NCBI GenBank assembly: GCA_009760855.2
Contig: WPIO01000001.1
Coordinates: forward strand, 7,001,001 to 7,065,000
DNA: 64,000 nt
From: Cristatella mucedo
Lineage: Eukaryota; Bryozoa; Phylactolaemata; Cristatellidae
Direction of reading: 5' to 3'
In this document: positions 1-64,000 of the stretch, piece after piece
Position numbering within the stretch: the first letter of the stretch is position 1
How the letters are laid out: each line of letters starts with the position of its first letter
Notes under the pieces: model-generated
Database searches by the model: none
Seen by the model: the letters and a program-made list of their open reading frames with translations, nothing else
Told to the model about the DNA's origin: nothing
Translations under genes and position numbers: made by a program

Positions 1-163
1 ACGTATGTGTAATTTGACCATATTTGCTTTTTTCCTATCCTATCGGTAGCCATCTAAAAAATGCGACCCGTGTATACTGTATTACTTACTATTAATATGT
101 AGTACTGTGTATGCATTCTTGGTGTCGCGTTTTCGGTCATCCAGCTTTGCTTGCCGTCCATAG

Positions 164-3064
164 GAGATTGTCGTTGGGAGCAACATGGACAAGATTTACC
201 TTGTGATGGACTTTGTTGAGCATGATCTCAAGAGTCTAATGGAGAATATGAAACAACCGTTCCTCGTTGGTAAGCTATGCATTCTGTCGCTTAGCCATAG
301 TATTATTAGGACACGGTTACTTCTGGAGAAAGCGATTCGTGTCCGATCGCCGTACGCCATATCTGAGATACTGTAATGATGTTTTAGGAGAGGTTAAGAC
401 TCTCTTGAAGCAGCTTCTTGCAGCTGTGGCTCATCTGCATGACAATTGGATACTGCATAGAGATTTGAAGACGTCCAATTTGCTGCTCAGCCATAAGGGC
501 ATTTTGAAAGTGAGTTTGGATGCTGGCGTTCCAATTCTCTCGGCAGCCATGCCACTAATGTGACATAATGAGTGGGTGAGGGAGTCAGTTTGAAGCATTT
601 TGTACAGTATGTTAGTGCTCACAACTGTGGCTGCTCTGGAAACCGGTGCGCAACCTTATCTTGAAATCGTAAACACGCCTATCTACAAAGTGTTTTATAG
701 ACAGTCTAATTAAAACTGGCAGCCTCTTTGTCCTATCGTTCACTGTATACTTCATCGTCTTTGCAGGTAGGAGACTTTGGGCTGGCTCGTGAATATGGCT
801 CGCCTCTGAAAGCATACACGCCCATCGTCGTTACACTGTGGTACCGAGCTCCAGAGCTCCTGCTGGGCTGCAAGTACTATTCGACACCAGTGGACATGTG
901 GTCTGTTGGCTGCATCTTTGCCGAATTTCTTAATATGAAGCCGCTGTGGCCTGGAAAGTCCGAGAATGACCAGCTCAATAAGATATTCCAGGTATAGGGG
1001 AACTGCTGTGGTTGCAGGAGCATTTTTGTCCATTAGTAAACGATGCAACGAGCTGATAACGCAACGGGTGCTTTTACCTCTATCATACTCGAAACATTGG
1101 TGTGCCACTTGCTCCCTCTCGCCCACCTGCTGGTCCATGGCAAAACCTGTATCTGAATGCTTTACATATCTTGTACATAATAGTAGATGCCTTTTGAGAG
1201 CTTCATTCAGCATCACTGCCTTACACTTGCAAGTGTTAATCCGACGATTGTGTTCTACTTCATTGGGGATCCCCTTATCTGGCTTACCGGCTACTTCATT
1301 ATTGTTGTTCTTAAGGACTTTTGGCTGTGTGAATCCATAGGTGGTAGCAATTGGGCTGCTGTGAATATTAAATGAAGTGTGTCTAATGCCTGTGACAAGC
1401 AGCACCCAATCTCTTTTGATTACCTGGTTCCCTCCCAGTATTAATAAGTTACTAAGGAGTAGGGTGCGACTGCAATAGCCTTCAGCTTCTAATGACAACA
1501 ACCGGTGGCTGGTGGCCTGGGAGCTTATCGTTGTAGCTCTCTGGCTGGGCTGCCATCGAAATGACTGGTGCTTTTTGCAGATCTTACATATTTGGTAGGC
1601 TGCTTGCTATACACTGGTATGCTATCTAATCTTAAATTGCCGGCAGTTTGGCTGGGCCTGTCAAGCTATGCTTGTTGAGCCTGTTCAGGCCTCCAAACTG
1701 TCAGCAACACCGTCAGTTGAGGCTCAAAAAGGGAGGAGGTGCCAGGTGGCTGCTAGGAAGGATCCAGACTTTTTTTGGCAAGGGGCCAGTCAGTAGACGT
1801 CCCTCGACGATCATATGTCAATAGTTCAAGGGCAATTGCTGAGGATCTTCCCAGAATAAATCATTAGATAAGGTTTACCGAACAGGTGGCACATCTTTGA
1901 AATACAAGGAATTCTGATTATTTACCGATTTTAATTTAAGGGATCTCCAAAAAGAAGTTAGTGACATCTTTCTTGATGATTGTAATGTTAGCAGACGTGT
2001 AATCTTGTTTGTTTAAATTCTGTGTCAGGAAGGGGAGTTGTCTGTAGTACCACTGACTATTCTACTGCAATCACTTACTATATTATATAAGTAGTTGCCA
2101 TGTGGTTTGTGCTGTAGTGCCTGCCTGCTAAAGTTATATAGAATGTTACTCTTCAACCGAGCCTGTAAATAGTAAGAGCTAACTTGCCACTTCTTCGTGG
2201 TTTTGCTTTTGACATCGTCTACATCGTTGTCTTTTCTCCTTATGCAAGAGAGGGTATGCCTGTGCCGACGTGGCACGACAACATTGGACTTATTAAGGTT
2301 TTGTGTAATACATAACATTCGGTGTGATTGTGGGGACCCCATTGCAGGAGGGTCTGTCAACCTCATAAAGGATAGGATTGTGGGGACCCTAGGATAATCG
2401 AAAGCTGTGGCCAGGTAGTGTGAGTGTTTCAGTATGGTTTTCTCCAAAAACTCTCCTTCCCTCTATCGAGGATGAAGAGCACTAGCACTTATTTTAACAT
2501 ATTAAAGGTAAATATCACTGCTTTAACTAGTCGGGAGCATAAACCAGCAGATGATTAAGAGTATTGTGTCGGGTTAGGTTAAGTAATCAAAGTTGCTCAG
2601 GTATCATTTCAAATATTCGTAAGCACCATCGGACAGTGGGCTTGAACTAAATGAATTTGCGAGAGAAAGAGGTAGAGAGAAAGAGAGAGAGAGGAGGAGG
2701 ATAAGTGACAGATTGCAAAAAGAGAGGGGGAAAGTAAAAAAAAAAAAAAGACTAGAGTTTGTTGGAGAGACAGATAAGAAGAGGGGGATGATCGTTTGCT
2801 GACAGGGAAAGTATCGTCGAGCCCATAAGAAGTAAAATATATTTAATAACATGGGCCATAGTGGCTTGCCTGCCAATCGCTGCATCACAGAGGAATGCGC
2901 ATCCGCCTGCTATGGATAAGCATTATTATCCCGGTGAAGGCTTGTAGCACCAAGAGAGATGCATAAGAACTGTGGGAGTTCCACAACTTAGGACTTACCG
3001 AGTGATATTTTTATGTTTTCAGTAATCTGTGGTCTTTAATTTAAAGAAATTGACACGTGATGCA

Positions 3065-3142
<78 letters not shown>

Positions 3143-6100
3143 TTATTTATTTATTTATTTATATTTATATATGCAATACTGGACCAATAACTTTGCACAC
3201 CCTGGTAATCAAACTGAATCTCCAGAGTTGCAGAGTTTTACCGAAAATCAAAGCCAAAAAATACCACCATTAACGATTGTAAAGCCTATTAGTTGTGCAA
3301 AACATGCCCAGCTGATTGCCATCGATTGCAAATGATTCTGCAAACTAACTTGTTTGACGGTGTGTTGCCTACGAGCACCAGGAGGCAGAAATTGCAATAA
3401 CTGGCTAGCTAGATATGAAGGAGCCAGGCTGCTGCAAGCCACGTCAGGGTAAGTGCTTTGGTTCTTATCTGCTCATTGTCCAGGAGCTATTGCCACTTCA
3501 TGGCTAGTTACTGAATGATCACTTGTGTGTAAGTCGACGATTTGCCATATGCCTTCTAATTTGAACTTGCTATTTTGGCCTAGCTAGTCTTAATTATAGC
3601 TTACATCGTTGACAAAGTCTTCGGCTCAAGTCGTCTTCTTTATTGGAACCTATGCCTTGGCATTGGCCATGAAACCTCAAACCAGCACAGTTAGGCATGA
3701 ACCAGATGCGTCTCTTGCTCACCCCTTGTACTCGAAAGATTTTCTTGTGGGCGTTTTATTGTGTTACAGAGGCCTTAATTGTGAGATACTGTTGGTAAAG
3801 TTGGTACGCTAGTTTATCTTTGGTATGCTGCAGTGATGGCAGTTCAGGTGCACGCCCGTGCTGCCCGACAGGCCATAAAAGAAAATGAAAAGACAGTTGT
3901 TGTGCATCATACGAGTTCTTTTACCCAGAAAACTAACCGTTTTATTTTGATCGATATTTGCTGTGGTAAGCCTATGCTCAGGCCTTGTACTGTTGTGCTT
4001 TAGGATTTGGGCTCGCCCAATGAAAACATCTGGCCGGGCGTTATGGAGCTACCAGTCATGAAAAAATGTACTTTTGCTTCACATCCTTACAACAACCTTC
4101 GTGCTCGCTTCACCAGCCTCTTGTCCAACAATGGTTATGATCTATTAAATAGGTACATGCACATATGCTGGGTCTTAATGTTCTCGCAATATTATCTCGC
4201 CCTTATTAAAAACAGCACAGTACATCCAGGCTGTTGTATAATTTTTGCTGCCGTTTTGCTAGGTTTCTTACTTACAACCCTGCAAAACGGATCAGTTCTG
4301 AGGAGGCCGCGAAGCACGACTACTTTAGGGAGTCACCACTGCCCATCGACCCTTCGATGTTTCCCACTTGGCCAGCAAAGAGTGAGCAGCCACGAAAGCG
4401 GGGCTCCACACCGAGACCACCGTCAGGTGGTGGTGCATATAAGCTGCTGGTGAGTGCTTCTCTTCAGCTGATGGACTCTGCACTGCAATGGGCATTTAAC
4501 GACTCCGTGGGGGCCAAAAAAGTGGTTTGTGGGTGGTGGGCAACGCCTCTTTGAGTTTCAGGATCTGTCCAATGTCGAGATGTCTCCCAATGAGCCTATC
4601 AGCCTTACAATTGTTTACACCACTTGGCACTAAATCAGTGGTTCTCAACCTGTCTAATGCCGCTACCCTTTAATACAGTTCCTCATATTATGGTGACCCC
4701 CAACCATAAAATTATTGTGTGCAAAATGTGGAAATGCATGTTTTCCGATGGTCTTAGGCGACCCCTATGAAAGGGTCGTTTCGACCCCTACAGGGGTCGC
4801 GACCCACAGGGTGAGAACAGCTGCACTAAATGGAAGTGATAATATATTGGCCCCATGTTTACTCTCCTTTTGTTTTTACATCCAGTCCTGTTAAATTTTC
4901 TGGAAGATAATCGAGTTGATGAAAAAAGTGTTCGGAGTTGCTGTCATCGACGTCAGCCGCCAAGAGCAACAGAAAATAAAGAGGGATGTGCTAATCTTGA
5001 CTCGGTGGACACAGCTCTGTCGTCTTTATGTGGGATGCCAGTATTGCAATAACTTTTGCCAAGTTAGTGGCACCATACTCAGCAATCTAGATTCTCTACT
5101 GGAATAACTTCTAGCCTGTTGTAGCAGAGGTTTCACGGTAGCATGAATGAATCCTTTTCTTCTTCTGCAAATGTTTGTTCAATAGGATTAGTCTCTACGG
5201 GCAGGCTTGCTAGACGTGAAAGTGTTTTTTGCTTGTTCGTGCCTTTTGCCAGTAACTAAAATGTCGTTAGTGCCAGATGTCTTGATAAAAAGCAGAGAGT
5301 AATCAAGGCCCAGGCATTCTGTTAACATAAACTACAAAGCTCGGTTAAGGATGTGTCAGCTGAGGATGCATCGTACTTAATGAGAATGCTATACAAATTG
5401 CTTACAAATGTCTTGTTATTTGCAAACCTCTGAATAGGCTCATTGCCCCTGCAGTTTGGAGGGGCCTAGCAGCCCAGGAAGCTAGTGCCTATCAAAGGAA
5501 ATTCTTCTCATTATATAGCTACCCACGAGCAGGGCTCTTAGCAAACCAATTCGTTCCCTACTTTGCCATTGATAAGACCTCTTTTGTGGAGGTGCTTCAG
5601 CCGGCCATTGATTGGTCTTAGAGCACTGGGTTTCGTGACGGGCCATCTCATTATAATGCCTTGCAGCGAAATATCCCACCGGCCTTCTAAATGTTGTTAA
5701 GAAAGTATGTGTCTAGCACAGGGGTCGGCAAACTTTTTGGACTACTGGGATGTTTCAGGGGGGTCAAGAAGGCACACTGGGCAAGAATGGGCGTGGCCGG
5801 ACGAACAAACAGTCACGCTTGGCAATTATAGGGGTAGACAGATATCATCCCTCCCCGGTCAGCACTTCTGTTTCATACAAGCGCCTGACATCAGTTCTAA
5901 AAATAAACACGGGCCGCAGCTTGAGCTGCAGCCAGCAGCAATGAAGGGGAGCAAAACTGTGACAATTCAATTAGGCAGGATCCAACAATAAATAAATAGG
6001 GGGCTTTATGTCGGACTAGAATACTAGCTAGGCCATATCTGGCCTTTAAGGTCGGAGTTTGCCGATCTCTGATCTAGCAGGTTTGTCCATATTAAGTTGC

Positions 6101-7677
6101 TTCTGCATGTTGTAGCACCTTGAGTTGCATTTGCTCCTGGTTCATACTTCGGCAAGTGCACGAGCTTGTGCAGCTGGCCAGGCTGCCTGCCTCTTTTTGT
6201 TTAGTAACCCTGGCACTTCACTTGCCTATGCTTTGATGATTCTGTCAGGCCACTCACTGTGCTAGCCGATCTGTGCTGCTAGCTGATCTGTGCCGTTTGC
6301 CTTCGCTCGACATTCATTCATAGCAGCTCAACGTAAGGCTAAACTCTTCCCCTTTAAATAAGCGTGGAATTTATTATGCTGACTAACTTATAATGGCTAT
6401 AGGTGGCAATTCTGCTGCCTGAAGTACTACGTTTGATGTTTTTTATGAATATGAGGCACAAAAACCCGTAGCCCTTTATTTTCTGAGTGGTCTCAAGAAC
6501 TCGGTTACTTGACCAAGCCTCTTTTATTTGTCTTGCTTCTGCTGGTGAGCAGTCAGCATACCAGTGAGCTCAGATAATGAAGCTGTAAGTTCTGGCTTCA
6601 TAAAAAAAAATGTTAAGGCAGCTCCCTCATACAGTTCGTCGTGTACAAGCATTCTTTCCACATTCATTGTGGGAGCCTGAGGGTATGTAGTACACTTAGC
6701 TTCTCGAGCAACCAGAACTACCTCATGTTGCAGTTTGATGGGCGTGGTAATAAAGCATACTATTTTGCTGGCTGAATAATGTTAACATACAAGTGAACCC
6801 CCTCCCTCTCCTGCTGTAACATCATATGAACTGCTGAGCTGACCTCCATTTCAAATAGTGTAAATTAATTGCAAACATAATACTATAATATAATTCATTT
6901 GTATAGTGCCGTAAGACACTTTAATCACTATTCAGGCTATTCGCATGTGCCACGGTGCTCGATCCCACGACATTGGTCATCAAATGTATTCACCATGACC
7001 TCGGTCGTTAAAAGACAAACACCTTAACCCCAGAGCCAAACCAGGGCAGCATGGGATTTAAGCATCACAGATGGCACAAATAGACTAGCTGCAGTCCTTT
7101 TTCTTAGGATTTCACTTTTAACTGCTACAGGGCCTTGAGCGTAATAGCTCACTAGTTGCTGCTTATCGTCTAATTAAACTTTAGAATTATTTGCCGTCAA
7201 TGGTATCCGAAGATTCAAGTATGTCATGTGGTTCCTGCCTTACAGTAATGCTCCTGCTGTTAGATCTCCAGACTTATGTAAAAAGGTAGTTGGTTGCATG
7301 TGTGGATCTTGAGATCTGCACTGTTGGTTCGTTGCTTTAGTTTGGTGAATAATGGTTCTTGTAAATGCTTTTACCTAGCTTTTAGGTTTTCTTAGCCAAG
7401 TGACAAATTCAATTCAATTATTGTTCAGATACTAATTTTGAGATACGATTCTGAATTTGTAGATGATTAGGAGTGGGTGGTCAGCGTTTTGTCACATGTT
7501 TTTACTACATTGCTGAACGTGGATCTCGTCTGCTTCATTCCATGTTAATTTACTTTTGCCTGTTTCGATTTTTAGGGTGATAATGATGACGAAGCCATGG
7601 CAAGTGCGGGATTCCACATGAGTGGGACTGCAAAGGGCGTATCTGCTGTCGGGCATGGGTTCAGCCTCCGATTCTAG
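164..7677 (+). CDS. CDK11: CDK11 (PITSLRE) protein kinase, 3' part of gene, six exons
   Basis: CDK11 is a cyclin-L-dependent nuclear Ser/Thr kinase linked to transcription and pre-mRNA splicing. Exons: 164-269, 388-509, 767-991, 4004-4152, 4263-4449 and 7576-7677 (stop TAG). All introns are GT..AG. The exons sum to 891 nt and stay in frame, giving 296 residues of the kinase C-terminal part; the glycine loop and beta3 lysine lie upstream of the window. Visible motifs by fragment residue: the hinge region near 10-22, HRDLKTSN with catalytic Asp61, DFG Asp79, T-loop Thr99 in [10 protein letters not shown], and APE Glu106. The C-terminus carries the family hallmarks [17 protein letters not shown] and a GFSLRF end. 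Start is an acceptor (cag/ag at 162-163), not a start codon. The last intron holds two hAT elements. The very close match to the CDK11 family makes other CDKs unlikely. Confidence 0.95.
3064..3161. repeat. Compound microsatellite (CT)n(AT)n(TTTA)n
   Basis: Three simple repeats run into one another: CT dinucleotides, then about 50 bases of AT, then TTTA/ATTT tetranucleotides. Confidence 0.95.
3300..3440 (-). repeat. Degraded LINE-A-like fragment
   Basis: The reverse strand reads [18 protein letters not shown], which resembles the LINE-A C-terminal segment [17 protein letters not shown] seen at 9.1 kb. It is short and diverged, so the call is tentative. Confidence 0.4.
4636..4823. mobile_element. 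SPIN-like non-autonomous hAT element with perfect 8-bp TSD
   Basis: The 188-bp element begins CAGTGGTTCTCAACCTG and ends CAGGGTGAGAACAGCTG, imperfect terminal inverted repeats. It is flanked on both sides by the 8-bp direct repeat CACTAAAT (4628-4635 and 4824-4831), the expected hAT duplication length. Internal motifs such as TTTCCGATGGTCTTAGGCGA and the GGGTCGCGACCC run match, from memory, non-autonomous SPIN (Space Invaders) hAT elements of tetrapods. It has no coding capacity and must have been moved by a transposase encoded elsewhere. It lies inside a CDK11 intron, clear of the splice sites. Confidence 0.85.
5719..6071. mobile_element. hAT-type MITE (Charlie-like ends)
   Basis: A 353-bp element with terminal inverted repeats: the left end reads CAGGGGTCGGCAAACT and the right end in reverse complement reads CAGAGATCGGCAAACT. 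Flanking 8-mers GTCTAGCA (5711-5718) and ATCTAGCA (6072-6079) differ at one base and fit an aged 8-bp duplication. No transposase frame is present. The ends resemble hAT-Charlie families, but I cannot name the family. Confidence 0.75.
6885..7040. repeat. Repeat D fragment, copy 1
   Basis: About 150 bases starting near ATTCATTTGTATAGTGCC and including a segment like TCATCAAATGTATTCACC. It is similar along its length to 45770-45930. The start resembles the stem of L2-type LINE 3' ends (GCGCC..ACTTTAATC), so it may be the tail of a third LINE family. Confidence 0.6.
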
Positions 7678-7797
7678 CTAAAACTAGTTAGGGTCGTTTA
7701 TTTGAACATTTGCATGTACTGTCACAGTTGCAATTTGAAGAAATATATTTCTTTATCGACTGCAGTCTTCAATTATTTTCACGTGGTTGTACTTGTA

Positions 7798-7900
7798 ATA
7801 ATAGTTATAAATAATAAAAAACCATTATAAAGCACTTAAAAAACTAAATTAATTTCTAGGCACTTTACATATGCTGGAAAGGTAACGTTTCAATTGATAA
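7798..7900 (-). mobile_element. LINE-B 3'-tail remnant
   Basis: Reads in reverse like the LINE-B terminus: AT-rich tail, then CTAGGCACTTTACATATGC as at the ends of the 14.2-kb and 55.8-kb copies. It lies 120 bp after the CDK11 stop codon. Confidence 0.55.
7813..7818 (+). promoter_or_regulatory. Candidate CDK11 polyadenylation signal
   Basis: AATAAA lies 136 bp after the CDK11 stop codon and is the first perfect hexamer on the + strand in that region. It sits within the LINE-B tail remnant, so the signal may be transposon-derived. No transcript evidence is available. Confidence 0.4.
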
Positions 7901-8695
7901 GGGCTAAACATTATCGCTTTATTTATACGTACAAACGATGCAAATAAAATACGAACGATTGATCGAGCTGCATGCACGCTAAGCTGATGCTGTTAAATGT
8001 ATCAATTTATTCATTTCCCCTACCTCACTCCATGCCAGCTTCATGATAGCTTACCAGTTACAGTTCATCTGACACCAGGAAAGCCCAGGTTTGCTTTATA
8101 GCTGTTGAGCTAGAAGCTGATTGCGGTCTTTAGAGCTTTGAACATGCTGCCCTCCATTCGAGTCACGGATACCAGTCATAGCTTGTGGCGACAGCCTGGC
8201 AAGCTCAGCCTTTTGAGGTGCTCAGACAGTGGAGGTTGACTGTAGGCCAGCTAGGATAAATGTCGGTCTCGTGGGTACTTAAAGCAGATGAAAACTATTA
8301 TTGATATTAGTTAACCGCATCCCTTACTGCATGTTTCTGGAAAATATATTTCGAGGAAACTATCCTGATGCATGCATAGCAAAATTGAATGAGTAGCTTC
8401 GGAAAGGGGTACTGCTAGGTGCTCTTGAAGCATCAGTTGTAACAAAGATATACAGTCGCCTCTGCTTATAAGAATACGCTCGCTCTGGTCGGCAAATAAG
8501 CATTCTTGTATGCTTTGGTATGTATCAAAGCACACAGAATGATTAATAAGAATAATAATGCTCTGGTTATTTTTAAGGGCTGCAATTCTCTGCTCGATGC
8601 GATTTTAAGATGTTTTTTCTCGATCTTATCTGCAATTGCATAGTACTCATTGTATTCTATAGTATTTTTGCTCCAAATATTTGCAAACAGTTTTC
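7901..8695. other. Intergenic stretch, nothing recognised
   Basis: Between the CDK11 3' end and a LINE-A copy. No conserved coding frame, RNA gene or repeat could be recognised. Confidence 0.6.
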
Positions 8696-8705
8696 AGCAC
8701 ATGTA

Positions 8706-9214
8706 TCTCCGTCTGTAACTCCACAAAGTCATAAAGACCATGTGGGTGTTACGCAGGAGAGTTTTGTATAGCACACTCACAGCCTAAGCGACTTTCGGTA
8801 CGCGTTCGGTAGCCAACGGACTCAGTCTCACGAAACAAAGAGAAAGTGGGAAGCCTAGCAGAGTCAGGAGAGCAGTTGAGGTAGTGAGTAGCATTGAGGT
8901 AGCAGCTCAGAACTGCTGATAAGGATGTGCCATAGTCGGCAATAGCAGAGTAGCTGTCGTTGCGTAAGAATTGTGGAAGCGAGTTCCACAGTCTAGGACC
9001 TGCAGAGCTAAAGCTTCTATTGCCAACGGTCTTTAAGCGGAGGAATGGAACAGCTATTTTATTGTCCATACGGGACCTGACGGTACAAAGAGGCTGAAAC
9101 TGGTGCAGCAGTTCAGCTAGGTACGAAGGAGCCAACCTGTGGCGGGCTTTATGGGTCAGTTTAAGAACTTTGCACTGTATTCGTTGCTCAACCGGCATCC
9201 ATCCTAGCTCTTTT
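8706..9214 (-). mobile_element. LINE-A, 5'-truncated 3' end, with 10-bp TSD
   Basis: The reverse strand encodes the end of a CR1/L2-like ORF2 (about 156 residues from LKELGWMPVEQRI through [15 protein letters not shown] to the stop), the thumb/C-terminal part after the RT catalytic domain. The direct repeat AGCACATGTA flanks it exactly (8696-8705 and 9215-9224), which defines a clean insertion. The frame is open, suggesting modest age. It is the reference for the other LINE-A 3' fragments in this window. Confidence 0.85.
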
Positions 9215-9289
9215 AGCACATGTAATGCATCTTCGCGTTACTCGGCATACCTCCAGCAACTGAATCTTCTCAAGCTTATCTGTGTCGTT

Positions 9290-9890
9290 TTCATCCTCCC
9301 CCGCTTAGATGCTTGGGCTGTACTTGCTCGAAAGTTTCAGCATCGGTTAACATGCTGTGGCATGCGACTTCGTAATCGCTGTCTACAAAATCTGCTTGAG
9401 TGACTCCTTCTCCTAGCTCAGTAGCCACTACTGGAATCGGCAGAACGTCATCCTCATTGTCGTCCGAACCTACTGTTGGGAAGTTTCTGAAACAGTTTTG
9501 GATCATAACTGGCGACACTAGCAACCGCCCATGCTTCATCAAGGGAACTAGCACGTCAGTTGGCTTTGCGTAATCAATAATTGAGCATTATTCGATTGCC
9601 TGAAGCATCTGCTGTATCATGTTCGTCCTGTAGTGGACTTTCGTGATTCGGATGATTCCTTAAGCCAGCCGCTGTATGAGAGATGAGTTCGGTAACATAA
9701 ACTCCACTTGGTTATTATTGAGCTGCCCTTCTGCTTTATGGCGACAAGCCGCGTCGTCGGCAAACAAAAGGATTTTTTGATTACCCAACTCCTGATCAAA
9801 CATAAGAAGAATATCAGCCCAAATTCGACCGGTTATCCAAGCGTTGCTGCTACAGTAAAGGCGATCCAGCAGTTCGAAAGCACCGTATTT
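9290..9890 (-). pseudogene. Tigger/pogo-type DDE transposase remnant
   Basis: The reverse strand carries, in successive frames, pieces like a DDE_1 (pogo/Tigger/jerky) transposase: AWITGRIWADILLMFDQEL, KILLFADDAACRHKAEG (second catalytic Asp region), VEFMLPNSSLIQ, GIIRITKVHYRTN and VSPVMIQNCFRNF, then an acidic tail with VGSDDNEDD. Stops and frameshifts interrupt it, and the N-terminal DNA-binding half and the first catalytic region are missing. No inverted repeats were located. Confidence 0.7.
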
Positions 9891-9899
9891 TGCTAATTT

Positions 9900-12330
9900 C
9901 CGAGCTATTTATGCCTCCTTTTCATTGCCTTAGTGTTGCATAGAAGCCGGCACTCGTTCTTTTGGCCTATTTCCACTAGTTGGTTGAGTGACCACTAATG
10001 TGCCAGACTGTAACTTGCACGCCTCCCTGTACATACTGCAGTCATTGAATGTGTTGTTTCCTTGGACTAAATGAGACACAGTTTGCTAAGATACAGCTGC
10101 TTAATTTTTTACTAGCATTTACTTTCAGTGTCAACGCCTAGTAGCATTTGTTATTTGCCTCGGTTCATTAAGAAAAGTTATCGATGCGAGACAACCATTC
10201 GCTTAGCATGCAGTCGCGAAACTCACAAATCGCACGACTACGAACCAGCGACCCAGAGCCATTTCGTGCTGATTTTATGATAATGTGATGTCCTAAATCC
10301 ATATTGGCAGGCTTGATGCTAGCGACTTGAAGTCAGAACTTGGACTAAGCCGTATAGTGGGATGATAAGTACTATAAGATTCTCGTGATGGCAAATAAGC
10401 CATACATTAAGGATACAATCTGTAGAAGCTGCACGTGCACGGTTTTGTTGCCAGACATTTTGGCCATTGGGAATTGTCGGCGACTACGTGCCATAGAGAT
10501 ACCATCCGTGCAGTGGTCAGCATACATTTAAACTAACTTAGCTGATAGCAGCAGCATTGATGATCCTAGCGATAGCTACAGCTATGGGTGGGCTTGTGCA
10601 TCCGTGGACGCCCAGCTACAGGGGATTGGCTCCATTCCGGGGCTGCCACCTGGTGGAGAGGGATCGGCTCAGAAATTTGGTGCTAGAAGTAGTTCAACCC
10701 GGTAAGGCCTAGTATTGCCAGCCCTGGAACCAGTCCACGAAATATACGCGATCTACCAATTCAGTCTATTAAAGCTCCTTTAATGCCGCGTTCGTGGCAT
10801 ACAGGAGACTGTTCGCTTCATTTGCCAACAGCCGCTGACTGGTGCAGCACGGACTTCACAGTGGGGTCACGCTAGAAGCACAGCAAATAGCGTGTCACAT
10901 TCTTAGCGTGCAGACGAAAGCAAACAACTGCCAATGACATCACTGACTCCTACTGTGCCAAACCCGGCTAGCCGCCTTGCGAACGGAGGGCAGCTTCCAC
11001 AACATAGAGAAACCAACAGCTGAGCTTTTTAGAGTCGATTTTAAGGAGCCATAAGGTTTACAGTTTGCTTGCTCGGGAATCAGGCATTTGCTGCAAAGTA
11101 AAGCAAACAGTACTAGTCCGAAACTAGCTACGCTTAATATTGTTTTTCTATGAAAAATTGCAGGCTTTTGAGATGGAGCGAACAGCACCGATTTCTCACT
11201 CAGACCTCCATGGTGCAAGCCCATTGTAGTAGTGGCCCAACGTATATACTCCATTAGAGAACTGCAACGACACAGGTTAACAAACATATTATTATAGCTT
11301 ACGATAGTGAATTTGAATACACACACGACCCGATGCCTTTAGTGAGGCTGCTTAATTTGAATCCGCCACCTAGAAACTTTGAAGTCTTAGCAAAGCTAAT
11401 AGCAATAACTAATAACTAATAGCAAAACTGCACCATTCAGAAAGGTAAATTTAATACTTGTTAAATTAAGGACGTCTGCTCTTAAGCCACTTTTTAGTTA
11501 ATCAGAACTTGCTGAATCGTCCGTTTAGTACAAGAGAAATGGTATATATGAATCTATCAGCAAAGTAGCGCCATGCAAGCAAAGTTTTTCTGGCCCTAAA
11601 ATGTTGCGGTTAGTTTCAGTGACAAGCGCAGTTAAAATGGTTGCAATCACGATAGCCCTGGTAGCTGATAATCGACTCACCACAAATAGCCCTAGTTTAG
11701 AATGGCTTGCAGATAATAGCTAGTTTAAATTGCCTGAATAGAAATTATGTTGATACACTATGAACAATATTTGAGCCGATCTAGTACCCGCCGATTTAGG
11801 GAAACTCTCAACCCCTCCCCCTGTGAGCACAATATACCTACTGTCGTATGGTACTACTTGTGTTTTCTCCGAAATCCATTATTTATTCACGTGTTCTATA
11901 TGAGCTTGTGGAAACCTAGAAAGATGTCTCAAAAGACACTCGATCATCCCATCCCGATCGTGGAGGCAGGCCTCTACTGCCTCTACTTTTCTGGTGGAGA
12001 CTATTTAGAGTTCCACGAAAGTTGAGACTTTAAGGCTGAACTCCTCTGCCGGTGTTTAGTGCGAACGGCATTCGCTGTGCAAAAAAAAGCAGTCTCCATC
12101 CGGTTGACTTGCTCTGCTGCCTCAATAAGCCAGAGTAAGGAAGGCCCCATGAGCGGGAATTCTATGGAGCCGGGCAGCAACACTAGTTAGAAAACTTGGA
12201 CTTTTGATGCGGGACATCTCGCCCTCGCTGGGTGGCCGTGCGTCGCCGGTAGGCCACATTTACTTGACCGGTGCAGATGTTAGGAGCCACGCGCCTCCAG
12301 CTGAAATCCAGTAGCTTTTCTCTGTCGAGT
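9900..12330. other. Intergenic stretch, nothing recognised
   Basis: A 2.4-kb stretch without recognisable coding, repeat or RNA signature. The open frames present (e.g. about 10940-11326 on the - strand) show no family motif. Confidence 0.55.
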
Positions 12331-12337
12331 CGGTCAC

Positions 12338-12435
12338 CTGTGTCCGCGATGTGTCCGCGATGGATGTCCTGTGTCCGCGATGTGTCCGCGATGGATGTCC
12401 TGTGTCCGCGATGGATGTCCTGTGTCCGCGATGGA
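12338..12435. repeat. Minisatellite with TGTCCGCGATG core
   Basis: Two 31-bp units (12338-12368, 12369-12399), each with two TGTCCGCGATG cores, then a 20-bp unit (12400-12419) and a partial unit (12420-12435). Six cores in all. CpG-containing, unlike its surroundings. Confidence 0.9.
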
Positions 12436-12439
12436 GTCT

Positions 12440-13045
12440 GCCGGCCCCCGATGGCTGAGTTCGTACAGTCAGGGCACTTTTTGCTGACCACCCACTGCTG
12501 AATGACGTCAGAACGCTGTTTTCAAGGGCCCTCAGCGCAGATAGCTGAATCCTTATTCGCAATGCTCTATTACTAACTAGTCAGGGCTCTATTTTTCTTA
12601 CCTCCACTGTCTGTTTGTCTAGGAGCCTTGCCCAAGTAAGGCGCCAGCCTACGAGCCTTTTAAGATCGGGCGAGACACCCCAGCTTAGCTGAGTGCTGCA
12701 ATAAACTGCTACGAACTGCTCAGTTAGGCATTAGATGTCTGCCAATCTCGCAGTTACTCTGATATCCATAATGACTCTGTGCTGACTGCCCTTAGCTGAC
12801 CAATCAGATAATGAGATTAAAACGTAGAGACCAGACGGAAATAGAATGGGGGAGAAAGAGATTGAGAGAGGAGAGAAGGAAGACGAAAGAGAAATTAGAG
12901 AAAAGATAGGAGGGGAGAGCAAGAGAGAGGAGAGAGATTGGAGAGTTGCAAACGCATACACGCAAGCTAAGACGGTGGAGTGGCGTAGGGACCCGGCAGG
13001 CTAACAAGCTCATAAGTTGCTCGGAGACCGACCGGAACGGAATGG
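12440..13045. other. Intergenic, with purine-rich tract
   Basis: No gene recognised. A strongly purine-biased tract (mostly GAGA/GGAG on the + strand) occupies about 12845-12945. Confidence 0.6.
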
Positions 13046-13048
13046 TCG

Positions 13049-13545
13049 TTCCAGCCTACCTATCAGATCTATGGCTCCACTAGGTTAAGCATCGTACCAC
13101 ACGCTTTTCCAAATCTAATTGTGTTTAGTTATACCTCGTACGAACCTCATATTCTTTGGAGACCTTGCCTTTAGTTCGTATGCTCCAAAAGTCTATCCGA
13201 TTTCCACATCCACTTCCGACTTACGTCGCGACATCCATTGACTTGACCACATTTAAAAAGAAACTAAAACGCATCTCTTTATCCCAGTATTTATTGGGTC
13301 AATATGATTCGTCCCATACGTGCTAATGCGTGCTGACACTGTTCATGCGGCTACTAATTATATTTGCATGCTGACCCTGTTCATGTCACCTCTAACCGTG
13401 TTCTACTTGCTGACTCTGAGCATGCTACCATTAAAGATTCGATCATGCTTCAGTCGCAGCAAATGTAAAGTACCTAGAAAGAGATTAAGCTTTCGGAGGG
13501 TGCTATATCAAATGAGTTATTTTTATATTATCATTAAAGCATAAT
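13049..13545 (+). mobile_element. LINE-B 3' end, degraded
   Basis: Matches the last ~500 bp of LINE-B (compare 43450-43916): CCAGCCTACCTATCAGATCT, AGCATCGTACCAC, then the shared 3' terminus AAATGTAAAG..CTAGAAAGAGATTAAG and an AT-rich tail. Frameshifted and diverged. Confidence 0.75.
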
Positions 13546-13559
13546 ACAAAAGTCTAGAC

Positions 13560-14200
13560 TATAGAGTTCCGAAACTGCTGACATTCTGCAGCGGCCTCTC
13601 AATAATGCAGACTTATAAGTCGGCAGTCACTCTCACTTTTTCGAACCACCGAGACCATTCTTTCGTGACCGTATGATATTGCTTTGCTGGCAGCGCCAAT
13701 TCGTAGGAAGTTAGTTAATCCAGCCAATATAGGCTTTGAAGGCAGAGATCGCAGAGGACTCTTCACTCCCGGACGGACGGAGCCGGCGCATCCTTGGCAT
13801 ACGCTCGCTCTCCGCGCTCCCACTCTTTGGAAATTGATGCCTCCGACTCGTCGTCGAATGATTCCCTCGCCGAATTCAGCCAACAGTGCGGTCAAAGCTC
13901 ACTCGTTGACATCATGTACGGCCGCGTGACCAACTTTTGCAATCAGCAACCTGCATCGAAGATTTGTGCTTTAATTTGCCCCCCCCCTACAGGCATTTGT
14001 TGTCATGCACTTCGGCTACACGGCACGTTTGAATAGCTTATTGGGGCCTCTTGGTCTTGCTTGGAACGAAATTAGACAAGCCGTATTGTTTGGCTTCTTT
14101 TGTGAAAGGATTTATGCTTGCACGCTCGTACAACGCGCTGGAGACCTCTTGAGCCTTGTGGTGCCATTTAATTACTTTGATAATTTATTCAGTCATACGG
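13560..14200. other. Intergenic stretch, nothing recognised
   Basis: About 640 bp between two LINE-B tails in opposite orientation. No gene or repeat was identified; open frames on both strands around 13600-13930 lack family motifs. Confidence 0.5.
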
Positions 14201-14221
14201 CGTAGCTTTTGAATGTCCACT

Positions 14222-14259
14222 AATGATAATAATACATTTGTATAACGTCCTCGGAGAAC

Positions 14260-14306
<47 letters not shown>

Positions 14307-14765
14307 GGACTTTACATATGCTGTATAGAAAGCATGGTCACATGGTTTGTGGTAGCAAGCACAATGTCAATAAGCATAACATGGTTAGAGGTGATATGCA
14401 CAGGGCAAGCATGCAGATATGGTTAGCGGCAGCATGCAAAGTCACAGCACGCATAAGAACACGAAGGACGAATGAGAACGACCCACCAAATGCTGTGATA
14501 AATAGGTGCGCTTTTAGCTTCTATTTAAATTTTTTCTCGAGTTATGGGATGTCGTGACGGCAGTCAGAAGTGAGTTCCAGGCTTTGGGAGCATAGGAACT
14601 AAAGGCACGGTCTCCAAAGGATTTAAGGTTCGTACAAGGTGCAGGTAAACGATTCGATTCAGAAAAGCGGGCGGTACGATGCCTAGCCTTGTGGGAGAGT
14701 AATTCCGATAGGTAGGCTGGAGCCAGAGAATGAAGGGACCTCAAAGTGAGTGGCAGAACTCCACG
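14222..14765 (-). mobile_element. LINE-B 3' end, reverse orientation, with (CT)n expansion
   Basis: Reverse-strand LINE-B from the region encoding [14 protein letters not shown] and KARHRTARFSESN to the terminus. The terminal stem, normally ATCTCTTTCTAGG, has expanded into about 40 bases of CT at 14263-14303. Confidence 0.8.
14263..14303. repeat. (CT)n microsatellite
   Basis: About 20 uninterrupted CT units, lying inside a LINE-B 3' terminus. Confidence 0.95.
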
Positions 14766-15460
14766 TTAACGACTCTGACCTCTCGTTAAGGTAAGGGTGT
14801 TCTTGATTACTGACGTGCCCCGCTGTGCCTACCGTCGCCACACAAGCGCTGCACCTAAGGCCGCTCTTTAGCCTCGCTAACGTGCGCTGTGTCTTCGGCA
14901 AAGGAAGGACTACAGTTCACGAGCAGCCACGGCGTGTTCGTAACAAATGCTGCTACTGACAGTGCCTGTTTGTACACAGTGTGACGGAGCGATATCACCT
15001 TGCCAAAAGCAGCGAAGTGAGCGATCAAGCGTGAATCAACGGCGCCGTAACCACGCAACGGCTGCTGATCCGCAGCCGTTGCGTCAAAAGTTAATGCGAC
15101 CAAGGACAGCTGCACGTACGGGAAGGATGAGGTCAGCGCGTGCTCGCGGCGATACAAAATTCACCCCCCCCCCGCCCGCCCGCTAGCATTCACGTTTCAA
15201 TTCCATACATTGATAGCTAGCTACTTCGAATTAATTGTATCTGCGTATGAATTTAAAAAAGACGAGATGCTGTAGTCCTCGAACGAGTCACCAGAATGTA
15301 TAATGCCTATAATCGTAACTCTTTGGTAGTAGGAGCAATTCTGCTGCACTAAACATTGCACATATTGAGAGTAACTACGAGTAAGAAAGGAAAAAGAATG
15401 CATCGTCTTTTCTCAGGGTTCGAACATTCTCTCTGCAAGTCAAGGCTTCGCAACAATACA
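14766..15460. other. Intergenic stretch
   Basis: No gene recognised. A C-rich run lies at about 15162-15183; AT-rich sequence then leads into the hAT element. Confidence 0.5.
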
Positions 15461-15464
15461 TTTT

Positions 15465-17650
15465 AGATAAAATATACTGCAATATATTGGCTACAACAAA
15501 TTTTGCTGATTCATTTGACAATACCAATATATTGTATGGGATTATTTGACAATACAATATATTTGACACTACAGTTGTAATACATTAAGGTATCATTATA
15601 AACCTATTCGTCTCTGTCACATGATACATAATACATAAAAATACATAAATTGACTTTTCACAATTGAAAAGATTCAATTAAAATCATATCCGGACAGATA
15701 TCCGTATAAATCATTTTTAACCAATCCCAATTGTCCAAGTGCACAAACGTGGTGGCGCCATTTGTTTGTCTCAGAGGTCGCCGATTTTGATGTCGAGTTC
15801 AAGTTCTCGTCCTACAGTCCCACCTGACAATAAGAAGGTCTGTCAGCTTTACTTTGGCAAGAATCCTGTGGGTTCTGAAGTCAATACGTGGAAATGCACT
15901 TGTAGAGCTGTTCGCAAATAAAACATTGAGCTCGGCTAGATGAATTTGATATCCCACATCAAGCAGAAGCACCCGAATTATCTAGAAATGTTTCACTTGG
16001 CGATGCAAGCACACGGAGACGGCAAATCTGAAACTGTAAGTGTCATCGTCGGACCTGAACAATCATTATTTAGACAGACCGCCTTCGAGTGCTCGCTTGA
16101 TAGTCAATCAGCCAATGTATTCAAGTGGCTGGAATGGATCGTCGTGGATAAGCTCGAATTCATCTTTAGCGAAAAAGAGCTCACCTGAAGCAATCCGAAA
16201 CTGCATCCGATCTCTGTCAAAACATTCAAGAAATATATGGTCAAGCTGATGGAGGCGGTGAAAAAAAAAAGATATCTGTCAAGGTCGCTTCTGCTACCAC
16301 TTTCGCGCTTGTGCTTGATGGCTGGTCTGAGGATTCAACACACTTCATTGGTCTTTTTATCGTCTGCCCTGGCAGGGAGCGTGCTGCTGATCCTGAAATT
16401 CATCCGTTGGCCTTCGCCCCTCTATTTGACGAGACGAATTTTACTGCCGAGAACCGCGTGAATTTCATCAAATCGACACTTGAGTGGTACTCCTTGTCTC
16501 TTGACCCCCTTTTCTGTTTGATTGGGGGCAACTTCTCAACCAACAAGGCAACAGCCGACATTCTTGGTGTGCCACTTCTGGGATGCCGCAGTCACCGTTT
16601 TGATTTCGCTGCTGAGGCATACGTACGAACATGCCTCGCAACTGAATCGGAGTTGATTGGGAAGCTCATGACAAAGTTGTCAACACTCAAACAGTCAGGT
16701 CGATTTCGTTTGATGACATCCCTGCGCCCAGTCAAGCGAGACGTCGTTCGCTGGACAGGCGTTCCAGATATGTTTCAGCGCTTCGAAAGACTCCTTCCAA
16801 ATCTTGATGAGGCAGACGCTGAAATAATGGAACCTGTTCCCACAGCTGTGCAGAAAAAGAATATTTGGGATCGCAAGCAAGCATTGACCGATTTCAAATC
16901 CGTTACGATAGCGCTGCAGCGACGCGACATGTCAATGAAAGAATCGGATGTTTTATTCCGATCGACCATCGACTCAGATCCAGAGTTTGCCATCGATCAC
17001 TATCTTGGCAACGATGCATATATCATCCACAGCAAAGATTTGGATACGAGAATCGTCAAGATGCAAGCAAACAAGGCGAACACTCTTATACTTCATGAAG
17101 AACGTACTGTTGATCAATTGTTGCTACCTGCAGCTCAGCTGCAGATGATGGTGCTCAATTGTCTTTCGCTGAGCGAGCACTCAAGCGACAGCGTGCTGAA
17201 GAGAAGAAAGCATGCAGCGAGTACGTCAGCACGCGCTTCTTGCTGCCAGCATCGTGTGAGGCGGAGAGACTGTTCTCCACTGCAAAGCGAGCGTCCTGTC
17301 CTCGACGTCGTAGTTTACAATCGAGAACCTGCTGGAGGCAATGCTGCTTTTCTTTTTCTGAATCAAAACAAGTTACTGTAGAATTTCGCCCCGTCTGCCT
17401 TGATAGTGAATGAAGATTACTCAGAGAAAGCTGATGATTACGAAGAGAACGAAGAAGAACATGAAGAGGATTATTAAAATCGCAGACATAAATTGCAATA
17501 CGTGATGTGTAAGATGTGCAATATATTGCATTGGTGGCATAGAATATTGCAATATTCTGTATTTTTGGAATTTAATACCTCTCTATACATATTTTTTTTG
17601 CTGAATATCATCATATTGAATACAATTACAATATCATCGTGCGCAGCCTT
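15465..17650 (+). mobile_element. Degenerate autonomous-type hAT element
   Basis: The region around the transposase pseudogene. AT-rich flanks carry the palindrome CAATATATTG at 15480-15489 and 15525-15534 on the left and 17519-17528 on the right, consistent with subterminal repeats. Exact ends and target duplication could not be fixed, so both boundaries are approximate. Confidence 0.55.
15790..17381 (+). pseudogene. Broken hAT transposase with BED-type zinc finger
   Basis: Pieces in order: a BED-finger-like start (VCQLYFGKNP..WKCTCRAVRK, then MNLISHIKQKH), separated by two in-frame stops; a linker; a core starting near FALVLDGWSEDSTHFIGLF with LLGCRSHRFDF and LRPVKRDVVRWTG; and a C-terminal hAT dimerisation region (RFLLPASCEAERLFSTAKRA). 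The core is open for 356 codons (16311-17381). A frameshift in the A-run near 16261 and further shifts near 17150 and 17320 break the protein, so it cannot make active transposase. The wording of the core reminds me of hAT proteins common in oomycetes, a memory-based impression that a database search could test. Confidence 0.8.
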
Positions 17651-18550
17651 GCTGCAAGTCATTGCCATGTCAGCGCTACCGGCTTACTTGCAATGCGAGC
17701 TCACTTGCACCACGCGGTCCTACAATACAGAATTTGACTGAGCGTGACTGAGCCTAAAGAAATTTATTACGTAGCGCTTACGTTTGCGTTATCAGAGCCG
17801 CAAGGTGACTCCATCCTCGTGCGGCAGGAAAGAGACGGGGCGCGACCACTTCCGGTCTCAAGAACTTCCTGCACGCTCGGACAGCAGTGCTGGAGATGCC
17901 GAAGGCAATCGCCTTCCCGGAAGCTTGGGCTAATCACAGCCTGAGGAAAATAGACATGAGCAGGGGGGGTCAAAAGATTCGAGCTGATGAGGAGCCTTTG
18001 TCGTGGCATAGCGGCCGCTCATTCATTCGCGATGCGGGCTACTCGCCTTACAAATAGAGCCGACGGCCGCTCGTTATGCCAAGTCCGACATTACGACGGC
18101 TTGCCGGGTATGCTCCCAATGGTGAAATTCCACGCACGCAATGAGTATCCTTGCTTGCACGTCGTTACCAAACTTTATTGGTAGCGTCTCCGCTGCGCTA
18201 TCAGTCCGGAAGTTATTGCATGCATATTAGGGGTAGTCAAAGCTTCGCGGCTCCCGACGGTTAGAAGAACTGAATGAGAACTCGCCGAGATTAGTCTTAA
18301 ATGGCTGCGTTGCATTTAATTGCCACAAACATGCCGTTCAACTAAAAGAGAGCAATCAAATACGCAGCGAATTGCAATGCTGCTCAGCGAACGCGCGCCT
18401 CAAGCTTGCGCGGCACCGCTTCGGCACCGTTTCAGCTAGCGACAATGCCGGCAAGAGGGAAGGTTCTTTGTTCACTTGGCAGCGATTGTTGACCGCCGAA
18501 GAAAATCCGCGAAGCTCTAAGGATCTACGGCAACAAAAGCTCGTAAAGTA
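17651..18550. other. Intergenic stretch, nothing recognised
   Basis: About 900 bp with no supported gene, RNA or repeat. Confidence 0.5.
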
Positions 18551-18552
18551 CG

Positions 18553-18605
18553 AGTAAAGGTTAGCGATTCAACAGCCCCATTTACATCGCGTGTGGCCCG
18601 TGGGT
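18553..18605 (-). mobile_element. SINE 3'-end fragment
   Basis: GCGATTCAACAGCCCCATTT matches the reverse complement of the SINE terminus AAATGAGGCTGTTGAATCAG at 59.5 kb. Only the tail remains. Confidence 0.6.
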
Positions 18606-18611
18606 TCTCAT

Positions 18612-18730
18612 ATAACTGTCGAGTCTCGCTGGCCTTGGCTTAATATAAGTGCGAACAAGAGCCGCTCGACGGCAAGAGCTCCTCTGTCCTGGAGCAGTAA
18701 GCCAGAGAGGAGCGCCAGTGTGGTGAGAGA
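18612..18730 (-). repeat. Inverted repeat E, arm 1
   Basis: The reverse complement of this ~115-bp stretch aligns with 19548-19670: CTCCAGGACAGAGGAG versus CTCCAGGACAAAGGAA, CCGTCGAGCGGCTCTTGTTCG versus CCGTCGAGCAGTTTTTGTTCG, and GGCCAGCGAG shared. Family unknown. Confidence 0.6.
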
Positions 18731-19547
18731 GAGAGAGAGCGAGAGCAAGAGCTTAAGAGCGAGCGAGGAAGCTCTGGGACGCGCTGTGGCGATTCGGCTT
18801 TTAGAATATTGGTCTGCCACCCGCAGGAGCGGCTGATTGAGGTTGGCTGGCCTGTCAACCTCGGCCATAACTCTGTCCAAAAAAGAATCGTCTGGAACCA
18901 TTTCGGCATTCAAGCTGGACTGGGGTTGCCCATCCGGAGGCCGAGCGACGGTATTAATTCCTTACCGTATTGGCCCACGCGGCCGGGCCCAATACCACTA
19001 AACTCTTGCCCCCCATTGTCTCAGCCAGGTATTTAACAGTAGAGCGACGCTCACTCCCGAGTCACTTGTTCGGCTCCTGTTTTCTTCTTCGGCTTCGTTT
19101 CGACGCCGTCGCCGGTAGTTGCGGGACTCGTTTCTCTGAAAGTGAAGGAGGAGGGTGGGCTGTTCGCCGGCGAATGACTGGACAGATTGAGACAGCGCCA
19201 GGAAGATTCGGTGGACGCGACCGAATACGGTCGTATCGCGCCCAAGCTAGCATGTTGTGTTTCTTTGGTGTTTTGAGTGTGCGCGCGCACGCGGTCTCGG
19301 CTTAAGGATTTGCTGATGCAAACTAGAAGTAGTTCGGTGTGATGCGTGAGATATTTCATCGTTTCGGGCTCCTCTGTCTATTTGGGTCGTTTCCCACTAG
19401 AGACACAGGTAGCCCAAGTGTGGAGACGTGCTTCCTCCGCAAGAGTGCTTGAGGTAGTGTGAGGTATTACTGCCTTCACAGTGGAAGTGGAGCCCTAGTT
19501 CTCCAGTCAGGGTCTAGGCTCCGGTTCGAGGTCCGTCTATTTTGGTC

Positions 19548-19670
19548 GTTCCTCTCTCTGGCTCACCTCTCCAGGACAAAGGAATTTTTGCCCGTCGAGC
19601 AGTTTTTGTTCGCGCGAAAATTAAGCGATGGCCAGCGAGGCGTTACACAGCTATCGCAGCGCCTACGGTC
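19548..19670 (+). repeat. Inverted repeat E, arm 2
   Basis: Partner of 18612-18730 in opposite orientation about 0.9 kb away. A CCAGGACAAAGGAA..CCGTCGAGCAG block and a GGCCAGCGAGGCG block are shared. It could be two copies of an unnamed dispersed repeat. Confidence 0.6.
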
Positions 19671-19759
19671 AAGACGACATTTCACTCTGGTACTTGGTCT
19701 CTGCCACTGGTTGTTTTCTGTGATCTTGCCGCGTGCTTGAAAGCAGCCCGCAATCAATT

Positions 19760-20890
19760 AATAATGGCAACCCACAGTAACTTCTTAGCACTGAGAGTCT
19801 TCACAGTATGGGATACCTCAGAATCGGTCTTAGGCCCCCTTCTTTTCACTATTTATACTCTCCCGATGGCTAACATCATCGCCGAGCACTATTTCTTAGC
19901 TTTCGTTTCCATGCCAATGACACTCAGCTTTACATACCCTTTGACCTTTATAGGCCTTGCCCATGTCAGACTCACCGAATTCCCGTGCACCAATGACATT
20001 CGCACTTGAATGACCAGTAACATCCTTAAGCTTAACGATGATACGACCAACCTACAAGTTATGGACCAGCTAGGTGTCACTCTCAAGTGGCAAGACCTCG
20101 CCCTCAAAAGCCGTAATGGCTCACTAGGTAAGGCGGTTGCTTTTCACGACCTCGGCCCCGAGGTCATGGGTTCGAATTCTGCAGTGGGTGATCCTTTATT
20201 GCTACTGCAAGTGGTGGTGAAAGCCGTGACGGCTCTTCTGTCGCTATAAAAATGAGGCTGTTAAAATCAGCCAGTATTTATTTATTTTATTTAGATTACT
20301 TTATCTAGTACCACTCCAGCGATGTCTGTCCGTAATGTGGGCGTCCTATTTGACGACGACTTACGTGCTTAGAGCGACTTGTCGTCGGGTGAGCACATTT
20401 TCTCCGCCGTCAAGTCAGTCTACTTTTAGCGAAGGAGCATCGTCAAAATCAGGCCTGGTTAGACTAGAGTGTGGCAGCTAAACAGCGGTCACGCGTTTAT
20501 GATATAAATGTCGACGACTGCGATTCCTTTAATTCAGGACTCGTGGCCAGTGCTCCTTATCTTCTACAACAGAGGCAAAACTTGGCCGCACGTCCGGCCT
20601 GTCATCATCGGCGTAACTATCGCATCGCACTGCTCCTCCTGCTGTATGAGCTTCGCTGGCTATCAAGCATAGAATCGATTTCAAAATCCTCCGTCTGGCG
20701 TACAGGTCGCTTCACTTGCTTGGACCAGCCTACCTATCCTACCTCCCCCACCTCGCACCCGAAGTCACGTGATCCACCACACCACCCGCACCGCACCGCT
20801 CGTCGGCTTCCAGTCGTCTAGCCACTCCTCGCACTAAAATCTTCTGGTACTCGGGCGTTCAGTTCGTATGCGCCGAAAGTCGGGAGCTCG
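19760..20890 (+). mobile_element. Degraded LINE-B, split by a SINE
   Basis: Left part (to about 20112) keeps RT traces: VLGPLLFTIYTLPMANII, a damaged YADD region, and ILKLNDDTTNLQVMD. After the SINE (20116-20270) LINE-B resumes from the VGVLFDDDL region near 20320 to the C-terminal region around 20890 (SSYAPK-equivalent). Many stops and frameshifts. Confidence 0.75.
20116..20270 (+). mobile_element. tRNA-derived SINE inserted in LINE-B
   Basis: The tRNA-like head includes an A-box-like TAGGTAAGGCGG and a B-box GGTTCGAATTC, followed by a body (AGTGGGTGATCCTTTATTGC) and the family 3' end ATAAAAATGAGGCTGTTAAA. It interrupts LINE-B between the LNDD region and downstream thumb sequence. Related to the copies at 41.1, 54.8 and 59.4 kb. 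Confidence 0.8.
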
Positions 20891-20894
20891 CTTC

Positions 20895-21690
20895 CGGCTC
20901 CGGTCAATTCCTACAATTACCTTGTATTATTAGGTCTCAGCTGATGGGGGAATTTGTCCCGGTCAGCACCCTTCGCACCTGTGAACTTATTTTTTTACTC
21001 CTGCATGCTTACCCCTGTGCATGATTTAGGGCATGTTACTAACTAGGGGTTCTACTGATTGGTAACCTGGTCTTCCTGTTCGCTTTAGCTTGATGGCCTA
21101 AGTATGTAATTGTTTGCTTTTGTATGCTTGTCTACGCATGTGCAGGTCATTTACCCTTGGCGATAGAGTCCCTTTCAGCAAGTAGTAAGCACCTAGATAA
21201 ATTTAATTGTGCTAGCCTTCCTAGTTTGACCAAGGATGCGGTGCTCGCCTTGATCGACCGAGGTCGCGGGCTTGAGTTCTGGGGCATGTGTAAAGAGTCT
21301 GAATATAGATCAGGCTGTCTCGGGGGCGCTATGCAAATCTATTGTATATGATGCTATAGAAAATGCCATCTATTATAACTCGGCACTGCGAACCCTTTAG
21401 TTATTAATTTGTATGAAAATATGCTGATAGCCACTGTACAGCATTGAGTCAATCAGGATCTTAGGAGCCCAACTGCATACGGTAAAGAGATCCCAGATTT
21501 AGTACCGAAATGCTGAATCTAGGAAAGCCTAGCTCAATAAAGACTGTTACTTGCGGGACCTAATCACATCGCTTGCAAACTTTCACAGGAAGCTCTTGGT
21601 GAGGGACAACCATATATCATAACGTTTTGCTCTTAAAAATAAAGCTTTATACAATTCGCGTTTAATTTTCAGAGGGTAGGTGTCAACGGC
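20895..21690. other. Intergenic, possible tRNA-like SINE head near 21233
   Basis: 21233-21300 reads GGTGCTCGCC..CGGGCTTGAGTTCTGGGG, a diverged tRNA-like head with a weak B-box. Nothing else recognised. Confidence 0.35.
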
Positions 21691-21699
21691 CCACCGTCG

Positions 21700-22630
21700 T
21701 TCGGTATGACTTTTAATGAGGAATACCCTAGGGCATTACTATAGGTTCAATTCTTTTCATAATGTATACTCTCCTTCCTGCCAACGTAATCCCCAAAGCA
21801 CAATCAGGGGCTTTAATTTTTTATGCTGTACTGCTTTGATCCCTTCCTGCCTTCCATTTCAGAGCGTCGATCTCGATTAACTCATTTGCAGCATGCTTTG
21901 CCGACACTCGCTCTTGGATGGCAGATGGCAAATTTTCATTAAATTTAATGACGATACTGCAAGCTTACTAATTATGGAAAACCTAGTGCGTACTCAGTAA
22001 TTGGGAAACTCAGTCCTCAAAATTTCCGGTGGTCAGCGAAACTCATGCAGCATCTACACCTAATCTGGGTATCGTGCTCCAAAATGACCTTCCCTTTTTG
22101 ACCACGTTAGTTCCACAGCCGTCTGCCTACTCTCAGCTCTCAACATCTCATCAAAAAGTCGAGTCTTGCTTTTTAAGGAGTTCTGCAGCCAAGGTAATTC
22201 ACGCAGATGGGATTTTCCATCCATGTAACTTTTTACTCAGTACTTGAAGGTCTTCCTGTTTGGCCAGTACGAACCTACCACTGTTGATTCTGCACCTAAC
22301 CTACAGTCTGTGGTTAATTTCGCAACTGCCATACTACAACACTTCTCATTTGTTCCGAGTTTCCACTAACCAGCCAATCGGCTCCGCGGCTTTGTCACTC
22401 ACCCGATTCGCATCATTCTCTTGCTCTGGCCAACTGAAATACTTCTTTCTCAGGCTTTGCACCATTATCACCCACTCGCCAGACTCCAGTCGTTGAGGTA
22501 TGCCCATAAGTAAGGTCAGCTCCTTTGGAAGGTGAGCTTGCAGTTGGCTTGCTCCCAGAGCCCCGGACTCACTTCGACTTACGACACGATGTCCACCAAC
22601 TTCACGACATTTAAAAAGAAGCACAACTCA
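21700..22630 (+). mobile_element. Degraded LINE-B copy
   Basis: Aligns by eye with the LINE-B RT region at 42.7 kb: TTCTTTTCATAATGTATACTC, then CTCTTGGATGGCAGATGGCA, AATTTAATGACGATACTGC, and down to ACATTTAAAAAGAAGC near 22620. Heavily mutated, no open frame. Confidence 0.75.
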
Positions 22631-23735
22631 CCAACGAATTGTGTTAATCTTGCTAAAAATCGTGAATATTTCTGCTCACCGATTGACACGATTCCTTTAT
22701 AGCATATGTACAGTGAGTGACCAGCTCTCTTAGGGCACTAAATACATTCCTTATTATTATGAAATGGCATAATTACCCATACCTGAACAAAAAGCTGCAG
22801 CATGATATCTATAGCAAGATAACTAGAGAAGACATAGCATCCACACAATGCGGTTGCTAAGGTTTTTTTTCTTAAAAATATATTAACATTAACCGTCAGC
22901 TTGCCATCTGCAGCCAACAGGCCATGCTTTTCACCACTTTGTATAGCAGTCATGCGTGCAAAACAGATAAAGCCTGTGTTTGTACAAACAGGTAACATTG
23001 CACTCATACAGAATGCCAAGTCTAGGTGAGATCGACGTCACTGATAACGTCACCTATTTCTTCGGCTCGCATGAAACTCCTCGTGCAGCATATTCAAGCA
23101 ATCAACATGATTCTGCTTAGATTGTAGCACCGAAAACGTTCATACAGAGCTACAAATGATGCACGTTCTCAAACTTTGCCCAGTGGCTTAACAATAGTTC
23201 CCTGAAAGCCGGTGTAAATAAGAACGGGATCTACACAGTCTTCAGCAGGCGATCCCTGGATAGCAGATTGCGTTTGACGAGCCTACGGTTTAGCTCGAAA
23301 AATCCTGATCAGGAGTGAGCTGTCAGAAGGGGTGGGGGCTCTAGCAACATGTGGCGACCCATAATCGGCCGCCCAAGTATTGACTGACGAAAAAACAACG
23401 ACAGCCGACAGATCGGCGTCAGTTCCCAGTAACTTCAAATGGCTGGGCTCCAACAGCCACATCTAGGGAACGGCTGTAAATATGCAGCTATGACGAATGA
23501 CCGACACGGCCAGAGCGGAATTAGAGAGTCAAGGCCTGCAAAGCATGCAAACAGAGTACACGACGTGGTTATACAGATTAAAGCAATGCTTTAGCAGAGC
23601 CCGACCACAAAGGCAAGGCCGAGCACAGCGCGACAAATGCAAGACAATCACGTTGGTCTGCATGTTCATAAAAAATACCACACAAGCAAAGGCATCAGAG
23701 TAAAATGTTCCCATTTTATCTGTACATAAGTGCAG
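22631..23735. other. Downstream flank of the zinc-finger gene
   Basis: Covers the 3' UTR and flank of the - strand zinc-finger gene. No perfect AATAAA was seen on the - strand immediately after its stop, so the 3' end is undefined. No other gene recognised. Confidence 0.5.
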
Positions 23736-24214
23736 CTAGAAGGAATATTTGTCGAAGGTCCTAGGTACAAAGGTTTGATACATCGGTAACATGTAGCTAG
23801 CCTGTGTACCGGTCAGGTCCGGGCCGTGCCATGCGCCAGTTGGTGGCTTGATGGAGTCTGGTGACAGTGATGCATAAGCAGCGTAGCCTCCTACGTTGTT
23901 TCTGTAAGGTACATGATCGTTAGCATGGCCACCGTTGCTTTCCGCCACAAGCTGTTGCTGCCACAGCTGCAAGCATGTTGCAGCCCCATCACTCGATGAA
24001 ATCACTGCCTCATTTCGGTCATGCTTCATTTCAGCAACAGATGGGTAGCATGCCATGTAGCTGCTGCTGCTACTACCCGATCTCACGGGATCATCAGAAC
24101 CACTGGCAACCGTCTTCCCCAGTTGGTTTGTAGCTGCAACAGGCAAAAAAGGCTGCCTAGCCCAGGGTTGGGATGATGCAGTAAATCTGCAGCTACCATG
24201 AGCACGTGCAATAC
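23736..24214 (-). CDS. Zinc-finger gene, terminal coding exon
   Basis: 479 nt following acceptor TTTTTCAATGTAG. The exon opens with GT completing the Gly codon left by the previous exon, then [10 protein letters not shown]. It is rich in Ser, Gly, Gln and Tyr with no finger, as expected for an activation/repression tail. Joining to the 27822 donor keeps phase, but no transcript confirms it. Confidence 0.7.
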
Positions 24215-27200
24215 CTACATTGAAAAACAAGGTGGCTAGAGGCGTACACAAAGAAAACATCTGCATATCTTCATATCAAGTTCTCATTACGTTGCATATG
24301 TGCATGCATGAGTAAACACAAATTACATGTACACATTACATTACCTGCGCATTCCACCTTCATCACACAACTCGGTCATTTGTTGGATAATCACAAGTGG
24401 TAGGTCACTAGTACAGACTTAACTAAATAGCAATTGAACATGACAACGTAAATATTGGAGTCTCGGCAAGGACATAATGAGATACAAAAAACCTATAGCT
24501 GTCATCAAATGAGTTTAACGTAAAGATCATGCTAAAAAGTCTCTTTCGAGTACACTAGGTGCTCTGTTTCTTGAATGCACTTAGTACAGCGAGATAGATA
24601 CACAGCCTCACAATCCCACACTAGTACAGCAGCGGAGGAAAACGCAGGGCCGACGTACTACTTACTTGTTGACTGAGAAGATGACGTAGAAGCTTGATAC
24701 ATCTCGGCTGTGGTGGCATCTAAAACAGTGAGGAATTATGTCGACAAAAAGTCGTATCAGACCTGGAATGCTAAGCATAGCAAGCAGCTGACCACAGAAG
24801 GCATGACAGACTGCATAAGTATGGCAACAACTATTGATCCCTATCAGCAACGTGGTTCTGCTTCCGTGGCAGAGATCTGCTCCAGTGGGTGGGATCTGCT
24901 CCAATGAGAGAGATCTGCTTCCACGAGGGAACCATGGACAGCATATTGACCTTCATGCTAAGAACGTACGTTGGCAGCAGTAACTCTTCATCGTGACGAT
25001 TAAGTTCAAGTTAACCCACTAAGAAAAAACATAGGCGATGAGCTCTTGTCTTTGCCTGATCTACAGTAGGTCTAAGACAATGACCTGAATCCAACCACAG
25101 TTAAATGCACACAAGCACAGCAAGCTAGCATGTGCACGTTTAGATAAATGAAGCAGTGAAATGGTACACATCATGCAAAATGAGATCTTAGGAGTTGATC
25201 CATACACTTACTCATTTAATTTCCCAACGAAGCTTGCATCCCTGTGAATGACTACTGAACAATCACATCGTCATTATCACCAGGATCACATGCACCACCG
25301 CACAAACATATTGGAGGCCATTTTCCAAATGTTAGCCATGGATTCTGAATATTGTGATTCCGGACTGGAGTCTGTGGGCAGTAGGATATCGTCTAGTCAT
25401 TGGGCTTTGTACAATCCCATGCATTACGACACCAGACGCAAGAAAGAAACTTTCAATATGTCTACCCTTGACTACGTAGCCACACGGTTACAAGGAAATG
25501 CACTAAACGGTTACAAGGAAATTCATTGAAAAGTTAGCATGAACAGACATGTAGCATGTAGCTAAAGCATTCTCCTCTATAATTTCCTGGTCCTATTCCC
25601 AAACATTCATTCTTTGTCCTCCTCCTGAAGCCACTGCCTTGGAGGGGTGGAAGAATAATAAGCAAATGCTTTTTTTATATACATGTAAAGCAACCCTACT
25701 TCAGTCAAATGCTGGCATATTACATATATGCTGAATAATGTGCTCGCCCTCGACGCCCCTAGTTGCGGGCTCGAGCCCTGCAGTGTACGTGAAGTGCCAG
25801 GATTAAAGTTCTTTTAGTGAGCTATACAAACCAGTATATGAGCCCGATGGCGGTAACCCGGGTGCGCGCGGACTGCGATAACTACCTGAATATTGGTCCA
25901 AATTATATGCAAATAGGCTAAATATGTCGGGTTTGTCGAGTTCTATTCGTCAGCAGAAAGACACCGGTTTATTGTATTGCACACGTGCAAAGCGTCTGAC
26001 CAGATCCAGGGCTCGATCACAAAAATTGAGCCTAATTTTTCGAGAAATAGCTCAAGATCGATGGCTGATTTGGGATAACCGCTGGTGCCTTCTTCGGGCG
26101 CCACACCAGAGCGTATCTGCACGCCCGGAGCAGCCTTCTGTGCTGATGCTCTTTTTTTCTGCCACGAGTCTGTGTCATATCGGATGCCGCCGCCGCCAAC
26201 GGCACGCCAATATTGTCAGGATCTCCTTCCTCACTATCAGCGATACTACCCAGGCGAGCACTGGTGCCGAGATTCCGGACCTCCTGCACAATCTTTCAGA
26301 CCAGCGGGTGGCAATGAAGTTCCAGGAAAATGTTTCCAAGAATTGGCACACCAGTTCCATTGCGTTAAGAACATCATTGCTAGCATCTTTTATATCGTCA
26401 CTATAGCCAACCATTGCGTGCATCCTTTCATTGAGCTCTTTCGCACATAGTTCTTCAGATCGCTTCGGCATGATTCTGATCGTGCTGCTCCTGAATCAGG
26501 TCAACGGCGTTTTCGACTTCGAAACGCTATATTTTTTTACACCAGCTATCTGCAAAATAAATAATTAATAGCGACTCTACTTTCGGAAGTTTGGTAACCT
26601 AAGTTACCAAAATCGGGCTCATCACGCGTTCGTAGCGGATCTGACTCTCCGAAGTGATGTTCACTTTTAAATCTAAGTGAATCCTAATTTATAGGCTTGA
26701 TTTTTATGTAAGTATTGTTTAGTAAGTGCTGTTTAACTGGTCCAATACCACTCGCTACGGTGGCTTTGATGGGAAATTTCCTCATAATTTGTAATAAAAC
26801 ATTCTGCATATTAAAATTTTGTTTTTCGGGGATGCCGTGCATCCTCAGCTAGTAGGTGAGTGATGTCACTGTGAGGTCTGAGAAAAAAGGGAGAAAAGGG
26901 CATGTCCTCATTAGAAGAGCCTTCGAAAGAGGCAAAGGAACTTTTTATGAACAAGTCTCACTTGAAACATCTGGCTCCAATGCAAGGTGTCAAAGAACGA
27001 ACACGATTCACGTTGAGACACAATCTTACTAATACACCAGCTCGATCTGTATCCTCATACAACCATACATCCCAGACTTTAGGTGAGATAATGAATGTAA
27101 ATCCTAATTACACTGGAATACCTTACGGCAAAGCCGATCTAATGACGACAACTTGAAATTTGAAGTCTCTCAGTGGGGGTATCTGGCCACTTCCCGAGCT

Positions 27201-28580
27201 CAAGACTGACATCACAACATACCATGACTTAAAGACACGTAAAAAAAAAAGCTAAAAACCCACATGCTTCTCACAGCAATTGCTCCACCTTGGCACATTT
27301 TCCCTCGTGTGCTTACAAGGTAAAGTTACAAGGGCCGAAATATCATTATTACTATTACCATCAGAAGCGTACGAGACTCCTGCCTCAGCAGGTTTTACGT
27401 GCCTGCATCACAATAGTCTTCATACGAGCTAAACCACTTCTATCCAGCTTTCTGGACAGTTCTTTTACCGTTTAAGTCTAGTTATCTTTACTTGTGTCAT
27501 TTAAATACTTGTACGTGTACATGCCAGATGGCTCTGCTTCGAAAAAGGTAAAGGTAAGCTGATTCAACAGTCTCGTTTACATAGCGACAGAAGAGCCTTT
27601 GCAGCTTATCATCGCTCTAGCAGCGGGCAATAAAGGAGCGTTTGGTTGTACGACTCGAACGCACACCTGAGTCGTGAATAGTGTGCACCTTCGGCATATT
27701 GACCGGCAAAGCACGACCTTCGCTTTGGAGAGTGGCACTCGAAAATTCGCCCCCCCCCAGGCTTGTGGGCAGCTGCAGCAGGGAACACTCGCAGCAGCAG
27801 CAGCAGCACGTTTGCCCTCACCCGAGCCGCCGACTGCAGCGGCAGTTGCAGCCGAATTTTGCTTGCAGGCAGACATTTTGGGCGGCGCTGGTCTGTCCTC
27901 GCCAATGGCGGCAGTGGCCCCAGAGACGGCACTCGGCATGCTGCCGCCATCGCCGGCTTCTATGCCACTGTGCTTCAGCCTCATGTGGTTTTGCAGGTAG
28001 GTGTCCTGTGTGTAGCTCTTACCGCACACTCGACAGGCGTACATGCGCAGGTGCCGGCTGCCCAGGTGCGTCCGTGAGTGCACCAGCAACCCCTCGGCAT
28101 CGGCAAAACACTTGTAGCACGAGCTGCATCTGCCAACGGGCAAATAAAGCAGTCGGCACAAGTCGCGTGATGCTGCCAAGCTTGCGAGTCCGGCAAAGTA
28201 GCTAGGTTTGCTGAAACTGCTGATTTTCCGGCTATAATCCGAACCGCAGCGCTGTGCCGACTTGAGGCACGTGTGATAATTAATGTGGCACTCGTCACGG
28301 TGACGTCTCATCCAAACCACTGCAGGCACTATGTGCCAAAAATGCTGCAGTCAGCAAGATTCAAACAAGGGCCTCCCACCGTCGAACTAACAAGGGAAGA
28401 CGGTGGAGAAGGTCAGATGCAAAGTGCTGTGCTAGGGGTTGTGCATCCTGTTTGATGTTCCCTAATCAGCTGCGCTGGCCCCAACATCAAAAGAGTGTAA
28501 GCAGCAGGAACTGACGGCTACAAGGCCGTGTTATATCCGGAATGGTGTCATGCACTCGTGCGTGAGCGAGTGCGCGCGCG

Positions 28581-28655
<75 letters not shown>

Positions 28656-31600
28656 AACAACAATCCTCGGATGATACACAAACAATCAATCATTTGACAA
28701 AATAAACCCCTATAATTAGATAGGCTTGTTAGTTAGCAAGTTCATCACGATTACCTACCGCTTGCGCTATTACCACTTTTGCTATATTAGTACATATAAA
28801 TCCGAATTACACATAGCACATATTGTTACATATTGCACTAAATTATCCCATTATAAACACATCACAATTACATAACGCTTGCTGCATTAGATTTTTACAA
28901 GTTGCGGTATTACTACATAACAGATTCTTACATAATGTTGCATGCTAGACCTTCATAGGGCTATGAACTTGAGAACAGGGCTTTACAAAGATTAGTCATG
29001 ACATTCCAGACGTTTTCACTCTCTGCACTACGAAGCCCTCTGCGATTTTACTGCACATCCCTTTCTTCCTTTGGTTCACATCGTTTGACCATCCGGAAAC
29101 GGATGTTTACGCATTTATTACTCAGCAATTGAGTACAAGGTATGAGTTGCAGCAGAATGAGGAAAAGAGATTTCATTAAATTGTGTGAAATTCAGCCAAA
29201 CAATTTTTTCCCCTTTCACTCGACAGCAGCAGCACTGCTTCTTCCCCCCCCCTTGTTGTTGGTGCAACTGCCACAGTGCTGCAGCATGGTGAGCAAGTCG
29301 ATCGGCTTTTTCTGCTCATCTTTTTTCTGCTCTTCGTTTCTCGGGAGTGGTGAGATAACATTCACCATTCGGAAAAAGATTAGTGTAAAGTGTGAGACTT
29401 GCTCTGCTATACTTTGTGCTCGTCAGTTTTGTTAAATTACAGTTATCAGCATATTCCGGAAACAATACCGAATGTTTAGCTGGAAATCCACTATCGGGAA
29501 ACCTCATTTTATGTAACCCTACTGCAATTAGCCATTTAGCATGAACCACAATTTATCTAGTGTGATTTTTCTTTTTCAAATTTTTCCTGTCATACATGAT
29601 GGAGTCTAGTAGAAAAATTAAAAAGCACACCCATATAAACTAGTATGAGAAACCTACAACAAAGTGCAGAACAGTTGAGCAAGCAAATCGCCCAAAGTCA
29701 GGCCATGGGGCAAGGAGTCTGCTGTAGCACACGCAGGTCTGCAGATAAGTAGATAGTACAAAAAGCCACTAATGCCGCTGCCGTCGTAAAGCTGTGCCAA
29801 GCACTCCAGTCACCGGATACAAGGGCGGCGCCTTCCTTACTTGTACATAGTCTCGGGCACGTGAGTTCTGGAATGAGTCTGCAGGTTCGACAGCTGAGAG
29901 AAGGCCTTCGAGCAGCCAGGATGCTGACATTTGTAGGGTCGCTCACCTGAAAATACATCGAGGTCGAGGTGAAAGGCTTCGCTATGCACGGCGCTACCAC
30001 CCAGAGAGGGCAGGCAGATAGCGGCACTCAGCACTGCCGGTGCGGTGTCACAGCATTGTGCGCAGGCTGTCTACCCAAGGTGGCTACAAAAGGCACCTTT
30101 CTATCGGCTATATGAGCCTGTCCATCTTGCTCACTGCGGCCATCTGAAGACAAATCGCCATGGCAGCGAGAGTAGGACCTCCCACATACGAGAAAGGTAA
30201 AATGACGAAATTTCTTTTCTAATTCAACAGACGGCCAGAGTAAGACCCTGAATAGGCCAGTAAGTCACCACGTCGAAGCCGATCTGTGATCCAGAGTGCC
30301 ACAGTTCCATTCATACGACAGGCAAGGCGTTCGGTGGGAAGTGGATGCTAATGCGATGCCAACTTGAAGTGCAAAGACGTTTCAGCAGCTGAGACTTGTA
30401 AATAGGTTACACCTAAGTGCTACAGCCTGCCCAAAAAAAACGTGTAGATGAAACCAATGGGTAAGTGGTTGTATAACATACAGCTAGTGATGCCTGTAAC
30501 CGGTAAGTCAGGCTGCAGTAAGGCCCTGGGGTAGCACTCATGCTCACACCATCAGTCAACCAATTTAGTGCTAGCAGTACGTTGTTGGGTCCTCTGTCGG
30601 TCTGCCCCTCTTTGCCACTGTTGCTGTATCCACCTCTGTCTCTAAGTCTCTGTCAATCTATCCACCTTTGTCACTTTCTATCCATCTGTCTATCTACCTC
30701 GGTCACCGTCTTCCTTTCCCTCTATCCGCCTCCATCTCTGTCTCTCTCGGTCACTATCCGTTTCTCTGTCTCTCTCCCCATCTCTCTGTCTCCGTCTCTT
30801 TTTATGTTGATGTTTCTATCTCGTGTGACGGTAGTTGCTTCTCAAATCTCATTTATTGCAGGCGGTTAGCTGTCTTGATACTTGAATATGTGATTACGAT
30901 GATTTGAATACGTGATACTTGAATCGTGCCTTGGCTCACGGAACAACAAGTGTGTCATCGGCAGGTGCTCCGGCGTCCGGTAGGCAGCCGGCTTGATGCA
31001 CAAGCTAGCCACACTTGAGAAGCCCGAGTAGCATCGGTGCTGGACTGATGATGGCTTGCTTTGGCTGATCGTCTGCTGCCATGCCGTGGCAGTCATCAGC
31101 CACAGCCTGGGTGCAGTCACACGAAAGCACCGGCTGCTTGGATGGGTGGCCAAGGCAACTTGGCAGGTCATAGCTTGGAGGAAAAGCATGCCAACTCACA
31201 TCGGTAGGTCTTTAATTTCCAAGGAGTCAAGTGGTTTCCCACACAATCTGGAATGTTTCCTTTACCCCCCACCCCAAGACCATTGTCTGCTCCTGCATTG
31301 ACCAAGGCTTCGGATCTGGGATCAGGTGCTTCTCAGGTGCAAAGGATCATGGGATAATGATCGGAGTGCTGTTTTGTGAGGGTGAGGATTGATCTTCTGA
31401 TCCCGGAAAGCCCCTTCAAAGATTCATCGATCAAGTGAGCAGAAATAAATGGGTCGAGAATACAGAAATACCTGCACCTCATGTCTGCACATTCTTGAAG
31501 CTGCTGATGCTAGTTACTATCAGAGAAACACTGAAGATAGCCAGACAACGCCTAAACAAGGTAATATGAACAGCAGCGCCTCAGAATTAAAGCATTAAGC

Positions 31601-32705
31601 TTCGGATGCGTTTTTTGAAGCCTCCCAGAGGACAAAGAATTCTCCATATTACAGAAACAGCATGTCGGTTCCAAGAAGTCACATCAGCAATAAAAATGAC
31701 ATAGTCATTGGTTTCGGGATGCCATTAGAAAATGTACACGATACATAAAGAATGGGAGCACATGCGATGCTTGGTATTTTTCGTTGGATGTAGCAGGACA
31801 ACATCGCATCCTACAATGTACTGAGAGGTCTCAAATCTACCCGTTTCTCATGCAAGCCAAAGCACTTCTTCTCTGCAAGTAAAATTGTTTACTGCTACCC
31901 TTAATCATCAACAATATTAAGATCTCTCAAGGCAATACTGTGTACAGTGAGCCAACAAAGAATTGCAAAGAAAGGCAGCCGAAAATGCTCCAGAATAAGC
32001 AGCCCTAAAGCTCTTAAAGTACTCTGAGCTTGCGCCTCTTCCATAATTCATGGTAGCTACTCAAAATATATTTACTTTTAACAATGGCTGTAACTTTTGC
32101 ACAAGAGATTGGCCTAACCTTTGGCGTAAGCATTTGCTTAGGTACGATCATGAATGTGTGAGCAGAGTTTTGATACAATGCGGATCAGGAATGCTTGACT
32201 GGGATCAGGATCAGATTGGATGCCAAATGCTCAACAATCTGGATCCCTGCCACTTGCTACCATGACATACCCTGCAGGCTCTTTCTGGTGCTCTGCATAT
32301 TCGTATGCTCCATAATCTCTACTCACACGAATATGCAAATGCTCGGACAGGCACACTACACACACGTGGACAAGCACAGCACACAGGAGTGGGATAGAAT
32401 CTAATTTGTGTACCCATGTGCCGATGGCAGAGCAAACGAACATGCATTGCATTAATGCCTACAGCCCTTACAGGCACCAGTTTACAGCTTCAAGCAGCAT
32501 TGCTTTAGCAGACTTGCTCTATCAACCATATACGATATGGCCTTGCAGACAGCAGCAACATATCCAATATCTTGTATGGGTGGGAGCAGTTGTACCTACG
32601 AACCAAAGCCAGTGCCCCCACAAAAATCATCGCATTTGCCCAATCTAACGAAGTGAGCCAATCTGGCCATCCACCGGAGTTCTAAGGGGGAAAGACAGCG
32701 AGTAA

Positions 32706-32745
<40 letters not shown>

Positions 32746-34346
32746 AGGAAACCAGGATATTTGCATGGGGTCCAACATTCATTGAGCACGGCATGGTTTT
32801 TGACTAGGACACATTGCATCCAACAGACACTAAGATATGATCTGCCATTTCCCCTCGGCAGCTGGATGAACTTTAGTTAGCTTTGACAGCTCAGAACTAT
32901 ACACACTGCACACAACAAAAGTATAAGTCTTCCATGCCCGAACGAACTGATGCAGCATATTCACTGACGGAGCCACTCACGGCAAAGCACAAAGCTCTTG
33001 CCGGTTCGACAACTCACGTGCAAGAGTTGCACAATAAACTAGCAAGAGTTGCACAATAAACTAGGGTGGCAATTCTCAAGAGTGTACTCTAAAGTACCGT
33101 TAGATGACGCAGTAAATCGGAAAAAAACTGCTTGATGCTGCAGGCTTTCGTTGGCCAAATGGGTGTCATGCTGGTGAGCGAAACAAAAATAGCCTTCTGT
33201 GGCCTACGGCGCCGGCTGAAAATGAAGTCATTAGTACGAGGGGGACGAACTGTCAGAACGACTGCCAACAGGCGATCCCAGCAGGCTCACCAGAGCCAGT
33301 GTACGCCAGAGCCGACTGCCAACAGTCGGTCCCAGCAAGCTCACCAGAGCCAGTGTACGCCAGAGCAAGCGCCTGCCACACTGATGCAAGTAACCCGACG
33401 TGGGCCACTCACAGACAGCTAGCTGCTGATGCTCCACCGCCTTGATCGGCCATTCCGAATTTAGGTCGATTCAAACGTGGAAACAAAAGCTGAAGTTGCC
33501 ACTGCTGAAAAGCCGCGAGTACACAGAAAGTCATTTTTGGGCGAAGCACACACTTCGGTGGGTCGGAAAACATCGACACACGACACACAAAAACCCAAGC
33601 TGCCCCAATCTCAAAAAATCGGCATCGATTGCCAAAGCATGCCACAGCAGCCGTGCCATGCCCTGCCCGGCGGCAAGCAGATAATAAGAAAAGATTGCGC
33701 TTTGCGATCGAAATACAGACTTCTGCCGAACCTGGCGGCGAGTCCAAGAGAAAGACGCGACAAGATGCTGATTCGAGAAGCTGCACAGCACCTGCACCCC
33801 CCCCCATAAATATGGGAGTCATCTTCAACTAAGAGAGAAGATCCACACACGATCCGATGCTTAGCTCTGCTTCGGATGCTGAGTGGGCAACGGCATTCTG
33901 GCTGGCCGAAACTCCCCTTCGACCGGCATGGCCTGCCGGTGGGTGCACAAAGGAACTGACTGGCTGCAGGCAGCCAGCAAAAGGGGCATGGCTACGCCCG
34001 GGTCAGGCTTTTCCATGCAACTATCCTGAGTATCTGGCCAGCTGAAGATCGGAAGCTGAGTCCGTGAAAGATGCACCCTCAAAGGGGGCTGCCGGCACTG
34101 TCAGAGCATAAAGCCTCCAAGTTGCCGCTGGCAAGACACCAGGACAGCAGCCTACTGTCGCTGAGACAGTCAAGAATCAGCACATATATCGATGACAATT
34201 CCACAGCCCCCTTAGGCCATATTTATATCAGGATAAAGCTTCTGCTGGCCACGCCAAATGCATCGAAACGGCAGGAGACGAGCAAAAAACTCAAGAATGT
34301 TCATTCACAGCTGTTGAAACTAACCATGCCTCACCCGCACGGGCAC

Positions 34347-34386
<40 letters not shown>

Positions 34387-37300
34387 TCGACTATTGGTAC
34401 AGAATTGGCAGCACGACGAAGTTACCGGAGGAGACAAATCCGAATCCTGCTCAATGCACCACAATTTTCCACGGGCAAGCTGGCATCGCACTGCACCTCG
34501 TTACAGGTACTCCAGGGGTGTTCGGAGGTGTGCGTTGCACAAACCTTAAAGGCCGAACCGTTGAATGTCACCATCTGCAGGCTGATAAAAGTTAGCAGCA
34601 TGCACACACTGCACCCCTACTTCGAATGTGGTGACAGCAGAAGCGGCAATGTTTACTCACTCAACTGGAATGACAAATTAAAATAGAAGCTACATCACAC
34701 TCGAGCCCCTTAACGTTCTTCACCGATATGACAAGAATATAAGGCAGTGAAGCTGTCGTCTATCGGCCAGTGACTTTTTCGGATTGCAAAGTTGGAGTGT
34801 CAATGCTTGGTAGCAGACTGACTGCAGCAGTGCTGACAGCCGGCGGGAGCGCAGTGCAGTGGTCCAGTGTCATGGCTACCCCTTCATCTACAAGGGCAGA
34901 TTAGCTGGGATTATCCCGTTGCATTTACTCAGATAAAGACTGCATTAATTGGCAAGCTCGTGGGGGAGGCCCATTAGCGTGAGAAAGATGTATGTCTACA
35001 AACACCTAGAAAATGTGAGGAAAGGCACCTTCCATGTGAGTAAAGTACCAGACTGCTGTAAATACAAAAGGAGAAACAAAGTTATGTTTCTACATTTTGC
35101 TCACAACTGCAACACGTGATCTCACAATCTCTCCATCTCTCCTCAGCGTACATGTATGTATGCATGCCTGCCCGAATGCATGCGCACACATGCAATCTCC
35201 CATACAGCTCTCTTATTTTCGAAGGGGAGTTGTTCACAAATTCTTGGATATCCCTGATTCACCTAACACAGGTCGAGGGCAAACAGCAGAATGACTAAGG
35301 GTTTATAATCGATAAAGGTGCTCTAATTTTAGTACAGCACCAGGACTCGCGTGCAATGCGAGAGACTGCCAGACTATAACAATATCGTCATGGCTCTGAA
35401 AGATAAAGCCTTTAAAAATGGATCAAACGATATTTGAGGGAACATTTTGACTCTGGCCATCGTGCGCTAGTTTGACTGGCCATGCGAGCTTATTTACTGA
35501 TACACACATTCAGGTCATAGTGAGGTGTCCAAGGCTACATTGAATAGACAGGCCTATCGAAACGGTTTTAACAGCCGATTTATGTAGGAGGCGAGTAGCT
35601 CTGACCATCATACCAGGTCGGAGGCCCTCAGAGCAAAAGCTGGTCACCTCACAACCAACTCCCAACCCCCTAACCGACTACAGTCACGATATGACTGCCC
35701 GAAGTGACTGCTTTAAGCTGGCACCGGGCAGGGGGCCGACACAGCACAGAGCGGTCAGGCTATTTTAGGCTGCCAGGCCCAGCATACCTTCAAGCCCTGA
35801 TTTACACCAGTCACTCACACATGCACAGCAGCTGCAACCATGCTACCGATAATCCTGACGGATAGGTCCTCGGCAGGAATGGCCCCTCGGTCGGAACCGG
35901 AACATCGGGAGTGGTCTGCTCGGCTGCTGCCACTGCACCAGATGCAAGCCGAATTGCTAGGCTGTATGAACCGAACCGTCTCAAATAGTACATGCATTTC
36001 CTTCCTCGGGTTGGGCTGCCTTGGTGCTGCTCCGAGTGCCTAGTTAAGCATACATTAATGTAAATGTAATGTATGTAATGTATCTCCGTCAGTAACTCCA
36101 CAAAGTCATAAAGACCATGCGGGTGTTACGCAGGAGAGTTTTGTATAGCGCACTCGCAGTCTAAGCGGCTTTCGGTACGCATTCGGTAGCCAACAGACTT
36201 CGTCTCACGCAACAAAGAGAAAGTGGGAAGCAAAGCAGAGTCAGGAGAGCAGTTGAGGTAGTAAATAGCATGAAAGTAGCAGCTCAGGGCCGCTGAAAAG
36301 GATGTACCATAGTCGGCAGTTGGAGAGTAGTTGTCGTTGCGTAAGAATTGTGGAAGCGAGTTCCATAGTCTAGGACCTGCAGAGCTAAAGCTTCTGTCGC
36401 CAATTGTCTTTAAGCGGAGGAATGGGACAGCTAATTTATTGTCTACACAGGACCTGAGGGCGCGAACAGGCTGAAACTGATGCAGCAGTTCATTAGAGGC
36501 ATGCGCTCCCGGGAAATATGCCAGAGCGGCGGTCTCGTCCTAAGCAGGCCGTCTAATCCATAAGCTTACTACGGCCTGCCTACTAATAGTTCATTATTCA
36601 TTCAGCTGCTACTAAAAACGAACATATAAGTGGAATAGTTCAGAGCAGCCTGCAGACTCAGCCCTCCCCCTAATACTGCAGGGCCACCAGAAGAATGCCT
36701 ACTCCACAGAAAAAGCAGCACCTAGCTAACAGCTGACTGCCTACCATGAGAGCACTCACTTCGGTCGCACGCATGCACACAGACAGGCACCTGCACGCAC
36801 ACAAACACGTGCCGGAATCACATGCTACACAATTTGCTGCTAAGCCTGCAGACAATGTAATGTAATGTATCTCCGTCTGTAACTCCACAGAGTCATAAAG
36901 ACCATGTGGGTGTTACGCAGGAGCGTTTTGTATAGCACACTCACAGCCCAAGCGGCTTTCGGTATGCATTCGGTAGCCAACAGACTTCGTCTCACGCAAC
37001 AAAGAGAAAGTGGGAAGCATAGCAGAGTCAGGAGAGCAGTTGAGGTAGTGAGTAGCATGGAAGTAGCAGCTCTGAACCGCTGAAAAGGATGAGCCATAGT
37101 CGGCAGTAGTAGAGTAGAGTGGTTGTCATTGCAAATCCAGCCAGCATGACCTCATTTTCCCCCAAGTTGGTAACCGACGGTCGGCACATCACAGCAGGCT
37201 AGGCAAGCAGGCCAGAAAGAGCACAGTGTGGTGCATAAACACACGCACGCACACGCGAGGAAAGCCCCTCTGCTCTTGTCTTATAACCGCGCACTAAGAA

Positions 37301-39784
37301 ACCTTCAAGTGCTCGGTGTACCCTTGAGCCGAGATCGAGCAGACAACATGTTGGGCTACCGGCGGCCAAGCCCACACTGGGCAGAGAGCATTGGCATAGC
37401 CTTCAAAGGTTGACAGTGGCTAGAGAGGTCCAATCCACACATGTCAGCTGTATTACGTGTGGCCCTCATTTCATTGACATAACGGCCAAATCAAGTGACC
37501 ACACGCCAGCGCCCCCATTGCATACTGCAGCCGTGGCAATGCCACCCAACAATCACTTGTGCACACTTGCACAAGTACAACCTAAGCCGATCACAGCCGC
37601 AGACAAAGTGAAACAAAAACTCCCAGAAGCAAAATTGTTTTGCCGTAGGCCAACGACAAGTACACCAAGTTCCAAATCACGGTTGCTTTTTGTTTGCAGC
37701 AGCAACGTCAGTGGCAGCTGTGGCTGCATAACAATTTATGTCCATAGGGAGCAGACAGCTGCACTTAATAGCAACATGGCACACGAAACACTGTCAAAAC
37801 CGATTGTGCATTTCAAACTACCCAGAAGTGCATCACTTTTTGCTGGGCCCTCGAGACAAATTTTCTAATTGGTGATACTGAAGCATGACTGTCACCATGC
37901 GCTCGGAATTTAGGTATCCCCCTTTGACATCTTAAAGTTTGAAAGCTTCATTAAGAAGACTGCTTCCACAGCTAGCCATTACGTTCGATCCCTGTCAAAG
38001 ATTAGGGACTGTCTACTACATTTGCTTGCTAAAACTCTAGCTAGCTCCCTGATTCTAAGCTGGACTAATGTACTCCGTTTTGGCTGGGCTACCGAAAAAA
38101 AAGCCTTTAAGCCTACGGAGCTGGTGATGCATAACGCTGAACAGCTAGTAAATAAATCAAAGCTAGTAAACAAATCCCAGCTAGTAAACAAATCCCGGAG
38201 GTTAAACCACACAGGTGTCTCCTTTGCTGAAGGAGCTGCAATGGCTTCTGGTCGATCAAAGGATACAGAGCAAAATTCTTACTCTGACCCACTAAGCCTA
38301 CCGTGGCTTGGTTCTTTCATACCGAGCTGAACTGCTGCACCAGCTTCAGCCTCTCGTGCCCTGAAGTCCTCTATAGACAATAAATTAGCAGCTCTATTCT
38401 TCTGCTCCGTTCCTAAGATGGCATAATTTTTAAGCATCATCAACATCTGCTCTCCTGATGTGGGGCATTCTTTCCAGCCGCTCTAAGCTGCTACTTTCGT
38501 GCCACTGACATCATCGACGGCCCTGCCGACTCAGCCATGCTTCTGACTTTCTCTTGGTTGCACGAGATGAAGTCTGCTGGCTACCGAGTGCTCACCGAAA
38601 GCTGCTTAGGCTTTGAGTGCTGTAGAGAACTCTCCTGCCTAACACCCACTTAGTCTTCGTGGCTTTGCTCGTGAAGTAACTGACCGAGATGCACTGCACC
38701 TTGACCTTACTCCTTCATCTGCAGCCGATCGAGCGATCGTTTGCCACACGCCCGCCCGTGCTGCTAGTGGCCACGATCCAAACGGCACGGCACGTTGGTA
38801 CGTTGCGAGAAATGAAAAAACCGTTGCCAGCACGCTGCTGCTAGCAGGCAATATGTCTGCGTCAGCCTGCCCGGTGGAAAATGCCAAAATGGCTCAGCAC
38901 TCTACAGCAGGTAAGGACCGTCAAAGCAAGCTATGAGCACAAATATATAGAAAAAAACTAATCGCCACCGAGACTTGCACAGGACAGCCTTGTCAAACGT
39001 CACCACGAGCCAAATACGAGTCGGCCAGCCACTCAGCGCAGCTGATGAGAGAGCACGCGAGCACCTGGCTGGTCCATCCGAGCATTGCTGCTGCCTTCCG
39101 AAATTGGACTGGTGATGCGAAGGTACCCGTTGAAGCTTGGCAGGCCAACGGCAGACAGCCCTGAGAGCGATTCTGCTGGGTGCGATGGATTGACTCAGAC
39201 AAGGCACAGTCCATACTTGAGATCATTCGGCCTGCCTGTCAGTGGCTTGGCATTTAGTGTTTCATAAATCACGGATCGCTCGGAGGTTGCCAGTGGAGGC
39301 CAGCCGTGGTGCAGGCAGTATCTTGAGACTTACTGGAGGCTTTCTACTCGTGCCGTGCCTGGCACAATGTTCCGGAGAACTCAACAAAAAAAAGCTGGCT
39401 GTAGCCTGCCTGCTTTAAGTTGCTACTCAAAGAGACCAAGAATCGGTGGTGCAACACACGTGGCAGCTGTTTTGAAGTATGTCGACATGGGAGCCCAACC
39501 GTGGAAGTCAATGCTGCCACCCAATCTCGTCAACTACACAAGTCGCCAACTGATCCCACTAAGGATGGACCTCTGCTCAGGGGCAGTTTAGTGTGCTCTC
39601 AGCAAGGTAATGCAGAGCCTCGACGTGGCCATACTTGACCGCCGCTACCACTTACACAACCGTCTACAAGCTAAATGCTACATCCTTCAAGGGGAAACAA
39701 ATCATTACCCACAGAGCATAAGCAGGGACAACTGAGTTTCTGTATTCACAGATAGTACAAACGACACATACAGAGATGAAGGGA

Positions 39785-39861
<77 letters not shown>

Positions 39862-42800
39862 CTTACACACGGAAATCAGTCCTACGTCGTCTTGATGTAA
39901 CTGACCAGGGCACCTAAAAACTAAGACGCGCGCTCTAGATGTGGTTCTGGGTCTGTCCGTCTTGAAATCCTATAGTCTGCGCTCTTTTTTTTTTTAAGAA
40001 GATCCTTCTACCAGGTCTAAAAACTTCGGGCCGTTCCATTCGAGCAAAAGCAATCAACCGTACGTCAACGGCTATAAGCCACTAATATGCCCAACATGTT
40101 GTCGACGATATTTTGGACAAGTAACCGTTTGACAACTCGAGCCTCGTACATGATGAGCAATAAGTTCTCACTTTTGGCCAGTCATCGAGCAAAGGCAGGC
40201 ACAAGGAAGAGGTGCACAGCGCCATTGCACGGCAGAGGCAGCTAAATGCAAATGCTCCAATTAATCGATGGGGGGGAGCAACATTTTGCTCATTGTCAGA
40301 CCGAACATTGTTGATGCGATAATTTCTAAAAAACGCCAAGCTCGGGTGAGGCTTTTCGTTGGTAGCAGGATGAATTTCTGTTTGGTGGCCTAAATTGATG
40401 AGGCGGCTGGCGATGGTGCCATTGGACGAGTGAACAGACCAAAGAAAATAACAGCACCATGGTTGGTTGCGCTTGATTTCGTCACGCTTGCATTCCAGCC
40501 AATGTAATTCGGCATGATTAATCATGGAAAGCACCAGCTGACTGTGGGCTTGCAGGCCCTGTCGGCCATCACAGGCTGCACTCGGTTAGCCCGATAGCAT
40601 CGCTAGCGTGTGAGGGAAACGACTCGTTCATTCGATGCAGAGGAATGCAAAAATGATTCGGCCCCTGTCTCACAGGCTCATCAATAAACTTCAGCGATGC
40701 ACACGCCCGCCGAAGACTGCTCAAGCAGCTGGCGCTGAAGTAAATTACCGAGCGCTCGCACGTCGAGATGTGCCTAGCAAGCAAGCAACGAGAGGCCTTG
40801 TCGACTGGCTTTCCGGAGAACGACGCAGGCAATGCAAACAAACGCCGGGCGTAGGCTGAACGGCAACGGCCACACGAAGGCGCCTAGAGCGTGCAGCCGC
40901 AGATAGCCGTGCCGAAGGGGACGATTTGCGCAAGCAGCAGCAAACGAGTGACGAACCTGGCAGCCTCGAACTCGACAAACTCGCCGATTGAAATGCGAGG
41001 GCCATTCATATCGCACAGGCGTGCTTAAAGCAAAGTAAAAAAGTAAAAGAAAAGGCCAACTGAGTCAATAGCCTCATTGACATAGAGGCAGGCATATATA
41101 GAGCCTTAGTGGCTACCATCCTGCTTGCACATGGCAATGAGGGATGCCAGCTGCAGGACTCGAACCCGTGACCTGGCGGTTTGTGCATCCTATCTCTGTG
41201 CTACCGACATCTATGCTTTTCCAATGCACAAGTGCCATCCCAGATGGGCTATATGTAATGTAATGTAATGAATGTAACATATATCTGTCAACGAATGAGC
41301 AACGAATTGAGCAACGAATACAGTGCAAAGTTCTTAAACTGACCCATAAGGCCCGCCACAGGTTGGCTCCTTCGTACCTAGCTGAACTGCTGCACCAGTT
41401 TCAGCCTCTTTGTACCGTCAGGTCCCGTATGGACAATAAAATAGCTGTTCCATTCCTCTGCTTAAAGACCGTTGGCAATAGAAGCTTTAGCTCTGCAGGT
41501 CCTAGACTGTGGAACTCGCTTCCACAATTCTTACGCAACGACAGCTACTCTGCTATTGCCGACTATGGCACATCCTTATCAGCAGTTCTGAGCTGCTACC
41601 TCCATGCTACTCACTACCTCAACTGCTCTCCTGACTCTGCTAGGCTTCCCACTTTCTCTTTGTTTCGTGAGACAGAGTCTGTTGGCTACCGAACGCGTAC
41701 CGAAAGTCGCTTAGGCTGTGAGTGTGCTATATACAACTCTCCTTCGTAACACCCATATAGTCTTTATGGCTTGTGGAGTTCCAGACAGAGATACATTACA
41801 TTAAATTGCAGTAGTCCAGCCAAAACAGAACCAGGGAGCTAGCAGGCCACCGTGGTAGATAACCCCTAATCTTTGATACGGATCGAATGTGAGGGCTAGC
41901 TGTGGAGGCAGTCTTCTTAATACAACTTTCCAAATTTAAGCACCTACCAAAGAGGACACCTTAATTCCCAGCACATGGTGATGGTTGCACAACAGCATCA
42001 CCAATTAGAAGAAGAACGTCTCCTAGTCGAACCCCACACACACAGAATGTCCTATGAGTAAGAGCTCGGTTTTATTTCGGTTATGTTTGGCTGACATCTC
42101 GGATCGAATGTCTTCAAGGCAAGCATTCGGTTTATCAATCACTTCACCAGATTCCAACGGTTTAAAGACAGGCACAGCTGGGTATCGGCAGCATTGAAGT
42201 GACAGCCGATCCCATGGGCCAGCATCACTTTGTTCATGGGTTTGGTATAAATGGAGACCAGCTACGGAAAAAGAACAGACCCGTGTGGAACTCCACTGGT
42301 GACTTGTCTGCTGGATGTCTGCCGTGACTATCACACGACACGGATTGAACACGACCGGACAAGTACGATTTTTACTACACCAGCCCCTCGTCAGCAAGAC
42401 CGATCCCTGTTATCAATCAGTCAAGAAAAATATCGTGATCAATAGTGTCGAACGAAGCTGGTAGATCAAGCAGGGCCAGGGCAGCAATATTCTCCCATCG
42501 TTGCTACTTAAGATGTCGTTGATCACACGGTATAGAGCAGTTTTCATGGAGTGGTGTTTTTGCTTGATACCCGATGGAAATTTTTCTGACACGTCAATCT
42601 TTTCAATGTCCCATCTCGCCTGGGCATCACTGGCACTGCTCTGCAATGGTTCAGGTCCTATCTCAGTGGCAGACTCCAGAGTATTGACGTGAATGGAAAA
42701 AGATCATCCGAGGTACCTTTGAAATATGGGGTATCTCAGGGCTCCGTGCTAGGTCCGGTTCTTTTCATGGTTTATACTCTCCCTCTTGCTGATGTGATTG

Positions 42801-45688
42801 CCAAGCACAATCTAGGCTTTCACTTCTATGCGGATGACACTCAGTTGTACCTTTGCGTTCATCCATCCCAGCCTTCGAGCACCTCGAATTCTCTCAACTC
42901 ACTTGCTGCATGTATTGATGACATCCGCACATGGATGGCAGCACATTTTCTAAAACTAAACGATGATAAAACTAACTTACTAGTTATGGACAAACCCAGT
43001 GTGATTCAGAAATTGGAAAGACTTACGCTCAAAATTAGCTCTGCCAGCATATTTCCACTTGAATCAGCTCAAAATCTAGGTGTCATGTTCCAAAGTGACC
43101 TCTCGTTAGACGACCACATCAGCTCCACAGTCAAATCTTCCTACTTTCAGCTACATAACATTGCTAAAATTCGAGCTTGTTTAAATAAGGATACCACGTC
43201 TAAGTTGGTCCATGCATTTGTGACATTCCGCCTTAACTCCTGTTACTCACTGCTTGCTGGCCTACCGGCATGTGCAATCACGCGATTACATCTGGTGCAA
43301 AACTTTGGAGCTAGGCTTGTCTGTCGTGAGCGTCGCAGTTGCCACATCACACCACTTCTCGCCGACCTGCACTGGCTACCAGTCAAGCAACGGATCGACT
43401 TCAAGGTTTTGTCGCTCACTTTTATGTCACTTCATTCTTTGGCTCCAGCTTATCTCTCAGATCTACTCCCCCACCAGGCCTAGCATCGTACCACCTGCTT
43501 TTCGGAATCTAACAGTCTACCGATACCTCGTACAAACTTCAAATCCTTTGGAGACCGTGCATTTAGTTCGTATGCTCCCAAAGCCTGGAACTCCATCCCG
43601 ACTTGTGTCATAACATCCCCTGACTTGACCAAATCTAAAAGAACCTAAAAACACATCTATTTAGGACAGCATTAAGTGGGTCCCTGTGATTCGCCTTCAT
43701 GTGCTTATGCGCGCTGACACTGTGCATGCTGCCACTAACCACTTTGCATGCTGACCCTGTGCATGTCACCCCTAACCATGTTATTTATTTTGTTTGTTTT
43801 TCAAGCATGATTTTACTTACCATTTAATTGCATTTCCCATTGCAGCAAATGTAAAGCGCCTAGAAAGAGATCAAGTTCTCTGAGGGCACTTTATCAAGTA
43901 CATTATTATTATTATTAATCTTTTAAAAAATCTTTGAAAAAAGGAAGAAGGGAAACTGGGCAATAGTTTGCTAAGACCTCTGAATCAAATCCAGGCTTTT
44001 TAAGCATTGGTCGAGCGATGGCCTATTTGAAAGACTTTGGAACAACCCAATCATCCAGAAAAGCATTAAAACCTGGGTCATGACTGGACTAAGTTCGTCT
44101 GTGAAGACCAGAGACAGAATGGTATGGGGAATTCAATCAAGAGATGGGCTCTTTTTGTAGGCTTTATTAAGGTAGTTACTTCGTCCGAATGAACCTCAGA
44201 AAATCTCAAAAGGTCACAGGTCTCGACTTACTAACTGATTAGTTAGAGGGAACTCTATGGAGGCACGAATAAGTGCAACCTTTTTACTGGTGAAGGCTGA
44301 AAACTTGTCGGCCGAATTGTAATAGCAAGGGAGTGAGACCACACAGGGTTGTCAGGCAAATGATTTGCTCTAATAAATTTGTTTTAGATCTGACTGGCAG
44401 GACTCCGGTTTTTGAGTGACAAAAGAAACCTGGACTTTTCTAGGCTTCCAAGCGAAGACTCAATGGATGTTTCTTTTTAGTTTACTGCACCAATGAGGGT
44501 ATCGAGGCTGACAACAGAGTCTGGGTGCCGACTAAGAAGTCCTGCATCCCAGATTAAAAAAATTTCTAACCGTCAATGCTTTGTAAGTTGTGTCACTGGA
44601 AAAACTCGAAGCTACCCTGCACATAGCAAGGGAAATAAGAACGGTAAACGAAATGAATCCGAAATGATCCAGTCAGCAGGCACACAATGATCTCAGTGGG
44701 GCACACCTTGTGATCCCGAGATCTAGAACATGGCCACCAAAATGAGTTGTATGACAAACAAGTTGGACCAACCAGAGACTTTTCAGACAGTCAAGAAATG
44801 AGTGTATCTGACAGTTGCTAAGGTCGTCAATGGAAATATTAAAATCTCCAGTAATCAATAAAATCCTGTCACAATATTCTAGTAAGAACTCCAAAAACTC
44901 CATAAACAAGATTAGACAGCCAGAAGAAGGTGGGTCGGTGGACCACAACAGTGAGAGGCATGATCTTTGATGATAATCTGATAGCAACTGATTCAAATGA
45001 TGGCCAGTACAGAAAACTGCAGGTCTTACAGGTAAGCGAATCACGATTAATGACAGCAATGTCACACCACCCACCTTGTCAGGCCATATGGCCAGAAAGA
45101 ATAAGAACAGGGGGCGGGGGGGGGGGGGGGGGGGGGGGGGGGGTGGGAAGTCGGATATATGCAGCCACCAGAGCAGGGTGTCATCAATGTCTCGGTAAGC
45201 AGAAATGCATCGAGCTTCTCCTGGACAGCCTGATCGTGGATATTTAGCCCCTTTATTCTTAGCGGGGGGGGGGGGGGACATTTAACAAGCACAATATAAG
45301 AGGCTGTCCTATGCCTTTGGCCAGCCGATATGAAAGATCAGGGCTGCAAGCAAGTTCAGCATTTGTCAGCTGACTACAACTGCAGGCCCAGGTGGATCGT
45401 GCATTTAGTGGTGGCCTACTGCCCGTAAGGGAAGCTGGTGAAAACCACATCATTGAGCTCGAGTGTCAACTTTTTGTATCTATCAGCACGACAATTTTCA
45501 TAGGGTAGACTGTGTTTCTTTTCTTTCTTCCAATCTTTTGCGACTACGGAACATACCCAGGTCTTAACTGCCCAAGACCAAGTCACATTCTAGCGACTGC
45601 GTAGCTATACAAGCTTGCAGCATCTTACAGCCGTAGAGCTATGTGGACAGCAACTTTCGTGTTAGCGCTGAATGCTCTGTCTCTTGTG

Positions 45689-45725
<37 letters not shown>

Positions 45726-46584
45726 CCTCTGGGAAAAGCCAGGCATGCCCACCCTACTGCCTGAAAGATAAAAATAATAATTCATTTGTATAGCGCCAAA
45801 GAGAACTTAATCTCCATTCAGGCACTTTAAATATGCCACAGGGGCCAAGCACATGGCCTCGGTCATCAAATGCATTCACCTTGACCTTGGTCGAGATCCT
45901 CTGCCATTAGGTACAGGATTGGTCTCGAAACACTGTCATTTAGTTGCATCAGGTGCAGTCAAGTCATTACATGGGGGACATTGACTCGTACATGCACATT
46001 AAAATGAACAAACGAAGACCAAAACACGCAACCATCGGCTTGGGAAGTGCAGTCACGGCAGCCGCATAGTTTCGGCCACACTGCCGCCGCCAACGGCAGC
46101 ACACCGACTCACCAGTGTGCGTTCGTTCGTGCTGCTGCAGATGCGACAGCTGAGTGAAACGCCTGGCGCACACCCGGCAGCCGTATGGCTTGTGGCTGCT
46201 GTGGATGCGCTGGTGCTGCGCCAGGTAGGAGGCACTGTAGAACGACTTGCCGCAGAGGGTGCACACGTGAGTGGGCGACAGGCTGCCCGGAGCGCACAGG
46301 CTGCCGTCGGCCGCACTGGCACCGACCGATGCACTGCCAGCACTGCTGAATCCTTCTTCGGCCGAGACCGCTGCCACTGGCTGGACCTTAGTAGAAGCAT
46401 CGGCAGGATGCGGCTGCTTTTTCGTAGTAGCGCCACCGCGGCAGGTCTGAAAAGCAGCAGCAGTGAAGCCATAAACCTCCCATAAACCTCCCATAAAACC
46501 TTCCGAGCAGGGCTCGAAGGGTGCGGCCAGCTCGCTACCGCCGAGCGCTGGGTCAAAGCACGAGGTTGTCCAAAGGGTGTTCAA
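23736..46584 (-). CDS. Rotund/ZNF362/384-like C2H2 zinc-finger transcription factor
   Basis: A sequence-specific nuclear DNA-binding protein of the rotund/squeeze (fly), LIN-29 (worm), ZNF362/ZNF384 (vertebrate) group. Joined exons on the - strand: 46584-46113, 29946-29841, 28129-27822, 24214-23736. These give 1365 nt, in frame throughout, 454 residues plus stop. Five consecutive C2H2 fingers are centred at residues 108-128, 136-156, 164-186, 194-214 and 225-246. Signature strings [37 protein letters not shown] and [15 protein letters not shown] identify the group. The N-terminus (residues 1-105) is Ala/Ser-rich and unique; the C-terminus is Ser/Gly-rich and ends [19 protein letters not shown]. 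The usual first finger (PMCPKTF type) was not found, so upstream exons may be missing. The start at 46584 is only the first Met of the open frame; an acceptor-like site at 46447 would make the exon start at 46446. Confidence 0.85.
24215..27821 (-). other. Zinc-finger gene intron, 3.6 kb
   Basis: Contains a possible SINE head near 25738-25800 (GCGGGCTCGAGCCCTGCAG), an unexplained coding-like - strand block at 26032-26471, and a SINE tail at 27550-27625. If the 27822 donor is not used, the upstream frame runs on to a stop at 27577. Confidence 0.6.
27550..27625 (-). mobile_element. SINE 3'-end fragment
   Basis: AAGCTGATTCAACAGTCTCG and following bases match the reverse of the SINE terminus at 59.5 kb; the tRNA-like head is absent. 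Confidence 0.65.
27822..28129 (-). CDS. Zinc-finger gene exon with fingers 4 and 5
   Basis: 308 nt. Acceptor CCCGTTGGCAG; the first base A completes a Lys codon (AA|A) before CSSCYKCF. It encodes finger 4 (C194, C197, H210, H214) and finger 5 (C225, C228, H241, H246), then an Ala/Ser/Gly-rich stretch. The donor is G|GTGAGG after GGS. Confidence 0.85.
28130..29840 (-). other. Zinc-finger gene intron, 1.7 kb
   Basis: Holds a (GC)n/(CA)n microsatellite at 28571-28651. Nothing else recognised. Confidence 0.75.
28571..28651. repeat. (GC)n(CA)n microsatellite
   Basis: Short GC run passing into about 35 CA units. Confidence 0.95.
29841..29946 (-). CDS. Zinc-finger gene exon with finger 3
   Basis: 106 nt between acceptor GTATTTTCAG and donor GTAAGG. 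It encodes [20 protein letters not shown] and on to PETMY: a finger with C-X4-C spacing (C164, C169, H182, H186), typical of the middle finger of the ZNF362/rotund group. Both split codons (G|GT and AA|A) join correctly. Confidence 0.9.
30600..30810. repeat. Imperfect pyrimidine-rich CTCTGTC/TATCCAC array
   Basis: Roughly 200 bases of nearly pure pyrimidine on the + strand with loosely repeated TCTCTGTC and CTATCYACCT words. It looks like a decayed simple repeat. Confidence 0.7.
32709..32742. repeat. (GA)n microsatellite
   Basis: About 17 GA units. Confidence 0.95.
33020..33063. repeat. 22-bp tandem duplication
   Basis: GCAAGAGTTGCACAATAAAC plus TA occurs twice without spacing (33020-33041 and 33042-33063). 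Confidence 0.95.
33259..33366. repeat. 54-bp tandem duplication
   Basis: Two adjacent 54-bp units (33259-33312, 33313-33366) differ at only a few positions. The length is a multiple of three and the + strand frame stays open ([13 protein letters not shown] twice), but no gene is evident. Confidence 0.9.
34349..34384. repeat. (AC)n microsatellite
   Basis: About 18 AC units. Confidence 0.95.
36045..36495 (-). mobile_element. LINE-A 3' fragment
   Basis: Reverse-strand LINE-A from the CAGTTTCAGCC region to the terminus, ending in ACATT-type tail repeats (TGTAATG on the + strand at 36060-36080). Matches 8706-9100 closely, with its own substitutions. Confidence 0.85.
36852..37128 (-). mobile_element. 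LINE-A short 3' fragment
   Basis: About 277 bp of LINE-A terminus with a TGTAATGTAATG tail. It is 5'-truncated at TTGTCATTGC, the same place as the copies at 52.0 and 54.2 kb. Confidence 0.85.
37880..38690 (+). mobile_element. LINE-A fragment spanning RT thumb to near terminus
   Basis: Reads [10 protein letters not shown] and LSKIRDCLL, which matches the reverse-strand LINE-A at 41.9 kb; then ELVMHNA, GGAGCTGCAATGGCTTCTGG, and GCTGAACTGCTGCACCAGCT. It stops near ACACCCACTTAGTCTTCGTGG. Frameshifted. An 18-bp triplication lies inside. Confidence 0.75.
38143..38196 (+). repeat. 18-bp x3 tandem repeat inside LINE-A
   Basis: AGCTAGTAAAYAAATCMM occurs three times in a row, giving LVNKS(K/Q/R) repeats in frame with the LINE remnant. 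Confidence 0.95.
39786..39857. repeat. (GC)n(AC)n microsatellite
   Basis: Short GC run followed by about 30 AC units. Confidence 0.95.
41049..41215 (-). mobile_element. tRNA-derived SINE, reverse orientation
   Basis: In reverse complement the B-box GGTTCGAGTCC sits in GTCACGGGTTCGAGTCCTGC, and the 3' end CCTCTATGTCAATGAGGCTA matches the SINE terminus at 59.5 kb. Confidence 0.8.
41252..41815 (+). mobile_element. LINE-A 3' end flanked by tails on both sides
   Basis: From about 41290 to 41815 this is a + strand LINE-A terminus with open frame ([16 protein letters not shown] through [15 protein letters not shown]) ending in an ATTACATT tail. Immediately upstream, 41252-41289 carries TGTAATGTAATG..ATATCTGTC, the reverse of a LINE-A tail. 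The piece is therefore bounded by inverted tails. Confidence 0.8.
42604..43916 (+). mobile_element. LINE-B, 5'-truncated, inserted in LINE-A, with TSD
   Basis: 1.3-kb insertion flanked by AATCTTTT at 42596-42603 and 43917-43924. It carries an RT frame (42689-43483, 264 residues) with motif B ([17 protein letters not shown]), the catalytic FYADDTQLY and [12 protein letters not shown], then a stop at HQA and the LINE-B 3' terminus (AAATGTAAAGCGCCTAGAAA, ATT tail). Nearly identical in protein to the 55.8-57.3 kb copy. Truncated just before the [11 protein letters not shown] region. Confidence 0.9.
45110..45143. repeat. Poly-G run in LINE-A endonuclease
   Basis: About 33 bases, all G except one C. 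A second 13-base G run lies at about 45265-45277. Confidence 0.95.
45690..45723. repeat. (CT)n microsatellite
   Basis: About 17 CT units. Confidence 0.95.
45770..45930. repeat. Repeat D fragment, copy 2
   Basis: ATTCATTTGTATAGCGCC, CTTAATCTCCATTCAGGC and TCATCAAATGCATTCACC are shared with 6885-7040. Likely the end of another L2-type repeat. Confidence 0.6.
46113..46584 (-). CDS. Zinc-finger gene exon with fingers 1 and 2 of this protein
   Basis: Encodes [17 protein letters not shown] (C108, C111, H124, H128) and [17 protein letters not shown] (C136, C139, H152, H156), then HTG split by the donor G|GTGAGT. These correspond to fingers 2 and 3 of ZNF362. Residues 1-105 are low-complexity and lack family similarity, so the true 5' boundary (46584, 46446 or elsewhere) is open. 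Confidence 0.8.
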
Positions 46585-46639
46585 GCACGCGCAAGCTAGC
46601 TGCTACCCAGGCATCCTGCCGAGCAAAGTGCATCAGCCT

Positions 46640-49600
46640 TGACCAGGCCTCGCACGTATAAAAAGCCTTTGCAGATGCATCGCAGCACTTGCGGTTCACC
46701 GCACCGGCTGCAACACGAACAGTGCTCCCTAAGGAGAAAAAACCGGCGCTGCCGAAGCAGATCGGGGGGGGGGGGTGGGAGCTAGCGGGGAAGGTAAGCG
46801 CAGTGTACCGACAACGCCGAGCCCCTACGCCGTGGTCCGCTGGGAAGAGCAGCAGCCTCTCTTGCCTTGCTACACTGAGGTGCCAGCATATTTTTTTCGA
46901 CAAGTCCTATCCAACGCCCTGCTGACAGCTGCAGCTGGGCAAGTATCCACCAATCGGCAGAGCACTGCACGCTGCCAGCCAGGCAAGGCCGGTCGAGCGC
47001 GCTAGGTGCGCTGGTCACCACAGTAGCCGCCTGGCCGTGGTCCTCTCGATGGCTGCTTTTATCCTCCCGATGCGCAGTCGGTACGCACAAGCTGGCAGGG
47101 GACAGAAGAGTGCACTCCACGGCAGCAGGAGCTGGACTGCTGCCCTGCCGGCTGGCCGGCTCGACGCCACAGAGGGCACTGATCTGGGCTAATCTTGACA
47201 AACCATAACCCTAAACCAACTGGACTGCATTTTCATGACAAACGACCCCGTGATCAGAGGGTCATCAATCTCTGCCGCTGTCAGGGGTGCGATTAGAGCC
47301 TTGATCATCACGAATCACTGCCGGTCACAGGATGCCCCACGGGCTTTTCATCGGGGTTTGGCACACACTTATGTGCTTGGTATAGAGCTAACCATCTCAC
47401 CACCGTTATTTGCATGCACTAGACTGAAATGGCAACGATTCCTGGCAGTAACACTGCGCAAGTATCCCCCAGCAACTCGCATTAATAAATGGTGGTAAGG
47501 CTCAGGGCACATAGAACATTAACGCATGGCATAGCAAGCACCGGAACTAGACCGAATCTGCCACTGCGACCTTTCATTGGTGAGAAGCAGAGCTGAGAAT
47601 TGTGACTGTCTACAGTGCCCACCGCCAAGCAGTCACACACTGCCCACAGCCAGCAGCATGGAGCCAAGAAGGACCAGTATTCAAACAGGCACTAGCAAGT
47701 GTTAGCTCACCTCGTCATTCACATTCGGGTGAGCGGTTGCCTGGGTGTCAGAAGCAGCGGAGTAATCTTTGCTACTGTTTAACACGATAGCTTTCGTAGC
47801 AGATAACATAGCTGGAGCCTCCTAAAACGGTCAAGGCCGTAACAACGATGGGTAGGGAGACGTTGTCTATACGGAGCTTACGAAGCGAAGCAACCCCCTG
47901 CTTGCAGTCATGCGTGCTGAGGCCATAGCATAAGCTGCTACACAATTCTCCCACCCGAGTGAGAGCTAGCCCACACAAATTCCTAGGGTCTTAAGTCAAA
48001 CGGCACGTACGAGCTGATTTCAGGTTTAGCTTCTGAATTGTCATCCGCTATGAGATTTCCGACAGTGAATGTAATTGTCACCACAACTCTTGGCTTCCGG
48101 TCTCATCTATTCTTGCTTCAGTATGCTTAGCTAATGCAGTGCTTAAGAGATTGGAAACAATTGCGGGCTTCGTTTGAGGTCCAGATAGTTCGAGCTTTTT
48201 TTCTCTAATAGGGTCATCCTACTCTTTGAAGTAGTCGGACACGAAGTTGCTACATTGTTGTCCAAGCCGAGATCCCCAAACTCGAGGAAATGCCACTCAG
48301 GCGCAACTAACATAAGTTAATGGTTATTATTCCTGCTTACGAAAGGTCCTAATGTTTATGCTAGCATAATTTGGCCAGCTACTGTACATTGCGGGAGCAA
48401 AATACTAGGTAGCCACTGTCTATTTATTACAAGCTGGCGGCAGCGAACGAATGACGGCATCACATACATCGTCACTCACGATTCACCTGAAACTTGTGTA
48501 AGAAATCCCTGCTATTTGAGCGGCAGCCACGTGCACCGGTGGTTGACTAGGGATTGAGGCTTCAGCAGCGACATGCCGAGCTCCGCGCCCCGGTCGGGCC
48601 GCTGGGACCACGCTGCCTGCCTACCTCGACCTGTCCTTCACCTCGGAACTAAGCAGGGGGAGACCACTACTATTGGCCCTTGCGTCTCGCCCGCATCGAA
48701 GTCTCGCGCCTCCGTGACCTTCATTACTCTCACTTTCTGTGAAGTTACTAGCAGCTGTAGTTTATTAGCAGCATAATATCACTGATTTTTTCTGCTGTAC
48801 TATCCTTATCGTACACATTCCCGGCGTAGATTAGCTCTATTTCACGACCTGTCACCACCTAGGGGCGTGCATGCGCGATCGATTTTTGCATCTGCGTCGC
48901 AATTTGTCTCGCTATTCATGATCCCACCATTCAACCGGTAGGACACTCAGCGATACTTTGGTTTCCAAAAATCAGTATGTTCTGTGATGCTTTTGGGCTT
49001 AGTAAAGTCAGATCTTGAATGGCAGAACGAGTGTGATTTACGTAGTTTTAGGACGGCGATCCGACAAACAACCCTGGACAGACAACCCTAGTGATCTTCT
49101 ATAGGTTTGAGTGACAGTTCGACCGCAGTTAAGAAAAAGCTGAGAATAGCAAGCATAGCACGGATCCAAACTGGAGGCTCTCGTCCTGGTTCTTGAGTCT
49201 TGTGCTCGGTCTTGCCTGGCCGAGGTTGATACAGCTGTATCTCATCGTAGTCCGATTCCCTCCTCAAGCCTTAGGAGTAAGGACTTGAGTGTTTTTGATG
49301 CAGACACTTCCCGTAAGCTCCAACGAAATCGAGCGTTTATTTCTCCAAAGTAGCCAGCCTCATCGCCCGAATAGATGTCCTGCACAAAATTGTCGGTGGG
49401 CTACGGGGCAGTCTAACTGTGAAGTGAAATCACCACGTTTGGCCAAAATGTAACACAAGAAGCAAAAACTAATGGAAGCCTGAAGAATGCCACCACTTGA
49501 TGTGTCACGCTGTCTCTAGGTTGTTCAATACCCAGTTCAAAGCATTGATGCCCACACGTAATACCAAAGAAGCACTTCATGTCCCATTTTCCTGTGGTTT

Positions 49601-49780
49601 TTACAGAGTAATATGTGCTTTGCGTCAACCGATCTCTATGTACTTAGCGCGATACGCGCCTTGTGCCGTGCCATTTTATGAGGTCAATTATTACTGGAAT
49701 TTTCTGTTTGAGTGACAGTTATTTCTTTAATGGAAGGCTCGCTAATCCTGCAGTGAAAACGCAACAGAGTTAATGCGAAC
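46640..49780. other. Upstream of the zinc-finger exon, no gene recognised
   Basis: A G10 run lies at about 46766-46775. A short 5S-rRNA-like segment is near 48630-48680. No exon carrying the missing first finger was found. If transcription starts at about 51.4 kb this is 5' intron. Confidence 0.5.
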
Positions 49781-49784
49781 GCAA

Positions 49785-50640
49785 CTAATAATAAAATTAT
49801 TTGTATTGGTATAAGCATAAGCACACACAAAGAACAGCTCGTAAGGACTCAGGAAATTCTTCTAGGTACAGATGGTTTCGTAGATTCTTTTTAAATGTCG
49901 TAAAGTGTGGAGATGTCATGACGTGTCAGGAGTGAGGTCCAGGCTTTAAGGGCGCATGAGCTAAAGGCACGGTCTTCAAAGGATTTGAGATTCGTGCGAG
50001 GTATAGCTAAGCTATTGGAGTCAGAAGAGGGAGTGGTACAACGCCTAGCCTGATTTGGGAAATAGTTCTGATCGGTATGCTATAGCAAGAGAACGAAAGG
50101 ACCTAAAGTGAATGGAAAACACCCGAAGTCGATCCACTGCTTCAAAAGGAGCCACCGTGTGTCCGTAAGAAGTGCCCTAAAATGATGATTGCAACGTTTA
50201 TGACAAAAAACTTAGCAGCAGAGTTTCAAGCCAGCTGCGAGCGTTTTATTGCACAGCCAGAAAGGCATACAAGTAGTGAGTTACGTTAGTATAAATGGAA
50301 GCTCACAAATGCATGAATCAGTTTGGCATTGATATCTCTGTCTAAGCAGGCAGAAGCTCTTGCAATCGCATGCATCTGCAGTTAGCAGACTACAAGGTGG
50401 AGCTGATGTCATCGTCTGGAGAAATGTCTTTTTGGAACAAGACGCAAAGATTTCCTGCATATGCTACAGAAGATAAAAAGGGGCTTGTGAATTAATTTCA
50501 GCAGCGAGGCTGTTACCCGCCGGAAAGGCTGAGACTCGAAAGCTGTGATCGAGAAATTGCAAATCAACTGCTTTTGACCATGGGTACACATTGGTAATAT
50601 TTTCACACAACTAAGAAAGCTGAGCCTACCAAGCCAGTGG
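49785..50640 (-). mobile_element. Degraded LINE-B 3' half, reverse orientation
   Basis: AAGGCACGGTCTTCAAAGGA, then TTCGTGCGAGGTA and the further upstream segments (GGTGGAGCTGATGTCATCGT) parallel the 55.8-56.6 kb copy in order. No open frame. Confidence 0.75.
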
Positions 50641-51425
50641 CATTCATTCATTCATTGGCTTCAAGTAAATAGAGGGAGGCTCAAAGGAAATACCTTGTCT
50701 GCTCTGTTCTACGGTCGCGGCCGAGTCTATGCCTGGTGTCGCTTTTGATGGCTGCTAAGTCATGACTACTCGAGGACTAGAAAGACTCCCCTGAAGAACA
50801 ATCCGGTCACGGCCTTGCATTTTCTCCACACAGGCTAGCTCTTTCGAATGTAATGTTCTCTGTCAAATCCAGGCTCCGAGCAACGTTTTTATTACCGACG
50901 TCCGCGCATCTCTTAAGAGTCATCGCTCGTCCTAAGAAATCGGTGACCGCGGTAGCGCTCGAGCGAAACCGGCTGCGGACTCGTTAAAAGAAAAACCGGC
51001 GCGCGCACATACGACTGCCAGCCTAAGCTCCGAGGAAGTGTCCGTAAATTAGCGTTTGAAGAATTACTGAGAATCCGGCAAGTACGCGGAGTCTCGCCGC
51101 TCTACTGGCGGCAGCGGTGGCGACGACCCAGCGGCGCCGGTAGGCGCGAGAGACGATCAGACCGCAGCGCCGACGCGGCGGCAGGAGTTCGCCATGCGCC
51201 CCCATCACACCCTTCCCCGAATCCCGCCCGCCCCCTCCTCCTGCTACCCCGCCGCAGCATCAGCCGCCGCCGCCGAGCACGAGGAGAGCGTGCACGGCGG
51301 CGGGAGCGAGGCGCGGGTTCGGCTGCGCTCGAAGCTCCAGTCGGCGGGGCCGGCTGGCGGCGTGGTCCGCCGATTAGCTGGAGACAGGCTCGCCGTCAGT
51401 CGCGCGGCCCATGTCGCGACGTACG

Positions 51426-51436
51426 GCCGCCATCTT
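51426..51436 (-). promoter_or_regulatory. YY1-type site AAGATGGCGGC
   Basis: Perfect AAGATGGCGGC on the - strand. In animal promoters this motif commonly sits just downstream of the start site in the sense direction, which would place a - strand start near 51.44 kb. Confidence 0.5.
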
Positions 51437-52025
51437 AATCTTTAGACGCTTCGTCGCCGCCGCTGCCGACTTACCCTATATTTCTGCGCCAGGCGCTCCA
51501 GTCCAAATTGCGCGCGAGCGACCGCCTGCGGCGGCGCCCCCCCTTTTAACGCCGGCTAGCCGCTCGGCGGCGGCGGCCTCTTGGCACTTGGTCAGCGGCG
51601 CCCAAGCCGCCGCCTCCGCTGCCAATTGCGGCTGCCCGGACCGAGAGCCGAGCGCGGCTGGCGGGGCGACGCGACGACCGAAGGCGTGCCGCGGCCGCCT
51701 TTGCTGATCTGACGGCGACGTGAGTCGTGCGGCGGCGCCGCCGCTCCTCGGGGCACGCCGGTGCTGCGCTTCCGAGCGAAAGCCGAGCCGATTCGCTCTC
51801 GCCCCGCTCCGCCCCAAGCTAAACTCAGCGCAGCTCCTGCGGCGATGGCCGCAGCGCTTCGGGAGCAGGCGCGAGGGGCAGCACCGCTGCCTTGGAACGT
51901 CGCCGCCGCGCGCGCGGCCACCTTCGGTCGACTGCATTTTCATGTTTCCTTCAGATCTTTGCGCGCGTGCGATCCCTGGCAAGAGCTGGGCCATCACGTG
52001 GCGACCGGAGGCTGTCCGATTCTTG

Positions 52026-52320
52026 GCATATATGTAATGTAATGTAATTAATGTATCTCCGTCTGTAACTCCACAAAGTCATAAAGACCGCGTGGGTGTT
52101 ACGCAGGAGAGTTTTGTATAGCACACTCACAGCCTTAGCGGCTTTCGGTACGGATTCGGTAGCCAACAGAATTCGTCTCACGCTATGAAGAGACAGTGGG
52201 AAGCATAGCAGAGTCAGGAGAGCAGTTAAAGTAGTGAGTAGCATAGAAGTAGCAGCTCAGGACTGCTGAAAAGGATGTGCCATAGTCGGCGGTAAGAGAG
52301 TAGTTGTCGTTGCGTAAGAA
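52026..52320 (-). mobile_element. LINE-A short 3' fragment
   Basis: About 295 bp with a TGTAATGTAATG tail on the left, truncated at GTTGTCGTTGCGTAAGAA on the right. Lies inside the CpG-rich block. Confidence 0.85.
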
Positions 52321-54196
52321 ATATAGAGCGGCTGGCGCGAGCGGCTCTCATTCAACGAGCCTGAGCAGAGTTATCGCGAGCAGCAGAACGGAAAGCGGTA
52401 TTCGGTACTCTCGTTTGCCTCGCTTCAGCAGACTGCGTCGCTGGTTCGCGGCCGCCGTCGCGGCGGTGGCCGGATGAGTTTGACAGCACGCGGAGCCGCC
52501 CGGTTCCGACGACGCAGCTGCTCAGCTGCCACGCCGATCTGGCTGGCGCGTTCACCGGCGGCGCAGCTCGCAATAATCCCGTTGCGTCCGCGAAATGCCA
52601 AGACACTCATTCATTCACCGGCCCAAATGGACAACGAAGACAAAATTGTCACGCTGTTTAGATTCAGCTTTCTTGTCAGGAGACTCATTGGCGACTTTTC
52701 TCGCTGTCTTCACTGTTAGCGGAGACGACTACGTGCGAGCAGCAGTCATTTCCGTTTCAATTTCGCACGCGAATGGCATTTCAGCGGCATAGCAGCGACC
52801 GGCTGTCCAGTGCCAGCGGCGCACGCCGGAGTTGGGAATGAAGCGTCGAGCTAGTTTTCTATTGATGCGAGCAAATCGCGGTAGTCAACCGCTAGATTTT
52901 TCCGGCTAACAAGACTCGCTGCTCGGGCCAGATGCTGGTACTGCGAGACGCTAAATTAAGTAGCACCCGGAAAGAGAGAGAAAAAATACCCAACCGAAAA
53001 AGTACAGCTCAGACAACCCGCTCCGACGCGCCCCGCATGTATTGTGGCGCCGACCGGTCGCGAGCACCGCTCTCCGAACAAAGTAGCACAACCGTTCTTG
53101 CCGCCGCGCGCGCTGGCGTGGCTCTCGTAGACGGGCCTAACTGCCCTTCTCCGCAAAAGTCCTTGCCCACTGCTCACAGTGCTTTCCATATTGCAGACGC
53201 GAAGAAGAAGGCCGTTTTCGAATTTTCCATTTTTCATCCAACTTCGCGAGCACGGCGGCGTCGCCGAGGAGGCTCGTCACACTTCCAGCCAATGCGTTGC
53301 GCGCCGCGCGCGCGAAACGCACGAGAGCGGCGTCGTCGAACGTCGTTGCTTTCAGCCTTGGAACGGCGAACGAGACGCGGATAGGATGAGGCTCTGGCGC
53401 GCCGGCACCGCAGCTCCACTTCCGGCCGGCCAAAGCCGAGCTATCCCGTATTCCTCAGCCTCTCGGCTGCCGCTGCTCGTTGCAGCGCGTCAGTCATCCA
53501 GCGTCTTCCGAAGTTCCGTCCGACGCGCCATCGAGAGCGAGCGAGCCAGCAATCGCGACTGAAGAGCCAATCGAACGGCGGTCATGGCCGCCGTCTCGAC
53601 GCGGAGCTTCAGCGAAGAGGCTGGCTTCTAGCAGCGAGAGGCGCCGGTGTATCTCTCCTCGCGCACGCCCTCGCCGCCGACGCAAGCTGAGATTCTTCGG
53701 ATTTAACTTTGCACCCCTCAGCGCCACCGCCAGCGTACGAAATGCTGCTTTGCTTCGCGACCAGCCGGAACTGCCGGAAAGCCGCATCTTCGCCGAGGGC
53801 GCGCTCAGCCGCGGCGAATGGACGCGCGCCGAAAACTCGTGCTTGCGCCGCTCTCGAAACTTACAAACGGCGAGTGGCCGCGTATTTGAGGATATGAGGA
53901 TATGTGATTTGATATGTAGCGGCGAGGATTTCAGATCGGCGTGCGTGCAGTTTAATAATAGATAATCACTTCCGAAGGGGCGAATAATCACTTCCGAAGC
54001 GCTCTCGTCGACGAACTCTGCCGAGCTGCCACTAAACGGATGCAGCTCTCGCCGCGAGTATAGAGAGTATGCAAAGTCGCTTCTTCGTCACTGCGTTGCG
54101 ATCACGCGCGACCCACGTGAGTTGGGCTGGCGGCGTAACAGATGCAATGTGCAGAGACCCGAAGCTCGCAGTACGCCGACGTTTACGACGTAGTGC

Positions 54197-54478
54197 TCGA
54201 TGTAATGCAATATAATGTATCTACGTCTGTAATTCCACAAAGTCATAAAGACCACGTAGGTGTTACGCAGGAGAGTTTTGTATAGCGCACTCACAGTCTA
54301 AGCGGCTTTCGGTACGAATTCGGTACCCAACAGACTTCGTCTCACGCAACAAAGAGAAAGTGGGAATCATAGCCGAGTCAGGAGAGCAGTTAAGGTAGTG
54401 AGTAGCATAGAAGTAGCAGCTCAGGACCGCTGAAAAGGATGTGCCATAGTCGGCAGTAGGGAGTAGTTGTCGTTGCAA
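54197..54478 (-). mobile_element. LINE-A short 3' fragment
   Basis: About 280 bp from a short tail (ATGTAATGCAATATAATG) to the truncation at GTTGTCGTTGC, as in the 36.9 and 52.0 kb copies. Confidence 0.85.
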
Positions 54479-54711
54479 TATCCTACACGCAGCGCTACTC
54501 TCAACAGCGTAGTAATCAAAATTACCAATAATTGCCAGCAAATTGTGGCTGATACTCCAGGTGAACTCCGACAGGCTCATTTATGAGATTGCAGCAAGCA
54601 GCTCACGCTCAGAGCTCTGACTCACCGACTGGCAGACTGTTACTCCAAGCGAGCGACTGAAATCAGGCTCGGGCCATATACAGTGGCCGGCTCGAAAGTC
54701 ATGCAATATAC

Positions 54712-54885
54712 AAGCTGATTTAACAGCATCTTTTGTATAGCAACCGAAAAACCAGTATGGCTATCACAACCGTTTGCAGCGGCGATAAAAGATCACTCAC
54801 CTCAGGATTCGAACTCAAGACCTCGGGCCTGATGTCGGAAAAGCAACCGCCTTACCTAGTGTGCTATATGCAATTGCCTCGTAAG
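54712..54885 (-). mobile_element. tRNA-derived SINE, reverse orientation
   Basis: The reverse complement shows a B-box-like GAGTTCGAATCC, the body GTGATCTTTTATCGCC and the family 3' end. CTGATTTAACAGCATCTTTT on the + strand matches the SINE terminus. Confidence 0.75.
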
Positions 54886-55228
54886 TGCATAATCATTCAT
54901 CGAACTGCCTCGGCTTGTTTCGGCTATTTAATAAGCAGCTCCCAGTTCAAATTCTCTGCCAAAGCTCATAGCTCATAATTTTGGGTTTTGCAACTGGATG
55001 CTGGGTTTAGTTTTTTGTTGACATTACGTATAAACCAAACAGCCGCACTGTGTCTTGAATATGGGTGCTCTTGATGTTTCTGGGCAGACTTTGATCAAAT
55101 AACCATGCAAAGGCTACTGATGTTTTTCGCAAAGTAACTGGCATAGAACAATTTAATAATACCTATATTGAGATATATGTCAAGAGTCTTAAGAAGAGGT
55201 AGAGCTGAGCTTTTATCGGCGTAGATCT

Positions 55229-55640
55229 CTACCAGCCTTCGAGCACCTCAAATTCTCTCAACTCACTTGCTGCATGCATTGACGAAATCCGCACATGGAT
55301 GGCAGCAAATTTTCTAAAACTAAACGATGATAAAACTAACTTACTAGTTATGGGCAAACCCAGTGTGATTCAGAGATTGGAAAGGCTGACTCTCAAAATT
55401 GGCTCTGCCAGCATATCTCCAGTTGAATCAGCTCGAAATGTAGGTGTCATATTCCAAAGTGACCTCTCGTTAGACGACCATATCAGCTCCACAGTCACAT
55501 TTTGTTTATTTTTGAGGCATGATTTTACTTACCATTCAATTGCATTTCCCTTTGCAGCAAATGGAAAGCGCCTAGAAAGAGATTAAGTTCTTTGAGGGCG
55601 CTTTATCAACTGCATAATAATAATAATAACAATTATTATT
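55229..55640 (+). mobile_element. LINE-B copy with internal deletion
   Basis: Starts in the RT at CCAGCCTTCGAGCACCTC, runs through [12 protein letters not shown] to CAGCTCCACAGTC, then jumps straight to the 3' UTR (TTTTGTTTATTTTTGAGGCA) and terminus. Relative to the 42.7-kb copy about 0.65 kb is missing. Ends in an AAT-rich tail. Confidence 0.85.
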
Positions 55641-55756
55641 AGAAAACGAAAGCCAATATTTTGTTTGGCTACGACACCTACACGAGCGAAGATGGAGAGA
55701 GTGAAAGAATAGGGCGATAAGAACGAACCCTACGGTGTCACGTACTTGAATGCCTA

Positions 55757-57335
55757 ATAATAATAATAATAATAATGCACTTGATAAAGCGCCCTCAGAG
55801 AACTCAATCTCTTTCTAGGCGCTTTACATTTACTGCAAATGGAAACGCAACTGAATGGTGAGTAATATCATGCTTGATAAACAACATCAATAACATGGTT
55901 AGGGGTGGTATACACAGGGTCAGCATGCAAATGTGGTTAGTGGCAGCATGCACAGTGTCAGCACGCATAAGCACATGAAGACGAATCACAGGGACCCACT
56001 TAATGCTGTCCTAAATAGATGTGTTTGATGTTCTTTTAGATGTGGTCAAGTCAGGGGATGTTATGACACAAGTCGGGATGGAGTTCCAGGCTTTGGGAGC
56101 ATACGAACTAAATGCACGGTCTCCAAAGGATTTGAAGTTTGTACGAGGTATCGGTAGACTGTTAGATTCCGAAAAGCAGGTAGTACGATGCTTGGCCTGG
56201 TGGGGGAGTAGATCTGAGAGATAAGCTGGAGCCAAAGAATGAAGTGACATAAAAGTGAGCGACAAAACCTTGAAGTCGATCCGTTGCTTGACTGATAGCC
56301 AGTGCAGGTCGGCGAGAAGTGGTGTGATGTGGCAACTGCGACGCTCACGACAGACAAGCCTAGTTCCAAAGTTTTGCACCAGCTGTAATCGCGCGATTGC
56401 ACATGCCGGTAGGCCAGCAAGCAGTGAGTTACAGGAGTTAAGGCGGAATGTCACAAATGCATGGACCAACTTAGACGTGGTATCCTTATTTAAACAAGCT
56501 CGAATTTTAGCAATGTTATGTAGTTGAAAGTAGGAAGATTTGACTGTGGAGCTGATGTGGTCATCTAACGAGAGGTCACTTTGGAACATGACATCTAGAT
56601 TTTGAGCTGATTCAAGTGGAAATATGCTGGCAGAGCTAATTTTGAGCGTAAGCCTTTCCAATTTCTGAATCACACTGGGTTTGTCCATAACTAGTAAGTT
56701 AGTTTTATCATCGTTTAGTTTTAGAAAATGTGCTGCCATCCATGTGCGGATGTCATCAATACATGCAGCAAGTGAGTTGAGAGAATTCGAGGTGCTCGAA
56801 GGCTGGGAGGGATGAACGCAAAGGTACAACTGAGTGTCATCCGCATAGAAGTGAAAGCCTAGATTGTGCTTGGCAATCACATCAGCAAGAGGGAGAGTAT
56901 AAACCATGAAAAGAACCGGACCTAGCACGGAGCCCTGAGGTACCCCATATTTCAAAGGTACTTCGGATGATCTTTTTCCATTCACGTCAATACTCTGGAG
57001 TCTGCCACTGAGATAGGACCTGAACCATTGCAGAGCAGTGCCAGTGATGCCCAGGCGAGATGAGAGGCGCTCTAGAAGAACTTGGAGATCGATAGTATCA
57101 AAAGCGTCCGAAAGATCGAGCAAAACAAGCAGAGACACTCTACATATGTCTGCATTCCTGAGTAGGTCGTTGTACACCCTAAGCGATGCTGACTCTGTGG
57201 AGTGATTAGCTCTAAAGCCAGATTGGAACTTACTAGCAAGGTTTGAAGTTTCAATATATGAGTTCAGCTGGTCCGCCACGACCTGTTCCAGTGCCTTTGA
57301 TAGCAATGGTAGAAGGCAGACTGGGCGGTAGTTAC
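55757..57335 (-). mobile_element. LINE-B, youngest copy, open RT frame, TSD
   Basis: 1.58-kb reverse-strand insertion flanked by ATGCCTA (55750-55756 and 57336-57342). From 57306 to 56011 it encodes 431 residues without a stop: the RT start (upstream NYRPV, then LSKALEQVV), FQSGFRANHSTESASL, motif A LLDLSDAFDTIDL, motif [14 protein letters not shown], motif C YADDTQLY, motif [13 protein letters not shown], and the thumb ([24 protein letters not shown]). The N-terminal endonuclease is lost by 5' truncation, so it is not autonomous. The terminus is the shared GCGCCTAGAAAGAGA-type stem and an AAT tail. Confidence 0.92.
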
Positions 57336-57342
57336 ATGCCTA

Positions 57343-59390
57343 TACGAATAAAGCTATCGAATCAGCTGCTCTATACTTCTGCTGCAGATCGCATTTATTT
57401 TAACTTCCGCCCCGTCCTTTGCCGGTACTTTGCCGAAACCTACTCCGTCGACTCATGTGCTACGTATCCACATCAGCACGCTTCCGGCTTGCTATGGCGC
57501 ACCGAAAGCAGCTGGCGGCCTTTAGATGTGTTGATGGTAACTCTCAGACGCACCGGCGATTTTTCCTCGTGATATGACTTCGCCGGAGATGGAAATGCAC
57601 GGCTGCTGCGCACGATTTCGCCAAGCTCGTTAACGGCTAAGAACTCATACCAAGCAGTCGGTTCCTTCTGAGCTGAGGTTGTCGAGCGCATTTACACCTT
57701 GGGTATGTCGTTACGTCTGCCCCTTCCTTAGAGGGCCCTTTGGTCGTAAAAATCGAGATCTCTATGGCCAAGGCTCAAGATGGAGGCTGGTGTAGCTCTA
57801 GTGCCAACGAAAAGGAGTTTGGTGCAGCGCTGTGTCCTAATCTGTTACAGAGCACCACGTTGCGATGGGCCAAGCGACTCCAACTGTGTCAACGATCTAT
57901 CTGGGAGCCTCCCCTAACATGTCTGCTGAATTTACTTCTTACTTAGCGTGAATATCTTGATAACTTTTAGCAAACCGAATTAAACAGCAGGCTTTTAAAA
58001 TTCCGTGAAAGATTGACCTATCAGTTTCCATTAACGACCTTTTCTTTAAGAAATTTGTAATGTTCAGACAGGATAGCACCCGATTGATGCTCGGCTTTGA
58101 ATGTTACGAAAATTGCTATCACGTGCACTTTTGAGATTTAAATACTCACACGTGCTAAGAATTCATTACGAATGCGATATCTTCGACACGCTTATGAAAC
58201 CCACTGGTACTGTGAAAGGATAAAAGAAGCTTTAATCCGCTACAATCTGAGAGAGAGATATCTACCGGGCATTTAGACTGGTTAAATAATTTCAATTTAA
58301 TCGCTCAGTATTTAAGAATATCGGCTTTTCTCTATCTATAGATGTAGATTATACCATGACCATATGCGTATGACCTCCAAGAATGATAGTGTATGGCTTA
58401 TAAGCGGAGCATTTTTATGGATGGATACAACCGAACTCCATCTTCCTGCTTTTAAATTAACTTACCCATAAATATAAAATTAACCTTAAAATTCACATTG
58501 ATCTGGGTGCAGATACGATTTTAATTATATTGCCAGCCTGCAAGATATGTTTGCTAAATCTATTGCTTTACCCTCCCAATCTTAAAAAGCTAGAACATAT
58601 AAAATGTCGGCTAATGCACTTCGAAATCCAGAGCATACAATTCCGAATCACAAAATTAGTAAGCTGCTATAGCCCATGGAGCTAGGGACGAGACACGGGA
58701 CTCATTGTGAAAATCTTGGTGAAGAGTAAAGCCCGAGGCACCAAGCATTCGCTGAATTAATTCTCTCCGCCAAATGAGAACTAAAAAGCAGAACGTTTGA
58801 CCAAGATGCTGATCCCTACTTTCTCTGTCTCGTGTTGGCTATCAAAAACTTACTGTTCGACGGGATCGCCTTAAACCAATTCCGTTTGAGACTCGCTAAT
58901 GTTTAATATACCTTCGGTCCAAGTTTTGTTAATCTTAAAAATACAAAATTTATTAGGTTTTTGAATGAATAACTAGTTTAAGAGAGTAAGACTATCGTAC
59001 TAATGTCATCGACAAACCAGGGCCCAGGGGTGAGGAACCAGAGGGCTCCATCCCGCGCGTACCTAAAGTCGTTCACTTTCATTTATGATAGGCTGCCTCT
59101 GGAAAGGTTAGGTCGGCCCGCCTTGATTTAATACGGGCTGCATCTATCTCGAAGAACATGCTTATTGACCATCTTAAATTCACAACCCTCATAGCTCGTG
59201 CATGGGAGAGAAGCCTTAGGCTTCCTAACCTGTGTCATCTATCTTAATAGCCCTCGTGGTATATTAAACTTTTTTTAAATGTTTCAATGATGAAAGCCTT
59301 TACGAAATTATTTGTAATACAAGGATAATATTTGGGATCGGCTCTATAATATGATGCCAAAATGTTTGGTTGCTAAATCAGCCAAGAGAT
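57343..59390. other. Intergenic, with one FN3-like open frame
   Basis: 57473-57691 on the - strand holds a 72-codon frame with an FN3-like string (see findings). The remaining AT-rich sequence shows no recognisable gene or repeat. Confidence 0.45.
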
Positions 59391-59393
59391 GAT

Positions 59394-59562
59394 AGTTGCT
59401 CGGTGTCTTAGCCCAAGGGTAACGCGCTCGCTCTTCACGACCTAGACGGTGGGTTCGAGTCCTGCAGTTGGCGATCCTTTATTGCCCACTGCAAGCGGTG
59501 GCGACAGCTGGTGAGGCTCTTTTGCCTCTATACAAATGAGGCTGTTGAATCAGCTAACCTTA
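59394..59562 (+). mobile_element. tRNA-derived SINE
   Basis: Head with B-box GGTTCGAGTCC in GTGGGTTCGAGTCCTGCAG, body GGCGATCCTTTATTGCC, and 3' end ACAAATGAGGCTGTTGAATC. The best-preserved copy in the window. Confidence 0.85.
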
Positions 59563-60279
59563 CACCACTATACGTTAAGGACATGGATTCGCCATAATGA
59601 CTGACACGCTGTGCTATCACCATCATATGTGTACGAATCGGTGCGGTTTCTACCATTAGCTAGCCGTATTTCTAGACACTAGCTCCAGCACTATTTGGTC
59701 ATACAGAACTGACCTATGGAGCCCATTAAGAGAGTTATACTTTGTGATAAAAGCTTTAGTTTTCATTAATAGTGTGCATGACATGTGCGATATTTTAGTT
59801 TCGTTTTGTTAGATATGGAGACTTTGACAAAAAATCTTTCGCGATACCAATAACTAGAAGCCTTCAGATGGGCCATCATTTACTCTGTTCTGAAGTCACT
59901 TATAACTTTTCAGCGTATTTAACGAGCGTCCGTCAACCTTCACAAGATATGGCGCAAAGATCTTAGTCCAGTTGATAAAGATTCTCGATGGGTACGTTTG
60001 GCGTGCAGGCAAGTTCTATGATATGGATAAAATAGACGATTTGGTCGGTGATTTGATTCACTCTTAGCCGATGCAGTCAGCTATTACAGATAAGTTAGGC
60101 GACGCTCTCCATGGTAAGCCTTACTTTTCAATAGCTTTTCGAGCACACGTTAATCGGAAATACGGAGGCTCCTCGAGTGGCAAATGTACGCATGCCTAGA
60201 TCAGGACTGGCTGTCAATCGACTAGCATACGAGGTCTGTGATACATTGTACCAATCTATCTAAAGCCAAGGTCAAGTCT

Positions 60280-60960
60280 GGCTTCTATAAAAACATACTG
60301 GAGTCGCAGATGAACAATAAAACATGCTGATATCGATCATTAACCGTCTCCTTAACCACTCCCAGTTCAGCACCTTACCTACTAGTGTGTCAGATATGTA
60401 TATAAGATTAGAGAGTCCATCCTAAAGTAGCATCCCCATTGTACTGCTGGATCGTTCGGTAGCGTTTGATACAAGTAATCATCAAGTCCTTCTCGAGCAC
60501 CAATCATCTCGCGCTGTGCATCACTGGCGCCGCACTGCAGAGGTTTAGGTCCTATCTCTGTGGAGATTTCACAGCATGGATGCAAACGGGCACCAAAGAT
60601 CCCAGGAGCCTTTAAAGTGTGATGTACCCCAGGAATCTGCACTTGTTCCACTTCTTTTAACAATCTATACCCCCCTTTTACCGAAGTAATCGCCAACCAT
60701 AGTCTAGGCTTTCATTTTTATGCAAATGACGCAGCGGTACCTGTGTTTTCCACGAACTCCAGATGTCTGACGTCACCACATATCCCGAGTTGGCGACATT
60801 AAAAAATCCACCTGTTCGCAACTGCATTTGCTCCGAGCTCATGCTTGCTGGCCCTGTAACAAGATAACCAACTGACACGCTTCTTTGCCAGCATATGTAT
60901 AGTGCCCTGAAAGATACTTAGTTCTCTTAGGGTGTCATGTGCAAAGGTCGTATTATTATC
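60280..60960 (+). mobile_element. Degraded LINE-B copy
   Basis: RT traces: VLLDRSVAFDT (motif A), VPQESALVPLLLTIYTP (motif B), AFIFMQMTQ (damaged YADDTQ). An L2-type terminus with an ATTATTATC tail follows at 60893-60960. No open frame. Confidence 0.75.
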
Positions 60961-60969
60961 ATTATGCTG

Positions 60970-61964
60970 GTATGAGTATAAACAACCGCATGAATGTCGG
61001 TGACTTAAAAACTCACTTAAGGAAGTCGTTCTTCAATTTCCTAGCCGTTGCAGTAAGAGTTCTTTTGCGCGTCCGACCATCTGCGGTTGTTCTGCACCAG
61101 TGAGCCTTCATACCTGTATACGCCGAGCTTAAAGTGAGGTAAGAGTATTACCGCAGTAAGAGCGCCTGCGGCTGAGTCAACCTGAGCAGCAGTTTATGAC
61201 TACTAATCTAGGGATTCTGATAGTACAGTCGCTGTCTCAGATTGGATTTCTGCCTGAAGCATTACGTAAATGTCCAGTTTGCAAGAAAAAGATCGCACTG
61301 CGTCCCTTTTAAAGCTCAAAGTGCAAATTTCTAAGTAAACCTAGTTTGAAAAAATGAAGCCCAGAATGTACTCCAAAGGATCTGAGCACGTTTCCCGTAG
61401 ATTTTTTTTTTAGATAAGATTACGTGCGTGCATATTTTTGTACTTTGTATGAATTAGTATTCGCGAAATCGTATCGTACCACGTGACCAAATGGGCCGGT
61501 GGTATTCGGGAGTAAAAAAGCTTTTGAATGGATCAGCTGCTACAAGTTTGGCAGACAGAATGCAGCGAGAGAAGCCGCCGCAACCTCCCCGAAAGAAGGC
61601 ACCTTGTGCTCGCAGAGGCAGGGATTTTGACCAGATTAGAAGTACCCCAGAATTCTGAGAATCCAGGGCTTCTGAAGGCCTGAAGTCAGCCGCGTGGCCG
61701 TAGTCCCTCACGGATGCGCGCGTTTACCAGAAGCACACACTTCCCTACCTAAATGCGAAAGCATGCAGTTCGGCTCACACCCCGAGCAGAAGCAGCGTGC
61801 TGGTATCAACTGTCGACCTCACTCGGCTTGCCCGGCTTGCTTGGGCTGGCGATGCTGCCCGGCACCGCGCTGCGTAAGTCAGCACCCGGTACCGCGGCGA
61901 CGCGGGAGCGGGTGGCTTGGAACGCCTTTTCGTACCTCCTGCTCGACGGCTTCCGGCAACTAAT
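60970..61964 (+). promoter_or_regulatory. Parvin upstream region
   Basis: No gene recognised in 60970-61560. From about 61560 GC and CpG content rise up to the parvin ATG, consistent with a promoter/5' UTR. No clear TATA box. Confidence 0.45.
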
Positions 61965-63929
61965 ATGGCTACGCCGACGACCCCGTCTGGACCCCGAAGT
62001 CCGTCGAGGCTAACTCCAAGCTCCCCAACGTCGACGCTGAGGAAAGATAAGAAAGATGACTCCAGTTTCCTGGATAAGATTGGCACCATTGGGCGCAAGA
62101 AAAAGGCCAGGGAAGGTCAGCTCCGTCATGCTTCTCCTGCCCCTCGACGTCCCAATTTAGGTTACCGTGCACCGCGGCTGCAGTGTAGCAGCTCGCGCTG
62201 CCAGCTCGTGAGGCTACCAGCACAATCCTGCTGCTACACTTTCGTGAGCTGCGTCCTTACTTTGTCGCCCGTCCCCCCTCTTGGGGTTCAATCGCCACGC
62301 CACCTGAGGTCAGCGTGGTTGCGTTATCCTTTCACCCGAATCGCGGTCGACGCCTGCTGCTGGCTGCAGCCAGCGCCAGCTTGACCGAAGCCGCGTGTAT
62401 AGCGATTTCGACCTGCCAGTCCAGATCTTTAATGCGTTGGCGGTTTGTGCAATTGGTACCGCTTATCTGTTCCCCCTCCCCGCCTAGCAGCATTTTACCA
62501 ACGGCGAGCACGGCCCTTATCTGCTTGTGTTTCATCAACTTGCTAGTTTTATGCCATCTGCTTATCACTCGATTGTTCCGAAGTGCCTTTCCGGAAAAGC
62601 AGAGGAGCGCTCACACTGTTGGACTTGAATGCATAGCTGGAAAGTGCTTCGTCTGTATTCGGCTTTACTGGAAAGTGCGTTTGCAGCTGACAGCTCGTGA
62701 GCAGGCGTACGAGTAAGTCTGATCCGGTGTTGAGCACTTCCCCATTGCACCGCTATTTGTTAGTAAGTTATCTATGCTTGTCCGTGCGGGCACTAGTTGA
62801 TGTCCTGAGCAGCTATCAGCCTGCATTCAGCAGGCTGTAAAGAATTGCCTGCAACCTCTACAAACAGACCTCACACGACGTGAGTGGGGAAGTTCGAACA
62901 CCCTAAATGTGAGCCAAGTTCGAGGGCAATCTGAGGGAAGCTGTTATTATAAATGGTCGCTTTTCATTTCTGCTTGTGTGTTACAATTGAGCTGCCTTTA
63001 GTTGTTCGTGCAAGAGACGCAGCAAGCTCTTGCAGACCGACACGAAGCTGTTCTCGCCACACTCAGTCTGACGACCCACCCAGTCTGACGAAAGGTGGCT
63101 GCAGCATACTGGCTTGCGAGCCTGTCACCGGTGCCCTGGTTTACTCTTTAAGTGCACTGAATGGAGCAGGAAGGCCATCTGCCATAGGTGCAGAGCAGCC
63201 TTTGTTGTCCCTGGACTACAAGTGTACCCGATTGCTTGGCCTGAGTCGACTTTTGCTATTGTGTCTGACTCGTGAGCAACAGTAGTATTTGGAAGAGGTG
63301 TTACAAGCAGTAGCTGACTGGATGAAGCCTGCTTTGTTCACTTGCCTTAGGGGCAGGGGGGGGTTGGCATTAGCCTCATAAGAAAATCTTGTTTGGAGAC
63401 TATCAGTAGAACGTTTCATTTCCTGCATGCCGGTTGACAATGCAATCCCTTGTTACCTGGTCCCGGCAAAGTTAGTTGTGCTAGTTGCTGTTGCTACGAT
63501 GAACAAGCCACGGAGGACTTTTTTCTTGCAACAGAATAGCGACTAAACGAATTTCTTGTGCATTTGCTCGCAGCACGTGCTTGCTTGCAGCTGCATAGGT
63601 TTAGCGGATTGACTGCCTCATGGGTTGTGCGCTTGTTTGGTGTTGTGCGTTTGGTTTCATGCCCTGATAGTCTTGTGTTCACTCACCTTGGTAGTGTATG
63701 TACCACTGGCAAGGCAGCATGGTTCCATTTTTGGAAGAGTTGCACTGTGCTGTCATCTGTTGCAGCCCAAGATCTGCAGGAAGAGGGGATGAAAGCTATT
63801 GAGAGCGCTGCACCCACAAGCGTTGATCAGCTGGTAGACGCACAAGCTTACAACCTGGAAGAAAACGAGAAGCGGTCAATGGTCGATCCATCATCAAGAA
63901 TTGATCCTAAACTTAAAAGTCTCATACAG
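61965..63929 (+). CDS. Parvin (actopaxin), first two coding exons, gene runs off window
   Basis: Parvins are focal-adhesion adaptors that bind integrin-linked kinase and F-actin through two calponin-homology domains (ILK-PINCH-parvin complex). Exon 1, 61965-62115: ATG then a Ser/Pro/Thr-rich start (MATPTTPSGPRSPSRLTPSS) and SSFLDKIGTIGRKKKARE, like the parvin N-terminus. Exon 2, 63766-63929: the split Ala codon (G|CC), then QDLQEEGMKAIE, LEENEKRSMVDPSSRIDPKL and SLIQ, the conserved segment just before CH1. Donors GTCAGC and GTACAG, acceptor GTTGCAG. 105 residues in frame; CH1 and CH2 should lie beyond 64000. Vertebrate paralogue cannot be assigned. Confidence 0.9.
62116..63765 (+). other. Parvin intron 1
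   Basis: 1.65-kb intron between RKKKARE and QDLQEEG. No repeat or exon was recognised in it; a G8 run lies near 63357. Confidence 0.8.
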
Positions 63930-64000
63930 GTACAGAACCGTGCTATGCGTGTGGTTTTATGTAGCTTATTGGCCGAAATTCCCCGTTTCTTATTTTAAAC

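Follow-up and report, generated by a model that had tools for sequence, protein, structure and literature searches.

A SPIN-like hAT element in a CDK11 intron of Cristatella mucedo, one copy of a dispersed family of gene-less elements

Background

Among cases of DNA passing between distant animals, SPIN serves as a model. It has been placed in the Buster family of hAT transposons, and a target duplication of the form nnnTAnnn has been given for TcBuster (PMC3499496). The painted turtle has 385 SPIN elements (PMC4054807). In invertebrates, the SPIN, OC1, hAT1 and ET elements of Rhodnius have been attributed to vertebrates (PMC11614815), and in the snail Biomphalaria glabrata a hAT present in about 1,000 copies shows significant identity to SPIN, in an assembly in which intact DNA-transposon transposases were not detected (PMC5440852); a lophotrochozoan host of SPIN therefore has a precedent. 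A further element, OC1 (OposCharlie1), has been described across phyla as 192-bp MITEs that derive from internally deleted autonomous copies, with average distances from the consensus of 2.2-10.5% among the table rows available (PMC3621081). A search of open-licence papers found no published account tied to the genome studied here, and no match was obtained in outside collections of viral contigs and genome contigs (one exact pattern per search for both), plasmids or phages.

The element in the CDK11 intron

Within the window, by which we mean the whole stretch of 64,000 nucleotides analysed, a SPIN-like non-autonomous hAT element (MITE) of 188 bp with CAG...CTG ends occupies positions 4636-4823 on the forward strand, between two perfect 8-bp target-site duplications, CACTAAAT, of the form nnnTAnnn, at 4628-4635 on the left and 4824-4831 on the right (neither assigned to a strand). 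The sequence-only reading, which had reported a 188-bp element with a perfect 8-bp duplication over 4628-4831, was thus exact, its span being the element plus both duplications. Flank identity extends to 9 bp if the G preceding the left copy is paired with the last G of the element; identical 8-bp flanks spaced around a 188-bp span are seen at 7 of 62,000 window positions. The terminal inverted repeats of this copy are 18 nt long and 83% complementary, the left arm (CAGTGGTTCTCAACCTGT) lying at 4636-4653 (+) and the right arm at 4806-4823 (-). Both internal words that had been named as SPIN-type are present, namely GGGTCGCGACCC and TTTCCGATGGTCTTAGG, the latter at 4742-4758, its sole match in the 64 kb when up to 3 mismatches are allowed (at least one such match arose in 8 of 100 shuffles). 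The window holds a single copy of the family, other blastn matches at E up to 10 covering just 11-36 nt, and scanning it for Rfam families and tRNAs found nothing.

The location in a CDK11 intron, also put forward by that reading, was confirmed by the translation of positions 767-991, whose best match is to CDK11B chains (E 2.8e-40), and by CDK11 exons that lie in order on either side of the element. Directly after the exon just upstream of it, at 4263-4449 (+), a gtgagt donor begins at 4450 (splice sites were assigned by eye), and the last exon, at 7576-7677 (+; start approximate), ends in GFSLRF and a stop, so that the host intron measures about 3.1 kb. Over positions 1-8000, where CDK11 lies, the CpG ratio is 0.58, versus 1.1-1.2 at 48-56 kb. 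Within CDK11 the element is a passenger of the intron and shows no sign of function.

Other repeats were seen in the window. A non-LTR retrotransposon is present twice, in opposite orientations, at 42609-43917 and 55761-57065, the copies being 96.6% identical over 1310 bp, and a reverse transcriptase domain was detected with Pfam at 56011-57339. Another repeat family is shared by seven sites (8701-9218, 36058-36492, 36853-37138, 38225-38693, 41307-41801, 52032-52320 and 54200-54483), which are mostly 86-97% identical, with 67-77% for the copy at 38 kb; they contain coding fragments and are probably retrotransposon 3' ends. An open frame of 403 aa at 16170-17381 looks transposase-like by eye and had no Pfam match at E 0.01.

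A dispersed family with Buster-type target sites

A search of the window's own genome (572.0 Mb in 688 contigs) with the window copy as query rendered 40 scored matches, including the window copy itself, which are the best 40 of 2198 first-look candidates and show 86-100% identity. By this genome search, which the sequence-only reading had left to be made, the element belongs to a dispersed gene-less family (MITE); to judge from the unscored candidates, the family probably numbers at least around a thousand copies. All 40 scored copies were aligned. They are 184-191 bp long, with a CAG start in 35, a CTG end in 38 and both in 33; the right end of one copy (L027) is disrupted. On contig C676 (2828045-2828503) two SPIN-like copies in opposite orientation lie about 90 bp apart.

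Flanks were compared with the ends fixed by the consensus, without shift. They were identical at 8/8 bases in 9 copies, 7/8 in 17, 6/8 in 6, 5/8 in 3, 3/8 in 2 and 2/8 in 3, so that 32/40 match at 6/8 or more and 26/40 at 7/8 or more, versus 10.1% and 1.8%, respectively, when the left flank of one copy was set against the right flank of another. The preferred insertion site in the 40 copies is roughly nnCTARAn. Flank position 4 is T in 35/40 copies on the left and 34/40 on the right, and position 5 is A in 37/40 on the left and 34/40 on the right; both flanks carry TA at these two positions in 26/40 copies, and at least one flank does so in 38/40. The family thus has the features by which the hAT superfamily is recognised, namely short inverted repeats at its termini and target-site duplications of 8 bp, and its nnnTAnnn duplications are the signature of the Buster branch.

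Seven CGACCC words are spread across both subterminal regions of the consensus, versus a mean of 0.15 in Markov controls, none of which reached 7 (0/5000). Since any 6-mer at all attained 7 copies in 22/2000 controls, the excess looks less striking once the choice of word is left free. Subterminal repeats have been described for Buster1 (PMC4298943). The CGACCC words of the present family are probably transposase-binding repeats. The window copy retains five of the seven, in a CGACCC/GGGTCG cluster at 4759-4805 (element positions 124-170, no strand assigned); both left-side words have been lost, so the CDK11 copy would probably be immobile.

Divergence and age of the burst

The majority consensus of the 40 copies is 187 bp long. 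Divergence from it averages 5.5% (4.5% outside CpG) and ranges from 3.2 to 8.6%, an estimate biased low since the sample consists of the copies closest to the window copy, which itself differs by 6.4% substitutions and one 1-bp insertion. Mean pairwise divergence is 10.1%, versus 11.05% for twice the distance to the consensus; such near equality indicates a star-like spread, as expected from one burst. A second base occurs in at least 6 copies at 9 columns, 7 of them at CpG positions. When the consensus was used as query, the best 41 of 2336 candidates were scored, 40 of them at 94-96% identity and one at 85%; none of these scored copies lies within 3% of the consensus, and therefore the burst seems to be over. 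With an assumed neutral rate of 2-5 substitutions per billion sites per year, and with the biased sample, 4.5% corresponds to roughly 9-22 million years. The relatively recent arrival proposed for the element is upheld only in the sense that the family is younger than the split of its host lineages; the 40 best copies scored stand at 94-96% identity to the consensus, with a star-like spread and a burst that seems finished.

Resemblance of the ends to SPIN

The mammalian SPIN/URR1-type ends used for comparison are presumed ones, set down after the window copy had been seen and before the consensus was built. With these ends as we take them to be, the consensus agrees at 84/84 and 80/81 positions, and the window copy at 79/84 with one gap and at 76/81. 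At each of the window copy's ten mismatches and at its gap, the consensus carries the presumed SPIN/URR1 letter. The consensus departs from the presumed letters at position 59 only, where 25 copies have C and 14 have T; there the presumed letter is that of the minority and of the window copy. Agreement with such presumed ends offers a lead rather than a test. The central 24 bp or so of the element presumably differs from the mouse form.

Primers printed in the literature provide a more independent check than the presumed ends. Relative to the consensus, the Kcnq1ot1 reverse primer printed in PMC6221546 matches at 19/20 positions and the two primers printed for the mouse Ate1 locus in PMC2767504 match at 18/20 each. 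The highest values reached by these three primers in 500 consensus shuffles each were 15, 14 and 15. We take the Kcnq1ot1 primer to be from mouse because of the gene naming, and we assume all three primers to be located in copies of URR1, itself taken to be SPIN. The sequence comparisons, in which the SPIN ends are presumed rather than drawn from a database, make the SPIN reading well supported: a SPIN-type hAT, as had been suggested from the window alone, is what the nnnTAnnn duplications, the agreement with the presumed ends and the primers from mouse papers all point to.

Search for an autonomous partner

No full-length SPIN transposase, sought in the assembly as the sequence-only reading had advised, came to light, there being no SPIN ends at any of 45 hAT loci examined with flanks of 1.5-3 kb, namely 30 of 138 scored matches to PF05699 and 15 of 46 scored matches of PF14291 type. 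At E up to 10, matches between the PF14291-type loci and the consensus were just 11-21 nt long, no better than chance. The PF05699 loci were rejected as the autonomous partner, being a very young and different hAT without SPIN ends. That family (loci L061-L090, e.g. L066:1-2204) has some copies with open frames of 635-642 aa, and its 29 other loci are 98.96-99.89% identical to L066 over the longest aligned stretch; it is possibly still active. Loci L103-L105 were likewise rejected, as another hAT of 2.7 kb with ends CAGGGGTGTCCAACC...GTTGGACACCCCTG; L104 and L105 are 94.6-94.8% identical to L103, and the open frames are of 472-563 aa.

The host

The mitochondrial contig of the assembly (C688; 21,008 bp) carries a COX1 with in-frame TGA, in which AGA/AGG codons fall at serine positions, and ATA codons at methionine positions, that we take to be conserved; this is the usage of invertebrate code 5. 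This code excludes vertebrates, tunicates, echinoderms and flatworms and is compatible with amphioxus, nematodes and arthropods. The genome gave no match to Chitin_bind_4 (0 candidates), which argues against an arthropod, although it does not prove absence. With genes named by reading frames, the block nad1-nad6-cob-(T)-nad4L-nad4-nad5 lies on one strand, with T opposite, an order that resembles that of chitons and phoronids and from which a lophotrochozoan host is likely. A tick host, suggested at first by gene content, was set aside in view of this gene order and of the missing match to the arthropod cuticle domain. The same contig contains a 2115-bp repetition that includes part of nad3, with tRNA predictions recurring at that spacing. 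COX1-like fragments elsewhere (C166:4375626-4376390, C83, C549 and C299) are probably nuclear mitochondrial insertions. Telomere repeats of the types tried were absent from twenty 3-kb contig ends.

Origin of the family

Taken as a whole, the locus is with high probability a fossil copy of a SPIN-type MITE of the Buster branch of hAT that arose after horizontal transfer and one burst. An autonomous SPIN-like transposon would have entered this invertebrate lineage by horizontal transfer, and an internally deleted version that kept both ends and the CGACCC subterminal words would have been mobilised in trans by its transposase. This MITE would then have spread in one burst, of which the star-like pattern is seen, by cut-and-paste into nnnTAnnn sites with the observed 8-bp duplications left behind; after the end of the burst the copies decayed, with many changes at CpG, as seen on the scored copies. 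Against this account must be counted the 8/40 copies whose flanks match at 5/8 bases or fewer.

It could also be the case, though we hold it to be unlikely, that the family is a different Buster-branch hAT (OC1/OposCharlie, say, or a relative without a name) with conserved ends that are merely SPIN-like. The matches to the mouse-paper primers and to the presumed SPIN/URR1 ends extend through the subterminal regions, which speaks for SPIN itself. On the other hand, different Buster families share conserved ends of about 106 bp, TGGGTCGCG repeats occur in Buster1 too (PMC4298943), and Rhodnius carries SPIN, OC1 and hAT1 together (PMC11614815); yet the terminal repeats given for Buster1 and Buster2, e.g. 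CAGGGCTTCTTAAAC and CAGGGGTGGCCAACCT, are unlike CAGTGGTTCTCAACC (PMC4298943). Vertebrate DNA in the assembly, an idea that draws on SPIN being best known from tetrapods, is scarcely credible for a copy in a CDK11 intron within a 24.8-Mb contig, with further copies spread over many contigs and mostly bounded by target duplications of their own, and a mitochondrial contig that is invertebrate; the contaminant sequence envisaged by the sequence-only reading as grounds for its dismissal thus finds no support.

That an invertebrate family should so resemble mouse-type SPIN favours horizontal transfer. If an ancient animal family had instead been retained in this lineage without horizontal transfer, its neutral non-coding DNA would have diverged over protostome-deuterostome time. 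The copies are only about 5.5% from their consensus, yet this consensus matches the presumed mouse-type ends at 84/84 and 80/81 positions, and we consider such vertical descent very improbable.

Comparison with known systems

What is new here is a characterised SPIN-like family in a further host, horizontal transfer itself being a known kind of event. We tentatively propose, giving it somewhat less than an even chance, that SPIN invaded a lophotrochozoan lineage not previously recorded as a host, with no evident link to blood feeding, and produced very many MITEs in one burst with no detectable full-length transposon. If true, vertebrate-type SPIN would pass between phyla by a wider set of routes. 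Another invertebrate host, with a burst that can be dated and near mouse-type ends, provides data on the routes, dates and vectors of transfer.

The family resembles the non-autonomous SPIN elements of tetrapods and the URR1-type copies of mouse in its near-identical ends (with respect to a presumed consensus), its 8-bp nnnTAnnn duplications and its short gene-less form; it differs in that its carrier is an invertebrate whose mitochondrion uses code 5. By description, it is like SPIN_NA of Rhodnius prolixus in being SPIN in an invertebrate (PMC11614815), and the present genome differs in its lack of a match to the arthropod cuticle domain, which is not proof of absence. Likewise by description only, the family can be likened to the OC1 MITEs in size, proposed origin and divergence (PMC3621081), and to the SPIN-like hAT of Biomphalaria glabrata (PMC5440852).
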